This document shows, piece after piece, positions 1 to 64,000 of a stretch of 64,000 bases of DNA. The position numbers were made by a program, and so were the translations under genes. Location of the stretch: contig NZ_QAYX01000019.1 of assembly GCF_003054705.1 (NCBI RefSeq), positions 248,001 through 312,000 on the forward strand. The letters are read 5' to 3'. The notes beneath the pieces are model-generated. The model did no database searches, was not told where the DNA came from, and worked only from the letters and a program-made list of their open reading frames with translations. Numbering within the stretch: position 1 is the stretch's first letter; each line of letters opens with the position of its first letter. Origin of the DNA: Opitutus sp. ER46. Its GTDB lineage: Bacteria; Verrucomicrobiota; Verrucomicrobiia; Opitutales; Opitutaceae.

Positions 1-431
1 AGCGGATGCAGCCCCCAGAGCCCGGCGACCAGGAAGCTAACCGTCAGGGCCGCGGGGTCGCCGCGTCGCGCCAGCGTTCGCCGCACGAGTCCGAACAGAG
101 CAAGCGTGGCCCCAGCGTGAATTAGGAAGTTCGCGAGGTGATAGCTCCAGACCTCGTTCCCGCTGATCGCGTGATTCACCGCGAACGAGAGATTCACCAG
201 CGGGCGGCCGCTCGTGGTGAGCCCACCGGGCTGTTGCGGCCAGACGACGTCGGTCAGCGGCCAGAGTCGCCGGAGGGTCGTGTTCTCGACGATGCTCGGC
301 ACGTCATCGAACACAAAGGGCGTCGTGAACGCATTGTGGTACGCCGCGAGCAACGCCAGCACCAGGCCTGCGCCCGCCGCCCAGAGGGCGCGGGACGAAA
401 CGGAACCAGCATGCGGAGCGGGGGCGTTCAC
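1..431 (-). CDS. TMTC-like membrane protein, N-terminal part (cut by window edge)
   Basis: About 143 residues of an open frame that leaves the window at position 1. A GTG at 431 gives a short polar N-terminus, then a hydrophobic helix (AGAGLVLALLAAY), then the pattern TPFVFDDVPSI, SGRPLVNLSFAVNHA and YHLANFLIHAG followed by a second hydrophobic segment. This order is typical of bacterial multi-pass membrane proteins with a C-terminal TPR domain (TMTC / O-mannosyltransferase-like); the TPR part would lie outside the window. The gene lies downstream of the TonB receptor on the same strand and is separated from it by a strong terminator, so it is probably transcribed separately. The start codon is uncertain; the family call rests on motif resemblance only. 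Confidence 0.6.
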   Translation of the reverse strand, partial: MNAPAPHAGSVSSRALWAAGAGLVLALLAAYHNAFTTPFVFDDVPSIVENTTLRRLWPLTDVVWPQQPGGLTTSGRPLVNLSFAVNHAISGNEVWSYHLANFLIHAGATLALFGLVRRTLARRGDPAALTVSFLVAGLWGLHP

Positions 432-490
432 AGCGGAGGAGGCAGCGGCGGGAAGGTGTGAGGTGAACCGAAATGCCGTCCTCCGGGAAC

Positions 491-520
491 AAAAAAGGCG
501 GCTGCCCGGGGGCAGCCGCC
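491..520 (-). terminator. Rho-independent terminator of the Oar-like TonB receptor
   Basis: A 10-bp perfect stem (GGCGGCTGCC / GGCAGCCGCC) with a 4-nt loop, followed on the minus strand by six T residues (491-496). It lies 24 bp past the stop codon of the receptor gene. Confidence 0.9.
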
Positions 521-543
521 TCGCAAGTCACAGGACGCTCAGA

Positions 544-3500
544 TCAGAACGTGATCCGCATGCCGACCTTGATCTGCCAGCGGGACGCCTGGGTCTCGTC
601 AGCGACGGTGGGCACGCCATCGAGCGTGTTGCTGTTGAAGTAATAGACGTACTTGTTCGCGGCGGCGTCGTACTCGGTACCGGCGACGCGGCGCTTGTAC
701 GTGAACGGCACTTCGTCGAGCAGGCCCCACTCGTCGTTGAGCAGGTTGAACAGGTTCATGATCTGGAAGTACGCCTCGGCGCGGACCCGGCGGAACACCG
801 GGATCTGCTGCCGCAGGGTCAGGTCGACCGTCTGCGTCCAGGGCGAGCTCTCGCTGTTACGCGACAGGACCTGGCCGTAGTACTTGCTCAGCGTCGAGGT
901 CTGGGCGAACGCGAAGAACGCGTCGCGCTCGGCCGTGTTCTTCCAGGTGACCTTCGAGTCATCCGGGCCCGTCGGCATGTAGAACAGGTCGTTGTCCGCG
1001 ATGCCGTCGCCGTTGGCGTCACCCTTGAACACCCAGCTGTAGGGGTGGCCGGTGCGGCCCTCATAGACGAGGGTCAGCGTGGTGCGGGTGTCCTTGATCT
1101 TGAAGAAGTCGAACTGGCGGGTGTACTGCGCGACGATCTTGTCGCGGGCATTGGTGTTCGAGGTGGAGGCAACTTCCTCGTTCGGGTTGAACACGGCACG
1201 GGTCGTGTAGAGCGAGCCGGCCGTCGAGGAGGTCATCGGGCTGACTTCGGTCGCGTGACCGCGAGTCCAGGCAACGCTGGCGGCCCAGTGGTTCTTCATC
1301 GGGCGCCGCAGCGCGAGGGTGAAGTCGTGCGACTCACCCTTGCTCGTGTTGTTGATCCGATACACGTCGGCGAAGGTCGAAACGCGGCGACGGCCACCGG
1401 TGCTCGTCGAGGGCGTGCCCGTGATGTTCGGGGTGATCGTGCCGGCGTAACGGATACGACCGTCGGGCATGACCGTGCCAACCCCGGCTTCCTTGTAGTT
1501 CAGGAAGTCGATGAAGAGGCCTTTCTCGACCTGGGTCGCGGTCACCTCGGCGGTGGCGACCAGATTCCAGAACGGCAACTCGTGATCGACGGCCAGGTTG
1601 CCCTTCCAGATGGAGGGCATCTTGAAGCCGTCGGCGGTCAGGTTGATCGTTGGCGTCGGCGCAGTGCCCGCCGGGATCGGCTGCTTGGTCACATCAGGCT
1701 GGAACTGCAGCGTCGGCTGGAGCGTGCCGTTAGAGTTCTGACCATTCACGTTAACCGTGATCGAGCTGGCCGTGCCAGCGTTCTGGTAGGCGTTTGCCAG
1801 CCAGACAGCCGGATTGCGGCCCTGGAACAGGCCAACGCCACCGCGGACTTCGGTGCGGCGGGACGCCGGCACGCGATAGTTGAAGCCAAGGCGGGGAGCC
1901 AGGGTCGAGTTGCCGTCGATGGTGTAGTCGTTGCGAATGCCGAACGCCGCATCGAACGCCGCATTGTAGGGCGGCGCCTGGTCAACGGTCGGGATGTCAT
2001 AGCGCAGGCCGCCGGTGAGAGTCAGGCGCTGCGTGGGCCGCCAGGTGTCCTGCAGCAGGAACGCGTAGGCATCGTAGGTCCAGCGGGCAAAGACATTGTC
2101 GATGGTGTAGCCAGCCAACGGCTGCGCATCGGTGTAGGACGTCGGCAGGCCAAGGAGGAAGTTTTCCACCGAGCTGCGGGCCGGAGTGGTGCCCCAAGCC
2201 TTGGTGCTGCGGAAGGTATAGCTGCCGTAGTAGGCTTGGAGGAAGCGGTTGTCGTACTTGGTCGAGTTAACCTCCGCACCCGCGGCAATGACGTGATTTC
2301 CCAGCGAATACTCGCCGGTGATCTTCGAGATCATCTCCTTCGTGTTCAGCTCGTTCAGCTGGCGGGAGAACTCGGTACCGAAGTTCAGGTAACCCGTCGC
2401 CGCCGCGCCGGTGTCTGTACGCGTGCCGGTCAGATCGCCAATGCCGACCGCCGGAAATGGCGTGCCGCGATTCTTCGGCGACGCATTGTAGTCGCTGCGG
2501 CTCCACGAAACCTCCGTGCGGAAGTCCGGAGTCCACTGGCTGAACAGCTGGGCGGTGTAGCTCTCGGTGGTGCGCGGGGTGTCGTACCAGTAGTTGCTGA
2601 GCGAGCTGCCGGAGGTGCTGGTGACACCGGAGAACACCGGGGTGGTGCCCTCGTTCTTGCGGTACGTGAAGCTCAGGCGGTGCTCCTTCGAGATGTTCCA
2701 GTCGATCTTGGCCAGGTAGGTCTTCTGCGTCGCGATGTTCTCCGCCCCGGCGAAGGAACCTGCGTCATAGCCCATCGACTTCACCTTCGCGAGCACCTGG
2801 TCGATCAGCGCGAGGGACTCGGCGCTGAACTTGAAGCCGGCGACCGGAGCCGAGGAGTCACGGCGGAAGTCGTCATAGCTGAAGAAGAAGAACAGGCGGT
2901 TCTTGAGGATCGGGCCGCCTACGGTCACGCCCCAACGGCGCTCTTCGAAATACTCCTTATCGCCGGTGCGGGGATTCTTCGCGCGCATGCCGTCGTCGGT
3001 GAACTCATAGTAGGCGGAACCCTCGTACCGGTTGGTGCCGCTCTTGGTCACGGCGTTCATCAGCGCGCCGGTGAAACCGGAGCGACGGACGTCGTAGGGA
3101 TTCAGCTCGATGTTGAGAGCCTGCAGCGCTTCCAGCGGGATCGGGCCGCGGAGCGAGGACACGCCGTTGCTGTTCAGGCCGAACGGGTCGTTCGCTTCGA
3201 CGCCGTCGATCAAGAACGAGTTGAAACGGAAATTCTGGCCCTGCGCGCTCAGCTGGCCGCCCTGGTCGAGCGAGGTCAGCAGCAGGCGCGAGTCGAGACG
3301 TGCGATGTCCTGCACGTCGCTGCGCATCGAGGCGAGATTCTGGATCTGCTCGTCGGTGAAGTTCGAGCCCGCGCCCATCCGGTTCGAATCGAACGCGGTG
3401 TCGCGCTCGCCGGTGACGCTGAACGCCTGCATCTTCACGATCTCGGTATCCAGCGGGAAGTTCACTTCCGCCGTCTGGCCCAGATCGAGGAACAGGTCGC

Positions 3501-3780
3501 GGCGCACTTCGCCGTTCGCCGTCACGGTGTACGGACCACCGATGCGGAGACCGGAGAAGTCGTACAGGCCGTTCGCACGCGTGACCGTCGTCACAGTCGT
3601 GTTCGACGGCTCGTGCACCAGGGTCACCGTGGCACCCGCCACTGGCGTCCCTTGTTTATTCGACACCGAGCCGCTCAGGGCCGCAGTCGTGATGCCCTGG
3701 CCAAACGCGGCAGAAGCGAATGCAAAGCTAAGCGCAAACAGCGCCGCCAGCACCCGCGTAATATGCGAGGATCGTTTCAT
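544..3780 (-). CDS. TonB-dependent receptor, Oar-like, with carboxypeptidase-type regulatory domain
   Basis: 1078-residue outer-membrane protein. Starting at the ATG at 3780 gives a clean signal peptide (basic MKRSSHITR, hydrophobic core, cleavage after FASAAFG). Residues of roughly 30-110 form a carboxypeptidase-regulatory-like beta sandwich (GSVSNKQGTPVAGATVTL). A plug domain follows (LRGPIPLEALQALNIE, GFTGALMNAVTKSGTNRYEG), then a long beta-barrel ending in the aromatic residue Phe. This architecture is that of Oar-type receptors that import large or unknown ligands. An upstream extension of the frame to 3900 was rejected because it puts an unlikely segment before the signal peptide. The gene stands alone, so its ligand cannot be inferred; the nearby ECF sigma factor is divergent and may or may not regulate it. 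Confidence 0.9.
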   Translation of the reverse strand: MKRSSHITRVLAALFALSFAFASAAFGQGITTAALSGSVSNKQGTPVAGATVTLVHEPSNTTVTTVTRANGLYDFSGLRIGGPYTVTANGEVRRDLFLDLGQTAEVNFPLDTEIVKMQAFSVTGERDTAFDSNRMGAGSNFTDEQIQNLASMRSDVQDIARLDSRLLLTSLDQGGQLSAQGQNFRFNSFLIDGVEANDPFGLNSNGVSSLRGPIPLEALQALNIELNPYDVRRSGFTGALMNAVTKSGTNRYEGSAYYEFTDDGMRAKNPRTGDKEYFEERRWGVTVGGPILKNRLFFFFSYDDFRRDSSAPVAGFKFSAESLALIDQVLAKVKSMGYDAGSFAGAENIATQKTYLAKIDWNISKEHRLSFTYRKNEGTTPVFSGVTSTSGSSLSNYWYDTPRTTESYTAQLFSQWTPDFRTEVSWSRSDYNASPKNRGTPFPAVGIGDLTGTRTDTGAAATGYLNFGTEFSRQLNELNTKEMISKITGEYSLGNHVIAAGAEVNSTKYDNRFLQAYYGSYTFRSTKAWGTTPARSSVENFLLGLPTSYTDAQPLAGYTIDNVFARWTYDAYAFLLQDTWRPTQRLTLTGGLRYDIPTVDQAPPYNAAFDAAFGIRNDYTIDGNSTLAPRLGFNYRVPASRRTEVRGGVGLFQGRNPAVWLANAYQNAGTASSITVNVNGQNSNGTLQPTLQFQPDVTKQPIPAGTAPTPTINLTADGFKMPSIWKGNLAVDHELPFWNLVATAEVTATQVEKGLFIDFLNYKEAGVGTVMPDGRIRYAGTITPNITGTPSTSTGGRRRVSTFADVYRINNTSKGESHDFTLALRRPMKNHWAASVAWTRGHATEVSPMTSSTAGSLYTTRAVFNPNEEVASTSNTNARDKIVAQYTRQFDFFKIKDTRTTLTLVYEGRTGHPYSWVFKGDANGDGIADNDLFYMPTGPDDSKVTWKNTAERDAFFAFAQTSTLSKYYGQVLSRNSESSPWTQTVDLTLRQQIPVFRRVRAEAYFQIMNLFNLLNDEWGLLDEVPFTYKRRVAGTEYDAAANKYVYYFNSNTLDGVPTVADETQASRWQIKVGMRITF

Positions 3781-4201
3781 GTGAGGTAGTTGTAGCTTGG
3801 TTCCGGTAGAGTGTCGGCGAACCCGACGGCACTTACGTAGGATGCGAGCGAATCGGGGAGGATTTTCGCAGTCAAGGACTACCTCCCCCCACGCCCGCAT
3901 CGTCGCACACCCGTAACAGAAGCGCTGCGGGTGAGGTGCGACGGCGCGTCTTCAGCAACCCGCGCGCCACCCGGCCGCACCTTTGCGCGCGTCGCACCGT
4001 CGCGATGCATCTTGCACGGCGGCCCGCCAGGCGTCGCGCAGCCTGCACGAAACAACTCCCCGAGCAGGCGATGGGGAGAATTCCGGACGAAAATATAAAC
4101 CTCATTAGACGCGCTGCTTACGTCTCCCCGCGACCGCTTGGCACGATCTGAGGTTAATGGGGGCCAGCTTCAAATCCGGCTACCCACAACCCACCCATAC
4201 C
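3781..4201. other. Intergenic region between divergent TonB receptor and sigma factor
   Basis: 421 bp without a convincing gene. It must hold the promoters of both neighbours. The most AT-rich part, around 4088-4115 (AAAATATAAACC followed by TCATTAGA), is the likeliest promoter for the sigma factor, but no clear -35/-10 pair could be assigned. No repeats or hairpins stand out. Confidence 0.5.
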
Positions 4202-4945
4202 ATGACGTACTCCCCCCTTCCCACGCCCAAGACCAACCGCAGTGCCTCGGAGCGCGCCGCCCGCGCCGCCGCCTCGCAACAGGAAGCCGAATACGATGCC
4301 GAGCTGGTGCGACGCTTCAACGCCGGCGACGAGGAAGCGTTCGTCGAAATCATGAACCGCTATCGCGAGAAGATATTCTCCGTCGCGCTCGCGCTCCTGC
4401 GCAATCGCGCCGACGCCGAGGAGATCGCGCAGGACACCTTCATCCGCGCCCACCGCGGCCTTGGCCGCTTCCGCGGCGACTCCTCCCTCGCGACCTGGCT
4501 GCACCGCATCGCGGTCAATCTCGCCCGCAACCGGTACTGGTACTTTTTCCGCCGCCGCCGCCACGCCACGCTCTCCCTCGATTGCGCCCTGAGCGACGAC
4601 AGCGAGGCAACGTTCGCCGACCTCGTGGCCACCAGCGCGCCCAACCCGGCGCGCGAGGCCGCCACCGACGAGTTCGCCCAGCTGGTCACCGTCTGCATGG
4701 AGAAACTCGACGCCCGCCACCGCGAGATCCTCACCCTGCGCAACCTGCTCAATCGTTCCTACGACGAGATCGCGCAGGCCCTCGGCATCAACGTGGGCAC
4801 CGTCAAGAGCCGCATCGCCCGCGCCCGCGGCAATCTCCGCGCGCTCCTCGCCGAAGCCTGCCCGGAGTTCGCCCCCGACGCCGCGCCCGCCGACTGGTTC
4901 GAGCCCAACCGGTCCAACGGTCGCCTCGAAATCGCGAGCGCCTGA
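4202..4945 (+). CDS. ECF-type RNA polymerase sigma factor (sigma-70 family)
   Basis: 247 residues. Sigma region 2 is clear (ELVRRFNAGDEEAFVEIMNR, then ADAEEIAQDTFIRAHRGLGR, then TWLHRIAVNLARNRYW), and region 4 carries the helix-turn-helix SYDEIAQALGINVGTVKSRI. A linker of about 50 residues joins them; sigma region 3 is absent, which defines the ECF group. The N-terminal 30 residues are rich in Ser, Ala and Arg. An ATG at 4157 is in frame, but 4202 follows the pyrimidine-rich leader seen throughout this window, so I prefer it. No anti-sigma factor gene is adjacent. A terminator follows at 5011-5046. Its regulon is not deducible here. Confidence 0.9.
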   Translation: MTYSPLPTPKTNRSASERAARAAASQQEAEYDAELVRRFNAGDEEAFVEIMNRYREKIFSVALALLRNRADAEEIAQDTFIRAHRGLGRFRGDSSLATWLHRIAVNLARNRYWYFFRRRRHATLSLDCALSDDSEATFADLVATSAPNPAREAATDEFAQLVTVCMEKLDARHREILTLRNLLNRSYDEIAQALGINVGTVKSRIARARGNLRALLAEACPEFAPDAAPADWFEPNRSNGRLEIASA

Positions 4946-5010
4946 CGCCGTCGCCGAAGCCCGCGCTCCGCGCTTCGACATCTCGCCAAGGCAGATTTCC
5001 CGGCACCCAT

Positions 5011-5046
5011 GGCCGCGCCACCCGATGTGGCGCGGCCTCTTTTTTG
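5011..5046 (+). terminator. Rho-independent terminator of the ECF sigma factor gene
   Basis: An 11-bp perfect stem (GGCCGCGCCAC / GTGGCGCGGCC) with a 5-nt loop at 5022-5026, followed by TCTTTTTTG. It lies 66 bp after the sigma factor stop. It also shows that the upstream ATG of the next frame (5009) sits just before a terminator stem and is unlikely to be used. Confidence 0.92.
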
Positions 5047-5083
5047 TTTCCGCTTCGCCCGCGCCTTGCCTTCAGTCGCGCCC

Positions 5084-6313
5084 GTGCCTCGCCGCGCTCC
5101 CACTTCGCCCCGCGCCACCACCACCGCCAACGCCAAGCGCCCGCCGTCCTCGCCTCCTGCCCTGAAGGTCTCCGTCGCCGGTGCGCGGCGTTTTGTCCTG
5201 CACGCGACCGGACTCGACCAACCCTTTGCGAGCGTCGGCGCCGCCCTGACCCACCTTGGCTACGTGCAGATCGATCCGCTCAACATCTGCGGGCGCATGC
5301 ACGACCTCATCCTCCGCCCCCGCGTCGCTGGCTACCGCGAGGGCGACCTCATGCGCCACCTCCACGGCGAAGCGGAGGCCGACACCCGCTCGCCCGCGCC
5401 CGATGCTCCGCCCCGGGTCGCCTTCGAACACCACCACCCCACCACCAATATCCTCGTCGCCTTTCCCCTCGAAGCCTGGCCCCACCTCCTCGGCGCCATG
5501 CAGGCTCGCACCCGGCTGACCAGCGCCTGGTCGGGTCGCCTCACCCCGCGCGAGCGCGAACTCGTCCCGCAACTGCTCGCCGAAATCGCCGCCCGCGGTC
5601 CGCTCAGCAGCGAAGACTTCGCTGACGATCGGCGCGCACATCGCCCCGTCTGGGGCAAGGCCTCGCTCGTCAAAAGCACGCTCCAGAAGCTCTTCTTTCA
5701 CGGCCGAGTGCTCATCGGCCGCCGCCGCAACCAGCGCCGCCTCTACGATCTGCCCGAGCGCGTCCTCCCGCCCGCGGTGCTCGCCCAACCCGCCGCCACC
5801 CTGGCCGACACCAGCCGCTGGGTGGCCGAGCTCAAGCTCCGCCAGCGCCGGCTCGCCTGGCTGAAACGCGACGAGCGCCGCGGCATCGACGACCTCGTCC
5901 AAGAGGTCCACATCGCGGGCCTGCCGTCCCTCGCCTGCCTGCGCGACGATGTCCCGCTGCTTCAGGCCTGCGATGCCGCGGTCCGTGCTCCCGACGCCGA
6001 ACCCGGCGCGGCCACGCCCGCGTCCGCCGTCCGCCTGCTCGCGCCGCTCGATCCCGTCATCTACGATCGCCGCGTCACCGCCGCCCTCTGGAACTTCGAC
6101 TACACGTGGGAAGCCTACACGCCCGTGGCCAAGCGCGTGCGCGGCCATTACGCGTTGCCCGTTCTCGCCGGCACCGAACTGGTCGGCCATGTGGAACCGA
6201 AAGCCGATCGGGCGGCCGGGAAACTCGTCGTCGCCTCCCGTTCGGTCCGCCGCGGCTGTTCCACCCAGGGCGCACTCCGCGAGCTCGCCGGCTGGCTCGG
6301 ACTCCGGTCCTGA
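5084..6313 (+). CDS. YcaQ-family winged-helix DNA glycosylase (crosslink repair)
   Basis: 409 residues. The sequence LGYVQIDPLNICGRMHDLIL matches the family's Gln-x-Asp active-site motif, and the order of a helical N-terminal part, a histidine-rich segment (EHHHPTTNIL), and winged-helix modules is that of YcaQ/AlkZ proteins. These enzymes unhook interstrand DNA crosslinks and remove alkylated bases. I chose the GTG at 5084, since the longer frame from 5009 would start inside the leader of the previous gene's terminator and would add a low-complexity Ala/Pro/Arg segment. The end of the gene is followed after 45 bp by a convergent gene. Confidence 0.82.
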   Translation: MPRRAPTSPRATTTANAKRPPSSPPALKVSVAGARRFVLHATGLDQPFASVGAALTHLGYVQIDPLNICGRMHDLILRPRVAGYREGDLMRHLHGEAEADTRSPAPDAPPRVAFEHHHPTTNILVAFPLEAWPHLLGAMQARTRLTSAWSGRLTPRERELVPQLLAEIAARGPLSSEDFADDRRAHRPVWGKASLVKSTLQKLFFHGRVLIGRRRNQRRLYDLPERVLPPAVLAQPAATLADTSRWVAELKLRQRRLAWLKRDERRGIDDLVQEVHIAGLPSLACLRDDVPLLQACDAAVRAPDAEPGAATPASAVRLLAPLDPVIYDRRVTAALWNFDYTWEAYTPVAKRVRGHYALPVLAGTELVGHVEPKADRAAGKLVVASRSVRRGCSTQGALRELAGWLGLRS

Positions 6314-6358
6314 GCCCGCGCCGCGAAACGCTCGCACCGGCTCGATCGCGCCGCCCGG

Positions 6359-7444
6359 TCAGGTCCGCGCCAACACCGCCGGGAGCAGCACCGGCGGCAC
6401 TTCGCGCATCAACGCGTGCAGCCCGTCACCGTTCACCAACGCCAGCCGGTGCGACTCGGCATAGGCCGCCGCCTCCGGCCCAAAGCCGCCCGGGGCCACC
6501 ACCCAGCCCTGCGCCACGCCGTCTGCCACCAGACTGCCAAAGACGTCTCGCAGCCGCCTCATCGGCACCGGATCGCGCCCCGGCAGGCAACACACCAGCA
6601 CGCGCGGTTTCTCCTCCTGCTTCCGCCGTAGCTCGACATCCATGTCCCCGCCGAGCGGCCGCAAGTGCACCAGATAGCCGTCCGATTCGGCCAGCGCCGC
6701 CACCACCGCCCGCAACTTCTCGCGCGGCCAGTCGCGCATCTCCGCGATCGAGGGCATCCCGCCCGCCGCCGCATCGATCCGGTCGGCGATGATGAGCGTC
6801 GACTTGGCCTTGCGCGTCCGCGGCTTGCGCCACACCCACAACAACACCAGCGCCGCCGCGAGCGCCCCAACGGCCAGCGCCGCGACCACCAACTGCCAGG
6901 CGCTCCACAGCGCTGGCGCCGCGGGGGAAACTGCCGTGTCACCCGTGTCCGCGCCCCTTGCGCCGGCCTTCACCGCGGGCGCTGCCGCCACCGTGGCAGC
7001 GGGCTCAACGGGCTGCGGCTTCACCGGTTCCACGACCGACGGCATGGGCGCCGGCTCCGCCGCGGGTGCGGCCTCGGGCGGCGGCGCCGCCGGCGCCGCC
7101 TCCGCGGCCGCGGGCTCCGTCGCGGCGGCTCCCGGCTTGCGGGTGGACGCCGTCGGGGGCGGCGGCTTCGGTCGCGGGGGTGTCCAGGGAACGTCCTTCG
7201 AAAAGGTGACGCGCTCCACGCGACCGTTCTCCAAAATAACTTGGCCCTGTGGGTAATTGAGAATTTCGCGCGTGCCCGTCACCGCCGTGCCACTCGGCCA
7301 GCCGTACACACGCAACACGTCCTGCTTCGTGGCCCCCACCGCCACAAAGGGCCGGGGCGCCTCCTCTTCCGCGCGGCCCGTCGCCAGCGCCAGCGCAGCC
7401 AGCGCAACCAAAGCCGAATCACGGAGGGGCCGGGGGAGTCTCAC
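6359..7444 (-). CDS. Membrane-anchored protein with degenerate Mrr/restriction-endonuclease-like domain
   Basis: 361 residues. N-terminus: signal or anchor helix (DSALVALAALALATGRA). A small domain of about 60 residues follows (VGATKQDVLRVYGWPSG, then ILENGRVERVTFSKDVPW). Next comes a Pro/Ala-rich linker of about 75 residues and one transmembrane helix (LVVAALAVGALAAALVLLWV). The C-terminal 130 residues follow the Mrr-like fold pattern: a helix (MRDWPREKLRAVVAALAESD), GYLVHLRPLGGDMDVEL, VLVCCLPG, then GFGPEAAAYAESHRLALVNG. The Asp of the PD-(D/E)xK core is present, but the usual Gln-x-Lys strand reads VLVCCLP, so nuclease activity is doubtful. The GTG at 7444 was chosen because AAGGA lies 7 nt upstream. 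It is divergent from recQ. The function is unknown. Confidence 0.72.
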   Translation of the reverse strand: MRLPRPLRDSALVALAALALATGRAEEEAPRPFVAVGATKQDVLRVYGWPSGTAVTGTREILNYPQGQVILENGRVERVTFSKDVPWTPPRPKPPPPTASTRKPGAAATEPAAAEAAPAAPPPEAAPAAEPAPMPSVVEPVKPQPVEPAATVAAAPAVKAGARGADTGDTAVSPAAPALWSAWQLVVAALAVGALAAALVLLWVWRKPRTRKAKSTLIIADRIDAAAGGMPSIAEMRDWPREKLRAVVAALAESDGYLVHLRPLGGDMDVELRRKQEEKPRVLVCCLPGRDPVPMRRLRDVFGSLVADGVAQGWVVAPGGFGPEAAAYAESHRLALVNGDGLHALMREVPPVLLPAVLART

Positions 7445-7581
7445 GGGCACGTCCTTCCATCGCCACACGGACGACTTTTGGCAAGACCGGCCTGATTTCA
7501 TCCTTTTCGCTGCCGGCTTCTCCGCTTTCCTCCGATCCTCCTCGCCTCCGCCCTCCTTCCCGCCTTTCTCCACCGCTCCTC

Positions 7582-9408
<1,827 letters not shown>

Positions 9409-9432
9409 GCAGTGCCGCGCCGGCACCGCCCG

Positions 9433-11400
9433 TCAGCGCGGGTCTGCGGCGGTGCGCAGCCAGACCGCCATCGGGGCGAGGCCGCGGTTGTTCCAGGCGA
9501 AGTACGGGATCGCCGTGAGGGGGCCCACCGGGTGGCCCTGCTGCGTGGCGCCGTCGAGCGTAAGCACGGTCACGCCGCCGAGGAGCTTCGGCCGTGACTC
9601 CGGCGCCATCGTGACGGTTGCCGGCACGACCAGCGCCTCCAGCGGATGCGCGCGGTCGACGTCCTCCACGCAATACACGATCGGTCCGCGCTCGAAGGCC
9701 ACTCGGCCCTGCGTGGCCGCAATTTTCTCATGGCCGCGCACCCGGTGCACCGGCATCGGGAAATTCAGTTCGACGACATCGCCGGCCCGCCACTCGCGGG
9801 ACACCGTGACGTAGCCGTTCTGCAACTCGGGCTTCACGGGCGCTCCCGCCACGCGCACGGTCCAAGTGGGCGCGGGCTGCGTATCCGCGTACACATACAG
9901 GTCCGATGGCTGCGGCTGGCCCTGCGCCCAGCCCGGCACCCGCAGCCGCAGCGTGAAGGTCGCCGGAGTTTCCGGCGCCACGGTCAGTTTCACCGCGCCG
10001 TTCCAGGGATAGTCCGTCGCCTGCGTGAGCGTCACCTTGGTCCCCGCCACCGTCGCCGTACCCTCGCTCGCGGCATATACGTTCACAAAGAGTTCGGCCC
10101 CCCGCGTCGCGTAGAAACTGCCGGTGAGCGAGGCCAGCGTGCGCATGAGGTTCGGCGGGCAGCATGCGCAGCCAAACCACGGGGCCCGGCCGGCATGGCC
10201 GTGGTTGTTCTGCTTCTCGCCGTCGTACTCGAGCGGGTTGGGATAGAAGAACCGGTCGCCCGAGAGCGACACGCCGCTGATGAAGCCGTTGTGCGCCGCG
10301 CGCTCGAATACGTCCATGTACCGGGCGTCGCCCGTCAGCAGGAACATCCGGTGATTCCACATCATGAGCGCCAGCGTCGCGCAGGTCTCATTGTACCCGT
10401 CGTGCGGCAGCTCGTAGTCGGCCCCGTACGCCTCGCCCTTGGCCAGCGCCCCGGCGCCGCCGGTCAGGTACAGCTTCCTGGTCACGACGTTCTCCCAGAT
10501 CTTCGTGATCGCTTTGAGGTAGCGCTGGTCGCCCGTCAGCGCCGCAACGTCCGCCATCCCGGCGTACATGTAGTTCGCGCGCACCGCATGCCCGACGGCC
10601 GTGGTCTGGTCGACCACCGGCAGATGCCGCTGGTTGTACTCCGGCCCGGTCGGCCCGCGCGCCTCGAGGAATATCTGCGCCAGCGTCAGCCAGCGCGCGT
10701 CACCAGTCACCCGATACAGCTTCACGAGCCCCATTTCCACGATCTGATGCCCCGGCGCGATCCGCCGCTGACGGTCGCCAAAGTCCCGCCAGAGCAGCTC
10801 CGCGTTCTTCAACGCGATGTCCAGGAACGTGCGCTTGCCGGTCGCCTGGAAGTACGCCACCGCCGCCTCGTACATGTGGCCGCAGTTGTAGAGTTCGTGG
10901 CTCAGCTCCGGATCCTTCTCCCAGCGCTGCGCCCCGACCCATTTGTGCCCAGGCGAGTCGGGATGCATCGTCCGAAACGTATACAGGTAACCGTCCGGCT
11001 CCTGCGCCGCGCCGACGCGCGCGATCCAAGCATCGAGCTTCGCCTCCAGCGCCGCGTCGCGCTGCATGCTGAGCACGTACGCCGCGCCTTCAATCGCCTT
11101 GTACACGTCGGTGTCGTCGAACGGATAGATCGTCGGTGGCTGGTGCTGGAAGGTCTTCTCGCCCGCCGCGCGGCGCCGCATCGTCTCGGCCGCGAGATCG
11201 AAATTCCGCAGCCGCCCGGACTCCTCGCACTGCTGCAGCGCGAACGGCACCGTCACGGTGCGGTTTACCTCCTGCCGCTGCTGCCAGAACCCGCCCGTAA
11301 GGCGGACCTCCGTGAAGGGCACGGGCTGGACGGGATAATCCGCGGCTGAAACCGCCGCGACACCAAGAACGAACATCGCAAGGCCAAGGGGGGAACGCAT
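9433..11400 (-). CDS. GH127 family beta-L-arabinofuranosidase, secreted
   Basis: 655 residues. A signal peptide (MRSPLGLAMFVLGVAAVSAA) precedes FTEVRLTGGFWQQRQEVN, then an (alpha/alpha)6 barrel with YNETCATLALMMWNHRMF and FGCACCPPNLMR. In characterised GH127 enzymes the Glu of the ETC segment and the Cys cluster of CACCPPN bind zinc and supply the nucleophile; both are intact. The C-terminal beta domains follow (VNVYAASEGTA, LRLRVPGWAQGQ). The likely role is removing beta-linked L-arabinofuranose from plant glycans outside the cytoplasm. The ATG at 11400 was chosen because it starts the signal peptide and follows a pyrimidine-rich leader; the longer frame runs into a simple repeat. Confidence 0.92.
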   Translation of the reverse strand: MRSPLGLAMFVLGVAAVSAADYPVQPVPFTEVRLTGGFWQQRQEVNRTVTVPFALQQCEESGRLRNFDLAAETMRRRAAGEKTFQHQPPTIYPFDDTDVYKAIEGAAYVLSMQRDAALEAKLDAWIARVGAAQEPDGYLYTFRTMHPDSPGHKWVGAQRWEKDPELSHELYNCGHMYEAAVAYFQATGKRTFLDIALKNAELLWRDFGDRQRRIAPGHQIVEMGLVKLYRVTGDARWLTLAQIFLEARGPTGPEYNQRHLPVVDQTTAVGHAVRANYMYAGMADVAALTGDQRYLKAITKIWENVVTRKLYLTGGAGALAKGEAYGADYELPHDGYNETCATLALMMWNHRMFLLTGDARYMDVFERAAHNGFISGVSLSGDRFFYPNPLEYDGEKQNNHGHAGRAPWFGCACCPPNLMRTLASLTGSFYATRGAELFVNVYAASEGTATVAGTKVTLTQATDYPWNGAVKLTVAPETPATFTLRLRVPGWAQGQPQPSDLYVYADTQPAPTWTVRVAGAPVKPELQNGYVTVSREWRAGDVVELNFPMPVHRVRGHEKIAATQGRVAFERGPIVYCVEDVDRAHPLEALVVPATVTMAPESRPKLLGGVTVLTLDGATQQGHPVGPLTAIPYFAWNNRGLAPMAVWLRTAADPR

Positions 11401-11908
11401 GGGGCGAAGGAGGGGTTCGCCCGCACACTGCAAACGCCGCCCCGCCGGCCAAGCCCATTCCCGCATGACCGTCCCGATGTCTTGAGGGGCCTTCAGCCCC
11501 TCTCCGCTTACTCCTTTCTCTTCCTCTTCCTCTTTCTCTCGAGGGATTGAGGGATTGAGGGATTGAGGGATTGAGGGATTGAGGGATTGAGGGATTGAGG
11601 GTGACCGCCGAATATCGTAGCCGCCCTTCGCTCGTTCTCGTTCTCGAAATCGTTCTCCGGTGCCTGCTGTCCGTTCTCCCTTCCCCGCAGTGCCACCCTG
11701 TCCGCACGCGCACCTGTCCAGCGGTTCCACACCACCCATCCATCCGTCGATTCAGGACGACATTCGTTCCCGCTCACTTTGGCCTCAGCCGCGCCAGCGG
11801 TGCTCGTGCCTTGGTTCCCCCGCCACGTCCCAAACTGGCGCAGCCAGTTTGCCTAGCAGCCTGTGGACGCAGTCCGCAGGGTGCTTGTGGTCGCAGTCCG
11901 CAGGGTGC
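11401..11908. other. Intergenic region rich in simple and dispersed repeats
   Basis: 508 bp without a convincing gene. From left to right it holds the GH127 leader, a CT-rich tract and an octamer minisatellite (11505-11606), a CGTTCTCGTTCTCG segment near 11632, a perfect 9-bp inverted repeat with 3-nt loop (CAAACTGGC / GCCAGTTTG, 11831-11851), and the first copy of a 19-bp direct repeat that runs into the next gene. The apparent reading frames here are translations of the repeats. Confidence 0.6.
11505..11606. repeat. CT-rich tract followed by GAGGGATT octamer array
   Basis: A polypyrimidine tract (11507-11540) ends in TTTCTCTC and runs straight into seven copies of the octamer GAGGGATT (11541-11596) plus a partial eighth. 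The CT-rich part with its CTCGRGGG end recurs at 22979, 27729 and 41568; only this copy has the expanded octamer. Confidence 0.9.
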
Positions 11909-11910
11909 TT
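11868..11910. repeat. 19-bp direct repeat, two copies
   Basis: CGCAGTCCGCAGGGTGCTT occurs at 11868-11886 and again at 11892-11910 with a period of 24 bp. The second copy overlaps the end of the hypothetical gene on the minus strand. Confidence 0.85.
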
Positions 11911-12352
11911 AGAAGTGCTTCGACTGCTCGGCGTTGTCCCAGCCGCCGTCCTCATTCGTCGGCTCCACGGCTTCGACGAATTGCAGGCCTTCCGTGAAAC
12001 TCCACAGCCAGCATGCGCCATCCAGCCGGTCGTGCACCAACATGTAGTCTGGCACGATCGCGCGGCCGGTACTGCTGATGCTGAACTTGCCGCCGGTGTA
12101 CTGCCCGACCATCTCCGGCAGCAGCGCGACCGGCTGCGTCGGCTCCAGCGAAACCGTCCAGTTGCCGCTCACGCCGATCGGGTTGTTGCCCTGAAAATAG
12201 TAGCCGAAGAACCGCGACGGCACGAAGTACCCGGTCGCCCGCAAGCGCCGCAGTTGCTCGTTGACGAGGCCGACGAACCCGACGCGCCACGGATAGTCCG
12301 GGGGCAGTTCAAACCCGGTCAGTGGAATCAGGAAATTGTCGTTCATGGCCAT
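11909..12352 (-). CDS. Hypothetical protein
   Basis: 147 residues with no family I recognise. It begins MAMNDNFLIPLTGFELPPDY and contains aromatic-rich stretches (FVPSRFFGYYFQGNNPIGVS, DGACWLWSFTEGLQFVEAVE). No signal peptide, membrane helix or catalytic motif stands out, and the composition is that of a soluble globular protein. Two ATGs (12352 and 12346) are possible starts. It is divergent from sufE with about 120 bp between them. Its codon use resembles that of neighbouring genes, which supports it being real. Confidence 0.55.
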   Translation of the reverse strand: MAMNDNFLIPLTGFELPPDYPWRVGFVGLVNEQLRRLRATGYFVPSRFFGYYFQGNNPIGVSGNWTVSLEPTQPVALLPEMVGQYTGGKFSISSTGRAIVPDYMLVHDRLDGACWLWSFTEGLQFVEAVEPTNEDGGWDNAEQSKHF

Positions 12353-12474
12353 CCGTGGTTGGTGCTCAGCGCCGATAACGGCGCGTTCCGCCTCCTGCTG
12401 AAGGAGCATCGACAGCACCCGCGTCCATGCGTGTCGCTCTTGCCGGTGGGGTGTTGCGCCCCTACGGTCCGGCC

Positions 12475-12918
12475 GTGCCTCTCACCCGGAAACTGAAGCA
12501 GATGGTGGACGACCTCTCTGTGATCGACGACCCCCAGGAGCGACTCGCCCTGCTCGTCGACCGCGCACGCAAGTTACCTGGTCTTCCGGCGGATGCGCGC
12601 ATCGACGCCCATCGGGTGACCGGCTGCGTTTCGCTCGTCTGGCTCGTCGGCGAAGTCCGCGACGGGCGCTGCTTCTACCGCTGCGAAGCCGAGTCTCCCA
12701 TCGTCCGCGGGCTCGTCGCCTTCCTGTGCGAGTTCTACAGCGGCTTCACCCCGGCCGAGATTCTCGCGGTCGACCCCGATCCATTGGAACCCCTTGGCAT
12801 CACGCGCAATCTGTCACCGACCCGCCGCAACGGTCTGGCCGCGGCGCGCCGAACCATCCGCGAGTTCGCCGCTAAGTATAACTCCCCCGCTCCGGCTACG
12901 AAGGAACACCCGGTCTGA
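12475..12918 (+). CDS. sufE: SufE-family Fe-S assembly / cysteine desulfuration protein
   Basis: 147 residues. The N-terminus (LKQMVDDLSVIDDPQERLAL) and the segment RVTGCVSLVWLVGEV are diagnostic; the Cys in TGCVS is the sulfur acceptor that receives persulfide from SufS. SufE then passes sulfur to the Suf scaffold. No sufS, sufB or sufC is adjacent, so this copy is outside a suf operon. The GTG at 12475 fits family N-termini; an ATG at 12427 is the alternative. The TatD-like gene starts 25 bp downstream and is probably cotranscribed. Confidence 0.88.
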   Translation: MPLTRKLKQMVDDLSVIDDPQERLALLVDRARKLPGLPADARIDAHRVTGCVSLVWLVGEVRDGRCFYRCEAESPIVRGLVAFLCEFYSGFTPAEILAVDPDPLEPLGITRNLSPTRRNGLAAARRTIREFAAKYNSPAPATKEHPV

Positions 12919-12943
12919 GCTCGGTAACTACGTCCCGCTCCCC

Positions 12944-13792
12944 GTGCCCGCGTTCGTCGACGCTCATAATCACCTGCAGGATGCGTGGCTCGCACCTCAT
13001 CGCGAACAGGTGCTCGCCGACCTCGCTGCCCTGCCGTTGCACGCCGCCGTCGTGAACGGCACCTGCGAGGGCGACTGGGCCGATGTCGCCGCGCTCGCCA
13101 GAGCGCACGCGTTCGTCCGCCCAAGCTATGGGCTGCACCCGTGGAACGTCGGCAACGCCACGCCTGAATGGCGCGAAGCCCTCGAGGCCCGCCTCCTCGC
13201 CGCGCCCCACGCCGCGATCGGCGAGATCGGACTCGACCGCTGGATTCTCAATCGCGCCCGCCCGGACGATCCCAGGCTCGCCGGCCTCCGGCGCGCCTCG
13301 CTCGACGAGCAGGTCGACGCGCTGCATTGGCAACTCGACCTCGCCGCCCGGCTCGATCGCCCGGTGACCATCCATTGCCTCGACGCCTGGGGTGCCCTCG
13401 CGGAGATCGTCCGCGACGGGTTCATGCCCGAGCGCGGCTTCCTCCTGCACGCCTACGGCGGCTCCCCCGAACTCGCCGACGAGTTCGCCGCCGCTGGCGC
13501 CTACTTCTCCTTCAACGGCTCCTTCCTCGCGGAACGTCAGGCCGCGCGCCGCGCCGTCTTTGCCGAACTCCCGGCCGACCGTCTCCTGGCCGAGACCGAC
13601 GCGCCCGCCATGCCACTTCCTGCCGACCATTGCACCCACACCTTGCCGGGCCTCGCCGACGGCAGCACCATCAATCACCCGGCGAACATTGGCGCTGTTT
13701 ACGAAGGCCTTGCCCAACTTCGTCAGTGCTCCGTCGCCTCCCTGGCCGAGCAACTCGAGTCCAACTTCCGTCACCTCTTCGGCGGCCAGTGA
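12944..13792 (+). CDS. TatD-family metal-dependent hydrolase
   Basis: 282 residues. The start VPAFVDAHNHLQD gives the metal-binding HxH at the first strand, as in TatD/amidohydrolase-like nucleases. Further ligands fit: IGEIGLDRW (Glu), DRPVTIHCLDAW (His), LLHAYGGS (His) and LLAETDAPAM (Asp). TatD enzymes are 3'-5' exonucleases on damaged DNA or RNA. I chose the GTG at 12944 because the HxH motif lies at the very N-terminus in the family; the longer upstream frame overlaps sufE. Confidence 0.85.
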   Translation: MPAFVDAHNHLQDAWLAPHREQVLADLAALPLHAAVVNGTCEGDWADVAALARAHAFVRPSYGLHPWNVGNATPEWREALEARLLAAPHAAIGEIGLDRWILNRARPDDPRLAGLRRASLDEQVDALHWQLDLAARLDRPVTIHCLDAWGALAEIVRDGFMPERGFLLHAYGGSPELADEFAAAGAYFSFNGSFLAERQAARRAVFAELPADRLLAETDAPAMPLPADHCTHTLPGLADGSTINHPANIGAVYEGLAQLRQCSVASLAEQLESNFRHLFGGQ

Positions 13793-13844
13793 GCGCGGCT
13801 CGTCGGATGGAGAGCAAGACCCGCCGCCCCCAGCCTCATCTGTC

Positions 13845-13908
13845 CCACTTTCACCCTCACTCTCACCTTCACTCCTCCGGCCACTCTCACTCTCACTTTC
13901 ACTTTCGG
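13845..13908. repeat. Short CACTCTCACTTTCAC pyrimidine repeat
   Basis: A run of TCAC/TTTCAC units on the plus strand just before the ketopantoate reductase-like gene. The same type of tract recurs at 18697-18745 and 62158-62190. Confidence 0.75.
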
Positions 13909-14829
13909 ATGCCACTCGCCTTTCCTTCCATCGCCGTCGTCGGTTCCGGGGCACTGGGTACCTACTATGGTACCCGGCTCGGCCGCGCCGGCGCCAACGT
14001 GCGCTTCCTCCTGCGTTCCGACCTCCCGGCGGTGCGCGCGCGCGGCAGCATGGTGATCCATGAGAAGGACGGCACCCTCGAACTGCGTCCGGCCGCTGTC
14101 TTCGGTACCACCGCCGAAATCGGGCCCGTCGACCTTGTCCTCGTCACACTCAAGTCGACCGCCAACACCCACCTCGCCGAACTGCTCCCGCCGCTCCTGG
14201 GCGCATCGACCACGATCCTTACCCTCCAGAACGGACTCGGCTCCGACGAGTACCTCGCCTCGCTCTTCGGGCGCGAGCGCGTCGTCGGCGGTCTCGCCTT
14301 CATTGCCTCCACTCGCACTGGCCCCGGCGAGGTCACGTGCTATCACCCCGGCTCCATCACCCTGGGCGAACTCGACCGACCCGCCGCCGCGCGCACCCAC
14401 GCGCTCGCCGCCCAGTTCACCGCCGCCGGGGTCACGATGCAGGTCGTCGACAACCTCCTCGAGGCCCGCTGGCGGAAACTCGTCTGGAACATCCCGTTCA
14501 ACGGCCTCGCCGTCGCCAACAACGTCACGACCGACGTCCTCTGCGCCGATCCCGCCTTCGCCGCCGAGGTGCGCGCCCTCATGCACGAGGTCCAGCGGGC
14601 CGGCACCGCGCTCGGCTACTCCATTCCCGACGCTTTTCTCCGGCAGCAGTTCGACGTCACCCCGCCCATGGGCGCCTACCAGCCCTCCAGCCTCGTCGAC
14701 TTTCGCGCCGGCCGCGAAGTCGAGGTCGAGGCCATCTGGGGCGAACCCCTCCGCCGCGCCGAAGCCGCCACCCTCCCCATGCCGAGACTCGCCGCCCTCT
14801 ACTCCCGCCTCCGCTCCCTCCCCCGGTAG
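13909..14829 (+). CDS. 2-dehydropantoate 2-reductase (ApbA/PanE family)
   Basis: 306 residues. It begins with an NADPH Rossmann motif (IAVVGSGALGTYYGTRLG), has the LVTLKST and LTLQNGLGSDE segments of the family, and keeps the catalytic Lys and Asn region (ARWRKLVWNIPFNGLAVANN). The C-terminal helical domain contains the family's PPMGAYQPSSLVDF segment. The likely reaction is NADPH-dependent reduction of ketopantoate to pantoate in CoA synthesis. Paralogues act on other 2-keto acids, so the substrate is not certain. It is not linked to panB; a PanC-like gene is 30 kb away. Confidence 0.88.
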   Translation: MPLAFPSIAVVGSGALGTYYGTRLGRAGANVRFLLRSDLPAVRARGSMVIHEKDGTLELRPAAVFGTTAEIGPVDLVLVTLKSTANTHLAELLPPLLGASTTILTLQNGLGSDEYLASLFGRERVVGGLAFIASTRTGPGEVTCYHPGSITLGELDRPAAARTHALAAQFTAAGVTMQVVDNLLEARWRKLVWNIPFNGLAVANNVTTDVLCADPAFAAEVRALMHEVQRAGTALGYSIPDAFLRQQFDVTPPMGAYQPSSLVDFRAGREVEVEAIWGEPLRRAEAATLPMPRLAALYSRLRSLPR

Positions 14830-14975
14830 TCTCGCGGCCGCCTCCCCCCTTCCGTTTCCACCGTATCCCTGCCCTCCGCCTCCATCCGCGCCCCCGCTTC
14901 CGCGCGGCGCCCCGACGGTACCCTTAGCGTCAGCATCCCGCCCCCCGCGCCAGCGGCCGCGCGCCTGCCCCCTAG

Positions 14976-15008
14976 AATTCGTTTTCGCCGTTCCGGCGAA
15001 AACGAATT
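14976..15008. promoter_or_regulatory. 33-bp palindrome upstream of the BMC regulator gene
   Basis: A perfect inverted repeat with 14-nt arms (AATTCGTTTTCGCC / GGCGAAAACGAATT) around a 5-nt centre (14990-14994). It ends 39 bp before the deoR-type start. It could be an autoregulatory operator or the terminator of the preceding gene, and it belongs to a stem-loop family seen elsewhere in the window. A weak promoter match follows (TTGAAC at 15014-15019, TATCAG at 15036-15041, 16-bp spacing), which would give an almost leaderless transcript. Confidence 0.6.
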
Positions 15009-15047
15009 TATGATTGAACCTGCGCATTTAAGTCATATCAGCGGGGC

Positions 15048-15932
15048 ATGCGTGTGCCCCGTCATATCGTTGATGCCCGCCGGCGCCGTCTCGCCGAGTT
15101 GCTGCAACGGCACCGCTACATTGTGCTGGCGGATTTATGCAAGGAGTTCGGCGTATCGGAGGCCACCATGCGCCGCGACCTCGCGCACCTTGAGGAACGC
15201 CACCTCGTCACCCGCACCTACGGCGGTGCGCTGGCTGACTTCAACCTCCGCTTCCCGTCCTTCCGTCAGCGCCGCAATGTCGCCACCGAGGCGAAGCACG
15301 GGATCGCCCGTCAGTCGCTCGCCCTCCTCCGGCCGGAGATGACCGTCTTCTTCGACAACGGCACCACCGTCTTCGCGCTCACCGAGGCCCTGCGCCAGTC
15401 CCCCATCCGGCCGCTCACGTGCGTCACCGGCAACCTGCCCGTCGCTGACCTCCTCTCCGAGGTCGATGGCCTCGATGTTCACCTCCTGGGCGGACAGTTC
15501 CTCCGCCGCCAGTCCGTCCTCCTCGGTGAGGCCGCCTGCCGCGCGGCGGAACAGTGGACCTTCGACATCGCCTTCCTCAGCGCCGAGGGCATGACCCGCG
15601 AGGGACTTTGGAACTCCGACGCCGCCGTCGTCGCCCTCCAACGCGCCGTCGCCGCTCGCGCCCGCACCACCATCGCCCTCCTCGACGCCAGCAAGCTCGG
15701 CCGCTCCGCCCCGCAGTTCTTCTGCGGCTGGGACGCCCTCTCGGGGCTCCTCACCGACACCTCCGCCGCAACCCTCTCCTCGGTGGGTATCCCGGCCGAT
15801 TTGGCGGACGCCAATCGTATCGCCGCCCAAGTTCTCGCCCGCACCTCCGCCGCTGCAACCGCGCCCGCCGCAAGCGACGACGATGAACCGGATGAGAGTT
15901 CGAGCTTGACGCTCCCCACCTCCCTTTTATGA
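15048..15932 (+). CDS. DeoR-family transcriptional regulator of the BMC operon
   Basis: 294 residues. N-terminal DeoR helix-turn-helix: RRRRLAELLQRHRYIVLADL followed by EFGVSEATMRRDLAHLEER and the hallmark VTRTYGGA. The C-terminal sugar-phosphate sensor domain is seen in FFDNGTTVFALTEAL, TCVTGNLPVADLL and the AFLSAEGMTREGLWNSD segment. DeoR proteins usually repress and are released by phosphorylated sugars, which here could be fuculose- or rhamnulose-1-phosphate. It is the first gene of the BMC cluster, in the same direction, 40 bp before pduL. Palindromes flank it on both sides. An acidic C-terminal tail (DDDEPDESSS) is unusual. Confidence 0.9.
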   Translation: MRVPRHIVDARRRRLAELLQRHRYIVLADLCKEFGVSEATMRRDLAHLEERHLVTRTYGGALADFNLRFPSFRQRRNVATEAKHGIARQSLALLRPEMTVFFDNGTTVFALTEALRQSPIRPLTCVTGNLPVADLLSEVDGLDVHLLGGQFLRRQSVLLGEAACRAAEQWTFDIAFLSAEGMTREGLWNSDAAVVALQRAVAARARTTIALLDASKLGRSAPQFFCGWDALSGLLTDTSAATLSSVGIPADLADANRIAAQVLARTSAAATAPAASDDDEPDESSSLTLPTSLL

Positions 15933-15946
15933 CGGAACTCCGTCAT
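15929..15946. promoter_or_regulatory. 18-bp palindrome between regulator and pduL
   Basis: ATGACGGAACTCCGTCAT: two 8-nt arms around AC, overlapping the regulator's stop codon and ending 27 bp before the pduL start. It is placed well for an operator controlling the shell operon, or it may be a weak attenuator hairpin; no strong T-run follows. Confidence 0.5.
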
Positions 15947-15972
15947 TTAAATCTTAGCCACCCTCACGCTCC

Positions 15973-16656
15973 ATGTCCGCTCCTGCCCTGAGCCGCTCCC
16001 TGGTCGAGTCCCTCGTCCGTCAGACGTTGTTCACGCAGATTGGCCGCGAGTTTCAGGCGGCCACGCAGCCGCCCACGCTGGTGGTAAACAGTTCGGCGCG
16101 CCACATGCACGTGACGCAGGAGAACCTCGAGATCCTTTTCGGCAAAGGCTACCAGCTGCAGGTGCACAAGTGGCTGTATCAGGAAGGCCAGTTCGCCTCC
16201 ACCGCCACCGTCACGCTCGTTGGCCCGCGCGACCGCATCATCCCGCAGCTCCGCATCCTTGGCCCGTGCCGCAACCTCACCCAGATCGAGCTGGCCTACA
16301 CCGACTCCGTCTACCTCGGCCTGCCCGTGCCGGTGCGCTCCTCCGGTGACATCAAGGGCACGACCGGCGGCGTGGTCATCGGCCCCAAGGGCGTCGTCGA
16401 AATGAAGGAGGGCATCATCCGCGCCGCGCGCCACGTGCACATGTCGCCCAAGGATGCCGCGTTCTACGGCGTGAAGGCTGGCGAGTACATGACCATGGTC
16501 GTCGAGGCCGAGAAGTGCACGACGCGGTTCGACGACATGCTCGTGCGCGTCGACCCCACCTTTAAACTCGAGGTGCACATCGACACCGACGAGGCCAACG
16601 CCTGCGACCTTGCGCACGCCCGCCGTTGCGAACTGATCCGCAACCCGAAGGCCTGA
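15973..16656 (+). CDS. pduL: PduL-type phosphate acyltransferase of the microcompartment
   Basis: 227 residues. Two PduL domains each carry a zinc-binding histidine motif: NSSARHMHVTQ near residue 42 and RAARHVHMSPKD near 155. GDIKGTTGGVVIGPKG between them is typical of the family. The enzyme turns acyl-CoA and phosphate into acyl phosphate, recycling CoA inside the shell. The N-terminal stretch SRSLVESLVRQTLFTQIG can form an amphipathic helix and is a likely encapsulation peptide. With the acylating aldehyde dehydrogenase and acetate kinase it gives substrate-level ATP formation. It is followed after 63 bp by the first BMC-H gene. Confidence 0.95.
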   Translation: MSAPALSRSLVESLVRQTLFTQIGREFQAATQPPTLVVNSSARHMHVTQENLEILFGKGYQLQVHKWLYQEGQFASTATVTLVGPRDRIIPQLRILGPCRNLTQIELAYTDSVYLGLPVPVRSSGDIKGTTGGVVIGPKGVVEMKEGIIRAARHVHMSPKDAAFYGVKAGEYMTMVVEAEKCTTRFDDMLVRVDPTFKLEVHIDTDEANACDLAHARRCELIRNPKA

Positions 16657-16719
16657 TCCCCTCTCCTCCCCCGGGCCTCCAGCCCTCATTCTCAACCATC
16701 AACTCAACATCGATAACCC

Positions 16720-16989
16720 ATGAGTGAAGCCATCGGACTGATTGAAACCCGCGGCTACGTCGGCCTCGTCGAGGCCAGCGACGCCATGGTGAAAGCGGCC
16801 AACGTGACTCTGGTGCGTAACATCCAGATCGGCGGGGCGCTCGTCACCACCATCGTGAAAGGCGACGTCGGCAGCGTGAAAGCGGCCGTCGACGCCGGCA
16901 AGGAAGCCGCGCAGCGCGTCGGCAACCTCGTTGCCGCCCACGTCATCGCTCGCCCGGCCGCCGGCCTGGTCGAGTTCTTCGCGCCCTGA
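16720..16989 (+). CDS. BMC-H shell protein 1
   Basis: 89 residues, a single BMC domain (EAIGLIETRGYVGLVEASDA ... VTTIVKGDVGSVKAAVDAG). Six copies form a hexagonal shell tile. The pore loop reads NIQIGGAL, differing from the two other BMC-H proteins here, so it may pass other metabolites. The C-terminus (AAHVIARPAAGLVEFFAP) is short. The leader is pyrimidine- and A-rich without a Shine-Dalgarno sequence. Confidence 0.96.
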   Translation: MSEAIGLIETRGYVGLVEASDAMVKAANVTLVRNIQIGGALVTTIVKGDVGSVKAAVDAGKEAAQRVGNLVAAHVIARPAAGLVEFFAP

Positions 16990-17031
16990 ACGACGCGCCA
17001 CCCTTCAACGTAACTCTCAAAAATACTCTCC

Positions 17032-17334
<303 letters not shown>

Positions 17335-17454
17335 TCCGCCTCGTCCGCGACTTTCCGTCGCGCCGGCCCACGAGCGGCAACCTCCTTCGGGAGCGCCGCC
17401 CGCGTGATCGGCGTTCCGGACAGGCGCGCGGCCGACTCTCGAATACCTCCACTC

Positions 17455-18648
17455 ATGGGTAAGGTTCTCGTCGCCAATATCGGCAGCACGTCGTTCAAGT
17501 TCCGCTTGTTCGACATGCCGGGTGAGCAGCTGCTGGCCAAAGGCGGCGCCGAACGGATCGGCGCCAGCGAGAGTCCGTGGAAACTCGAGATCACCGGCCG
17601 CGCGCCGGTCAGCGGAACCACGCGTTTCGCCGACTACGGCGCGGCCATCGCCCATTTTGAATCCGCCCTGAAGGAGGGCGTCATCGGCAGCTTCCGCGAC
17701 CTCGCCGCCGTCGGCTTCAAGCCCGTTATGGCGCAGGGTATCTCCGGCACCCAGGTCCTCGACGACCGGGTCCTCGCCGCGATGGAAGCGCTCTACACGC
17801 TCTTCCCCGCCCACAACCCTCCGTACGTCAACGCGGTCCGCTCCTTCCGCCAGCTCTACCCGGAGCTGCCCTGTATCGGAACGTTCGAGACCGCCTTCTA
17901 CGACCGCCTGCCTGTCGAGAGCACCCGGTTCCCCGTGCCGCTGGACTGGCAAAACCGGCTCGGCATCCGCCGCTACGGCTTCCACGGCGCCAGCCACCGC
18001 TACGTCACCGAGCGTCTCGCCGAGATCAAGGGCCGCGCCGACCTGCGCCTGATTTCCTGCCACCTCGGCGGCAGCTCCTCCATTTGCGCCGTGCGCCACG
18101 GCTACGCGGTTGACTCCAGCTGGGGCATGACCCCGCAGAGCGGCCTGCCGCAGAGCAATCGCGTCGGCGACTTCGACGTCTTCGCCGCCCTCTATCTCGC
18201 CAAGGACCTCGGTCTGGGACTCGGCGAAGTTGAGAAACAGCTTTCCTCCAACGCCGGCCTCAAGGGTATGTCCGGCCTGCCCACCGGTGACGTTCGCGAC
18301 CTCGTCGAGGCCGCCGCCCAGGGCAACGAGAACGCCCGCACCGCCCTCGCCGTCTTCACCAACGCGATCCGCGGCTACATCGGCCGGTTCCTCGTCACGC
18401 TCAACGGCGCCGACGCCATCATCTTCACCGCCGGCATCGGCGAAAACCGTACCGAACTCCGCGAATCCGTCTGCGCCAACCTCGATTTCTGCGGCCTCAA
18501 GCTCGACGCGAAACTCAACGCCGCCACCCACGCGACCGAGACGCGCATCTCCACGCCCGACTCGAAGATCGAGGTCTGGGTCGTGCCGACCAACGAGGAG
18601 ATCGTCATCGCCCGCAACGCCTGGGCCAAACTCCACGGCAAACTCTAG
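17455..18648 (+). CDS. ackA: Acetate/propionate kinase of the BMC operon
   Basis: 397 residues, standard for the family. The N-terminal VLVANIGSTSFKFRLFDM is a variant of the usual NxGSSSxK signature, with GIRRYGFHGASHRYVTERL and TAGIGENRTELRESV as further family motifs. It converts acyl phosphate and ADP to acid and ATP, completing the branch fed by PduL. Position inside the shell operon implies propionate or acetate as product. The ATG at 17455 was chosen over a frame extension to 17404 because the conserved strand begins there. The 106 bp between it and the next gene is CT-rich. Confidence 0.93.
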   Translation: MGKVLVANIGSTSFKFRLFDMPGEQLLAKGGAERIGASESPWKLEITGRAPVSGTTRFADYGAAIAHFESALKEGVIGSFRDLAAVGFKPVMAQGISGTQVLDDRVLAAMEALYTLFPAHNPPYVNAVRSFRQLYPELPCIGTFETAFYDRLPVESTRFPVPLDWQNRLGIRRYGFHGASHRYVTERLAEIKGRADLRLISCHLGGSSSICAVRHGYAVDSSWGMTPQSGLPQSNRVGDFDVFAALYLAKDLGLGLGEVEKQLSSNAGLKGMSGLPTGDVRDLVEAAAQGNENARTALAVFTNAIRGYIGRFLVTLNGADAIIFTAGIGENRTELRESVCANLDFCGLKLDAKLNAATHATETRISTPDSKIEVWVVPTNEEIVIARNAWAKLHGKL

Positions 18649-18696
18649 CCCGCCTTTTTCCCTCACTCCCTTTCTTCCGTCTCCCGTCCCACTCAC

Positions 18697-18745
18697 GCCC
18701 TCAGTCCTTTTCCACTCTCACTTTCACTCTCACTCCTCACTTCCA
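18697..18745. repeat. CACTCTCACTTTCAC pyrimidine repeat between ackA and BMC-H 3
   Basis: Repeated TTTCAC/TCTCAC units like those at 13845 and 62158. It forms the leader of the third BMC-H gene. Confidence 0.75.
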
Positions 18746-18758
18746 AACTAGTACCTCC

Positions 18759-19049
18759 ATGCAACAAGCCATCGGAATGATCGAAACCCGCGGCCTCATC
18801 GCTCTCGTCGAGGCGACCGACGCCATGCTCAAGTCCGCCAACGTCGAGCTCGTCGGGCCCATGACGCAGGTCGGCAACGCCATGGTGACCGTCGTGGTCA
18901 CCGGCGACGTCGCCGCCGTCAAGGCCGCCACTGAGGCTGGCCGCACCGCCGCCCAGTCCCTCGGCGAAGTCGTCTCCGTCAGCGTGATCGCCCGCCCGCA
19001 CAACGAGCTGGCCACCGTGCTGCCGAAGGCCCCCGTCGCGAAGAAATAA
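18759..19049 (+). CDS. BMC-H shell protein 3
   Basis: 96 residues. One BMC domain (QAIGMIETRGLIALVEATDA ... [17 protein letters not shown]). The pore loop TQVGNAMV differs from both other hexamer proteins in the operon. The tail after VIARPHNELA is short and ends in PKAPVAKK. It is most similar to shell protein 2 in the second half (VKAATEAG followed by a LGEVV-type segment), suggesting a duplication, with divergence focused on the pore. Confidence 0.96.
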   Translation: MQQAIGMIETRGLIALVEATDAMLKSANVELVGPMTQVGNAMVTVVVTGDVAAVKAATEAGRTAAQSLGEVVSVSVIARPHNELATVLPKAPVAKK

Positions 19050-19185
19050 CTCGTCCGGCCGCAGCCCGCCTGCGGCCGACTTCCCCCCCCGGCCCGGGCC
19101 GCGCTCCGCGTCCCGGCCGTCGCGCGCAGCGTGCTTCAAAGTCCCGAAGAGCCGAACCCGAACCTGATCTCGCCGCCACGGCCTC

Positions 19186-19246
19186 TCAGCCCTTCAGCCC
19201 TTCCGCCTTCGGTCTTCAGCCTTTTCTTCCTTCAGCCTTTTTCAAC
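19186..19246. repeat. TTCAGCCCTTCCGCC-type pyrimidine repeat
   Basis: Short CTTCAGCCTTTT/TTCAGCCCTTCCGCC units directly before the first BMC-P gene. Similar units occur at 27890-27935, 28050-28090 and near 43105. Confidence 0.65.
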
Positions 19247-19248
19247 CC

Positions 19249-19557
19249 ATGATCCTCGCCCGCGTCGAAGGCACCGTCGTCGCCACCAAGAAGACCGAGA
19301 AGATGACGGGCTCGAAGTTTCTCTTCGTGCGGCCGCTTCTCGTCGATCCGGCCAACCCGCAGCAGTTCAAGAGCGGCAACAGCACGCTCGTGGCCGTCGA
19401 TGAGCTCGGCTCCGGCGAGGGCGACATCGTGCTCATCGCCCAGGGGTCCTCCGCGCGCCTCGGCGCCAAGGACAAGGACACCCCGCTCGACGCCGTCGTC
19501 ATCGGCATCGTCGATACCGTCGATGTGAACAAGCAGATCGTCTACCGCGCGCACTGA
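19249..19557 (+). CDS. BMC-P (EutN/CcmL) shell vertex protein 1
   Basis: 102 residues. MILARVEGTVVATKKTEKMT, FLFVRPLL and VAVDELGSGEGDIVLIAQGS are the standard EutN/CcmL features; this copy has the most canonical central motif of the three. Pentamers cap the vertices of the icosahedral shell. The leader contains the TTCAGCCCTTCCGCC-type repeat. Confidence 0.96.
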   Translation: MILARVEGTVVATKKTEKMTGSKFLFVRPLLVDPANPQQFKSGNSTLVAVDELGSGEGDIVLIAQGSSARLGAKDKDTPLDAVVIGIVDTVDVNKQIVYRAH

Positions 19558-19616
19558 GCGCCGCCTTTTTTTCACTCACCCGCGCGGCCTGAATACCCGC
19601 GCCCCCCTCCACCGCC

Positions 19617-21047
19617 ATGGTCGACCAACAACAACTTATCGCCCGCGTCGTCAGCGAGGTCCTCACCCGTCTCCAACAGCAGCAGGCTGTCGTGCAGAAC
19701 GGCGAGAGCGGCTTCGGCGTCTATGAGAAAATGGAGGACGCCATCGCCGCCGCCCAGAAGTCCTTCCTCAAGCTGCGCGAGGACGGCGTCACCGCCCGCA
19801 AGAAGGCCATCGGCGCCATCCGCCGGATGTGCGCCCAGAACGCCAAGGCCTGGGGCGAACTCGAGTTCGCCGAGACCAAGATCGGCGCCCTGTCCGCCAA
19901 GATCGAAAAGCTCCGCATCTGCGCCGACCTCGTCCCCGGCGTCGAAATGCTCGAGCGCACCGCCTTCAGCGGCGACTTCGGCCTCACCGTCATCGACTTC
20001 GCCCCGTGGGGCGTCATCGGCGCCATCACGCCGGCCACGCACAGCGTCCCGACGCTCACCGGCAACGCGATCAACATGATCGCCGCCGGCAACGCCGTCG
20101 TCTACAACACGCACCCCGCCGCCTGCCAGGTCGCCGCCGTCGCCATCCGCGCCTACAACCAGGCCATCTACCAGGAGACCGGCATTCCCGACCTCCTCAC
20201 CACGGTCACCAAGCCGACGCTCCAGACCTTCGACATCCTCTGCAAGAGCTCCGACGTGAAGCTCCTCTGCGTCACCGGCGGCCCCGCCGTCGTCGCCGCC
20301 GCCATGAAGACCGGCAAGCGCGCCGTCTGCGCCGGCCCGGGCAACCCGCCCGTCGTCGTCGATGAGACCGCCGACCTCGATCGCGCCGCCCGCTGCATCA
20401 TCCAGGGCGCCGCCTACGACAACAACCTGCTCTGCATCGGCGAAAAGGAAGTGTTCGTCGTCGCCTCCGTGGCCGACGCCTTCATCGCCGCCCTCAAGCG
20501 CGCCGGCGCCGTCCAGCTCAACTCCCAGCAGATCGACGCCCTCGCCAAGAAGGCGTTCAGCATCCCCGAGGGGAAGAGCGCCACGACCTGCGGCCACCTT
20601 CCGGTCAACCGCGACCTCGTCGGCCGCGACGCCGCCGTCCTCGCCAAGGCCATCGGCCTCGATGTCGCCCCGGCCACCCAGCTCCTCTTCGGCGAAACCG
20701 AGGAAAACCACGTGTTCGTCCAGGAAGAGCAAATGATGCCCTTCCTTCCGATCGTCCGCGTGAAGGACGTCGATGCCGCCATCGCCGCCTCCATCAAGGC
20801 CGAGCACGGCTATCGCCACACGGCGATCATGCATAGCCAGAACATCAGCAACCTCACCAAGTTCGCCCAGGCGGCCGACACGACCCTCTTCATCAAGAAC
20901 GGCCCGTCGATGACCGGCCTCGGCCTCGGCGGCGAAGGCTTCCTCTCCTACTCGATCGCCACGCCGACCGGCGAGGGCGTCACCACCCCCATGACCTTCA
21001 CCCGCTCCCGCCGGTGCGTCATGGTGGAAGGACTCAACTTGTATTAA
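19617..21047 (+). CDS. CoA-acylating aldehyde dehydrogenase (PduP/EutE-like), BMC core enzyme
   Basis: 476 residues. The N-terminal MVDQQQLIARVVSEVLTRLQ forms an amphipathic helix typical of BMC encapsulation peptides, linked by a Gln-rich stretch. The catalytic domain follows: FAPWGVIGAITPATHSVPT (CoA/NAD site), GPGNPPVVVDETADLD and the catalytic Cys273 in NNLLCIGEKEVFV. It oxidises an aldehyde (lactaldehyde or propionaldehyde class) with NAD and CoA to acyl-CoA, the substrate of PduL. In PVM-type loci the aldehyde comes from the aldolase product lactaldehyde; the exact substrate is not visible here. Confidence 0.94.
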   Translation: MVDQQQLIARVVSEVLTRLQQQQAVVQNGESGFGVYEKMEDAIAAAQKSFLKLREDGVTARKKAIGAIRRMCAQNAKAWGELEFAETKIGALSAKIEKLRICADLVPGVEMLERTAFSGDFGLTVIDFAPWGVIGAITPATHSVPTLTGNAINMIAAGNAVVYNTHPAACQVAAVAIRAYNQAIYQETGIPDLLTTVTKPTLQTFDILCKSSDVKLLCVTGGPAVVAAAMKTGKRAVCAGPGNPPVVVDETADLDRAARCIIQGAAYDNNLLCIGEKEVFVVASVADAFIAALKRAGAVQLNSQQIDALAKKAFSIPEGKSATTCGHLPVNRDLVGRDAAVLAKAIGLDVAPATQLLFGETEENHVFVQEEQMMPFLPIVRVKDVDAAIAASIKAEHGYRHTAIMHSQNISNLTKFAQAADTTLFIKNGPSMTGLGLGGEGFLSYSIATPTGEGVTTPMTFTRSRRCVMVEGLNLY

Positions 21048-21049
21048 CC

Positions 21050-21183
21050 GGAGTTCCAAGTTGCAGGTTTGAAGGTTCACACGTTGCAGGCTCCCGATCC
21101 GTGTCTCCGCAACCTGCCACTTTCCAACCTTCCAACCTGTAACTCCTCACCGGTAACTTTCCAACCTTCCAACCTGTAACTCC
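21050..21183. repeat. 28-bp direct repeat with inverted degenerate copy
   Basis: A 28-bp unit beginning ACTTTCCAACCTTCCAACC occurs at 21119-21146 and, identically, at 21156-21183 (period 37). A degenerate reverse-complement copy lies at 21050-21077, right after the aldehyde dehydrogenase stop, so the transcript can fold into a long hairpin. The second copy abuts the start of the next gene. Confidence 0.88.
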
Positions 21184-21185
21184 GC

Positions 21186-21461
21186 ATGCGCCTCGCTCGT
21201 ATCCGCGGCTATGTGACCTCGACGGTGAAACACCCGAGCCTCGAGCGTTGCCGCCTGCTGATCGCGCAGCCCGTGGACTTGGAGGACAAGCCCGATGGCA
21301 GCCCGCAGATCGTCCTCGATCCGCACGGCGCCGGCATCCACCAGAAGGTCCTGATCTGCTCCGACGGCAGCTGGGTGCGCGAGTACCTCGAGAACCCGCG
21401 CAGCCCCACCCGCTGGTGGGTCATGGGCATCGTCGACCCCGCCCCGGCCAAGGCCTCCTGA
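21186..21461 (+). CDS. BMC-P shell vertex protein 2
   Basis: 91 residues. MRLARIRGYVTSTVKHPSLE and RLLIAQPVDL match the EutN/CcmL family; the central loop (PDGSPQIVLDPHGAGIHQKV) and SDGSWVREYLENPRSPTRWW diverge from the canonical copy. Having several BMC-P paralogues is usual for PVM-type loci. It is separated from the third BMC-P gene by 2 bp. Confidence 0.94.
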   Translation: MRLARIRGYVTSTVKHPSLERCRLLIAQPVDLEDKPDGSPQIVLDPHGAGIHQKVLICSDGSWVREYLENPRSPTRWWVMGIVDPAPAKAS

Positions 21462-21463
21462 CC

Positions 21464-21760
21464 ATGCGCATCGCCAACGTCATCGGCCGCGTCACCCTCT
21501 CCGTCCGCCACCACTCGCTCCGGGGCGAGCGACTGCTCGTGGTGCTGCCGTGGAGCGCCAAGACCGGCGCCACCGGCAAAGACCACGAGTACTCGATCGT
21601 GGCCTACGACGATCTCGGCGCCGCCCCCGGTGACAAGGTCGCCCTCAGCGAAAGCACCGAGGCGACGCGCCCCTTCGACCGACCCACGCCCTGCGACGCC
21701 TACGTGGCCGCCATTCTCGACGACATTTTCTACCAGGCCGAGGACCCGCACGCGGTCTGA
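21464..21760 (+). CDS. BMC-P shell vertex protein 3
   Basis: 98 residues. MRIANVIGRVTLSVRHHSL and RLLVVLPWSAK fit EutN/CcmL; IVAYDDLGAAPGDKVALSES is the vertex loop region. The C-terminus (CDAYVAAILDDIFYQAEDPH) is acidic and longer than in the first copy. It is tightly coupled to vertex protein 2, which suggests equal translation. Confidence 0.95.
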   Translation: MRIANVIGRVTLSVRHHSLRGERLLVVLPWSAKTGATGKDHEYSIVAYDDLGAAPGDKVALSESTEATRPFDRPTPCDAYVAAILDDIFYQAEDPHAV

Positions 21761-21798
21761 ACGCCTCCTCCAGCTCCAACACCCAACTTTAACGCTCC

Positions 21799-22896
21799 AT
21801 GAAACTCTTCGCTCAAAATGACGCCGCCGCGTTCGTGAGGACCGGCGCCCGGGAGTTCCGCTTCAACCGTGACATCCGCCTGACGCCCGGCGCCCGCGAT
21901 GTCCTGATCGAGGCCGGCATCAAGGTCGTGTTCGACGCCAATGCCTCCGTCCCGACCGGCGCCGCGCCCGCCGCCCCGGCGAAGTCCGAGGCCGCCGCGG
22001 CCCCCGCCGCCACGCCCGCCTACTCCGGCGGCAAGGTCGACGTCCAGGCGCTCTTCAACTCCCCCGAGGCCAAGCGGCTCAAGGAGGAGATCTGCGAGAT
22101 GGGCCGGCGTTGCTGGCAGCGCGACTACAACGACGCCAACGGCGGCAATCTCTCCGCCCGTCTCGGCGACTACTTCCTCTGCACGCCGACGCTCGTCTCC
22201 AAGGGCTTCATGAAGCCGGAGATGATCTGCCTCGTGGACATCGACGGCAACCAGGTCGCCGGCAACGGCAAGTGGCGCCGCACGAGCGAAATCATGTCCC
22301 ACTTGGGCATCTACAAGATGGTCCCGGCCGCGGCCTCCGTCGTGCACGCGCACCCGATCCACGCCACCGCCTTCGCCATGGCCGGCATCGAGCCGCCGCA
22401 GTGCCTCATCCCTGAGGTCGAGGTCTTCGTCGGCACCATCCCGGTCGCCGAGTACAAGACGCCCGGCAGCCCGCAGATGAGCGAGATCCTCGGCAAGCTG
22501 GCGCCCAAGCATCAGGCCATCCTCATGGGCAACCACGGCGTGATCACCTGGGGCACCTCCGTCGAGGACGCGTACTTCAAGATGGAGATCACCGACTCCT
22601 ACTGCCGTACGCTCTGGGTCGCCGCGCAGCTCCCGACGAAGCGCACCACCATCCCGCCGGACGAGGTCAAGAAGCTCCTCGACATGAAGGAGAAGATGGG
22701 CCTTCCCGACGCCCGCCATGGCCTCAAGGCCGCCCAGCTCTGCGACTGCGATCCGTGGGACCAGATCGGCGACCGCCCGCAGGCCTGCGCCACGCCCGCC
22801 GGCAAAGCCGCCTCGGTCGACACCATGACCAACGCCGAGCTCGAGAGCATGGTCCAGAAACTCACCGAGCAGGTGATGTCCGCGCTGAAGAAGTGA
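21799..22896 (+). CDS. Class II aldolase (fuculose/rhamnulose-1-phosphate type), BMC core enzyme
   Basis: 365 residues, longer than the roughly 220-270 of free-standing enzymes. Residues 1-47 form an extra small domain (REFRFNRDIRLTPGARDVLI), then an Ala/Pro linker (about 48-75), then the aldolase domain with NDANGGNLSARLGDYFLCTP, the zinc ligands in SVVHAHPIHATAF, and GNHGVITWG. The C-terminal 22 residues (AELESMVQKLTEQVMSALKK) form an amphipathic helix that may target it to the shell. It would cleave a deoxy-ketose-1-phosphate into DHAP and lactaldehyde. It closes the operon and is followed by a strong terminator. Confidence 0.92.
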   Translation: MKLFAQNDAAAFVRTGAREFRFNRDIRLTPGARDVLIEAGIKVVFDANASVPTGAAPAAPAKSEAAAAPAATPAYSGGKVDVQALFNSPEAKRLKEEICEMGRRCWQRDYNDANGGNLSARLGDYFLCTPTLVSKGFMKPEMICLVDIDGNQVAGNGKWRRTSEIMSHLGIYKMVPAAASVVHAHPIHATAFAMAGIEPPQCLIPEVEVFVGTIPVAEYKTPGSPQMSEILGKLAPKHQAILMGNHGVITWGTSVEDAYFKMEITDSYCRTLWVAAQLPTKRTTIPPDEVKKLLDMKEKMGLPDARHGLKAAQLCDCDPWDQIGDRPQACATPAGKAASVDTMTNAELESMVQKLTEQVMSALKK

Positions 22897-22944
22897 GCGC
22901 GAGCTGAGCAGCAAGCAGTAAGCGCTAAGCTATAGGCTCTTTTC

Positions 22945-22975
22945 GGCCGCCCCCTTAACCGGGGCGGCCTTTTTT
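22945..22975 (+). terminator. Rho-independent terminator of the BMC operon
   Basis: A 9-bp perfect stem (GGCCGCCCC / GGGGCGGCC), a 7-nt loop, and TTTTTT at 22970-22975. It lies 49 bp after the aldolase stop. Confidence 0.93.
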
Positions 22976-22978
22976 GGG

Positions 22979-23075
22979 CTCTTTCTCTTACTCCTACTCT
23001 TCCTCTTTCTCTCGGGGGCTTGAGAAACTCAGCATCGTTCTCGTTCTCTAGATCGTTCTCGTTCTCGCATCTGTC
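22979..23075. repeat. CT-rich composite repeat element
   Basis: A polypyrimidine tract with CTCTTCCTCTTTCTCTCGGG, then GGCTTGAG, then GCATCGTTCTCGTTCTC and a second TCGTTCTCGTTCTCGC. The same order of parts is seen at 11505-11655 and 41568-41670. It sits between the BMC terminator and the end of the convergent hydrolase gene. Confidence 0.8.
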
Positions 23076-23189
23076 TGTCTTCCTCCTCCGCTCCGCTTCA
23101 TCTCCTCCTCGGCGGACGCCCCACCTCGCCGCCCACACCCTCCCCTGGGGACGCGACCTCCTGACCGCGCCCCCGTCATTCCACATTCT

Positions 23190-25115
23190 TCATTCTGCCT
23201 TCTGCATTAGCCGCCCGAGCGGCGCCGTCACCCTCCCATCCTCGATCATGCTGATGAACGCCAGCAGCCCGCTCCACGTCAGCAGCGGATGCGTGTGCGC
23301 CCCAAGCCCACCCGAGCCGTCAATCGCCGAGAAATTCTCCGGCGCCACGCGGTGCTCGCGCCAGGCGCGCGTGAGCAGCGCCAGCGATTTCTCCACGACA
23401 CGCTTTCGCGCCTCGTCCTGGCCGTAGCGCTTCAGTCCGAGGTAAACCAGGAAGTTCAGCGGCGGCCAGATGCGCCCCCGCATGTACAACTGCTCGCTAA
23501 AGGTTGGATCGTTCCGCGGCGCCGCCGGGATCATCCACTCGCCGGCATACTCCTCCGGATTCAGCAGATGCTTCCTCACCAGCTCCTCCGCCTGTGCCGG
23601 CGTCGCGACCCCGGCGTACAGGGGATAGAACGACGTCGGTGAGTGCCGCGTGCTCCACGCGCCCGTGTCGAGCCGGCGATTGAGGTAGATCCCCTGCTCC
23701 GCGTGCCACAGCTCCTGCAGCCGCGCGCCGTACTCTTTCGCCCGCTCCCGCAATTTCGCCGCTTCATCGCCATGGCCGAGGATCGTCCCAATCTCCGCCA
23801 ACGCCTCGCAGTCCGCCACGTAGAGCGCATTGAGCCCCACATCCTCGATTTGCATCAGGTGCGTCGTCTCATCGAACGGCGCCTGGTCGTACATGGGCGA
23901 ATTGTCGAGCGCCTCCAGGGCCGCGCCCGCCGCCGTGTTCGGCTGCACGAACTCCGCCGGATCTCCCGCGCGCGGTTTGAAGGGATTCGAGCCCAGCGAG
24001 AGCGAGCCGCGCGGGTTCCGCCGTGCCCGGTGCCACCAGCGGTTCCACGCCAGCAAGGGTCCCCACGCCGCCGCCAGCGCCTCGGCGTCGGGCCGATTCC
24101 GATACATGCCCAGCACGCACATCGCGCCCACCGGCGGCTGCGATCGGTCCCGTGCCTGCCGCCCTGTCCCCTGCACGACGTTTGAGACGAACGCGTCGTC
24201 GATCAGCTCGCGAAACGCCTCGAGCATGCAGGCGTACCCGAGCGCCGGATTGTCCTGCGCGATCATCCACGAGGTGAAAAACGTGTCCCAGCAAAACACC
24301 GCGTACCCGCCGCGTAGACAGTTCCAGTCCCGCGCCACGGTGCACAACACGCGCCGGTGCTTCGGCTCATAAATGATGTTCCAGGCGAGGCTGCTCTGCA
24401 TTGCCTCATGCCCGTCTTTCAACGCCCCGTAGCTCGCGTGCAGCTGCTCCACCGTCGCACGCGCCGCGCCGATTCGGCGGCGCACCTCGGCGAGGGACAA
24501 CGACTGCCCCACGCACACCGCCACCGGCCCACTCAACCGCAGCGCCAGATAGGGCGTCATCGCCGGCAGGTTCGGCTCTTCGATCGTTTCGCCGATCGCG
24601 TGCACGGCCGCGGTCCGCTCCGGCGCCTGCGCCGTGATCCGCCGCTCGCTGTCGCGCATGGCGTGGCCGGGGCGGTTCCAGACAAAGCCGACGTGCACCG
24701 TCAGCACCCGCGTCCAGGGCTCGTCCTGCAGCGGCGTCACCAGCGCCATCCAGTCCTCCCCGTTGGCCGCGGTTTCGACGCGATAGCGCGCGCCCCGCAG
24801 GTTCACCTCCAACGAGGTGTAGCTACCGTCATACGCCCGGATCCCCGGCAGCACCTCGATCGTGTTGGCGATCGGCAGCGTCTTGTCCGTGCTCGTGAGC
24901 TTCGTGCCCGGCGTCCGCCCCGCCGTCTGACGCCCGAACTGCGCCTGCTCGAGCCAGACCAGCTTGTCCAGTGCCGCGAACCCAAGGCTCAGCGCCAGTC
25001 CGTCGGGCAGGTGCACATGCCGCAGCACGCTGCGGGTGTCCCAGGTGTTCCAGCCGCGGGCGAGCACGCGGTGCTTGGCGTCGGCGACGGCGATGGCGTT
25101 GTCGGTAATGCTCAT
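23190..25115 (-). CDS. MGH1/GH63-like glycoside hydrolase, cytoplasmic
   Basis: 641 residues and no signal peptide. An N-terminal beta domain (about 1-215) precedes an (alpha/alpha)6 barrel with AWNIIYEPKHRRVL, GGYAVFCWDTFFTSWM, GMYRNRPD, NSPMYDQAPF and RGRIWPPLNFLVYLGL, a pattern seen in mannosylglycerate hydrolase-like and GH63 proteins. The acidic residues of WDTFF and YDQAPFD are candidates for catalysis. The substrate is likely an imported alpha-linked oligosaccharide. The ATG at 25115 follows a CCTCCTT leader; a 17-residue upstream extension is possible. It lies downstream of the TonB receptor in the same direction. Confidence 0.8.
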   Translation of the reverse strand: MSITDNAIAVADAKHRVLARGWNTWDTRSVLRHVHLPDGLALSLGFAALDKLVWLEQAQFGRQTAGRTPGTKLTSTDKTLPIANTIEVLPGIRAYDGSYTSLEVNLRGARYRVETAANGEDWMALVTPLQDEPWTRVLTVHVGFVWNRPGHAMRDSERRITAQAPERTAAVHAIGETIEEPNLPAMTPYLALRLSGPVAVCVGQSLSLAEVRRRIGAARATVEQLHASYGALKDGHEAMQSSLAWNIIYEPKHRRVLCTVARDWNCLRGGYAVFCWDTFFTSWMIAQDNPALGYACMLEAFRELIDDAFVSNVVQGTGRQARDRSQPPVGAMCVLGMYRNRPDAEALAAAWGPLLAWNRWWHRARRNPRGSLSLGSNPFKPRAGDPAEFVQPNTAAGAALEALDNSPMYDQAPFDETTHLMQIEDVGLNALYVADCEALAEIGTILGHGDEAAKLRERAKEYGARLQELWHAEQGIYLNRRLDTGAWSTRHSPTSFYPLYAGVATPAQAEELVRKHLLNPEEYAGEWMIPAAPRNDPTFSEQLYMRGRIWPPLNFLVYLGLKRYGQDEARKRVVEKSLALLTRAWREHRVAPENFSAIDGSGGLGAHTHPLLTWSGLLAFISMIEDGRVTAPLGRLMQKAE

Positions 25116-25227
25116 AAGGAGGATCGATCCCTTCGGGCGGTCGCACGATCGGCGGCGCGACGGCACTCGGCAAGGATGCGGGCAAACATGATGCGGTGGG
25201 CAGAAAGGCGTGCCGTGATGGCGCTGA

Positions 25228-27588
25228 TCAGAACGTGTACCGAAACGTCATCCGGTACATCCGCTCCAGCGGACGAAACATCGCCGTATCGCCCACGGTG
25301 GAGATCACGTCGTCGGCGTTGGTGACGTTGTACACATTCACCTGAACGCTCCAACGGGGCCGCCCGTAGCCCACGAACGCGTCGAACGTATTCGCGCGGT
25401 CGAGATAGAAGGTGTTCGTCGGGTCGCCCGCCGAGCGGCCGTAGTGCTTCCAGCCGCCGCCCACGAACACCCCCGCCAAGGGTCCACGATCGAAGCGGTA
25501 CTTCGCGAACGCCGACCAGGTCGGATCGATCGCCACGCCGCGAAAGCTGTTCCCCGCCTCATTCGTCGAGGTGATGTCGCTGTACGCCAGCAGCAGGTTC
25601 AGGCCCTTCACCGGCTCGTAAGCGAGATCCATCTCCCAACCGTCGGTGTTCTGTGTGCCGGCCGGCACCGTCACCATGCCGCCGCCAAGTTCTGGTGGAT
25701 TCGGCACCGAGATCAGCACGTTTGTGAGCTCCATCTTGAACACCGACGCCGTCGCGACGAGCCGGTTGCCGAGCAGATCGAGCTTCACGCCCACTTCCTG
25801 AATCTCGCCGTCCTGGTTCGGATGCTTCCGGCCGGTCGCATCCGCCGAGTTGATCGGGATGTAAGTCTCGGCGAGCTGCGCGAACACACTCACGCCCGGC
25901 AGCGGCTTGCCGACCAAGCCATACTTGAAGGTCCAGTCGTGGTTCGAAACGGTCCGCTCGCTCGCGGCGTCCTTCACAAACCGCCGCTCCGCGATGCTGC
26001 GCGTCGCGTCAAACGCGGAGCTCGTCGCGCGGACGTTGTCGAAACGCGCCCCCACCACCCCGACGAGTCGCTCGTCCCACAGGCTGATGTTGTCCTGGAA
26101 CCCCGCCGCGAAGCCCTTGCTCTCCGTGTGCCCGTTGAAGGCATTGAACTTCATCGGCATCGTCGCCTTCACCTGCGCCACGCTGAAACCCGCGTAATCG
26201 GGATTCACCATCGAGAACGAGTTCGCCAGCGCGCTCGTGTTCGCCGCGTTGGGCACGTCCCAGAAGTAAAAGGCCCGCTCGCGCGCGCTCTTCGTCAGCT
26301 GGGCGTTCAGGACGAGCTTGTGCTTCAGGAATCCTGTCGCGAAATCGCCCACCAGATCGACGAACGCCCCGCCGCCCGAGTTGAACCCGGCGAAGTCCCG
26401 CACGGTCATCGTGGCCCGCCAATCTGCGACACGTGGATCGTCGGCCCCTATGTACCGGGAGTCGCCGTTCACCACTTTCCCGGCGGCGTTCACGTACGTG
26501 ACGATCGCGCCGTTCGCGGCGATCGGCACGGGCCGCGCCGCCGCGAAGGACGGGCTCTTGTCGCCGCGTCCCTTGCTGTAGCGGCCCACCACTCGGAGGG
26601 TCCACTGGCCGCTCAACGGCCCCGCCCACGTCTGCTCGTAACCCGCCTCCGCCGCTCGGACGTTCGCGATCGAAACATCGTCCTCTGGATACAGGTTCGC
26701 GTCGACCGGCACCGCAAACTTCGGATTGCTCACCACCGGCACCCGCGTCGGTTGCAGCGGATCAAGATAGCCCGTCGCGTACTGCGGCCCCGCCTCGGTA
26801 TCGAGTTCCACCCTCAGGTACTGCAGCCGCGTCCAGACCTTCCCTTGCCGCCCGCGCCCGAAGCGATGCGTGAACGCCAGCAGCAGGTTGGTGAAGTCGT
26901 TCGGCGCATCACCTTTCGCGTAGTAGCGCGTGCCGGTACGCTCCGAGATCACCGCCCGATACGCCGTGTTCTCCGTCAGCGGCCCGGTCGAATCCACCAT
27001 CGCGCGGTAGAACTCGTCGTACGACTGCGCCTGGAGCTCGATCTGGTGCCGGGTTTTGAACCGCGGCCACTTGCTGATCTTATTCACGATGCCGCCCATA
27101 CTCGTCGTGCCGTACAGCGTGCCGGCCGGACCTTTCAGAATCTCCACGCGCTCATAGACCGAGGACTCGTCGTACGGCTGATCCACGCCCTCGATCACCT
27201 CCGGCAGCCCGTCGCGAATCCGCAGTCCCGTGATCGCGAACCCGCGCAGCGAGAACGCCTCCTGCCCGGGCGCGCCGTTGGACACGCGCTGCACGCCCGA
27301 CGCGTACGGCAGCACTTCCAGCGCGTCCACCGCGCCAATGTCCGCGAAGAGCTGTTCGTTGAGGCTGACGACCGACGCCGGGATGTTGCTCATGTCCAGC
27401 GCCACGCGCGAAGCGCCCAGCGAGGTCGTCGCGCCGTAGCCGCGGTCACGCTCGCTGCGAATCAGAAAGGGCGAAAGCACGACCGGCTCCTCCGCCGCAG
27501 TGGGTGTGGGGGAGGTGGGCGCAGTCTGGGCCGACAGCTCCGCCGCGAGGAGCGCAGCGAGCAGGAGGAGGGGACGTTTGGAGGTCAT
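25228..27588 (-). CDS. TonB-dependent receptor (siderophore/glycan receptor type)
   Basis: 786 residues. Signal peptide (KRPLLLLAALLAAELSAQ), then VVLSPFLIRSERDRGYGAT, the plug domain with SNIPASVVSLNEQLFADIGA and SVYERVEILKGPAGTLYGTT (the TonB-receptor plug motif), and a beta-barrel that ends in MTFRYTF. No carboxypeptidase-type N-terminal domain and no SusD partner. This subgroup is annotated in many verrucomicrobia as siderophore-type, but in glycan clusters it probably imports oligosaccharides. The hydrolase immediately downstream may act on its cargo. Confidence 0.9.
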   Translation of the reverse strand: MTSKRPLLLLAALLAAELSAQTAPTSPTPTAAEEPVVLSPFLIRSERDRGYGATTSLGASRVALDMSNIPASVVSLNEQLFADIGAVDALEVLPYASGVQRVSNGAPGQEAFSLRGFAITGLRIRDGLPEVIEGVDQPYDESSVYERVEILKGPAGTLYGTTSMGGIVNKISKWPRFKTRHQIELQAQSYDEFYRAMVDSTGPLTENTAYRAVISERTGTRYYAKGDAPNDFTNLLLAFTHRFGRGRQGKVWTRLQYLRVELDTEAGPQYATGYLDPLQPTRVPVVSNPKFAVPVDANLYPEDDVSIANVRAAEAGYEQTWAGPLSGQWTLRVVGRYSKGRGDKSPSFAAARPVPIAANGAIVTYVNAAGKVVNGDSRYIGADDPRVADWRATMTVRDFAGFNSGGGAFVDLVGDFATGFLKHKLVLNAQLTKSARERAFYFWDVPNAANTSALANSFSMVNPDYAGFSVAQVKATMPMKFNAFNGHTESKGFAAGFQDNISLWDERLVGVVGARFDNVRATSSAFDATRSIAERRFVKDAASERTVSNHDWTFKYGLVGKPLPGVSVFAQLAETYIPINSADATGRKHPNQDGEIQEVGVKLDLLGNRLVATASVFKMELTNVLISVPNPPELGGGMVTVPAGTQNTDGWEMDLAYEPVKGLNLLLAYSDITSTNEAGNSFRGVAIDPTWSAFAKYRFDRGPLAGVFVGGGWKHYGRSAGDPTNTFYLDRANTFDAFVGYGRPRWSVQVNVYNVTNADDVISTVGDTAMFRPLERMYRMTFRYTF

Positions 27589-28112
27589 GATCACGGACTG
27601 GGGTTGTGTCAGTGGGCGCCGCGGACTTCCCGCGAACCGCCGGCACGTTCACGTGCCGGCCCCAGCCAACGCACGTGACCACTTCGGGAAAGGACCGCGT
27701 TCCGGTCCCCCCCGGAGACCGGAAAAATCTTTCTCTTACTCTTCCTCTTCCTCTTTCTCCCCCCCTCCGTCCCAGTCCGTCCCCGTGGCCTCCCCGCTCA
27801 AAACGGAGAGAAAGAGAAAGAGGAAGAGTAAGAGAAAGACACTTCGCCCCGCCAGCGGTCCCTCGGTTTTCCTCCCCCGGCGTCAGCCTTCCCGCCCTTC
27901 AGCCCTTCCGCCCTTCAGCCTTTCAGTCCTTCCGCCGCGGCGTCCGGTGGTCCCTCCCAGATACCAGCACATCTCTCTTCCACGACCCAGACCAGCGGCC
28001 TTACGCACTCTCTTCCCCGCCCCGCCCTACACCGCTCCCACCTCGCGGCCTCAGCTTCAGCCCTTAAGCTCCTCAGTTTTTCAGTCATTTCCCCACCAGC
28101 CCCTTTCCGACC
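27589..28112. other. Intergenic region with a long CT/GA inverted repeat
   Basis: 524 bp between divergent genes. It carries the receptor's promoter on the left, a long inverted repeat at 27729-27841, and several CCTTCCGCCCTTCAGCC units at 27890-27935 and 28050-28090 that form the leader of the sialidase-fold gene. No credible gene. Confidence 0.6.
27729..27841. repeat. Long inverted repeat made of CT-rich elements
   Basis: A CT tract (TCTTTCTCTTACTCTTCCTC...) at 27729-27760 pairs with a GA tract (GAGGAAGAGTAAGAGAAAGA) ending at 27841; the arms are about 30 bp and the loop about 50 bp. The arms are copies, in opposite orientation, of the CT-rich element found at 22979 and 41568. Confidence 0.85.
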
Positions 28113-29648
28113 ATGCGTCTTGGCTCTTCGTTGCCCTCTTTTCTCCTTCGCCGCTGGCCGCCCCTCGCGGTCGCCGTCTGCCTCGCCCCCATCGCTCTGC
28201 TGGCCGCCCCGGAGTGCACCAAAACCGTCCTCTGGGACCGCAAGGATAAGGGCTACACGTCCCACTTCGTGTACGGCATCGGCGTAACCTGGGATGATAC
28301 GATCCTCGTCGGCTGCGAGGCGCGCGTCGCCGGCGCCGATGCCGGTGAGAAGGATCTTCTCCTCAAGCGCAGCACGGACCACGGTCGCACCTGGTCCGAT
28401 GACGTCGTCATCGAGGGTCGCGACGACCACCACAGCTGGAGCAACCCCACCTTCGTCACCGACGGGCTCACCACGTATCTGTTCTACGCGTACACGGTGA
28501 ACACCGATATCGGGCGCGTGTACTACCGCACCACGACCGACAACGGGCTCACGTGGAGCGAGCGGACCGAAATCACCTCGCTCTGGGACGGCAACCCGCA
28601 CGGTTGGACGCAGCACTCGAGCATCGGCCACGGGATCAAGAAGCTGAAGCCACCTCACCGGGGCATGGTGCTGATCGGTTTTCATCACCGTGGCCAAGTC
28701 GCGTTGCCGCCCACGAAGCGCGGCTACGGCAACGACGTCCTTCGCCTCACCCCCAATGGCTGGGAAATCGCCGGCGAGCCTCCGATCGTTCCCGGCCGCG
28801 GCACCAACGAGGCCCGGCTCGCCGAACGCGTCGACGGCTCGCTCTACCTGATGGCGCGTCAGGCGGCCGGCAATAACCAGCTCCGCGCGCGCACCGAGGG
28901 CACGCCTTCCGGCAGTCGCTGGTCCGCGTGGGTCACGCAGGAGGACCTCCGCGGCACGGTCTGCGATGGCGGGCTGCTGCGCTTCAGCGATACGTGCCAC
29001 CTCTATTCCTTCCCTTCCAGCGACGCCAAATCGGCCCAGCAGCGGCAGGATCTCGCCATCGCCGTGAGTCGTGACGGCGGCCGCACTTGGGGCGCGCCCA
29101 AGCTCCTGCAGCGCGGGCAAGCCACCTACTCCGACCTGACCCGCGACTCCGAGGGCAACATCTACTGCATCTACGGCGCCGACGGCTCGGACTTCATGGG
29201 CGACCGCGTGTACCTTGCCCGCTTCAATGTCGAGTGGGCCACCGGCGCCGCCGCGCCGACCATCGTCATCGATGACGGTGATGCCGGTTTTCGAACCTCC
29301 GGCGAGTGGCGTGAGGTCGCCGGCGCGCCCGGCGCGTATGGCCGCCACCATCATGAGGCCACCGCCGCCACCGCCGAGGCGACGTGGTCGGCCACAAATC
29401 TGAGCGGCGGCAACTATGAGGTATTCCTCCGCTGGCCCGCCGTGGCGGACGCCGCTGAGGCCACCGTCGACATCCGCGTCGGCCGCGAAGTCCGCCACAG
29501 CGAGTCCATTCGCCTCGTGAAGGAGACCGCCACGTGGCGCTACCTCGCAACCGTGCCGGTCGAGGCCAACGGGACCCTTGAGATCGTCCTCCGCCGCGCG
29601 GAATCCGGCCCTCTCATCGCCGACGCGGTCATGCTCCAGCGTCAGTAG
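28113..29648 (+). CDS. Sialidase-superfamily beta-propeller protein with golvesin-like C-terminal domain, secreted
   Basis: 511 residues with a signal peptide (core AVAVCLAPIALLAA). Three Asp boxes are visible: STDHGRTW (87-94), TTDNGLTW (141-148) and SRDGGRTW (319-326). These mark the six-bladed sialidase/BNR propeller. I do not see the FRIP motif of true sialidases, so the substrate may not be sialic acid. From about 385, VIDDGDAGFRTSGEW begins a golvesin/Xly-type carbohydrate-binding-like beta domain. It is divergent from the TonB receptor. Its neighbours point to a role in extracellular or periplasmic glycan cleavage. Confidence 0.82.
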   Translation: MRLGSSLPSFLLRRWPPLAVAVCLAPIALLAAPECTKTVLWDRKDKGYTSHFVYGIGVTWDDTILVGCEARVAGADAGEKDLLLKRSTDHGRTWSDDVVIEGRDDHHSWSNPTFVTDGLTTYLFYAYTVNTDIGRVYYRTTTDNGLTWSERTEITSLWDGNPHGWTQHSSIGHGIKKLKPPHRGMVLIGFHHRGQVALPPTKRGYGNDVLRLTPNGWEIAGEPPIVPGRGTNEARLAERVDGSLYLMARQAAGNNQLRARTEGTPSGSRWSAWVTQEDLRGTVCDGGLLRFSDTCHLYSFPSSDAKSAQQRQDLAIAVSRDGGRTWGAPKLLQRGQATYSDLTRDSEGNIYCIYGADGSDFMGDRVYLARFNVEWATGAAAPTIVIDDGDAGFRTSGEWREVAGAPGAYGRHHHEATAATAEATWSATNLSGGNYEVFLRWPAVADAAEATVDIRVGREVRHSESIRLVKETATWRYLATVPVEANGTLEIVLRRAESGPLIADAVMLQRQ

Positions 29649-29761
29649 GCTAAGGCCTCGAACTGGAGCCAGCCGCCGCAAAGCCGTCTCGTCCGTCGGC
29701 TCGGTCCGTTCGTTGCTCGGCGCCCCTTCCCGCTGCCCTCATCGCCGGCCTCGTCTCCGGA

Positions 29762-30886
29762 TCACTTTCCTACGAGACGCAGTTCGAAAACGCGCTGCGT
29801 TCGCCGACCGGGCGAGTACTCGCCACCGGCGATCACCCATCCTGTCGGGATCTCCGCTACGCTGGCTCCCACCACGCCGAGCGGCATCTCGCCCGCCCGC
29901 GTCCAGCGGTCGGTGCCGCTGTCGTACGCCAGGATCTCACTCGGCAACCGGTACCGCTCCCCCAGTTCTTTGATGCGTTCGAAATCGTGTCCGTCCGATC
30001 CCCCCAGGAGCAGGAATCGGTCCGGTGTCATTGGCACCACCGCGCCGAGCACGGCACCGCGCGGAAGCACCGTCGCCCGCGTCCATGCGTCTTCGTCCGG
30101 ATCATACTGATACACGTCCCGCAGGTAGTCCGCCTGCTTTCGGGCCGGACCGGCGATGCCACCGCCGAGGACGAGCCGTTCGCCAAGCGGCGTCGTCACC
30201 GCCGCCAGGAAGCAACCGTGCCGTGGCAAGCCCGGCCAGCCGGTGCGCGACTCCCACACCACAGCCGGGTCAACGAGCGCATTCGCCAGATTCAACCGCC
30301 AAAGCGTCGCCAGGGTGCCATGCGCCGATTCGCCCCCCGCCACGTAGATCCAACCCCGCGCCAGCACCGCAGCCGCGTTCGCCACCGCGACCCGCAGCCG
30401 GGGCAACACGCGCACCGCGCACCGTCCCTCTGCCGGGTTCCACGTCAGCAGCCGGACGTCGGCGATCGGCGTCGTGCCGTTGTGCCCCCCGAGGCAGACC
30501 ACGCCCGCCTCGGTCTGCACCGTCGCGCCTTCACCTGCCGCCACCGGCAGCAGGTCGCTCACGTAGCTCCATTGATCAGCGCCGCCGACGGGACGCACGA
30601 ACCCGCTGCGGTAAAAGGTCTTCATTCCCCCTGCACGGGGTGCGACGGGGAAATTGGACCCGCCCGCCAACACCAACTGCCCGCCCGTCACGCCCGCATA
30701 CATGCCTTTGCGCCCCACCGGGTCGGGCAAGGGCGCCATCTCCCGCCAGGTCAGATGAGGCACCAGAAGCTCGGGCGACGAGGAGAACGTAGACGGCAGC
30801 ATAAAGAGGAAGAGCACCATGGCCAGACCGCCGCCGGCGACTCGCGCGGCGCGAAGAGGGCAGCCTGACGCCGAAAACGAAGTCAC
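29762..30886 (-). CDS. Kelch-repeat protein, NanM-like (N-acetylneuraminate epimerase / cyclically permuted mutarotase type)
   Basis: 374 residues. A signal sequence (hydrophobic GGGLAMVLFLFMLPSTFSS) precedes kelch blades such as GKQ-type GMYAGVTGGQLVLAGGSNFP, VVCLGGHNGTTP, WIYVAGGESAHGT, ERLVLGGGIAGPARK, FLLLGGSDGHDF and GWVIAGGEYSPGRR. GGSNFP and the blade order match NanM/mutarotase proteins, which invert the anomeric or epimeric form of a sugar acid in the periplasm. I chose the GTG at 30886 since it provides a basic n-region; ATG 30820 and TTG 30925 are alternatives. It follows the FAD oxidoreductase in an operon. Confidence 0.8.
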   Translation of the reverse strand: MTSFSASGCPLRAARVAGGGLAMVLFLFMLPSTFSSSPELLVPHLTWREMAPLPDPVGRKGMYAGVTGGQLVLAGGSNFPVAPRAGGMKTFYRSGFVRPVGGADQWSYVSDLLPVAAGEGATVQTEAGVVCLGGHNGTTPIADVRLLTWNPAEGRCAVRVLPRLRVAVANAAAVLARGWIYVAGGESAHGTLATLWRLNLANALVDPAVVWESRTGWPGLPRHGCFLAAVTTPLGERLVLGGGIAGPARKQADYLRDVYQYDPDEDAWTRATVLPRGAVLGAVVPMTPDRFLLLGGSDGHDFERIKELGERYRLPSEILAYDSGTDRWTRAGEMPLGVVGASVAEIPTGWVIAGGEYSPGRRTQRVFELRLVGK

Positions 30887-30928
30887 GGCATCAGGCCGGC
30901 ACGGACGCCTGCCCCGCGTTTCCAATCC

Positions 30929-32554
30929 TCATCGCGCATGCGCATGCGGATCGCCGTCGTCGAGATTCACGTCCTCAGGCCACACCAGTTCCACGCCCCG
31001 CGCCTCAAGGTGGACCTGGAACGCCCGCGTGCGTTCGGCATCAGCCTGCACCGCTCTCGGAGTCAGCCCCCGCTCCAGGCAGTACGCGCAAAGCGCCCCC
31101 GCCGCCTCGCCGATGTTCCACTCCACCGGGTGCAGCCGATAGCAGCCGTTGGTGAGGTGCGTGGTGCCAATATTCTTCGCCGCCGGCAGCACGTTATCCA
31201 CCCGCACCGGAATCAACGCCCCCAGCGGGATCCGGAACGGCAGCGAGGGCACGTCGATGTAGTTGTCGCCGCCGGTCGATGGGTGCAGGTCGATGCGATA
31301 GTAACCGATGCCCACCGAGTCCGGGTATCGCTCCGCCAGTGTCTCGCCGGGCCGAAAACGGGCCGACACGTCCTGCTCCACAATCGTCTTCACGGCACGA
31401 ATGCGCCGCGCCTCGCGAATATACGGCGCCATCGCCAGCCCATCATCAGTCCCGAGCAGGTCCGGCCGCAACCGCAACCCCGGCCAACCCGCGCCGCCAT
31501 CCGGACGCGGAGCCTCCGTTTGCAGCCAGCGCACCATCGAAAGACTCAGTTGCTTCGCATCCCAAATCCGCGCCGCCCGGGTGGCGTCGTCGACGCTGAG
31601 TAGGTCGCCTTCGAGATAGTCGATCATCGGCCAGTTCACCAGGCACACGTCGCTCGCGTACGCCCCGGCCTCGAACTGCGCGCGGTCGATGATGCGCCGA
31701 AACGCCCAGAGTCCCGAGAACAGCCCCGGCTTCTCCTGATGCGGGTCAAAGTTGTACCGCATCAGCTGCATCGTCCTCGGGTTCAGTCCCGCCCAACCGA
31801 GCAGCGGCCCCGGCCACGCCGGTGACAGCCGCGGCACATACGTCCGCCAGAAATCATAGCGTTCCGGCGCCGGGATGACGTGGTCCTCGCCGCGATGCTC
31901 CTCGAGCACGAAGCACATCGAGAACGCCTGGACGTTGCGCGGGGCCGCCTCCTCCGGCGCGCTTGGCTCTCCCGTCTGCGCACGCGCCTCGGCACCCGTG
32001 ACGTACTCCACCTGCGCCAGCGGCAGCAGGTCGCCATTCTCCGTCGCATCCAGAAAATAGGGTGCCCGCACCACGGTCTCCCGACCGCTGCGTCCCGCCC
32101 GCAACACCACCGCTTCGATCCGGTCGGCACCGGCGCCGCGCACGGCGATCGGCCGGTGGTGACGCAGCACCCGCACGCGCCCGCTGGAGACATGCGGCGC
32201 CAGCATCGCCTCCAGCACCGCCAGCGCGACCCGCGGCTCATGGCACAGCGGAGAAACCCAACCGTTGCCCGGATTGAGCCGCGGATTTTCCCGGGCCTCC
32301 GGCGTCAGTGGGTAGTGCTCCCGATAGTACGCCCGCACGCCTTCCCGGAACCGCCGGTAATTGCGCGTGCAGCCAAAGCGCTCAATCCAGCCGTGCTCAT
32401 CCGGCGGCACCGCCTGCGAAGTGAACTGGCCGCCAATCCACGCCGTCTCCTCGGTGAGGACCACGGTGCGCCCGGCCTCGGCCACCGCAAGCGCGGCGGC
32501 GCAGCCGCCCACGCCTCCGCCAATCACCGCCACATCCGCCGTCAGGGTTTCCAT
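30929..32554 (-). CDS. FAD-dependent oxidoreductase (glucose-inhibited/PF12831 type)
   Basis: 541 residues. N-terminal FAD Rossmann motif DVAVIGGGVGGCAAALAVAE, then WIGGQFTSQAVPPDE, a segment typical of PF12831 FAD proteins, FLDATENGDLLPLAQVEYV, and a C-terminal FAD-contact segment (NVLPAAKNIGTTHLTNGCYR, HPVEWNIGEAAGAL). No signal peptide. Family members oxidise sugars, sugar acids or related polyols, usually without a proven substrate. Its gene lies between a NanM-like protein and a keto-acid aldolase, so it may oxidise a sugar acid in the same pathway. Confidence 0.85.
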   Translation of the reverse strand: METLTADVAVIGGGVGGCAAALAVAEAGRTVVLTEETAWIGGQFTSQAVPPDEHGWIERFGCTRNYRRFREGVRAYYREHYPLTPEARENPRLNPGNGWVSPLCHEPRVALAVLEAMLAPHVSSGRVRVLRHHRPIAVRGAGADRIEAVVLRAGRSGRETVVRAPYFLDATENGDLLPLAQVEYVTGAEARAQTGEPSAPEEAAPRNVQAFSMCFVLEEHRGEDHVIPAPERYDFWRTYVPRLSPAWPGPLLGWAGLNPRTMQLMRYNFDPHQEKPGLFSGLWAFRRIIDRAQFEAGAYASDVCLVNWPMIDYLEGDLLSVDDATRAARIWDAKQLSLSMVRWLQTEAPRPDGGAGWPGLRLRPDLLGTDDGLAMAPYIREARRIRAVKTIVEQDVSARFRPGETLAERYPDSVGIGYYRIDLHPSTGGDNYIDVPSLPFRIPLGALIPVRVDNVLPAAKNIGTTHLTNGCYRLHPVEWNIGEAAGALCAYCLERGLTPRAVQADAERTRAFQVHLEARGVELVWPEDVNLDDGDPHAHAR

Positions 32555-32572
32555 CGTCGCGACTCCGTTCGC

Positions 32573-33436
32573 TCAGTAGCCCAGCCGCGCGCCGCCAGGT
32601 GCGGGCGGCGGGGTCGTCGAGACCGCCGGCACGCCGCCGAAGGTCTTCGCCAGTTCGCGGATGCCGTACTGCATGACCTTGATGTCGCCGCCGGGCGAAA
32701 TCAGCCGCGCGCCCAGTCCGCGCACGCGCTCCCACATCGCCGGACCCACCGCCACCGTTCCCCACCACTTGCCGGCTGCCGCCGCCGCCTCAGCGACTCT
32801 GGCCATGCCGGCGCGCACCAGCTCGTGGTCGATCTGCCCCGGCCGCCCAACCGCCACCGAATAGTCGCCGGGGCCGAAGAAAAGCCCATCCACGCCAGGC
32901 ACCGCCGCGATCGCCGCCGCCTCCGCCACCGCGGCCTCGGTCTCGATCTGGCAGATGATCATCGTCTGCGTGTTCTGGTGCCGGATGTACTCCAGCGCCG
33001 GCAGCGTCGCGTACGCCCCATCGATGTTGCCGCCGTTCCAGCCGCGTGCGCCAGTCACCTCTCCCGGAGCGGGATTCGGGTTGTTGAACTTCGCCCACTG
33101 CACGATTTGTCGCGCCTCCTCCGCGCTGTTCACCATCGAGCACATGATCCCGCCCACGCCTGTCTCCAGGATCCGCATCACGGTCTGGTAGTCCGCCGCC
33201 TTGAAGCGCGCGATCATCGTCACGGGAAATGCCCGCGCCACGAGGTTCAACACCGCCACGTCCTGCGTGCTCAGGTCGAAGTGCTCGAGATCGAGCCAGA
33301 TGGCGTCGAAGACGCCGGAGCGGCAGATGAAATCGATGTGCCGTGGCGTGGCGAAGTTGCCGGTCACATACAGCTTCACCGGCTCGTTGGCCCGCAGCTT
33401 GGCCAGCGCGTGGTTCTGAGGCGAAAGGGCGGTCAT
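32573..33436 (-). CDS. HpcH/HpaI-type aldolase (2-keto-3-deoxy sugar acid class)
   Basis: 287 residues. Key sites of class II HpcH/HpaI aldolases are visible: FDAIWLDLEHFDLS (His general base), MIARFKAADYQ (substrate Arg), ICQIETEAAVAEA (metal Glu) and GLFFGPGDYSVAVG (metal Asp). The enzyme would cleave a 2-keto-3-deoxy acid into pyruvate and an aldehyde. The ATG at 33436 gives a family-like N-terminus; the longer frame to 33586 overlaps the divergent regulator's promoter region. The FAD enzyme begins 18 bp downstream. It is divergent from the GntR regulator, its likely controller. Confidence 0.88.
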   Translation of the reverse strand: MTALSPQNHALAKLRANEPVKLYVTGNFATPRHIDFICRSGVFDAIWLDLEHFDLSTQDVAVLNLVARAFPVTMIARFKAADYQTVMRILETGVGGIMCSMVNSAEEARQIVQWAKFNNPNPAPGEVTGARGWNGGNIDGAYATLPALEYIRHQNTQTMIICQIETEAAVAEAAAIAAVPGVDGLFFGPGDYSVAVGRPGQIDHELVRAGMARVAEAAAAAGKWWGTVAVGPAMWERVRGLGARLISPGGDIKVMQYGIRELAKTFGGVPAVSTTPPPAPGGARLGY

Positions 33437-33615
33437 GGGCAGTGCTCCCGCGGCCCGCGCGTTCCCACCAACGGGGTGGATTCGCGAAGCCGTCAGCGCA
33501 GCGCCGCGACGAAACGGCCGGCCGGTCCCCGGGCCAATGCTCGCCTCCTGGTCCCCGGAGGTGACCACTCGATCCGGCGTTGCCAAATCCCGCTCCGGCG
33601 CGAGGCTCCGCCGCC

Positions 33616-34704
33616 GTGCCCGCGTTCCAATCCATTGCCATGCAGGTCGCCGACGTGCTCCGCGGCGAGATCGAGGCCGGGACCTGGGGGCGTTCCCTCC
33701 CCGGCGAGCGCCAGCTCGCCGAGCGGCTCAACGTGAGTCGCAAGACGATCCGACGTGCACTGGCCTTGCTCCGCAGCGCGGGGCTCGTGCACACCGCGCG
33801 CAGCCGTGCCAGCACCCTCGCCCAGCCGGACCGGGCCGCCCCGCGCCCGCCCGCGCCCAAAGTCGCGCTGCTGCTGCCCGAGCCGCTCGAGGGCGCGCGC
33901 CCATTTACCGTCCTCTGGGTCAACCACCTCATGGCCCTCCTGCATGAGAGCGGCACGCCCCTCGAGGTGATCGTCGGGTCGAAATTCTTCGGTTCCCGCG
34001 CCGGGCGCTCCCTTCGCCGCCTCGTCGACTCCCACCCCGCCCGCTGCTGGATCCTCGCCCGGTCCCACCGCACCCTCCAGCAATGGTTCGAACAGAACCG
34101 CGTGCCCGCTGTCGTGGCCGGCTCCGCCCACGCCGGCATCGCGCTGCCGAGCGTCGACATCGACCACCACGCCCTCTGCCGCCACGCCGCCCTCACCTTC
34201 CTGCGCCAGGGCCACCGCCGGCTCGCCCTGTTCCTCGAACAGGCCGGCCATGCGGGTGACGACAACAGCGAGCGCGGTTTCCGCGAGGGCGTCGCCACCT
34301 CTGCCGATGCCGCCGCCCCGCTGATCTGCCGGCCCGCCAAGGGTCCCGCCGCCGTCATGCGGGAACTCCGCCGGCTCCAGGCGCTGCCCACGCCGCCCAC
34401 CGGGTTCCTGCTCTCCAACTCCTTCTCCTATCTCACCGTGCTGAGCGCCCTCGCCCAGCAGGGTCGCCGGGTGCCGCACGAGGTCTCGCTCATCTCCCGC
34501 GACGAAGAGCCGTTTCTTTCCCACCTCCATCCGGTCCCGACGCGCTACGCTATCCGCCCGGTCAAGTTCGCCGCCGCGCTGCACCAGGCAATCAAACGCA
34601 TCCAGAGTCAGGGCCACGCCGAACGCTTCGAGGTGCGAATCATGCCCGACTTCGTGCGCGGCGCTTCCGTCGGTCCGCCCGCCTCGCCATCCGTGACGAG
34701 CTAA
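33616..34704 (+). CDS. GntR-type HTH regulator with LacI-like sugar-binding domain
   Basis: 362 residues. The GntR winged helix is seen in PAFQSIAMQVADVLRGEIEA and LPGERQLAERLNVSRKTIRR. From about residue 80 a periplasmic-binding-protein-like sensor follows (KVALLLPEPLEGARP, SVDIDHHALCRHAALTFLRQ, GHRRLALFLEQ), as in AraR/LacI hybrid regulators. The ligand is likely a sugar or sugar acid. The start is GTG at 33616, with a TTG at 33580 as alternative. It faces the aldolase and oxidoreductase genes across a 179-bp shared promoter region. Its 3' end overlaps the convergent esterase by 4 bp. Confidence 0.87.
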   Translation: MPAFQSIAMQVADVLRGEIEAGTWGRSLPGERQLAERLNVSRKTIRRALALLRSAGLVHTARSRASTLAQPDRAAPRPPAPKVALLLPEPLEGARPFTVLWVNHLMALLHESGTPLEVIVGSKFFGSRAGRSLRRLVDSHPARCWILARSHRTLQQWFEQNRVPAVVAGSAHAGIALPSVDIDHHALCRHAALTFLRQGHRRLALFLEQAGHAGDDNSERGFREGVATSADAAAPLICRPAKGPAAVMRELRRLQALPTPPTGFLLSNSFSYLTVLSALAQQGRRVPHEVSLISRDEEPFLSHLHPVPTRYAIRPVKFAAALHQAIKRIQSQGHAERFEVRIMPDFVRGASVGPPASPSVTS

Positions 34705-35612
34705 CGCAGCTCCTGCGCCAGCCACTGCTGGAGCAGTTCCCGCCAGCGCCCGCTCACGTCCGGCCCGTAGGCAAACAACCGGCCGTGCCCACCCCGCGGA
34801 AACACGTGCAGCTCCGCCGGCACTCCCGCCCGCCAACACGCGCGCGCAAAGAGCAGGCTGTTCTCAACGGACGCCTGCCGATCGTCCGCCGCGTGGAAGA
34901 GGAATACCGGCGGGTTCTCCGCCGTCACGTGCCGCTCCGGCGAAACCGCCTCGCACAGGTCCCCGGGCGGGTTGTCGCCCAGCAGCCGCGAAAACGACAA
35001 CGGCGACGCGAAGTTCTCCACCGCGGAGATCACCGGATAGGCCAGGACCAGCCGATCCGGTCGCGCCGACACCTTCATCGCGAGGTCGTCACCAGGATCC
35101 CGGTACAGCTCCGGGCGCGTCGCCACCAGCGCCGCCAGGTGGCCTCCCGCACTCCCGCCCATCAGGATCAGCTTCCGCGCCGCGGCGAACTCCGGCGACC
35201 TGCCCTGGCGCAACAGCCGGATCGCCCGCGCCGCATCGGCGTACGGCGCCGGATACCGATGCGGCGCCACGCGGTACCGCACCACCGCCGCGCGGTAGCC
35301 GAGCCCGCGGAAATACTCCGCGAAGAGCCGCTCGTACGGGCTCAGGCTCCCATACCCGCCGCCCGGCAGGATCACGATCGTCGCGTCCTGCCCGTCGACG
35401 AACGGCAGGAACATCTCCATCGCCGGACGCGGCCCGTCCTCGGGATTGTTCGGGCTCCCGTCCGGCCAGAGATTCACGATCTGCGTGTTGATCGAGCCCA
35501 CCGGGGGTGCCTTCGCCGGTCCCGCCCACCCGACGACCGCTCCCAGTGCCATCACGCTGAGCATCCAGCAAGACCTAAACCCTATGCCCCGTTGACTGGC
35601 CCCATTCTTCAT
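34701..35612 (-). CDS. Secreted alpha/beta-hydrolase esterase (acetyl-xylan/BD-FAE-like)
   Basis: 303 residues with a signal peptide (WMLSVMALGAVVGWAGPAKA). The motif VILPGGGYGSLSPYERLFAE is the oxyanion region of the family, LMGGSAGGHLAAL is the nucleophile elbow (Ser in GGSAGG), and DDRQASVEN and GGHGRLF supply the Asp and His. Such enzymes remove acetyl or feruloyl groups from plant polysaccharides. It fits the glycan cluster and lies downstream of the GH43-like gene. Confidence 0.87.
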   Translation of the reverse strand: MKNGASQRGIGFRSCWMLSVMALGAVVGWAGPAKAPPVGSINTQIVNLWPDGSPNNPEDGPRPAMEMFLPFVDGQDATIVILPGGGYGSLSPYERLFAEYFRGLGYRAAVVRYRVAPHRYPAPYADAARAIRLLRQGRSPEFAAARKLILMGGSAGGHLAALVATRPELYRDPGDDLAMKVSARPDRLVLAYPVISAVENFASPLSFSRLLGDNPPGDLCEAVSPERHVTAENPPVFLFHAADDRQASVENSLLFARACWRAGVPAELHVFPRGGHGRLFAYGPDVSGRWRELLQQWLAQELR

Positions 35613-35645
35613 TCGTGTCCCTTCGTGTTCATTCGTGGTTACACC
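35605..35645. repeat. TTCGTG-type short dispersed repeat
   Basis: Three spaced CATTCGTG/CCTTCGTG units. A related tract lies at 58825-58955. This kind of short tract is common in the intergenic DNA of several GC-rich bacteria. Confidence 0.7.
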
Positions 35646-35694
35646 TCGCCTTCCGTCCCAGCCTCCGAACTTCAGTTGCCGGTTTCACCCTTGA

Positions 35695-35820
35695 CCGGTC
35701 CGGTCTTGCTTCAGGCCTCCGTCCCCCAGTTTCCGGCATCCGGGCTCCGGCTTCCGGCTTCCGGCCTCCGTCCTGCGTCCCCCGTTTCCGGCCTCCGGCT
35801 TCCGGCCTCCCGCGCCGTCC
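35695..35820. repeat. CTTCCGGCCTCCGGCTT tract
   Basis: Degenerate tandem units of CTTCCGG, CTCCGGCTT and CTCCGTC on the plus strand between the esterase and GH43-like genes. Sister tracts occur at 37478, 41665, 42845 and 60378. Confidence 0.85.
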
Positions 35821-37320
35821 TCAGCGTTTCCTGCACTCGATGCTGTCGAGCACCAGGTATCCGCCACCCGACCTCAGCGCGTCGTCTTCAAGCACGAGCG
35901 TCAGCCGGTGCGCACCAGCCCGATCCAGCTTCGCCACCCCGAGTCCACACTCGGTGCGCATCGTCGGCTCCGATGCCGGCTGGAGCACGCCCCCGAGCGG
36001 CGCGTCGTCTAGGAGGGCACGAAAACGGGGACCATTGCCTTCGGCCAGCAGGCCAAGTCGCAGGTCGTACTCGCCCGCCTCCGGCACCTCGACGACGAAG
36101 CGGATCGCGTCTCCGGCCTGGCGGCCGCGGAACTCCACGCCGCGATACCCGGCCAGCTTCATCCCGGGCACGACAACATAGCCGCCATCCGCGCGGTCGA
36201 TCTCCAGTTCCTCGCACTGGTAGCTCTTCCCGATGAACCGCGAGGTCGCGAGGCCGATGCCGCCATACGGCTTCTTGTCGATCACATGCGTGTAATTGAA
36301 GAAGTGGTACACCACGCCCTGCCAGCGAAACACCCATGGCTTGTGCGCGGCCGACCGCCCCTCCCAGGGTTCCCGCACCCGCGTCAGCCCCGTTCCCGTC
36401 CACGGCGTCCAGTGCACCAGGTCGTAGGAGCAGGCAAACGTCTCGTGATCGCCCACCTCCTCCTGCGCCGGCACGCCGCGGAAGTACAGGAGCACGTACA
36501 GGTCGCCCATCTGGAGCAGCTGGGGATCCCCGCTGATGCGGAAGTCTGGATCGCCGGCCACGATTGGGTCGCGCAGCGGTCGCTGCCAATGGCGCAGGTC
36601 ATGCGAACCCGCCACTCCGATTCGCTCCACGTTATCCCGCCGCCCTTTCGCGTTGTAGAACAGCAGAAACTCATAGCCGAGTTTACGGGCCGGGTCGCGC
36701 ACCAGCTGACTCGCGAACTGGACGCGGTTTTCCCACCAGCCGACGTCGGGATTGTCCACCGCCAGGATCGGGTTTTCCGGCAGCCGACGCCAGCCGTCCA
36801 CGCGGGCCGGATCGTCCGTTGACGCCAGCCCGATGTTCAGCGGGTAAGCTTCGAAACCGTCCTTGCGCCCGCCGATGTACGACAGCCAATACCGCCCCTC
36901 GAACGTCTCGGGCAGGTAGGCGCGATCGACGTCAAGTGACTGCAACCCGAGGTACACACCCACGCTTCCGGTGTCCCATCCGCCGCTGCCCTTTGCCAGG
37001 ATCCGCCCACGCAGCGTCCAACGCACGAGGTCGTCACTGGTGGCGAGCCAACCTTCATAGCCACCTGATCCCTCCACATGGTTGTAGGTCATGTACCAGG
37101 TGTCCTTCGCCCGGAACACGCGCGGGTTATCGACCCGGGTTCCATTCGGCCCATTCAGCACCGGCCCCCATTTGTAGGGCGTCTTCAGCTCCTCATATAC
37201 CGCCTGCATCCGCTCCCGCGGCACCGTCGTAGGCACACCACGCGCGGCGGCCACGATGGTGCCCAAGCCAACGACACCAATCAGTCCGACCAATAGTCGG
37301 AGAAGAGAACGCGGGATCAT
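35821..37320 (-). CDS. GH43/GH117-like five-bladed propeller glycosidase, secreted
   Basis: 499 residues. A signal peptide (SLLRLLVGLIGVVGLGTIVA) starts at the ATG at 37320, followed by a beta-propeller: VDNPRVFRAKDTWYMTYN, EGWLATSDDLVRW, RYWLSYIGGRKDGFEAYPLN, ISGDPQLLQMGDLYVLLYF and AHKPWVFRWQGVVYHFFNYT. The acidic residues at blade starts fit the GH43/GH117 fold. From about residue 385 a carbohydrate-binding-like beta domain follows (GDAIRFVVEVPEAGEYDLRL). The specific linkage is not evident. It lies between the TonB receptor and esterase in one direction, likely an operon. Confidence 0.82.
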   Translation of the reverse strand: MIPRSLLRLLVGLIGVVGLGTIVAAARGVPTTVPRERMQAVYEELKTPYKWGPVLNGPNGTRVDNPRVFRAKDTWYMTYNHVEGSGGYEGWLATSDDLVRWTLRGRILAKGSGGWDTGSVGVYLGLQSLDVDRAYLPETFEGRYWLSYIGGRKDGFEAYPLNIGLASTDDPARVDGWRRLPENPILAVDNPDVGWWENRVQFASQLVRDPARKLGYEFLLFYNAKGRRDNVERIGVAGSHDLRHWQRPLRDPIVAGDPDFRISGDPQLLQMGDLYVLLYFRGVPAQEEVGDHETFACSYDLVHWTPWTGTGLTRVREPWEGRSAAHKPWVFRWQGVVYHFFNYTHVIDKKPYGGIGLATSRFIGKSYQCEELEIDRADGGYVVVPGMKLAGYRGVEFRGRQAGDAIRFVVEVPEAGEYDLRLGLLAEGNGPRFRALLDDAPLGGVLQPASEPTMRTECGLGVAKLDRAGAHRLTLVLEDDALRSGGGYLVLDSIECRKR

Positions 37321-37477
37321 GAGAGTGATGGTGATAGAGGGTGAATGTCGGAGAGAAAGCAGGACAAAGGTCCGGTCGCCGCTGCGACCACTGGCGTCAT
37401 ACCGGCGTATCCGTGTGGCTGCCCGTCGCCACCAACCGCTCCATCGCGTCCGTCCCCTTGATACGACCGCCGTCACC

Positions 37478-37615
37478 TGACTTCCGGCTTCTGACATCTG
37501 ACTTCTGACTTCTGGCCTCTGGCCTCTGACCTCCGGCATCTGACTTCCGTCCTCCGCCTTCCGGTTTCTGGCTTCTGGCTTCTGGCTTCCGTCCTCCGGC
37601 CTTCAGCCTTCTCTT
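37478..37615. repeat. CTTCCGGCTTCTGACATCTG tract
   Basis: Degenerate units of CTTCTGACTT, CTTCTGGCCT and CCTCCGGC. The whole gap 37321-37615 (295 bp) otherwise holds only the leader of the GH43-like gene; it separates two genes transcribed leftward. Confidence 0.85.
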
Positions 37616-39940
37616 CTAGTACTTCACCGTGTACGTGATCGACGCCCCAAACGACTCCATCACCCGGCGACTCCGCAGGATTGCATCGTCGTCCAGGAGG
37701 TTCGTCGCGTTCACCGCCACGCTGTGCGTCCACTTGGAGCGTTTTGGCCGCCACGAATAGGAAACGCCGGCGCGCGTCGAGTAGTAGGCCGGAATGAGGA
37801 TGTCACGGTAACCGCTATGGCTGATCGTGACCTGCGAGCCATCAGGTAGCTTGGTGAGGATGCCACCGCGGTCCGGGAACGGATGGGTCTCGCCCGTGTA
37901 CGTCACCCCCAGGTTGGCCTTCAGGCCCTTGAGCCAACCGCTCGACCAGGTCTTCCGCAGCGCCAGGTAGGCGCTCTCTTCGGGCACACTGGCCATCTGC
38001 CGGCCCACGAGATCGAGATCACGGCCGGCTTCCGTATAGACGGCCTTGTTGTAGCCGCCGCCAAACAGCGCGCTAAAGCCCATGCCGATGTTCCAGTTGG
38101 CATCGAGCTCAACCCCGCGGGAGAGGATCGAACCGACCCGGCGCGAGTCGCCGTTCTCGTCAGTGACCTTGATGTTCTCCCGGACGATGTAGAAACCGCC
38201 GAGCGTGAAGGAGAGTTTCTCCTCAAAGAATCCGCCCTTGATGCCGTAGTCCCAGCCAAAGCCGGTCTCGTTCACCGCATCGACCTCGTCGCCGGCCTGC
38301 GGCGCCGTGTTGCTCTGCGAATTCACGAAAAACGACTTCGCGTAGTTCACATAGGCGCGCACGTTCTTGGTGACGCCCACATTCACCCCGATATTCGGCG
38401 TGTAGTGGTCCTGGTCGCGCACCAGCGTGCTCAGCGGACCCGTGCCTTTGCGCTGCTCGGTCTCCCGGCGGAGATCCTCTTTCACCAGGTCGTAACGCAC
38501 GCCGCCAACCACGATCGCGCGGCCCTTCCAGAACGCCGTCTGATGCCGGAGGAAGAGGCCGTAGATGTCCGTCCGGTTGTTGTCCCAGCGATACAGCGGA
38601 TACAGCGCCGGAAAATCCTGCGGGCTCGGCCAGAAATACACCGGGTTCTTCGGATCCATGATGCGGGCGAAGCCGGACGCCGTGAGCGCCGTACCCGCCG
38701 CCGCCCGCCATTGCGGGTTCTGCCGCGAGTACGTGGAAAAATCAAAGGTGAGCAGCGTGCGGTTCTCGATCCGGTGATTCGCGAGCCAGTACCGCGCCGC
38801 CACGTCGGCCTGGAAGCCGGCGCCATCCTCGATGGAGATGCCGTAGGCCGGCAGCCGATCGATGAGTTTCCCGGCATTGGTGCCGTCGATCTGGTAATGC
38901 GGCGACACGCCGCCGGTGACGTTGTTGGAGACGCCCACGACGTTTCGGTTGAAGCAGTTGCCCGACATCCGCAGCGACCAGACGTCGCTGATCTTGTGCT
39001 CGAACGTGCCGGTGAGCGTCCGCACCGAGCGATCGGTCGATTCCGCGGGACCGTACCAGTTGAAACCTGCAATCTCGGTCGCGAGTCGCCCATGATAGTT
39101 GCCGCCCACCGTGCGTCGCGCGACGGGCACGAACGCGATCGGGTTGTTGTGCCGGTCAATGAACTCGTACTCGAGCAGCAGCGTGGTCGTCGGCCGGAAT
39201 TTGTGCGAGATCGCGCCCGACAGCATCTTCGTCCGCATCTTCGCATACGGCTGGTCGTAACCCGTCTCGTAGAACGAGCCGTTCAGCAGATAGGCAGTCT
39301 TGCCCGACTTGCCCAGGCGGCCCGTGGCGTCCACGTCAACGCGGGCCAGGTCGTTGGTGCCGCCGGTGACCGAGAGTCGGTACCCCGGCCGCAGCTTCGG
39401 CTTCTTGGTCACGATATTGATCAGGCCGGAGGGCAAGGCCTCGCCGTAGACCGCGGCGGAAGGCCCCTTGATGACCTCGATGCGATCGACGTTACCGCGA
39501 TCCACCACGCCGATGCGCATAAAGCCATTCCGGAGCGATTTGCCGACCGCGAGGCCGCGGACGTTTGCGCTGCCGCCGCCGGAATCGTAACCGCCGAACG
39601 AGCTCGTGTACGCGAAGTCGTCATCGAAATCGAAGAAGCCGAAATCCTCGATGAACTCGGCCGTCAGCACGTTCACCGTATACGGCAGGTTCATGATCTT
39701 CTCCGCCACGCGGGAACCCGTGATGGTCTCGGACGCCGTGTAGCTGTCGGGTGCGTCCGCCCGGACTGTGAACTCCGAAAGCACGATGGTCTCATCAGGC
39801 TCGCTCGTCCGAGCGGGAGTCGGAGCCATCTGCGCGATCGACGGCGTACCGGCCAGCGCGGCCAGAAGCGCGATGGCGGGAACCGTGAAACGGGAGTTGA
39901 GCGCGAGGCCGCGGTGATTGGGGTGCGATGGGCTGGTCAT
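37616..39940 (-). CDS. TonB-dependent receptor (glycan/siderophore type)
   Basis: 774 residues. A signal peptide (core FTVPAIALLAALAGTPSIAQ) precedes DETIVLSEFTVRADAPDSYT, the plug with LPYTVNVLTAEFIEDFGFFD and VDRIEVIKGPSAAVYGEALP, and a beta-barrel ending in GASITYTVKY. It shares the verrucomicrobial hallmark VLSEFTVRAD-type N-terminus with the receptor at 25228 (VVLSPFLIRSE). Its neighbours (GH43-like, esterase, MFS) suggest oligosaccharide import across the outer membrane. Tonally, no SusD is linked, as expected for this phylum. Confidence 0.9.
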   Translation of the reverse strand: MTSPSHPNHRGLALNSRFTVPAIALLAALAGTPSIAQMAPTPARTSEPDETIVLSEFTVRADAPDSYTASETITGSRVAEKIMNLPYTVNVLTAEFIEDFGFFDFDDDFAYTSSFGGYDSGGGSANVRGLAVGKSLRNGFMRIGVVDRGNVDRIEVIKGPSAAVYGEALPSGLINIVTKKPKLRPGYRLSVTGGTNDLARVDVDATGRLGKSGKTAYLLNGSFYETGYDQPYAKMRTKMLSGAISHKFRPTTTLLLEYEFIDRHNNPIAFVPVARRTVGGNYHGRLATEIAGFNWYGPAESTDRSVRTLTGTFEHKISDVWSLRMSGNCFNRNVVGVSNNVTGGVSPHYQIDGTNAGKLIDRLPAYGISIEDGAGFQADVAARYWLANHRIENRTLLTFDFSTYSRQNPQWRAAAGTALTASGFARIMDPKNPVYFWPSPQDFPALYPLYRWDNNRTDIYGLFLRHQTAFWKGRAIVVGGVRYDLVKEDLRRETEQRKGTGPLSTLVRDQDHYTPNIGVNVGVTKNVRAYVNYAKSFFVNSQSNTAPQAGDEVDAVNETGFGWDYGIKGGFFEEKLSFTLGGFYIVRENIKVTDENGDSRRVGSILSRGVELDANWNIGMGFSALFGGGYNKAVYTEAGRDLDLVGRQMASVPEESAYLALRKTWSSGWLKGLKANLGVTYTGETHPFPDRGGILTKLPDGSQVTISHSGYRDILIPAYYSTRAGVSYSWRPKRSKWTHSVAVNATNLLDDDAILRSRRVMESFGASITYTVKY

Positions 39941-40122
39941 GACGTAAGGGGTGCTCCGAGGGGATCGGACGTTTTGGCGCGGGCGGGATCTCGCCCGACT
40001 CTGAAGCGGGCGAGAGACGAACCGCGGCGACCGTTCCGCTCAAATGCAACTTCCCGGTCCCCGAAAGGGACCAGCGTCCCTGGCGCCGGCCACCCACCAG
40101 CCACCGCGAGCGGCACGGCGCC

Positions 40123-41493
40123 CTATTCCTTCCGCTCATCAAGCGCGTAATTCAGGAATGGGATCGCGGCGAACGCCGGCAGGGAAACCACGATGCTCAG
40201 GATAAAGAGGAGCGGATACCCGAGCCACTCCTGGCAAATCCCGCTGATCATGCCGAACAGCATGTAGCTCGTGTAGATCACCGACGCGTTGAAAGCCACA
40301 TAGGAGGCCGGGTATTTCGAACCGGCCGCCATGCGGAACATGTAGTAGTTCATCACCGTGAACCCGAGGCCGAAGCCGAAATTTTCGAGGCCCAGCAGCA
40401 CCAGCAGGACAAAATCGAGGTGCCACACCCCCATCCCGAAGGCGCTCAGGTCCCATTGCACGAGTTCGCGTCCGGCCTGGTTCGTCAACGCGAGGTAGAC
40501 GTAGATCGCGTTGGGCAGCACCGCCAGAATCGAGAATGGCCACACCACCCGGCGCAGCCCGTACTTCTTCAGCAACACGCCCGAGATCGCCCCACCGCTG
40601 ATGGCACAAACCGTCATCACCGCGGTGAAGACGCCCACCTCCGTGATGCTGAGCCCGTAGCCGCCGTGCTCCGGCTTATCCATCAGGAACGCCATGCCCA
40701 TCTTGGCGAGGAAGGTCTCGCCCGAGCGCATGAAAAACATGTAGGCCACGCCGGGCAGCAGCGCCGGCAACTGCAGATAGCCACGCAATGCCGTCCAGAA
40801 GGGAAGCGGCGCCGCTTTCATTGCGGGATCCGGCGCGCAGTCCGCGCGCGGCCGGGGGAAGAACGCCCGCGTGTAGAAGTACAGCGGCAGAAACACCGCC
40901 ACGAGCCCGGCAAAATAGACCGCCCACGTGATGCGCGGACTGCCATAGCGATCGCCCACCGCTCCCGCGATCGCCAGCAGCACCGAACCGGTAAAAATCG
41001 AGGCCGCCCGGCCCCACACCGGATCCAACCCTGCAAACAGCGCCTGCTCCGACTTTGTCAGGGCCACCGTGAAGAACCCCTGCAGCGCGATCTGTTGGAT
41101 CGACTTCACCACCGCGAGCACGGCGAGGGCCGCGAGGTACACCCAGAGTGAAAACGTCGGCAGCATCAGCGCGCCCGCCAGGAGGAAGACGCAGCCGATG
41201 AGCCACAGGCCGGACTGGATCGACCACCATCGCCGCGTCTGATGCGCGTCCACCATGGGCCCCAGCAGAAACTTCAACGCCATCGGCAACGTGGCGAGCG
41301 TGGCGTATCCAATCACCGCGTTCGAATAGCCCATCGATTTCAACAGCACCGTGGGCACCGAAACGATCACCGGATTGATGAGTCCCTGCCACGTTCCAAT
41401 GCAGGGCGCAAAGTGCCACGCCGTCCGCCTCCGACCGCGGCCCAAGGCCTCGATCTCCCCTGTCGTCGGCGTGTGACTCTGATTCGGCATCAT
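40123..41493 (-). CDS. MFS transporter (about 12 TM helices)
   Basis: 456 residues with about twelve hydrophobic helices: for example VIGYATLATLPMALKFLLGP, LIGCVFLLAGALMLPTFSLW, VLLKKYGLRRVVWPFSILAV and YPLLFILSIVVSLPAFAAI. KFLLGPMVDAHQTRRWW is the conserved loop between helices 2 and 3 in an AmpG-like arrangement. Likely a symporter for sugars, oligosaccharides or muropeptide-like solutes in the inner membrane. The position above a TonB receptor gene suggests it moves the imported product into the cytoplasm. The start at 41493 was chosen because the longer frame encodes repeat-derived Arg/Lys residues. Confidence 0.85.
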   Translation of the reverse strand: MMPNQSHTPTTGEIEALGRGRRRTAWHFAPCIGTWQGLINPVIVSVPTVLLKSMGYSNAVIGYATLATLPMALKFLLGPMVDAHQTRRWWSIQSGLWLIGCVFLLAGALMLPTFSLWVYLAALAVLAVVKSIQQIALQGFFTVALTKSEQALFAGLDPVWGRAASIFTGSVLLAIAGAVGDRYGSPRITWAVYFAGLVAVFLPLYFYTRAFFPRPRADCAPDPAMKAAPLPFWTALRGYLQLPALLPGVAYMFFMRSGETFLAKMGMAFLMDKPEHGGYGLSITEVGVFTAVMTVCAISGGAISGVLLKKYGLRRVVWPFSILAVLPNAIYVYLALTNQAGRELVQWDLSAFGMGVWHLDFVLLVLLGLENFGFGLGFTVMNYYMFRMAAGSKYPASYVAFNASVIYTSYMLFGMISGICQEWLGYPLLFILSIVVSLPAFAAIPFLNYALDERKE

Positions 41494-41567
41494 GGGCAGG
41501 AAGCCTTGCTCGCCTACCTCCGCAATCGAAAGGCCGGTTTTTTGGTCCCCTGTGGGTACCACCGGCC

Positions 41568-41630
41568 ACCTCTTACTCTTACTCTTCCTCTTTCTCTTTC
41601 TCTCGGGCGATTGAGGGATTGAGGGCCTCG
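41568..41630. repeat. CT-rich composite repeat element
   Basis: CTCTTACTCTTACTCTTCCT followed by CTTTCTCTCGGGCGATTGAG and GGATTGAGGG; same order of parts as at 11505 and 22979. Confidence 0.85.
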
Positions 41631-41643
41631 GCATCGTTCGCGC

Positions 41644-41667
41644 CGGTTTTCGCTACCGCGAAAACCG
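41644..41667. repeat. TTTTCGC stem-loop
   Basis: A 10-bp perfect stem (CGGTTTTCGC / GCGAAAACCG) with loop TACC. It belongs to the family with members at 14976, 58696 and 62090. Confidence 0.85.
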
Positions 41668-41795
41668 TCCTCCGGCTTCCGGCTTCCGGCTTCTGGCTTC
41701 TGTCTTCCGTCCTCCGTCCTTCGGCCTTCGGCCTCTGACATCTGACCTCTGACGTCTGACATCTGATTTCCGCTTTCCGCCTTCTGTCTTCCAGC
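41668..41795. repeat. CTTCCGGCTTCTGGCTTC tract
   Basis: Degenerate units of CTTCCGG, CTTCTGG, CCTCCGTC and ACATCTGACCTC leading to the DUF2007-like gene. Confidence 0.85.
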
Positions 41796-41831
41796 ATACC
41801 TTCCGCTCCAACCCTCAACCCCCGCCCTCCC

Positions 41832-42086
41832 ATGCCGGACTCAGACGAAATGCTGCATCAGATCGGCGCCTTCGATGCGCCTGAGGTCGAGAAGCTCGTC
41901 CCCGCCCTCGAAGCCGAGGGCATCACCTACGAACTCGAGGAAGATGCCCTCGACGTGAATCAGGACAACCTCCAGTTCCAGCGCTCTCTCGGCATGTGCC
42001 CCGCCCTACCCAAAATCCTGGTGTTCGTGCCCGAGGCCGCCGTCGCCCGCGCCGAACCCATCGTCCAACGTCTCTTCCCAAAATGA
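41832..42086 (+). CDS. Small DUF2007-like protein
   Basis: 84 residues. The pattern of one alpha/beta unit (DAPEVEKLVPALEAEGITYE ... PKILVFVPEAAVARAEPIVQ) is that of the small putative signal-transducing (DUF2007) family, a ferredoxin-like fold of unknown role. The leader is pyrimidine-rich. The stop codon overlaps the next gene's ATG (ATGA), so translation is coupled. Confidence 0.7.
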   Translation: MPDSDEMLHQIGAFDAPEVEKLVPALEAEGITYELEEDALDVNQDNLQFQRSLGMCPALPKILVFVPEAAVARAEPIVQRLFPK

Positions 42087-42280
42087 AGCCGCGTGGTTCC
42101 ACCGCCTCTGCCGACCAGCGCCCACGGCTCAACGCCGACTGGCATCGCGCCAACCGGATGCCCAAGAACCCCAGTACCGCGCAGCGCGTCGCCTGGCACG
42201 TCGCCCACACCCAGGCCTGTGCCTGCCGCCCCATTCCCGCTTCGATCCTCGCCGAACTCTCCCGTCATGCGGCTCGATGA
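42083..42280 (+). CDS. Small conserved hypothetical protein
   Basis: 65 residues. ATG at 42083 overlaps the previous stop by 4 bp. The sequence LNADWHRANRMPKNPSTAQR and HTQACACRPIPASILAEL resembles a small His/Cys-containing family with RMPKNAT-type motifs found in many bacteria; function unknown. The His (W-H-x-A-H) and Cys residues may bind metal (inference). Its stop overlaps the next ATG by 4 bp. Confidence 0.65.
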   Translation: MKPRGSTASADQRPRLNADWHRANRMPKNPSTAQRVAWHVAHTQACACRPIPASILAELSRHAAR

Positions 42281-42924
42281 GTTCGGAGTCGCTCCACGAG
42301 AAGGTTCAGCGCGTCCTGCGCGATCGGATCGAAGTCGTCCCTTACGATCCCGCCTGGCCGGGACGCTTTGAGGCCGAGCGCGCCTTCCTCCGGGAGCGTT
42401 TTCCCGGCGACCTGATCACGCGCATCGAGCATTTCGGCAGCACTGCCGTCCCCGGCCTTGCCGCCAAGCCGGTCATCGACCTCCTCGTCGGCGTCCGCTC
42501 GCTCGCCCGTACCCAAGTCGAGATCGCCCCCATGCTGGAATCGCTCGGCTACGACTATTTCTGGCGCGCCACCCACGGGGACGCCGGCCCGCCCTTCTAT
42601 GCGTGGTTCATCAAGCGCGACGCTGCCGGCCAACGCACCCACCACCTGCATTTCGTCGAGCCCCACTTCGAACACTGGGACCGACTCCTCTTCCGCGACT
42701 ACCTGCGCCAGCACCCTGAAACGGCCGCCGCGTACGCCGCCCTCAAGCTCCGCCTCGCCGCCGAGTTCCCCGACGACCGCGTCCGCTACACCCGCGAAAA
42801 GACCGCCTTCGTCGTCGCCGTCACCAACCAGGCCAGGGCAGAGGTCAGAAATCAGAGGTCAGATCGGGCCCCTGACCGTCTTCTGGCTTCTGGCATCCGG
42901 CCTCAGGTGTGCGACCTGGAATGA
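42277..42924 (+). CDS. GrpB/UPF0157-family nucleotidyltransferase-like protein
   Basis: 215 residues. VVPYDPAWPGRFEAERAFLR, IEHFGSTAVPGLAAKPVIDL (the GS...D.D-like nucleotidyltransferase signature) and HHLHFVEPHFEHWDRLLFRD are diagnostic of GrpB proteins; cellular role is poorly known. The last ~30 residues (EVRNQRSDRAPDRLLASG) are coded by a dispersed repeat tract, so the natural C-terminus may have been lengthened by repeat insertion. Confidence 0.85.
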   Translation: MSSESLHEKVQRVLRDRIEVVPYDPAWPGRFEAERAFLRERFPGDLITRIEHFGSTAVPGLAAKPVIDLLVGVRSLARTQVEIAPMLESLGYDYFWRATHGDAGPPFYAWFIKRDAAGQRTHHLHFVEPHFEHWDRLLFRDYLRQHPETAAAYAALKLRLAAEFPDDRVRYTREKTAFVVAVTNQARAEVRNQRSDRAPDRLLASGIRPQVCDLE

Positions 42925-43110
42925 ACCACGGAGACACCGAGGCCACGGAGCAGACTGGCTGATTCGGCGGATCACAGAGCTCGGAGGAGGCTCCTGATCT
43001 TCGGCTTCCGCCACCCGACATCTGACCTCCGACACCTGATTTCTGGCTTCCGGCTTCCGACTTCTGGCTTCCGACTTCCGGCCTCTGGCCTCCGGCTTCA
43101 GCCTTTCAGC
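42845..43110. repeat. Large CTTCCGGCTTCTGG tract with CACGGAGACACC unit
   Basis: Mixed dispersed repeats: GAGGTCAGAAATCAGAGGTC, then CTTCTGGCTTCTGGCATCCG, then ACCACGGAGACACCGAGGCC (a common intergenic motif in several bacterial phyla), then long CTTCCGG/CTTCTGG units. The first part overlaps the end of the GrpB gene. Confidence 0.8.
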
Positions 43111-43132
43111 CCTTGCGCTGAGCGCACCGCGC

Positions 43133-44056
43133 TCAGCGCCGCGCCAGCGGCCGAGCAAACACCCCGAGGTGATTGCCGTTCGAACGCTGCACGCGCTTCA
43201 CCACCTCGAAGTCGCTCTGGTCGCCGTGCGGTTTCCCCGCCCCACTCACCTTGTTGAGCTGCATCGGGCCGTCCTCACTCGCCCGCACCAGCGCCGTCGA
43301 TCCACCGCCGTCCAGATTCAATCCCTGCCACGCCCCGAAGCGCAGCAGCCACGCCGCCACGTCGTCCATCGGCGCGCCAATGCTGTACCCGGGCTGCCGG
43401 CCATCGATCGCCAGCAGGATCAGGTAACGGCCGTCCTTCGAAATGCCGACCGCGCTCCGCGGATGCTCCGTCGTGTTAAACTTCGTTGGCTTGAACACCG
43501 GCTTCACCCCGTCGATCAACACCCGCTCCGAGCCCGCCACCGCCGTCCAATACTTCTCCACCGCGATTGGCTTGGCCGTCGTCGTGATCGTCGCGTGATT
43601 GTCCCGCGTGATCAGCAGCACCGCCGCGCCGGTGCCCGTCGCCGCCGGCGGCGACACCAGCACGCCGCGCGACATCGCCAGCCCCAGCAGGTTCTTGTTC
43701 CCGGGCTCGCAGCAGGGCTCGTAGAAGTTTGCATTGATCGCGACCTGCAGCTTGTGCCGCACAAGGAAATCATTCGGCGTCTCGCTCGTCGTTTCGAGCG
43801 GAGCATCCCCGTTGTCCGGCGTCGCCAGGAACTCGATCCCCGGCGCCCGCAGGTCCACCCGCACCGCAAACGCCTTCTGCAGCCGCGGCTCCTTCTCATC
43901 GGCCTCGCCCGTCGCAAACTCGACGCCTTGGAAAATCGGTGTCCAGCCGCCGACTTTCACCTCGGCGCGCGCGGCGCCGCCGGTAAATACCCCGGCCAGC
44001 ATCACGAGCGCGAAGCCGCCGGTCCGAATTCGGGAGAGAAGAGAGGAATCAGACAT
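43133..44056 (-). CDS. Secreted phosphodiester glycosidase (NAGPA-domain) protein
   Basis: 307 residues. A signal peptide (TGGFALVMLAGVFTGGAARA) precedes the NAGPA fold: QVAINANFYEPCCEPGNKNL, AVGISKDGRYLILLAIDGRQ and LNLDGGGSTALVRASEDGPM. These enzymes cleave GlcNAc-phosphodiesters or related sugar phosphodiesters in the cell envelope. ATG at 44056 follows a CT-rich leader. It is downstream of the PanC-like gene in the same direction, 145 bp apart. Confidence 0.87.
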   Translation of the reverse strand: MSDSSLLSRIRTGGFALVMLAGVFTGGAARAEVKVGGWTPIFQGVEFATGEADEKEPRLQKAFAVRVDLRAPGIEFLATPDNGDAPLETTSETPNDFLVRHKLQVAINANFYEPCCEPGNKNLLGLAMSRGVLVSPPAATGTGAAVLLITRDNHATITTTAKPIAVEKYWTAVAGSERVLIDGVKPVFKPTKFNTTEHPRSAVGISKDGRYLILLAIDGRQPGYSIGAPMDDVAAWLLRFGAWQGLNLDGGGSTALVRASEDGPMQLNKVSGAGKPHGDQSDFEVVKRVQRSNGNHLGVFARPLARR

Positions 44057-44201
44057 GGGAAAGGAAAGGAGAGGTCGCGGGCACCGCGTCGCGCGGAGCC
44101 GGCGACGAGCGCGACACGTTTGAAGGATCCCGCGCAGTCGCAAGCGCCGGCTGCGGCCCGCTGCCGGCCCGGGCCTGCTCCCGCCTGCGCGGCCGTCCGC
44201 G

Positions 44202-45044
44202 CTACAGCAGCACGTTGTCGAGCAGCCGCACTTCGTCGATCCACACCGCGATCGCCAGCATCGAGTGCCCCGGCACGACCTCGCGCTGCGCCTCGAGCGT
44301 CACCGGGTCGACAATGGAAATGTAGATGACGCGGATGCGGCGCCGCTCGCCCAGGATGTGCGTCGCCTCCGCCACGATGCGGTCCGGGCTGCGCACGCCT
44401 CCCGCCACCATCGTCCGGGCTTTCTCCACCGCCGCGTGCAACGCCACCGCGTCGATGCGCTGCGCCACGGTCAGGCTCCGATTGTGCACCCCCGCGGCCA
44501 GTCCATCCGGCTCGCGCACCGTCGGCTCCACGATCACTTCGACCGGGAAACCAAGGTCGTCACACATCTTGCGCACCACCGCCGCCCGCTGCGCCGTCTT
44601 CTGCCCGAAGAACGCAAACGTCGGGTGAATGATGTTGATGAGCTTCGCCATCAGCGTCGTGACGCCGCGGAAGTGCGTCGGCCGCGACACGCCGTCCAGC
44701 GGCTTCGCCACGTGCTCCTCGACGACATAGGTCGAGAAACCCTTCGGATAGATCTCCTCCGCCGCCGGAACGAAAGCCACGTGCGCGCCGCAGCGCTCGC
44801 ACAGGGCGAAGTCCGCCTCGAGGCTCCGCGGGTAGCGCGCCACGATCTCGTTCGGTGGAAACTGCAGCGGGTTGACGAAGATTGAGACCACCACGCTGTC
44901 GGCCCTCTGCGCCGCCGCCCGGATCAGTCCTTCCTGCCCGGCGTGCAGCGCTCCCTGGGTAGGGACGAGCGCAATCGTTTGCCCGGCTGCTCGCAACTGG
45001 GCAGCATACGAGCGCATCTCCGATACAGATTCGATTTTAAGCAT
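44202..45044 (-). CDS. panC: Pantoate--beta-alanine ligase-like protein with altered active-site motifs
   Basis: 280 residues, the full PanC length and fold: [60 protein letters not shown]. However, the first motif reads [14 protein letters not shown] where PanC enzymes have PTMGALHxGHxxLI, so the Met and the second His of the HIGH-type site are replaced by Gln. The FGxKDxQ motif is FGQKTAQ and the SSRN motif is GVHN. It may be a slower or re-targeted amide ligase (AMP-forming). No other panC is in the window; panE-like is at 13909. Divergent from dapL. Confidence 0.8.
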
Positions 45045-45149
45045 GGGGCGCAGGCGGGAGGGGGAAACGTGGACTTGAATAACGGAGGGCGAAGGGTTTG
45101 TTCAAGTTTTTCGCCCACCCGCACCTGTCGTTACAGCCCGTTTACACCC

Positions 45150-46373
45150 ATGATTCGGATCAACGAGAACTACTCCAAGCTGAAGGCTTCCTACCTTTTC
45201 AGCGACATCGCCAAGCGCGTGAACGCCTACGTCGCGGCGAATCCCGGCAAATCCGTGATCCGGTTGGGCATCGGCGACGTCACCGAACCGTTGCCACCCG
45301 TCTGCATTGAAGCCCTTCATCAGGCGTCCGACGAAATGGGCCACCGCAGCACCTTCAAGGGCTACGGTCCCGAGCAGGGCTACGCGTTCCTGCGCGACGC
45401 TATCGCCCAGCACGACTACGCCGCCCGCGGCTGCCCCATCGCCGCCGACGAGATCTTCGTCTCCGATGGCGCCAAGTGCGACTGCGGCAACATCCAGGAA
45501 ATCTTCGCCCAGGACGTCCGCCTCGCCATCCCCGATCCCGTGTATCCGGTCTATGTGGATACCAACGTGATGGCCGGCCGCACCGGTCCCAACGTCGACG
45601 GCCGGTACGAGGGCATCACCTACCTCGAGAGCACCCCGGCCAACGGCTACGTGCCGTCCGTTCCCAAGGTCGCGACCGACCTGATCTATCTCTGCTTCCC
45701 CAACAACCCGACCGGCGCCGTCGCCACCCGCGCTCAGCTCACCGAGTGGGTGCAGTACGCGCGCCAGCACAAGGCCGTCATCCTCTTCGACTCGGCCTAC
45801 GAGGCCTTCATCCGCGACCCGCAGATTCCTCACTCCATCTACGAGATCGAGGGCGCCCGGGAGGTCGCGATCGAGCTCCGCAGCTTCTCCAAGACCGCCG
45901 GGTTCACCGGTACCCGCTGCGCCTACACCGTCATCCCGAAGTCGCTCGTCGCCTACGACGCCGCCGGCAACGCCCACCCGCTCCACGCCCTCTGGAATCG
46001 TCGCCACACCACCAAGTTCAACGGCGTGGCCTACCCGATCCAGAAGGCCGCCGCCGCGATCTATACCGACGCCGGCAAGCAGCAGACCCGCGACCTCATC
46101 GATTTCTACCTCGGCAACGCGAAGCTGATCCGCGAGGCCATGACCCGGCTCGGCTTCTCCTGCATGGGCGGCGACAACGCCCCCTACCTGTGGGTCAACA
46201 CCGGCCGCGATTCGTGGGAGTTCTTCGACCTCCTGCTCAACCGCGCGCAGGTCGTCTGCACCCCGGGCGCCGGCTTCGGCAAGTGCGGCGAGGGCCATGT
46301 CCGCATCAGCGCGTTCAACTCCCGCGAGAACGTCGAGGCCGCCCTCGCCCGCATCGCCGCCGCCCTGAAGTAA
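45150..46373 (+). CDS. dapL: LL-diaminopimelate aminotransferase
   Basis: 407 residues. [20 protein letters not shown] is the canonical DapL N-terminus; further landmarks are [53 protein letters not shown] and the PLP lysine in [14 protein letters not shown]. The enzyme makes LL-diaminopimelate from tetrahydrodipicolinate in one step for lysine and peptidoglycan synthesis, the route used by Verrucomicrobia, Chlamydiae and relatives. It is divergent from the PanC-like gene with 105 bp between them. Confidence 0.95.
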
Positions 46374-46530
46374 CCGGCGGCGCGCCCGCTCCCGGACTTC
46401 GCCGGCGGCCAACGCGTTTCCTTTCCGCACGGCGGTCGCGTGCGCGAGCCGTCGCGCCGCAGCCGTTCCGCGCCGATCTACGCAACGCGTCTCCGGCCCG
46501 CGCCAAATCCAGTTGCCTCTCAGCGCCGCG

Positions 46531-47163
46531 CTACCGCGCCAGCGCCGCTGCGATCTCGGCCGCCAGCCCGTCCACCCCGCGGCTCACCGCCGCGGCCAGC
46601 GTGGCTTCGTTGTCCGCGCTCCATTTCAGCTCCGCCGCCTGGAAGTCCCCGCGGCTCACCGCCGCGCCCGCGGTCGCGTCGACCGGGCTCAGCTCCCACG
46701 CGGCGCGAAACGCCACGCGGCCGTCCGCCAGGCCTTCGCAGGCCAGCACGCGCACGGTCAGCTCGAAATTTGGTTCCTCGCCCGCCGGCGCCGGCAAGAG
46801 CCCGCTCTGCACCGTCCGTGCGCCGCCACGCGCCAGCAGATCCTCCCGCAGCACACGCGCGATCCCGAGCTCCAGCGGCTCACCCCAGCGCGCGAAATCG
46901 CGCAGCTGGATCTCGTTGTCCCCGCGCCGCACCACCAGACTCCGCGTCCGCAGGTAGCTCGGCAGCTCCACCGGCCGCAGCCGCACCACGCGGGTCGAGG
47001 CGTTCGCCATCGCCGGTGCCGTGCCGAGCGACAACACGTACGTGCGCGTCGGATCAGTCTGCGCCTGCGGCAGGCCCAGGCAGCCCGTGAGCGACGCCGC
47101 GCTGGCGGCCAGCCCAAGCGCGGCCACCACGACCGGAAGACGGAGGGAGAGATGCGATTTCAT
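46531..47163 (-). CDS. ABC transport auxiliary lipoprotein (PqiC/YmbA-like)
   Basis: 210 residues. Lipoprotein signal with lipobox ASLTGC (Cys28) and a PqiC-type body (TRTYVLSLGTAPA, VVRLRPVELPSYLRTRSLVV, EIQLRDFARWGEPLELGIAR). Such outer-membrane lipoproteins work with MCE (MlaD-like) proteins in phospholipid or toxic-solute transport. Last gene of the Mla-type operon. Confidence 0.88.
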   Translation of the reverse strand: MKSHLSLRLPVVVAALGLAASAASLTGCLGLPQAQTDPTRTYVLSLGTAPAMANASTRVVRLRPVELPSYLRTRSLVVRRGDNEIQLRDFARWGEPLELGIARVLREDLLARGGARTVQSGLLPAPAGEEPNFELTVRVLACEGLADGRVAFRAAWELSPVDATAGAAVSRGDFQAAELKWSADNEATLAAAVSRGVDGLAAEIAAALAR

Positions 47164-47200
47164 CCGGAAAAGGAAAAGGGGGGAGCCGCGACCACCACGC

Positions 47201-48202
47201 TCACTCCGGCGGCTTCTTGCCCGTGAGGAGCGCGTTCGGATTGCGTTCGAGGAAATCGGCCAGCCGCTTCACCGACTCCGCCGCCTCGTTCAAGTGCTGC
47301 AGCGTCGTGCCCAGCTCGTCACCCACCGCCGCATTGCGGCTCAGGAATTTCTGCGCCGTCGCCGCCGTGGTGTTGAAGGACGCGATCGTGCGCTTCGCCT
47401 CCGCCAGCGTCTCGCGCAGCTCCTTGCCCGTCGGCTCCACCTGCCCGTCGATCCGTGCGATCGTCCCGCGCAGGTCCGCCACCGCCTGGTTCAGGTTCTC
47501 CAGCGTGCGCTTGAACTCGTCGCCCTTCGCCAGGTTCTCGATCTGCGCGCCCGTCCGCTTCCACTGGTCCACCGTGCCCTTGAGATCCAGCGCATCGAGC
47601 CGCGTGCGCACGTCCGCCATCAGCGCCGTCAGCCCGCGGGAGAGACCCGCGAAGTCGATGTTCTTCAGGTTCGTCATGATCTCTGTCAGGCTCGCCTGGA
47701 ATCCGGCAATGGCCGAGGGCACCGCCGGCACCACCACCAGCCGGTTGGCCTCGGGCCGGATCGGCGCCGGGAACTGCCGCGGGTTCAGGAAATCGAGTTC
47801 CACGTACAGCAGGCCCGTCGCCAGGCCCGCGACCGACAACTGCGCGCGCAGGCCGCGGTCGACGAGCCCCTGCAGCTGGTCGCGGTTCGACACGTCGATG
47901 TTCACGCCGCGAAAGTCCGTCATCGTGTCCCGATTCAGCTCGCACGTGACCGCCGTCGCCGAGCGGTTTGCCTTCTCATCGTAGCGGATGTTCAGCGCCA
48001 CCACCCGGCCCACGCGAACGCCGCCGAGCTTCACCGGCGAGCCTTGCTCAAGGCCGTGCACCGATTCGTCGAAGTACACGACGAACCGCTGCGGCTTGGA
48101 GAAGAAATTCACCCCGCCAAACGCCAGCAGCGCGATGATGCCCAGCGCAAACGCCCCGATGACGAAGGCGCCCACCACGGATGGACTCACTTTCGTCTTC
48201 AT
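47201..48202 (-). CDS. mlaD: MlaD-family MCE substrate-binding protein
   Basis: 333 residues. One transmembrane helix (GAFVIGAFALGIIALLAFGG), then an MCE domain (RFVVYFDESVHGLEQGSPVK, LGGVRVGRVVALNI, GLRAQLSVAGLATGLLYVEL), and a helical C-terminal tail likely to form a periplasmic coiled-coil (VDQWKRTGAQIENLAKGDEF, IARIDGQVEPTGKELRETLA). It is longer than E. coli MlaD and may bridge the periplasm. It binds lipid between MlaFE and the outer-membrane partner. Confidence 0.92.
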   Translation of the reverse strand: MKTKVSPSVVGAFVIGAFALGIIALLAFGGVNFFSKPQRFVVYFDESVHGLEQGSPVKLGGVRVGRVVALNIRYDEKANRSATAVTCELNRDTMTDFRGVNIDVSNRDQLQGLVDRGLRAQLSVAGLATGLLYVELDFLNPRQFPAPIRPEANRLVVVPAVPSAIAGFQASLTEIMTNLKNIDFAGLSRGLTALMADVRTRLDALDLKGTVDQWKRTGAQIENLAKGDEFKRTLENLNQAVADLRGTIARIDGQVEPTGKELRETLAEAKRTIASFNTTAATAQKFLSRNAAVGDELGTTLQHLNEAAESVKRLADFLERNPNALLTGKKPPE

Positions 48203-48303
48203 TGGTGTTCGCTCCCCACGAGCCGGACACCCCGTCGCGCGGGGTTCTTTGGGTTCATCTGGGTCATGTGTCGGCAGCAGCTTCTCAATGTTTCAGGTGG
48301 AAC

Positions 48304-49101
48304 TCAACTCGCGCCTTTCCCCGCCGCCGTCTCCGGCAGCGCAAAGCGCAGAAACTCGGTCACCCTCGGATCGCGCGACGTCGCCACGAGTTCCCGTGGC
48401 CGACCCTGCGCGATGATCCCTTTCGCCTCCCGGTCCAGCATGATCACGCGGTCGGCGATCCCGTAGATCGACTGCAGCTCGTGCGACACCACCACGATGG
48501 TCGTCCCAAACGTGTCGCGCACCTGCAGGATAAGTTCGTCCATCTTTCGCGAGGTCACCGGATCGAGTCCCGCCGAGGGTTCGTCGAAAAACACGATCGC
48601 CGGGTCCAGCGCCAGCGCCCGCGCCAGCCCCGCGCGCTTCTTCATGCCGCCGCTGATCTCCGCCGGGAAGTAGTCCTCGAACCCGCCCAGCCCCACCTGC
48701 CCGAGCTTGAAACTCGCCAGGTCGTCGATCTCCCGCCGCGAGAGCGTCGTGTACTCCTCCAGCGGCAGCGCCACGTTCTGCCGCAGCGTGAGCGACGACC
48801 ACAGCGCGCCGCTCTGGAACAGCACGCCAAAGGTCTTCAGCCGCGCCCGCCGCGTTGCCGCATCCGCCTGCGTGAAGGAATCGCCGAAGAAGGTCACGTC
48901 GCCGCCGCGCAGCGGATGCAGCCCGATCATGTGCCGCAACAGCGTGCTCTTCCCGCAGCCCGACCCGCCGATGATGAAGAACACCTCGCCCGGCTGGACC
49001 GCAAAGCTCACATCCTGCAGCACGACACGCCCGTCGTAACCGGCCGTGAGCTGGTTCACCTGGATCGCCGGAACGGCGGGAGGATTGGGCGGCGTGCTCA
49101 T
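48304..49101 (-). CDS. mlaF: Mla ABC transporter ATP-binding protein
   Basis: 265 residues. Walker A FIIGGSGCGKSTLLRHMIG, signature EISGGMKKRAGLARALALD and Walker B IVFFDEPSAGLDPV. AEISGGMKKR is typical of the MlaF/Ttg2A subfamily. It powers the MlaE permease. Spacing to mlaE is 21 bp; to mlaD 101 bp. Confidence 0.94.
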   Translation of the reverse strand: MSTPPNPPAVPAIQVNQLTAGYDGRVVLQDVSFAVQPGEVFFIIGGSGCGKSTLLRHMIGLHPLRGGDVTFFGDSFTQADAATRRARLKTFGVLFQSGALWSSLTLRQNVALPLEEYTTLSRREIDDLASFKLGQVGLGGFEDYFPAEISGGMKKRAGLARALALDPAIVFFDEPSAGLDPVTSRKMDELILQVRDTFGTTIVVVSHELQSIYGIADRVIMLDREAKGIIAQGRPRELVATSRDPRVTEFLRFALPETAAGKGAS

Positions 49102-49122
49102 GTCGTCAGGAGGTCAGGCGCG

Positions 49123-50250
49123 TCACAGCCCAAGGATGTTGAATACGACGGCGAACAACGCGTCCGCCACCACTAGGAAAAGGATCGCGGTCACCACCGC
49201 CGAGGTCGCCGCCCGGCCCACGCCGGCCGCACTGCGTTCCGCCTGCAGGCCGCGGAGGCAGCCCGACAGGCCGATGATCAGGCCGAATGCCACCGCCTTG
49301 ATCACGCCGACCGCGAGGTCCGACATGTCGATGCTCGTCTGCATCTCCGCCCAATACGCCGTCGGCTGGATGTCCAGGATGCCCAACGCCACGGCCATGC
49401 CGCCGATCATGCCCAGCGCGTTGGCGTACACCGAGAGCAGCGGCATCATCACCGCCAGCGCCAGCAGCCGCGGCAGCACCAGAAACTGCACCGGCGCGAT
49501 GCCGAGCGTCTCCAGCGCGTCGATCTCCTCGTTCGCCTTCATGTTGCCGAGCGTCGCCGCAAACGCCGCCCCCGTCCGCCCCGCCAGCACCACCGCCGTC
49601 ATGACTGCGCCCGTTTCGCGCACCATCGAAAGCCCGATCAGGTCGGCAATGTAGATGTCGCCGCCGTATTGCCGCAGCACGATCGCTCCCGTGTAGGCCA
49701 GCGTCACGCCAACCAAGAAACTGATCAGGCTCACGATCGGCAGCGCCATCGCCCCGCACTGCTGCATCTCGTACGCCCAGTCCCGCCAGCGGAACCGCGC
49801 CGGACTGCGCGCCAGCCGCGTGGCGCTGATCACCGTCTCGCCGACAAAGTGGAAGATCTCCCCGACGTTGCGCCGGATATCGATCGTCGCCCGGCCGACG
49901 TTCGCCAGGAACCCTTCCGAGCGGTCGAACGGCGCCCGCGTTTCATGCGAGGTTGCCAGCTGGCCGCTCAGGGTGCGGATCTCCTCCGGCAACGCCTCCG
50001 CGTCGCACGCCGCGCCGGCATTCCGACACCAGTCCTGCGCATGCATCACGAAGAGCAGCAGCGACGAATCCCAGCGGCCGAGCCCCTCCAGCCGCAGCCG
50101 CACCCGCCGTGGCGCCTGCCGGTCGATCACCGAGGTCCAGTTCGGAACTTTCCCGGTGACCTGCCAGTCGCCCCCCAGCGCCACGTCCAGCACGTCGCCG
50201 TCGGCGTGCGCCACGGCGCGAGCGGAAGTCGTGGGCTCGGTTGCAGGCAT
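49123..50250 (-). CDS. mlaE: MlaE-family permease with N-terminal STAS-like domain
   Basis: 375 residues. Residues of roughly 10-100 fit a STAS (MlaB-like) fold (VLDVALGGDWQVTGKVPNWT, RWDSSLLLFVMHAQDWCRNA); from about 120 the permease begins (FHFVGETVISATRLARSPAR, LPIVSLISFLVGVTLAYTGA, GRTGAAFAATLGNMKANEEI). AATLGNMKANEEIDALETLG is the conserved MlaE segment. The fusion explains why no separate mlaB is present. The ATG at 50250 was used. First gene of the operon; its leader abuts the divergent HAD gene. Confidence 0.92.
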   Translation of the reverse strand: MPATEPTTSARAVAHADGDVLDVALGGDWQVTGKVPNWTSVIDRQAPRRVRLRLEGLGRWDSSLLLFVMHAQDWCRNAGAACDAEALPEEIRTLSGQLATSHETRAPFDRSEGFLANVGRATIDIRRNVGEIFHFVGETVISATRLARSPARFRWRDWAYEMQQCGAMALPIVSLISFLVGVTLAYTGAIVLRQYGGDIYIADLIGLSMVRETGAVMTAVVLAGRTGAAFAATLGNMKANEEIDALETLGIAPVQFLVLPRLLALAVMMPLLSVYANALGMIGGMAVALGILDIQPTAYWAEMQTSIDMSDLAVGVIKAVAFGLIIGLSGCLRGLQAERSAAGVGRAATSAVVTAILFLVVADALFAVVFNILGL

Positions 50251-50306
50251 GGGGCCCACTTCACTCGTGACACCGCCACACGCCAAACCAAATCTGGCCG
50301 GCGCTC

Positions 50307-50954
50307 ATGGCCTCCTTCGCAACGATTCTCCTGGATCTGGACGGCACCCTGGTGGACGCGTTCACCACCATCCACCGCGCCTACGTCCACACGCTGCCGC
50401 AGTTCGGCCGCCCGGCGCCGACCATCGACCAGGTCCGGCGGGCCGTCGGCGGGGGCCTGGAGAACGCCATGCGCCACTTCGTGCCCGAGGAACTCGTCGC
50501 CGCGGCGGTCAAGGTCCACATCGCCTACACCAACGAGATCCTCCTCGAGGACGCGAAGCTCATGCCCGGCGCCCTCGAACTGCTCCGCGACCAGCAGGCC
50601 CGCGGCGCCATCCTGGCAGTGTTCACCAACAAGCGCGGCGACCATGCCCGCGCTGTCTGCGCCCACCTTGGCGCCACCCCGTACCTCAAGGCCATCTTCG
50701 GCGCCAAGGACACACCCTGGCTCAAACCGCAGCCGGAGTTCGCCGCGCACGCGCTCCGCGCCCTCGGTGCCCGCGCCGAAACCACGGTCCTCATCGGCGA
50801 TTCGCCCTTTGACGTCCAGGCTGCCCATGCCGGCGGGTTCGCCTGCTGGTGCGTTACCACCGGCACCCATACCGCCGCCCAGCTCCAGGCCGCCGGCGCC
50901 GAAGCCGTGTACCCCGACCTGCTGGCCGTCAACGCCGCGCTCTCCCGCGGTTAA
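50307..50954 (+). CDS. HAD-superfamily hydrolase (phosphoglycolate phosphatase-like)
   Basis: 215 residues. HAD motif I TILLDLDGTLVDAFTTIHRA, motif II AVFTNKRGDHARAVC, Lys in DTPWLKPQPEFAAHA, motif IV VLIGDSPFDVQAAHAGGF. An alpha-helical C1 cap sits between motifs I and II. Substrate likely a small phosphate ester such as phosphoglycolate; not provable from sequence. Divergent from the Mla operon. Confidence 0.88.
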   Translation: MASFATILLDLDGTLVDAFTTIHRAYVHTLPQFGRPAPTIDQVRRAVGGGLENAMRHFVPEELVAAAVKVHIAYTNEILLEDAKLMPGALELLRDQQARGAILAVFTNKRGDHARAVCAHLGATPYLKAIFGAKDTPWLKPQPEFAAHALRALGARAETTVLIGDSPFDVQAAHAGGFACWCVTTGTHTAAQLQAAGAEAVYPDLLAVNAALSRG

Positions 50955-51092
50955 CCCGGCCGCATCGCGGGCGGCGCTCCTCGGGGGGGGAGGGAAGATC
51001 GCAAGCCCGCCCCCGGCGTTGGCCACGCCGCGCCGCGTGCGTTCCGCCGGGTTGCCTCAGCCGCGAAATCCGTCTCACCTCACGGCCCAACT

Positions 51093-53387
51093 TTGGCCTT
51101 CTCCCGTCCCAGTCCCAGCTCCGCCTCCGCCACGCTCACCGGCGTCGTCGAGCGGATCATTTTCCTGAACGAGGAGAACCACTACACGATCGCGGAGTTC
51201 CGCCCCGACGTCCCGCCCGCCAGCGCCGCCGCCGGCAAGCCCGCCAAGCCTGAGCCGGTCACCATCGTCGGCCCGCTCCCCGGCGTCGAATGCGGCGAGA
51301 CGCTCCACCTCACGGGCGAGTGGACGCGCCACGCCCAGCACGGCGCCCAGTTCAAGATCGCGACGTTCCGTAGCGAGCTGCCCGCCAGCGTGTACGGGAT
51401 TCGCAAATACCTCGGCAGCGGCCTCGTCCCCGGCATCGGCAAGGTCTACGCCAACAAGATCGTCGACGCCTTCGGCACCGACACGTTCCGCATCCTGAGC
51501 GAGGAGTCCGGCCGGTTGCGCGACGTCGCCGGCATCGGCCGCAAGCGCGCCACCGCCATCAAGCAGGCGTGGGATTCCAAGCGCACCGAGCGCGAGCTCT
51601 ACATCTTCCTCCAGACCTACGGCGTCACGCCCGCCCAGTGCGTGAAGCTCGTGAAGCAGTACGGCGCCCAGGCCAAGACCGTGCTCACGAGCGAGCCTTA
51701 CCGCGCGGCGCGCGAGATCGACGGCATTGGTTTCAAGACCGCCGACCGCATCGCCATCAACCTGGGCTTTGCCAACGACGCCCCGCCGCGCATCGACGCC
51801 GGCATCCAGTTCGCCCTCGAGACGCTCCAGGAGGAGGGCCACACCGCCTACGGCGAGACCGACCTCGCCGACTACACCGCCAACCTCCTCGAGACCGAGG
51901 GCCGGCTCGTCGCCGCCCGCATCGTCGTGCAGGTCCAGGACAAGGCCCTCGTTCGCCAGGGCGCGGCCGGCACGCCCGGCGCCCTCATCCAACTCCCGCA
52001 CAACGACCGGGCCGAGCAGAAGATCGCCGACACCGTCGCGCGGCTGCTCCGCGTCGGCAGCGGGCTGCCGCCCATCAAGATCGATGCGGCGGTCCAGTGG
52101 GCCGAGCAGAAGGCGGGTTTCACGTTCGCCGAGCTTCAGCGGGTCGCCCTCAAGAGCGCCCTGTCCTGCAAGCTCTCCGTCCTCACCGGCGGTCCCGGCA
52201 CGGGCAAAACCACGATCCTGCGCGCGCTCGTCGAGATCCTGAAGGCCAAGAAGGTCCGCGTACACCTCGCCGCCCCCACCGGCCGCGCTGCGCAGCGGCT
52301 CGCCGAGACCACCGGCGGCTTCGCCTCCACCATCCACCGGCTCCTCCGCTACGACGCCGCGGCCGGCGGGTTCACCGCCAACGAGAGCGATCCGCTGCAC
52401 ACCGACTTCCTCATCGTCGACGAGGCCTCGATGCTCGACACGCGCCTCGCCGCCGCGCTGCTGCAGGCCGTCCCGTCGCGCGCGCACATTCTCCTCGTGG
52501 GCGACACCGACCAGTTGCCCAGCGTCGGCGCCGGCAATGTGCTCAAGGACCTCATCAGCGCCGCCACCCACCTCGACCGCGAGGGCAGCGGCGCCGCGGG
52601 CCGGATGCCCGTGACGCGCCTCGCCGTCATCTTCCGCCAGCAGGGCCAGAGCCAGATCGTCACCACCGCCCACGCCATCAACGAGGGCAACCCGATGCTG
52701 CCGACCGTCCTGCCCGACGTCGCGAGCGCGCAGGTCTGGTCCGACCTCAACTTCATCGCCGCGCTCGATGCCGAGGACTGCCTGCGCAAGGTCATCCAGC
52801 TCGTCACCGAGTTCATCCCGCGCGTGCTGAAATGGCCGCACCCGATCCGCGACGTGCAGGTCCTCGCCCCAATGCACAAGGGCACCGCCGGCGTGGGCAA
52901 CTTCAACCTCGAGCTCCAGGGCGCGCTCAACCCCCACGAGACCGGACTCCGCACCGCCACCGGCGAGTACCGCGCGGGCGACAAGGTCATCCAGCTCCGG
53001 AACAACTACGACAAGAACCTCTTCAACGGTGACATCGGGACGGTGGTGGCGGTGCACGCCGACCGCGGCACGATGGAAGCGGAGTTCGATGGCGAGCGGC
53101 ACACCTTCGAGCGCTCGGAGTTCGGCGACCTCGCCCTCGCGTACGCGATCAGCATCCACAAGTCACAGGGCAGCGAATATCCCGTGGTGGTCGTGCCGCT
53201 GCTGAAGGCGCACTTCATGATGCTGCAGCGAAACCTGATCTACACCGCGATCACGCGCGGGAAGAAGAAGGTCTTCATCGTCGGCGACCCGACCGCCTAC
53301 GCGATGGCCGTCCGCAACAGCGAATCCAAACTCCGCCTCACCCACCTCCAGGAAAAGACGCTCCAGGCCGTCAGCGGCAAACGCTGA
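51093..53387 (+). CDS. recD2: RecD2-type ATP-dependent DNA helicase
   Basis: 764 residues. An OB-like N-terminal domain (ATLTGVVERIIFLNEENHYT) precedes helix-hairpin-helix units (YLGSGLVPGIGKVYANKIVD, LRDVAGIGRKRATAIKQAWD), then a SF1 helicase core: Walker A VLTGGPGTGKTTILRALVE, Walker B FLIVDEASMLDTRLAAAL, GDTDQLPSVGAGNVLKDL, and the C-terminal LAYAISIHKSQGSEYPVVVV. RecD2 enzymes act in repair without RecBC. The start is TTG at 51093; an upstream alternative is unlikely. Confidence 0.95.
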   Translation: MAFSRPSPSSASATLTGVVERIIFLNEENHYTIAEFRPDVPPASAAAGKPAKPEPVTIVGPLPGVECGETLHLTGEWTRHAQHGAQFKIATFRSELPASVYGIRKYLGSGLVPGIGKVYANKIVDAFGTDTFRILSEESGRLRDVAGIGRKRATAIKQAWDSKRTERELYIFLQTYGVTPAQCVKLVKQYGAQAKTVLTSEPYRAAREIDGIGFKTADRIAINLGFANDAPPRIDAGIQFALETLQEEGHTAYGETDLADYTANLLETEGRLVAARIVVQVQDKALVRQGAAGTPGALIQLPHNDRAEQKIADTVARLLRVGSGLPPIKIDAAVQWAEQKAGFTFAELQRVALKSALSCKLSVLTGGPGTGKTTILRALVEILKAKKVRVHLAAPTGRAAQRLAETTGGFASTIHRLLRYDAAAGGFTANESDPLHTDFLIVDEASMLDTRLAAALLQAVPSRAHILLVGDTDQLPSVGAGNVLKDLISAATHLDREGSGAAGRMPVTRLAVIFRQQGQSQIVTTAHAINEGNPMLPTVLPDVASAQVWSDLNFIAALDAEDCLRKVIQLVTEFIPRVLKWPHPIRDVQVLAPMHKGTAGVGNFNLELQGALNPHETGLRTATGEYRAGDKVIQLRNNYDKNLFNGDIGTVVAVHADRGTMEAEFDGERHTFERSEFGDLALAYAISIHKSQGSEYPVVVVPLLKAHFMMLQRNLIYTAITRGKKKVFIVGDPTAYAMAVRNSESKLRLTHLQEKTLQAVSGKR

Positions 53388-53510
53388 ACCCAAGCCCGGG
53401 CTCCCGCCGCGCATCGATCGCGCTAGCGCCCACGGCGGTCGGTCACCTGCCTCACAGGCGGGTGAATTCCAACTCTGATCAGGCAGCGAGATCTCATATC
53501 CGGCAGCCGA

Positions 53511-53819
53511 TCACCGTGACTCTGCAGGCAACGGTCGGGTTGCGAGCCTTTCATTGTGCGTCTTCACCATTGCGAACCCGGCGATGGCGACGGCCCAAAA
53601 CAGAGTTAGCATCAACCACCGCCAACGCTTGGCTCCGGTCTTTCCGAACGGATTCCACGGTGATTCTGCCGTCTCCGACAGAGTCTGAAAGTCTGCCCGG
53701 GTGATGGGCAATCTATGCAAACGACGAGAGGCCCAGATCAGCCCGATCACGACGAAAACGCCCCCGAATCCCGCAAAGCCCGCAGCGATCAACATAAACG
53801 TGTATTCCGGATTGCTCAT
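53511..53819 (-). CDS. Small hypothetical membrane protein, two helices
   Basis: 102 residues. TM1 about 8-29 (FMLIAAGFAGFGGVFVVIGL) and TM2 about 68-84 (WLMLTLFWAVAIAGFAMV), separated by a hydrophilic loop with SRRLHRLPITRADFQTLSE. No family recognised. It lies isolated between RecD2 (convergent) and the palindrome-bearing region upstream, whose four repeats may control it. Confidence 0.55.
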   Translation of the reverse strand: MSNPEYTFMLIAAGFAGFGGVFVVIGLIWASRRLHRLPITRADFQTLSETAESPWNPFGKTGAKRWRWLMLTLFWAVAIAGFAMVKTHNERLATRPLPAESR

Positions 53820-53996
53820 ATATCATGGAGCAACGCTTCCCAGCAGACGTCACCGTGCTGAATGCTGAGCCTGGCGGCGGTAGGGCGTCAAATTGGCAGT
53901 TTTCCCGTTCCCAAGCCCTGACCTCGTCAGCCTCGCGCGGAACATCACCGCGCACGCCTGTATCGAAGATCTGGCGACAATTATCTCCCCGCGAAG

Positions 53997-54015
53997 TGTC
54001 ACGTATTACGTGACA
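53997..54015. promoter_or_regulatory. 19-bp palindrome, copy 1
   Basis: TGTCACGTATTACGTGACA: perfect inverted repeat with a single central base. First of four copies, with starts at 53997, 54043, 54098 and 54144. Confidence 0.8.
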
Positions 54016-54042
54016 ATTCCCGCGCGCGGCTCCGGCGGATAG

Positions 54043-54061
54043 TGTCACGTAATACGTGACA
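54043..54061. promoter_or_regulatory. 19-bp palindrome, copy 2
   Basis: TGTCACGTAATACGTGACA; symmetry extends two more bases each side (54041-54063). Confidence 0.8.
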
Positions 54062-54097
54062 CTCGGGCGGGCACGCCAGAGGGAGATCCACGAAAAG

Positions 54098-54116
54098 TGT
54101 CACGTAATGCGTGACA
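54098..54116. promoter_or_regulatory. 19-bp palindrome, copy 3 (one mismatch)
   Basis: TGTCACGTAATGCGTGACA: one substitution breaks the symmetry. Spacing of copy starts is 46, 55 and 46 bp. Confidence 0.75.
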
Positions 54117-54143
54117 GTTGGCGCACGCGGCGGAGGGCGGAGT

Positions 54144-54162
54144 TGTCACGTAATACGTGACA
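54144..54162. promoter_or_regulatory. 19-bp palindrome, copy 4
   Basis: TGTCACGTAATACGTGACA, identical to copy 2; 90 bp beyond the stop codon of uxaA. Confidence 0.8.
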
Positions 54163-54252
54163 CTTTCCGACCGCATTTCCGCCGCGTTCAGTCTTTCAGT
54201 ATTCCGCCTTCAGCCTTTCTGAGCGCGCGTCCGCGCGCGCTCAGCGGCGCGC

Positions 54253-55743
54253 TCAGAGCGTCACGCCGTCCTTGAAGATCGCGATCTCGCGGAAGCCGTT
54301 CAGCTCGTTGCGGGCGGGCTGGCCGCTGGCGGTCATGATGACTTCGTCGAGCAGCTTGGCCGCGAGCGAGTCCATCGTCTCCTTCTCGAGGAGCTGGCCG
54401 GCGTTGAAATCGATCCAGTTCTCCTTCCGCGTCGCGAGGTCGCTGTTCGTCGCGATCTTGAACGTTGGGATCGGGCCGCCGAGCGGCGTGCCGCGGCCGG
54501 TCGTGAAGAGCACGAGGTGCGCGCCGGACGCCGCCAGCGCGGTCACGGACACGATGTCGTTGCCCGGGCCGGTGAGGAAATTCAGGCCGCGCTGCTGCAG
54601 CCGGCCGCCGTACGGGAGAATGTCCACGACCGGCGAGGTGCCGCCCTTCTGCAGGCAGCCGAGCGACTTCTCCTCGAGCGTGGTGATGCCGCCGTCCTTG
54701 TTGCCCGGTGACGGATTCTCGTAAACGACCTGGCCGTGGCGGAGGAAGTACTCCTTGAAGCCGTTGATCATCGCCACGCAGCGATCGAAGACCGGGCGCG
54801 TGACGCAGCGGTTCATGAACAGCGCCTCGGCGCCGAACATCTCCGGCACCTCGGTCAGGATGGAGGTGCCGCCGCGCGCGATCAGCTGGTCGGAAAACGC
54901 GCCCACCAGCGGGTTCGCGGTGATGCCGGAGAAGCCGTCGGAGCCGCCGCACTTGAGGCCGACGCGCAGCTCGGAGACCGGGACCTTTTCGCGGTGGAAG
55001 CCCGCGGCGTACTCGATCAGCGAGTCGAGCATCTTGCGGCCGGCGGCGAGTTCGTCGCCCACCTCCTGGGCCACCATGAAACGGTACCGCGGCGAGTCCG
55101 CCTCCGGGATCAGCTTCCGGAAGCTCGCCATCGTGTTGTTCTCACAACCGAGGCCGATGATCAGCACGCCCGCGGCGTTCGGATGCTGCGCCAGGGCCGC
55201 CAGCACGCGCTGCGTGGTGGCGTGGTCATCGCCGAGCTGCGAGCAGCCGTAGGGATGCGACATCGCGTGGACGCCCGTGATGTTGCCGGGGAGCGCCCGC
55301 GCGTTGAGCTGCCGCGCGAGGGTCTGCGCGATCTCGTTCACGCAGCCCACAGTCGGGATGATCCAGATCTCGTTGCGGATGCCCACCTCGCCGTTCGGGC
55401 GACGGTAGCCCATGAAGGTCTTGCCGTCGTCGATCGGACGCAGCGGCTCGATCGCCGGTGCGTACTGGTAATCCAAAACGCCCTCCAGGTTGGTGCGCAC
55501 GTTCTGCACGTGCACCCAGCCACCCTCGCCCACGTCGCTCGTCGCGCGCCCGATCGGCTGGCCGAACTTGATGATCGGCTCGCCGGCGCGGATCGCCCGC
55601 AGCGCGATCTTGTGCGCCGGCGGCACCGCCGCCGCCAGCCGCACGGAGCGGCCGGCAACGTCCACGGTCAGGCCGGCGTCCAAGCTGCGCAGGGACACGG
55701 CGACATTGTCACGGGGGTGGATCTGGAGGACGGGGTTTTTCAT
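54253..55743 (-). CDS. uxaA: Altronate dehydratase
   Basis: 496 residues, the usual length. N-terminal SAF-like domain (residues 1-95: NPVLQIHPRDNVAVSLRSLD), then the catalytic domain with GYRRPNGEVGIRNEIWIIPT, HAMSHPYGCSQLGDDHATTQ, GLGCENNTMASFR and GLKCGGSDGFSGITANPLVG, all hallmark UxaA/GarD sequences. It dehydrates D-altronate to 2-keto-3-deoxygluconate in galacturonate breakdown. It follows uxaB by 4 bp, an obvious operon. Confidence 0.95.
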   Translation of the reverse strand: MKNPVLQIHPRDNVAVSLRSLDAGLTVDVAGRSVRLAAAVPPAHKIALRAIRAGEPIIKFGQPIGRATSDVGEGGWVHVQNVRTNLEGVLDYQYAPAIEPLRPIDDGKTFMGYRRPNGEVGIRNEIWIIPTVGCVNEIAQTLARQLNARALPGNITGVHAMSHPYGCSQLGDDHATTQRVLAALAQHPNAAGVLIIGLGCENNTMASFRKLIPEADSPRYRFMVAQEVGDELAAGRKMLDSLIEYAAGFHREKVPVSELRVGLKCGGSDGFSGITANPLVGAFSDQLIARGGTSILTEVPEMFGAEALFMNRCVTRPVFDRCVAMINGFKEYFLRHGQVVYENPSPGNKDGGITTLEEKSLGCLQKGGTSPVVDILPYGGRLQQRGLNFLTGPGNDIVSVTALAASGAHLVLFTTGRGTPLGGPIPTFKIATNSDLATRKENWIDFNAGQLLEKETMDSLAAKLLDEVIMTASGQPARNELNGFREIAIFKDGVTL

Positions 55744-55747
55744 TACG

Positions 55748-57277
55748 TTAGCTCTTCAAGGCTGCGGTGACGGCCGCGCGCGCGCCCTGCGTGGCGATCG
55801 TCTCGAGGCTGCGGGCGACCAAGGTGGTCAGGCCGGCAACTTGGTTGAGATCCTGACCCCAGAACTCGGCGTGGGCGAGCGTGGTCGTGGCCAGCTCCTG
55901 CCAGTTCTTGGTCAGCTCGGCCTTGCGCCAGGCCGCGGAGAAGTGCGCCAGCACGGCGGCATCGTCGCGGATCGGGTAAGCCTTGCCGTCGCGGTGGCCC
56001 TGCAGCTCGTTGGTCGTGACCTGCGTGCCGCGGTAGAACGCGATCAGCGCGGCGAGCGAGAACGAGAGTGCCACGGGCAGCTTGCCCTTGGCCTTCTGGT
56101 AATCGAGCAGCGAGGGCAGCACGCGGACCTTCCACTTCGAGACCGAGTTCAGCGAGATCGAGAGCAGCTCGTGGCGGACGAACGGGTTGCGAAAACGCTC
56201 GAGAACCGACTCGGCGTACGCGCGCTTCTCGGCTTCGGGCAGCGCGACCGTCGGAAGGATCTCGTCGAACACCGCGCGGCGCACGAACGCGCCGAACGTC
56301 ACGTCCTCGACCATGTCGCGGACGGTGTCCAGGCCCGCCAGGTAGGCGCCGAGCACGCTGGAGGTGTGCGCGCCATTGAGCACGCGGACCTTGCGCGTGC
56401 GGTACGGCGTGAGGTCGTCGGTCCAGACCACGTTGAGCCCGGCCTTGGTGAACGGCAGTTCGTCGGCCAGGTGCTTGGGCCCTTCAATGACCCACAGGTG
56501 GAAGTACTCGGCGGCGACGATCAGCTTGTCGTCATAGCCGAGGTCCTTGCGGAGCTGCTCGACCTCGGCGCGGGGATACCCCGGGACGATCCGGTCCACC
56601 AATGTGTTAAGGAAGTAGTTCGCCTCCTTGATCCAGGTGGTGAACGCGGCCGGGAGCGCCCACTTCTGGGCGTGCTCGAGGACGATGCGGCGGAGGTTGT
56701 CGCCATTGCGGTCGATCAGCTCGCACGGCAGGAAAATCAGGCCCTTCTTCGGGTCGCCGTTCACCGCGTTGAAGCGCTCGAACAGGAGCGACGCAACCTT
56801 GGCGGGGAAGCTCTCGGGGCAGACGCCCTGGGAGTAGGTCTCGGCGACGTAAGCGATGCCGGCCTCGGTGGTGTTGGAGAGCACGAAGCGGATATCGTTG
56901 CCGCGGAATGCGTTCACGAGATCGGACCACTGCTCGTAAGGGTTCACCGCGCGGCGGGTCGCCGTGACGATGCGGCGGGCCTCGACGACCTTGCCGTTCT
57001 GCACGCCGCGCATGAGCAGCGTGTAGATGCCGTCCTGCGCGTTCAGCTCGCTGGCCATGCCTTGGCGGATCGGCTGGGCGACGAGCACGTTGCTGCGGAA
57101 CAGCTGTTGCGAGTTTACCTCGTCGATCATCCAGTCGGCGAAGGCGCGCAGGAAGTTGCCCTCCCCGAACTGCACGACGCGTTCCGGGTACTCGTCGGCC
57201 GGACCCCGCGCAACGGAGGGGGCGAGCTTCTTTTGAGCTCGGAGAAGGTTTCGACTGAGAGATGTGCTCGTGGACAT
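55748..57277 (-). CDS. uxaB: Tagaturonate reductase (altronate oxidoreductase)
   Basis: 509 residues. Mannitol dehydrogenase family: ERVVQFGEGNFLRAFADWMI at the NAD site, FVLSNTTEAGIAYVAETYSQ, FLPCELIDRNGDNLRRIVLE, and the catalytic Lys/His region (VRVLNGAHTSSVLGAYLAGL, RNPFVRHELLSISLNSVSKW). It reduces tagaturonate to altronate with NADH. The product goes to UxaA. No uxaC isomerase or kdgK/kdgA is in the window. Confidence 0.94.
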   Translation of the reverse strand: MSTSTSLSRNLLRAQKKLAPSVARGPADEYPERVVQFGEGNFLRAFADWMIDEVNSQQLFRSNVLVAQPIRQGMASELNAQDGIYTLLMRGVQNGKVVEARRIVTATRRAVNPYEQWSDLVNAFRGNDIRFVLSNTTEAGIAYVAETYSQGVCPESFPAKVASLLFERFNAVNGDPKKGLIFLPCELIDRNGDNLRRIVLEHAQKWALPAAFTTWIKEANYFLNTLVDRIVPGYPRAEVEQLRKDLGYDDKLIVAAEYFHLWVIEGPKHLADELPFTKAGLNVVWTDDLTPYRTRKVRVLNGAHTSSVLGAYLAGLDTVRDMVEDVTFGAFVRRAVFDEILPTVALPEAEKRAYAESVLERFRNPFVRHELLSISLNSVSKWKVRVLPSLLDYQKAKGKLPVALSFSLAALIAFYRGTQVTTNELQGHRDGKAYPIRDDAAVLAHFSAAWRKAELTKNWQELATTTLAHAEFWGQDLNQVAGLTTLVARSLETIATQGARAAVTAALKS

Positions 57278-57719
57278 AGATTTTCGGATTGGTACCGTGG
57301 GAGGTGTGATCGTCCAGCTCCATGAAGATCACGGTCACCGCGGATGAATTTCGATTCACCGAGACCGCCCTAAAGCGCGGCTAAATTCGAGCTACCCGAT
57401 ACAAGAATGCCAAAAGATGCATAGGGGCTCCGTCGTGGGACAGCCGGACTACAGATTGGCCATTAGGACCATTTACAGGTTCCCATGTATCAACCTCGCT
57501 GCTCATCGGCACTTACGAACGTGAGCATCGAGACGGGTGGCGGCGTGGCGGATGAGGTGGGCAAATTGAGCCCGCCGACCTCCTGCGCTGCCGGGAGCCT
57601 GGATGCGGTGGCGTCCTTCTGGTCGCGGTCGTTTCAGTAATAGGCGCAGCCGCGCTCCTGCAGCTCACCTGCAAGCAAGCATGCTAGGCCGCCGCGTGCC
57701 ACCACCCGCCACGCCGGGT
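57278..57719. other. Intergenic region upstream of uxaBA
   Basis: 442 bp, less GC-rich than its surroundings. A candidate leftward promoter lies at 57385-57413 (-35 TTGGCA, 17-bp spacer, -10 TCGAAT, read on the minus strand). Downstream of it, 57345-57358, is an inverted repeat TGAAT-4-ATTCA that could be an operator. The remaining part (57480-57719) shows nothing recognisable and runs into the 3' end of the DMT gene. Confidence 0.4.
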
Positions 57720-58646
57720 TCAGGCCTGCAGGTCCGAGCTCGGGACGGGCTTCCGGCGGACGCGTTCGCGGTACACGAGGTAGAGGCCGGAGCCGGTGAC
57801 GATCAGCGCGCCGGTGATGGTCCAGCGATCGGGCACTTCGCCGAAGACCGCGATCCCGAGGACAACGGCGCCGAGGATCTGCGCGTAGTAGAAGGGCGCC
57901 AGCAGCGAGGCCGGCGCGTGGCGGTGAGCGAGGATCAGCAGCCAGTGGGCGAGCGCGCCAAACGAGCCCAGCACCGCGAGCACGCCCCAGGTCAGCGCCG
58001 AGGTCGGCGTTTCCCACACGAACGGCGCGACCGGCAGCATCACCACCGAGCCGACCAGGCCCGTGTAGAACATGGTGGTCTCGGGCGCGTCGAACGCCGC
58101 AAGCCGGCGCGTGAGGATCGAGTAGATCGCGTTCGCCACCGCCGCGACCAGCGCCAGCAGCCCGGCCGGATGGATCGCGCCGCTGAAGGGACGCGTGACA
58201 ATCAGCACGCCGCAAAACCCGACCGCCACCGCCACGACGCGACGCGGCCCGATCTTCTCGCCGAGCAGCGGCGCCGCCATCAGGGCAACCAGCAGCGGCG
58301 CGGCGAACGTGATCGCCGTCAGTTGCGTGAGCTCGATGAAACGCAGCGCGGTCCACCCCGACGCCGTCGCCACCACGACGCACAGCGCGCGGCCGCACTG
58401 CAATCCGAGGTGCTGTGTGCGCATGAGGCCGGGCCGGGTGAGCGGATTGAAGAACAACCCCGTGAGCGCGAAGCTGAAGACGTAGCGTACCGCGATGGTT
58501 TGCCAGGGATTGAGCACGCGCCCGAGCCACTTGGCCGAGGCATCCATGCACGAGAAGCAAAGCACCGCGCCCACAATCAGGAGCACGCCCGCGAGCGTTC
58601 GCGAGGAGCGCTCAGGCATCGGTGAGGCAGCAGGTGCGACAGACAT
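57720..58646 (-). CDS. EamA/DMT-family transporter
   Basis: 308 residues with about ten hydrophobic helices in two EamA repeats (first: LAGVLLIVGAVLCFSCMDAS ... ITFAAPLLVALMAAPLLGEK; second: GLLALVAAVANAIYSILTRR ... PFYYAQILGAVVLGIAVFGE). LGEK and FGE at the repeat ends are typical. Likely exports a metabolite or amino acid. ATG at 58646; uxaB upstream is 442 bp away and on the same strand. Confidence 0.9.
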   Translation of the reverse strand: MSVAPAASPMPERSSRTLAGVLLIVGAVLCFSCMDASAKWLGRVLNPWQTIAVRYVFSFALTGLFFNPLTRPGLMRTQHLGLQCGRALCVVVATASGWTALRFIELTQLTAITFAAPLLVALMAAPLLGEKIGPRRVVAVAVGFCGVLIVTRPFSGAIHPAGLLALVAAVANAIYSILTRRLAAFDAPETTMFYTGLVGSVVMLPVAPFVWETPTSALTWGVLAVLGSFGALAHWLLILAHRHAPASLLAPFYYAQILGAVVLGIAVFGEVPDRWTITGALIVTGSGLYLVYRERVRRKPVPSSDLQA

Positions 58647-58695
58647 GAAGCGCCCACGCTAACGTTTCGCGCCGCCGTGAAAAGGCCGCGCATCA

Positions 58696-58731
58696 TTCGG
58701 TTTTCGCGGTTTTCGCGTCGCGAAAACCGAA
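58696..58731. repeat. TTTTCGCG stem-loop with doubled left arm
   Basis: Left arm TTCGGTTTTCGCG (58696-58708), right arm CGCGAAAACCGAA (58719-58731). Within it, GGTTTTCGCG/CGCGAAAACC (58708-58728) forms a tighter perfect palindrome around one base, because the left arm is partly duplicated. Member of the TTTCGC stem-loop family. Confidence 0.85.
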
Positions 58732-58824
58732 ATCAAAGGAGCTTGGGTCCAAACGTCACCGATCCCCTCCGTTTCCTCCCTTCCCTCCTGTTCAAACCGC
58801 CTTGGATCCGTCCCTGCATTTCCT

Positions 58825-58955
58825 GCCTCTTCGTGCCTCTTCGTGGCCAACCCTGCCTTTCTCCGGCCCGGCCTCTGCGAACTCTGCTCCCTCCTGTTCA
58901 CTGCCTTCGTTCCATCGTCCCTTTTCGTGCCTCTTCGTGCCTCTTCGTGGTCTCC
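58825..58955. repeat. CCTCTTCGTG tract
   Basis: Several GCCTCTTCGTG units, twice as tandem pairs (58827-58849 and 58927-58951), separated by CT-rich DNA. Confidence 0.75.
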
Positions 58956-59005
58956 CACTTCCGGCTTCAGCCGGTTCGTCGTCCGCTTCAGGCTCTCCGG
59001 CTTCC

Positions 59006-60397
59006 ATGCTCACGCCCGCCGATCGCACCCAGCAGCGTGCCGCGCTGATCGCCGCCACGATGGCGTCATTTCTGACGCCGTTCCTCGGCTCCTCGATCGT
59101 CGTCGCGTTGCCAGCGATTGGTGCCGAGCTCGGCCTCACGGCCGTTCAGCTCAGCTGGGTGGCGGCCGCGTTCATGCTCGGCTCGGCGGTGTGCCTGGTG
59201 CCATTCGGACGCATCGCTGACCTCGTCGGCCGCAAGCGGGTGTTCGTCACCGGCACCGTGTGCTTCACGCTCACCACGCTCGCCTGCGGGCTGGCCCACT
59301 CGACGGTGTTCCTGATCACCGCCCGCGCTCTCCAAGGCATGAGCGCCGCGATGATTTTTGGCACCGGCCTAGCGATCCTGACCTCGGCGTTTCCCGCCAA
59401 CCAGCGCGGCCGCGTCATCGGCTTCAACGCATCGGCCGTCTATATCGGGCTCTCGCTCGGGCCGTTCGTGGGCGGACTGCTCACGCGGCACTTCGGCTGG
59501 CAGAGCATCTTCTTCGCCACCGTGCCGCTGGGTGTCGCCTCCGCGATCGTGGCGGGCCGGGGCCTGCGCACCGAGGTGGTCGAGCGCACCACCAAGCCGT
59601 TCGACTATGTCGGCGTGGCGATCTACGCCACGATGCTGGTCGCCCTGATGGCCGGGGTATCGGCGCTGCCGCGGCCGGCGGGGCTCGGGTTGCTGGGCGC
59701 GGCGCTGGCTGCGGCGGTGATCTTCGTGCTCTGGGAGCGCCGGATGGAGCAGCCGATGCTCGACGTGCGCTTCCTCGTCGGAAACCCGGTGTTCGCGTGG
59801 TCCAACGTGTCCGCGTTCATCAACTACAGCGCGACCTCGACGGTCGCGTTCCTGATCAGCCTCTACCTGCAATACCTGCGCGGTTTCGATCCCGCGCAGG
59901 CCGGGTGCGTGCTGCTGGTGCAATCGGTGACGATGGCCGGGGTGAGTCCGTTCGCCGGCAAGCTGTCGGACAAGATCGAGCCGCGCATCATGGCCTCGGC
60001 CGGCATGGGGTTCACGGTGGCTGGCCTGATCATCCTCTGCTTCCTGCACGCCGATACCCCGCTGGCCGTGGTCATCACGACGCTCGTGGTGCTCGGCATC
60101 GGGTTCGGGCTCTTCTCCTCCCCCAACACGAATGCGGTGATGAGCTCGGTGCCAAAGGAGCGGCTCGGAGTCGCGTCCGCCACGCTGGGCACGATGCGGC
60201 TGCTCGGTCAGACCGTGAGCATGGGCCTGACTGTGGCGGTGCTGGCGGTTTCGGTCGGCCGCGCGGCGATCACGCCGGCGGTGCACCCGCAATTTCTTGA
60301 AGCGATGCGCGGCGTGTTCATCGCGTCCGCCGTCCTGTGCACGATCGGCGTCTTCGCCTCGCTCGCACGGGGAAATGTGCGGAAGCCAGAAGCCTGA
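59006..60397 (+). CDS. MFS transporter, 14-TM drug-efflux type (DHA2-like)
   Basis: 463 residues. LTPFLGSSIVVALPAIGAEL is the classic DHA2 helix-1 sequence; VPFGRIADLVGRKRVF the loop 2-3 motif; ARALQGMSAAMIFGTGLAIL and GLSLGPFVGGLLTRHFGWQS the drug-antiporter motif C region. About 13-14 hydrophobic helices. Probably exports a drug, sugar or metabolite with protons. The ATG at 59006 follows the CT-rich leader; the longer frame upstream encodes the TTCGTG repeat. Confidence 0.9.
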   Translation: MLTPADRTQQRAALIAATMASFLTPFLGSSIVVALPAIGAELGLTAVQLSWVAAAFMLGSAVCLVPFGRIADLVGRKRVFVTGTVCFTLTTLACGLAHSTVFLITARALQGMSAAMIFGTGLAILTSAFPANQRGRVIGFNASAVYIGLSLGPFVGGLLTRHFGWQSIFFATVPLGVASAIVAGRGLRTEVVERTTKPFDYVGVAIYATMLVALMAGVSALPRPAGLGLLGAALAAAVIFVLWERRMEQPMLDVRFLVGNPVFAWSNVSAFINYSATSTVAFLISLYLQYLRGFDPAQAGCVLLVQSVTMAGVSPFAGKLSDKIEPRIMASAGMGFTVAGLIILCFLHADTPLAVVITTLVVLGIGFGLFSSPNTNAVMSSVPKERLGVASATLGTMRLLGQTVSMGLTVAVLAVSVGRAAITPAVHPQFLEAMRGVFIASAVLCTIGVFASLARGNVRKPEA

Positions 60398-60560
60398 AGC
60401 CAGAGGCCAGCTGACTGACCAGAAGCCCAAGAAGCCTGAAGCCGGAGGCCAGAAGCCAGTCCGAACCAGTTATCGAATCGGCTTCCGTCACTCCGTCCTC
60501 CGGGTTCCGGCCTCCGGCTTCTGGCTTCTGACTTCCGGCCTCTGGCTTCCGGCCTCCGGT
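60378..60560. repeat. Inverted pair of CTTCCGGCTTCTGG tracts between convergent genes
   Basis: A purine-rich half (GAAGCCAGAAGCCTGAAGCC ..., 60382-60460) is followed by its pyrimidine-rich counterpart (CTCCGGCTTCTGGCTTCTG ..., 60495-60560), so the transcript can fold back. The first part begins inside the 3' end of the MFS gene. It could work as a bidirectional terminator. Confidence 0.8.
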
Positions 60561-60561
60561 G

Positions 60562-61227
60562 CTACGCGCCTCGCGGAACGACGAAGCTGAAGACGGCGAA
60601 GAAGTGGCAGACGCTGCCGCCGAGCACGAAGAGGTGCCACACGGCGTGGTGATACGGCAGGCTGCGCCAGAGATAGAAGACCGTGCCGCCGGTGTAGCAG
60701 ACGCCTCCGCCGACCAGCAGCCAGATGCCGCCCGGCTCGATCACGCGCATCATCGGCGCGATCGCGATGATGATGAGCCAGCCCATCACGATGTAGATGA
60801 TCGTGGAGACGACCCGGAAGCGGCCGGTGAACCAGACCTTCATCGCGATGCCGCCGAGCGCGAGCGTCCAGATCACGCCAAACAGGCTCCAGCCCCAGGG
60901 ACCGCGCAGATTCACCAGCAGGAAGGGTGTGTACGTGCCGGCGATCAGCACGAAGATCGCTGCGTGGTCGAGCTTGCGCAGGACCAGCTTCACGCGTTCG
61001 TGGCGGACGCTGTGGTAGAGCGTGGACGACGTGTAGAGGAGCACGAGCGAGGCACCGAAGATCGTGCACGCCGTGATGTGCCAGGCACTGCCGCGCAGCG
61101 CCGCGAACACCACCAGGAGCACCAGGGCCGCCACGCTCAGCACGAGTCCGATCCCGTGGGAGACGGCGTTGGCGACTTCCTCGGCCGGAGTGTAGGTCGC
61201 AGACGGAGGTTTGACGGTCGAAGGCAT
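60562..61227 (-). CDS. Hemolysin III / PAQR-family membrane protein
   Basis: 221 residues from the ATG at 61227 (family-like EEVANAVSHGIGLVLSVAAL). Conserved PAQR residues: SSTLYHSVRHERVKLVLRKL, LDHAAIFVLIAGTYTPFLLV, and SLPYHHAVWHLFVLGGSVCH; the three His clusters bind zinc in the fold. Seven helices. Physiological role is uncertain (membrane lipid or zinc-dependent hydrolysis). Confidence 0.92.
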   Translation of the reverse strand: MPSTVKPPSATYTPAEEVANAVSHGIGLVLSVAALVLLVVFAALRGSAWHITACTIFGASLVLLYTSSTLYHSVRHERVKLVLRKLDHAAIFVLIAGTYTPFLLVNLRGPWGWSLFGVIWTLALGGIAMKVWFTGRFRVVSTIIYIVMGWLIIIAIAPMMRVIEPGGIWLLVGGGVCYTGGTVFYLWRSLPYHHAVWHLFVLGGSVCHFFAVFSFVVPRGA

Positions 61228-61308
61228 CTTCGTGATCCTGCAGCCCATCCCTCGGCGCGCCACGCCAAATTTCGCGCCGGCCTGTTCCCCGCGGCCCCTG
61301 AACTCCTC

Positions 61309-62085
61309 ATGAAGAACAAGCTCCTCGGAAAGCGCGTGCTGGTCACCGCCGGCGCGCAAGGCATCGGGTACGCAATCAGCCAGCACCTGCTCCAGGCGGG
61401 CTGCGAGTTGTTCGTCCACTTCTTCAGCAGCGCGGCCGGTGCGCACGAACTAGAGAAAGAGGCCGGCACGCTGGGCCGGCGGTTCGAACGCGGCATGGCC
61501 GATCTCACCGAGACCGAGCAGTGCGAGCGGATCGTCCACGACGCGGTGCACTTCCTCGGCGGCCTCGACATTCTCGTGAACAACGCCGGCTCGCTGATCG
61601 AGCGCCGGGGCTTTGCCGCGGCCGACGATGAATTCTGGGCTGAGACGATGTCACTCAACGTCGGCAGCATGCGGCGGGTCACGCGCGCGGCGCTGCCGCA
61701 TCTGATCGAGGCCGCCAAGGTGCGCGGCGGCGCCAGCATCGTGAATCTCTCGTCGCTCGCCGGTCGCAAGGGCGGCGCCGCCGGCTCGCTCGCCTACGCC
61801 ACGGCGAAGGGCGCGGTGCTCACGTTCACCCGCGCGCTCGCGCAGGAAGTCGGCCCGCAGGGCGTACGCGTCAACGCCCTCGCCCCCGGGCTCATCCTCG
61901 GCACGAAGTTTCACACCACGCACACACCGATCGAGGCGCAGCAGGCGGCGATCGCCGGGATCCCGCTGGGGCGGCCCGGCTCGGTGGACGACGTGGCGCG
62001 CGCAGCGGTTTACCTCGCGAGCGAGTTCGACGGCTTCATCACCGGCGCCACGCTCGACATCAACGGCGGCGTGTACTGCGCGTAA
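61309..62085 (+). CDS. SDR-family oxidoreductase (KduD-like or ketoacyl reductase-like)
   Basis: 258 residues. Classic SDR: VLVTAGAQGIGYAISQHLLQ (NAD(P) site), DILVNNAGSLIERRG, IVNLSSLAGRKGG with Ser, YATAK (Tyr-x-x-x-Lys), VRVNALAPGLILGT, and the C-terminal GFITGATLDINGGVYCA. The substrate cannot be read from sequence; the pectin-related neighbours make a 2-keto-3-deoxygluconate-type dehydrogenase (KduD) one candidate. Divergent from the PAQR gene; a stem-loop terminator follows. Confidence 0.87.
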   Translation: MKNKLLGKRVLVTAGAQGIGYAISQHLLQAGCELFVHFFSSAAGAHELEKEAGTLGRRFERGMADLTETEQCERIVHDAVHFLGGLDILVNNAGSLIERRGFAAADDEFWAETMSLNVGSMRRVTRAALPHLIEAAKVRGGASIVNLSSLAGRKGGAAGSLAYATAKGAVLTFTRALAQEVGPQGVRVNALAPGLILGTKFHTTHTPIEAQQAAIAGIPLGRPGSVDDVARAAVYLASEFDGFITGATLDINGGVYCA

Positions 62086-62089
62086 TCCG

Positions 62090-62117
62090 ATCCGATTTCG
62101 CTGCCGCGAAATCGGAT
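62090..62117 (+). terminator. Stem-loop after the SDR gene
   Basis: Perfect 12-bp stem (ATCCGATTTCGC / GCGAAATCGGAT) with loop TGCC, 4 bp after the SDR stop, followed by AAGTTTG. It also belongs to the TTTCGC stem-loop family, so it may be a mobile or regulatory hairpin that serves as terminator. Confidence 0.65.
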
Positions 62118-62157
62118 AAGTTTGAGCCCAGGACGGCGTCGCCAAGGCCCGACGCTA

Positions 62158-62190
62158 GCCCACTTTCACTCTGACTTTCACTTTCCCCTC
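62158..62190. repeat. CACTTTCACTCTGAC pyrimidine repeat
   Basis: Short TTTCAC/TCTGAC units like those at 13845 and 18697, between convergent SDR and GH105 genes. Confidence 0.7.
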
Positions 62191-62196
62191 TCACGT

Positions 62197-63303
62197 CTAC
62201 CGCGCTGGCTTGGCGGCGCGGTAGAGCTCACTGCCGGCGAGGAGGAAGGCGCCGACGCCGTAGGGCTCAGTGGAGGCGGGGTCGAAGCGTTTTGGGTCGG
62301 CGCCGATCGGCTGCACGTGGGTGAGTTTGCCGTCGGGCTGCACGCAGCCCATGAGCCCCTGCCAAGCGCGCAGGGCGGCAGGCAGGTACTTGCCGCGGTC
62401 GAGCAGGCCCTGGTTCACGCCCCACAAAAGCCCGTAGCAGTAGAAACCGGTGCCGCTTGTCTCGAGCGCGGGGTAACTTTCGGCGTCGAGCAGACTCGAG
62501 CGCCAGAAACCGTCGGGCTGCTGCAGCGTGAGCAGCTTGGCCGCCATCTCCTGGAATTGCTGCACGAAGCGCGCCCGCGCCGGATGCTCCGGCGGGAGGA
62601 GTTGCAACATGCGGACGAGGCCGCCGAACACCCAACCGTTGCCGCGCGACCAGAAGATCTTTTTGCCGTTGGCTTCGCGCTTCTCGAAGTAGGTGCTGTC
62701 GCGGAAATACAGGTGCTCCTCCTTGTCGTAGAGGTAGTCGGACGTCTGCCACCAGTGCGTGACGGCGAAGTCGAGGTAGGCGGTATTGCCGGTGGCGCGC
62801 CAGAGCTTGGCCCAGGCCGGCGGCGCCATGAACAGCGCGTCGCACCACGACCACTGCGTGCTGCGATTCTGGCCGACGAACTCGAGGCCACCGGGCGCGG
62901 GGTTCTTGAGAATGTGATCAAAGCGCTCGATCGACGGGGCGATCGTCTCGGGCTTGTGGTCGCGCAGGAACAGATCGGCGTAGGTCTGGATGACGACGTG
63001 ATCGTCGGCGTGATACACGCGCGTGCCGGGCTGCCAGGCGTTCTTCGCGCCCATCTGGCGCATTGCCTCGAGGAAGCGCGGACTCGGCGACACTTCGGCG
63101 AGCGCCATCATGCCGGTGTAGCCGGCGCCCTGCACCCAGCCGCGGGGGTCGTGGCGGGCCGGGTTGGCGAGTTGCCAGTCCGCCACGCGCTCCATCACCG
63201 CGAGCACGTCGGCCGCCTCCGGCATCGGGGGCGAAACGGTTTCCGCGGCGGGCGCGGCCAAGGGTGAACATGCGAGGAGGGCAACGAGAAGGAGGGGGCG
63301 CAT
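62197..63303 (-). CDS. GH105/GH88-like unsaturated rhamnogalacturonyl hydrolase, secreted
   Basis: 368 residues with a signal peptide (MRPLLLVALLACSPLAAPAA). (alpha/alpha)6 barrel with RGWVQGAGYTGMMALAEVSP, YHADDHVVIQTYADLFLRDH, STQWSWCDALFMAPPAWAKL (Asp in WCDALF the probable catalytic acid), FWSRGNGWVFGGLVRMLQLL and ETSGTGFYCYGLLWGVNQGL. GH105 enzymes remove unsaturated galacturonic acid from rhamnogalacturonan fragments left by pectate lyases. This supplies galacturonate-type and rhamnose products for the uxaBA and BMC pathways in this window. Confidence 0.92.
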   Translation of the reverse strand: MRPLLLVALLACSPLAAPAAETVSPPMPEAADVLAVMERVADWQLANPARHDPRGWVQGAGYTGMMALAEVSPSPRFLEAMRQMGAKNAWQPGTRVYHADDHVVIQTYADLFLRDHKPETIAPSIERFDHILKNPAPGGLEFVGQNRSTQWSWCDALFMAPPAWAKLWRATGNTAYLDFAVTHWWQTSDYLYDKEEHLYFRDSTYFEKREANGKKIFWSRGNGWVFGGLVRMLQLLPPEHPARARFVQQFQEMAAKLLTLQQPDGFWRSSLLDAESYPALETSGTGFYCYGLLWGVNQGLLDRGKYLPAALRAWQGLMGCVQPDGKLTHVQPIGADPKRFDPASTEPYGVGAFLLAGSELYRAAKPAR

Positions 63304-64000
63304 GGCAGGAAAGAGTCAGCGGCTGCGGCGCGGACAATGCCAGCGCCTTTTAAATGGTTAAGCAGACGCGGCGCTGCCGCGCCGCGTTTCCAAGTGGGGA
63401 AGGTGCAGGTTCAAGGGTTGCGATCCGCGGATCGAACCCTCTGCGTGCTCCTGTAAAATGGCTTGGATGTCTGGGAGCTTTGAGTCTCAAACCCCCAAGG
63501 CACTGTTACAGGAGCTAAGGGAGGAAACAGAGGAGTGAGCTTCTGGCTCCTGTTCGGGCCCTCCGTTGCCTCCTGTAAAATGGCTCGGGCCTTTGTGGAT
63601 CTTGGTCTCAAACCAAGGCAGCCTCACAGGAGTTCGCTGAGGCCGCAGAGGGCAAAAGCAGAGCTCAATTCGGCTCCGGATCGAGCATCTGCGTACTCTG
63701 CGTGCTCCTGTGAAACGGCTTGGATGCCTGGGAGCCTCAAACCCCAAGACACTTTTACAGGAGCCAAGGGAGGAAACAGAGGAGTGAGCTTCTGGCTCCT
63801 GTTCGGCCCCTCCGTTGCCTCCGTTTCCTCCTGTAGAATGGTTTGGGCCTTTGTGGATCTTGGTCTCAACCAAGGCAGTCTCACAGGAGCTCGCTGAGGC
63901 CGCAGAGGGCAAAAGCAGAGTTCAATCCGGCTCCGGATTGAGCCTCTGCGCGCTCTGCGCCCTCCTGTGAAACGGCTGGGATGCTTAGGGGCTTGTTCCT
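63304..64000. other. Right-end intergenic region dominated by a tandem repeat
   Basis: The first 137 bp (63304-63440) holds the GH105 promoter region and nothing else recognisable; the rest is the 257-bp tandem repeat. The reading frames within it are repeat translations. Confidence 0.6.
63441..64000. repeat. 257-bp tandem repeat, at least 2.2 copies, continuing past the window
   Basis: Unit borders at CTGCGTGCTCCTGT: 63441, 63698 and 63955, each 257 bp apart; the third copy is cut by the window end. Each unit has two imperfect hairpins that start CTCCTGTAAAATGG or CTCCTGTGAAACGG and close with TTACAGGAG or CACAGGAG, joined by GAGGAAACAGAGGAGTGAGC and GCTGAGGCCGCAGAGGGC. Copies differ by scattered substitutions and small indels, so the array is not brand new. 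Confidence 0.9.

Follow-up and report, generated by a model that had tools for sequence, protein, structure and literature searches.

The closest described relatives of the locus studied here are the PVM-type microcompartment loci of Planctomyces limnophilus and of marine Verrucomicrobiota MAGs. In the accessible part of PMC4207490, a lactate/malate dehydrogenase encoded in the PVM locus is the predicted NAD recycler, and for Verrucomicrobiota MAGs a set of three BMC-H plus three BMC-P has been described before (PMC8857213, in the available text). The PduS/PduT pair is known from PDU and GRM compartments; GRM5 is also tied to fucose and rhamnose. For cobalamin-free glycyl radical compartments, the portion of PMC6325248 consulted treats the function of PduS/PduT as an open question and suggests a role in glycyl radical enzyme activation. 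Satellite BMC loci may include enzymes, and tuning of permeability has been suggested for them (PMC8217296, in excerpt). As far as its text was available, the literature searched contains no description of PduS/PduT in PVM loci.

The operon in the window

The window, a stretch of 64,000 nucleotides from Opitutus sp. ER46, contains the main operon for a catabolic microcompartment of the PVM type, an ordinary member of its class. Profile matches place all genes on the + strand in the order DeoR, PduL, BMC-H1, BMC-H2, AckA, BMC-H3, BMC-P1, AldDH, BMC-P2, BMC-P3, aldolase. A first, sequence-only reading had listed the same genes in this order and in one direction, with a terminator at the end, and had assigned them to the PVM class; our analysis agrees on each count. 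The signature enzyme of the class, a class II aldolase (21799..22896; PF00596, 155.5 bits), is present. So is the metabolosome core, which consists of an acylating aldehyde dehydrogenase (AldDH, 19617..21047; NF011927, 611 bits, above cut-off), a PduL-type phosphotransacylase (15973..16656; PF06130, 1.2e-67; NF011652 above cut-off) and an acetate kinase (AckA, 17455..18648; TIGR00016 above cut-off). The ORF listed for the latter (17404-18648) starts with GTG at 17404, and homology begins at about the ATG at 17455, with PF00871 matching from ORF residue 20 onward. A DeoR-family regulator (15048..15932; PF08220 and PF00455 above cut-off) opens the operon, and BMC-H and BMC-P genes lie within the same locus, three of each. 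The BMC-P proteins, all PF03319, are encoded at 19249..19557 (BMC-P1), 21186..21461 (BMC-P2) and 21464..21760 (BMC-P3, with the domain at G000:C19:269464-269721, i.e., 21464-21721 of the window). A lactate/malate dehydrogenase, also expected of PVM loci, is absent from the locus, but its presence does not strictly define the class, as none was found in 38 of 84 loci. The AldDH is nearest to the AldDHs of other Verrucomicrobiota loci in a tree built without PDU or EUT outgroup.

Two enzymes carry amphipathic stretches that are possible encapsulation peptides: one at the N-terminus of AldDH, with a hydrophobic moment in the top 0.2% of the protein's windows, and one at the C-terminus of the aldolase (top 2% of windows). 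The operon is closed by an intrinsic terminator (22945..22975, + strand) with a 9-bp all-GC stem, a 7-nt loop and TTTTTT, the stem and TTTTTT being located at 22945-22969. The scan returned 5 terminator-like sites where shuffles predict 4.8, and this call therefore rests on position and on the all-GC stem. The same scan yielded no sigma-70-like promoter (shuffles 0.7). Elsewhere in the genome, rhaT and rhaA adjoin each other; these were the only genes for rhamnose or fucose use found, in a search that did not extend to L-fucose isomerase. The operon probably serves the breakdown of plant sugars such as rhamnose.

The three BMC-H proteins are the usual set

The BMC-H proteins differ in their pores, with IQIGGAL in BMC-H1 (16720..16989; PF00936, 94.2 bits), KVGSGNV in BMC-H2 (17032..17334; 94.5 bits) and TQVGNAM in BMC-H3 (18759..19049; 84.8 bits). 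The three pore strings given in the sequence-only reading, TQVGNAMV being the last, were located in BMC-H1, H2 and H3. That reading had considered three distinct BMC-H without BMC-T unusual, and had named the common occurrence of the three pores in other PVM loci as the observation that would count against it. This is what we found. The same three BMC-H occur in the same order in 78 of 83 non-duplicate loci with PduL, AldDH and aldolase (the best 80 by AldDH plus family loci) and are therefore not unusual; the remaining five loci, all from Planctomycetota, have two BMC-H each. The tree agrees, as the pores correspond to three paralogue groups. H1, H2 and H3 each occupy one side of a branch with support of 100, 96 and 0, respectively, so that the H3 branch has no support of its own. 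This tree comprised 115 rows, from the window, 34 randomly drawn loci of the other 85 with three BMC-H, and the five Planctomycetota loci; rows, some of them tandem proteins, were assigned to H1, H2 or H3 according to which of the three proteins in the window they matched best. Survey and tree together rule out novelty of the three pores, and three BMC-H with three BMC-P are the usual shell set of Verrucomicrobiota PVM loci.

The loci surveyed here and below are a non-random sample, i.e., the best 80 from a search with the window's AldDH and family loci chosen by hand. L032 lies on the same contig as L137 and was excluded from the 83-locus survey, the BMC-H and AldDH trees, the dehydrogenase/PduS counts and pairing and the analyses of PduL upstream regions, and retained in one earlier 84-locus tally. 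Near-identical pairs, e.g., L015/L017 and L024/L046, were retained.

A PduS/PduT pair on another contig

The genome contains five PF00936 domains: those of the window's three BMC-H and two in a single ORF of 183 aa on another contig. All three BMC-P (PF03319) of the genome lie inside the operon. The claim that there is no BMC-T thus holds for the operon and fails for the genome. The trimer gene directly follows a gene for a PduS-like flavoprotein, and its product has the tandem BMC domains and the conserved pore cysteine of PduT. Tandem BMC chains, PduT among them (3n79, 3vcd), lead its PDB matches by sequence, and in the alignment with 3pac its Cys39 falls on the cysteine of C-P-G-K. C-x-G-K is kept in 25 of the 25 PduT rows listed, in which L127 and L160 represent one genome. 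We call the protein PduT-like, because its score with TIGR02526 (eut_PduT) is 128.9 bits, below the cut-off of 250.3.

The flavoprotein has the Pfam domains 01512, 10531, 13534 and 13375, the same four that are listed for PduS in the excerpt of PMC6325248, and two four-cysteine motifs with the spacing given for Citrobacter freundii PduS in the available part of PMC2982820. Both motifs are found in 26 of 27 PduS rows, own copy included, the lone miss being a truncated row (L127 and L160 are again one genome). GxGGxGFPT, a glycine-rich pattern tried for NADH/FMN binding, occurs in only 15 of the 27. Among NCBIfam models the protein scores highest with rnfC (226.5 bits, below the cut-off of 245.95), and the best PDB match is RnfC; the name PduS is suggested by domain order, length and partner gene. 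The PduS tree did not resolve the position of the own copy.

In 7 of the family's 11 unlinked satellites, a groEL gene with the same orientation lies near pduS, no more than 3.4 kb upstream. Another type of BMC-T (about 204-214 aa), different from the trimer of this genome, is present in G013, G050, G021, G079, G014 and G096; no PduS was found beside it in the stretches fetched from those six genomes.

PduS and the dehydrogenase in relatives

Within the family, PduS goes together with the PVM AldDH: among 100 genomes, 16 have PduS, 50 have the AldDH and 15 have both (Fisher p = 1.7e-4). PduS lies inside the locus in 8 of the best 80 loci matched by the window's AldDH, and in or beside the PVM locus in 5 of the 16 PduS-bearing family genomes.

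Among 84 loci (best 80 by AldDH plus family loci), 46 have the dehydrogenase after the aldolase. PduS is found in 12 of the same loci, only one of which has both (p = 8.6e-4, naive Fisher). At genome level, the 50 AldDH-bearing family genomes divide into 5 with both, 10 with PduS only, 20 with the dehydrogenase only and 15 with neither (p = 0.22); here dehydrogenases were counted above 300 bits, leaving weaker matches of 110-182 bits uncounted, including those in the PduS-bearing G182 and G208. A tree-aware pairing gave 6 independent pairs and a median p of 0.25 for loci and family genomes alike. Strict mutual exclusion, significant for loci in the naive test, is lost once relatedness is allowed for, and the split between dehydrogenase and PduS is a trend only. 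The genome under study gave no match to this lactate/malate dehydrogenase at E <= 1e-30.

Origin and regulation

Five of 26 family AldDH rows, the window's included, fall into a Chthoniobacterales-type clade, and starred branches part them from the other 21. All 11 operon proteins are closer to the Chthoniobacteraceae locus L015 than to G050 of the same family. By these comparisons, the operon in the window looks like a version of the Chthoniobacterales type that was gained by horizontal transfer. The position of the satellite is common to several genera of the family; its PduT is about equally close to those of G050 (73%) and L015 (71%).

Two operator-like dyads were found, an imperfect one upstream of deoR (15007..15031, + strand) and one that spans the deoR stop codon and lies ahead of pduL (15926..15950, + strand). 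They are the only two matches in the genome at up to 3 mismatches, and the reversed-pattern control gave 0. As the scan pattern was built from these two sites, it may have passed over looser operators. A weight matrix built from the upstream regions of all 109 PduL genes shifted towards AT-rich words, and we therefore turned to plain dyad counting within the clade of the window: 25 of the 32 loci there have an exact ATGA-N10-TCAT close to the start of PduL, as do 0.16% of 640 shuffles. The two local operators are the probable sites of DeoR action. That pduST is co-regulated with the operon is not supported, since the genome scan found the motif neither at pduST nor at rhaT-rhaA; the upstream stretches of the operon and of pduS also share no word of 9 to 14 bases.

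Proposed pathway and alternatives

Following the cited PVM papers, the class II aldolase would split a 6-deoxy-ketose phosphate, most likely L-rhamnulose-1-phosphate, into DHAP and lactaldehyde. AldDH would then form lactyl-CoA and NADH, PduL lactyl-phosphate, and AckA lactate and ATP, within a shell that would be built of the three BMC-H and three BMC-P. The sequence-only reading had noted that the operon has no NAD-recycling enzyme, and we found none there either. It had added that such an enzyme must come from elsewhere; to this we can add a candidate, PduS/PduT, with a predicted role in NAD recycling. The satellite would contribute two proteins, a PduS-like flavoprotein that presumably binds FMN and Fe-S clusters and a PduT-like trimer whose pore has a cysteine. 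The NADH from AldDH is most likely oxidised by PduS, with the electrons passing through a putative Fe-S cluster in the PduT pore to the cytosol. In this way, the pair would stand in for the dehydrogenase that other loci carry after the aldolase. We infer that PduS/PduT may recycle NAD for the window's compartment. Taken together, we favour, with reasonable though not high confidence, a PVM operon that was acquired horizontally and whose NADH is recycled by a separate PduS/PduT satellite at a family-shared site. More tentatively, and at somewhat less than even odds, PVM compartments might have two interchangeable redox exits, a dehydrogenase or a PduS/PduT conduit, a native satellite here serving an acquired shell operon.

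The strongest competitor, although we consider it unlikely, is a plain PVM compartment without trimer, in which PduS/PduT is a leftover or does something else, and in which a cytosolic dehydrogenase, or an alcohol dehydrogenase encoded elsewhere, regenerates NAD. The genome does encode two iron alcohol dehydrogenases above the Pfam cut-off (far below that for lactaldehyde reductase, with 228 and 238 of 523 bits), and the operon and pduST have no operator in common. The 15 AldDH-bearing family genomes with neither system fit this as well, as does G155, which has PduS/PduT without BMC-H, its PduT accounting for both of the PF00936 domains in that genome. However, 15 of the 16 PduS-bearing genomes have the PVM AldDH, PduS is physically within PVM operons in several lineages, and no further BMC-H or BMC-P was found in this genome for PduT to join.

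The last point also speaks against PduS/PduT serving a compartment that has nothing to do with the PVM operon, is encoded elsewhere in the genome and contains a cobalamin-dependent diol dehydratase; in Pdu compartments, the role known for PduS is corrin reduction (PMC2982820, in the part available), but relatives hold the pair inside PVM operons, and we regard this explanation as very improbable. A search of the genome for PF02286 gave no match; since the control genomes gave none either, we do not count this as evidence. Equally hard to credit is that the three hexamer pores divide metabolite selectivity for want of a trimer and make the locus unusual: three differing motifs, conserved as three groups, fit three separate jobs, but the set is common to most loci surveyed and the genome contains a trimer.

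Comparison with known systems

With the PVM locus of P. limnophilus and the marine Verrucomicrobiota MAGs, the operon shares class II aldolase, AldDH, acetate kinase, DeoR and shell genes; it differs in having no lactate/malate dehydrogenase after the aldolase and in PduS/PduT being on a separate contig. The pair itself resembles that of PDU and GRM in its four domains, two four-cysteine motifs, adjoining genes and trimer pore cysteine, whereas in this genome the BMC operon encodes no cobalamin enzyme and no glycyl radical enzyme. For this reason, PduS/PduT would, on the more tentative view above, be a dedicated NADH-oxidising path across the shell, and a PVM operon with the pair is a cleaner system for asking whether it exports electrons from the shell so that NAD is regenerated. 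Should the operon prove foreign and the trimer of the satellite native, this genome would in addition show, as a natural experiment, how freely shell proteins can be combined. Like the satellite BMC loci described in the accessible parts of PMC4207490 and PMC8217296, the satellite places a shell gene far from the main locus; unlike those so defined, it bears a redox pair.

The Operon and its Three BMC-H Pores

All genes that the sequence-only reading had assigned to the PVM-type microcompartment operon are present in the window (G000:C19:248001-312000) at 15048-22896 on the + strand, its BMC-H proteins carry the pore strings quoted there, and a terminator hairpin lies 3′ of it (22945-22969, + strand). 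The set of three hexamer pores had been regarded as an oddity. We surveyed the 80 best loci by similarity of the acylating aldehyde dehydrogenase (AldDH), together with further loci from relatives. Once duplicates were removed, 83 loci carried PduL, AldDH, and aldolase, that of the window among them. The exact order PduL-H1-H2-AckA-H3-P1-AldDH-P2-P3-aldolase (H, BMC-H; P, BMC-P) was found in 74; four more showed it with one piece extra, split, or missing. Five loci, all from Planctomycetota (L058, L061, L064, L065, and L079), are without H3 and have the order H2-H1. The motif IGG was observed in 116 of 121 H1 rows, [VI]GSG in 111 of 127 H2 rows, and VG[NS]A in 89 of 93 H3 rows. In the BMC-H tree proposed by that reading (115 rows, resting on few alignment columns), H1, H2, and H3 were each separated from the remaining rows by a single branch (support 100, 96, and 0, respectively). 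PF00936 was present in 59 of 100 genomes of the family Opitutaceae, 31 of which have exactly three domains. Judged by locus survey, tree, and family counts, the three-pore set is usual in Verrucomicrobiota, and PMC8857213 states the same for MAGs of two families of this phylum. As first reported, the operon is an unexceptional representative of an established class.

A different BMC locus (L121, G013:C1:2096000-2108500) packs together a 214-aa tandem BMC-T, three BMC-H, three BMC-P, and an aldolase; no match to AldDH, PduL, or AckA was found within this stretch. Four genomes with five PF00936 domains and without PVM AldDH (G181, G187, G201, and G207) may carry this locus type.

Local Control, Substrate, and Other Features of the Window

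Two operator-like dyads are located at 15007-15031 and 15926-15950. Across the 5.7-Mb genome, a pattern built from both matched these two sites and no others (up to three mismatches), and the reversed pattern, used as a control, gave no match there. Of 32 same-clade loci, 25 have an exact ATGA-N10-TCAT close to the start of PduL, versus 0.16% of 640 shuffled sequences. Since the sites are unique in the genome and the dyad is kept in the clade, we infer that DeoR probably acts locally, on its own gene and the operon. The same genome scan found no such operator at pduST or at rhaT-rhaA. The adjoining position of rhaT and rhaA on contig C23 favours rhamnose as substrate.

Just 5′ of the first operator and deoR lies an inverted repeat (14976-15008) whose 14-15-bp arms pair perfectly and which may be the upstream gene's terminator or regulatory. 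Short tandem repeats are numerous and often CT-rich, and their unit is mostly 6-8 bases long or a multiple of 7; they occur at 11541-11601, 27728-27936, 37477-37591, 41569-41766, 42993-43099, and 60382-60559, and an array of 2.1 copies of a 257-base unit at 63439-63984. Two adjoining genes on the - strand (54253-57277) may encode altronate dehydratase and tagaturonate reductase, as read from their translations.

A PduS/PduT Satellite on Contig C20

The claim that no trimer is present holds for the operon but not for the genome, whose five PF00936 domains comprise the three BMC-H of the operon and two in a single 183-aa ORF on contig C20. On sequence comparison, the trimer is PduT-like, its pore cysteine aligning with that of 3pac, although its score does not reach the TIGR02526 cut-off. 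Directly upstream, with a one-base overlap, is the gene for a 442-aa protein with PduS domains. Both belong to a run on one strand (L009:8163-15682) of dnaK, groEL, a small ORF, pduS, pduT, and a gene that we take, by reading alone, to resemble a metallo-beta-lactamase-fold hydrolase. The best NCBIfam and PDB matches of the PduS-like protein are RnfC, with an NCBIfam score below cut-off. In this protein RnfC_N is the C-terminal domain, and PMC6325248 lists PduS domains in an order likewise ending with RnfC_N. The search of the genome for BMC-P gave three, all inside the window, so no other compartment is apparent for PduT to join.

In relatives, PduS was found in 8 of the best 80 AldDH-fetched loci, seven times directly after the aldolase and once, in a planctomycete, ahead of DeoR. 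Within the family, 16 of 100 genomes have PduS, always with the trimer directly after it, and in five of these 16 it lies inside or beside the PVM locus. PVM AldDH is present in 50 of the 100 genomes and in 15 of the 16 with PduS. At the order level, PduS occurs in 5 of 132 genomes, all five with PF00936. The family exception, G155, has a PduS/PduT pair (G155:C220, L162) in a genome where neither PVM AldDH nor BMC-H was detected; the pair may be an orphan or have another role.

NAD Recycling and a Possible Role of PduS

The sequence-only reading held that an NAD-recycling enzyme must come from elsewhere. In PMC4207490, a gene with lactate/malate dehydrogenase domains is the predicted NAD recycler of PVM compartments. 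Such a gene stands at the aldolase gene end in 46 of 84 loci (those with AldDH, aldolase, and 1.2 kb or more of downstream sequence); the genome under study gave no match at E ≤ 1e-30. Two Fe-ADH genes elsewhere in this genome come nowhere near the cut-off for lactaldehyde reductase. PduS was found in 12 of the 84 loci, and together with the dehydrogenase in only one (Fisher p = 8.6e-4). However, among the 50 AldDH-bearing family genomes, counting matches above 300 bits, five had both, 10 had PduS without the dehydrogenase, 20 the dehydrogenase without PduS, and 15 neither gene (p = 0.22), and tree-aware pairs fell short of significance for the two genes. At most, these data suggest that PduS replaces the dehydrogenase.

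Probably Separate Histories

In an AldDH tree of 105 rows, made by a quick method, the window and four family members (G157, G150, G141, and G166) fell into a Chthoniobacterales-type clade with support of 100, separated from the other 21 family rows by starred branches. All 11 operon proteins are nearer to a Chthoniobacteraceae locus (L015) than to the same-family genome G050. For PduS, the nearer of the two is G050 (72%, against 63% for L015), and for PduT they are near-equal (73% and 71%, respectively). In seven of 11 unlinked family satellites fetched, groEL lies no more than 3.4 kb ahead of pduS and has the same orientation; it is in pieces in one of them, and dnaK precedes it in five of the seven. 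The PduS tree alone leaves the origin of this satellite unsettled. Taken together, the AldDH clade, the protein comparisons, and the recurrent groEL neighbour point to a probable acquisition of the main operon and a probably native satellite.

Comparison with Other Compartments

The added value lies in the satellite and its hint on the redox exits of PVM compartments. In the literature searched, as far as its text was accessible, no description of PduS/PduT electron transfer in PVM compartments was found, and the list of types without cobalamin enzymes carrying PduS or PduO, in PMC4207490, does not name PVM. For other compartments, the electron-transfer idea is already discussed in PMC2982820, PMC4207490, and PMC6325248.
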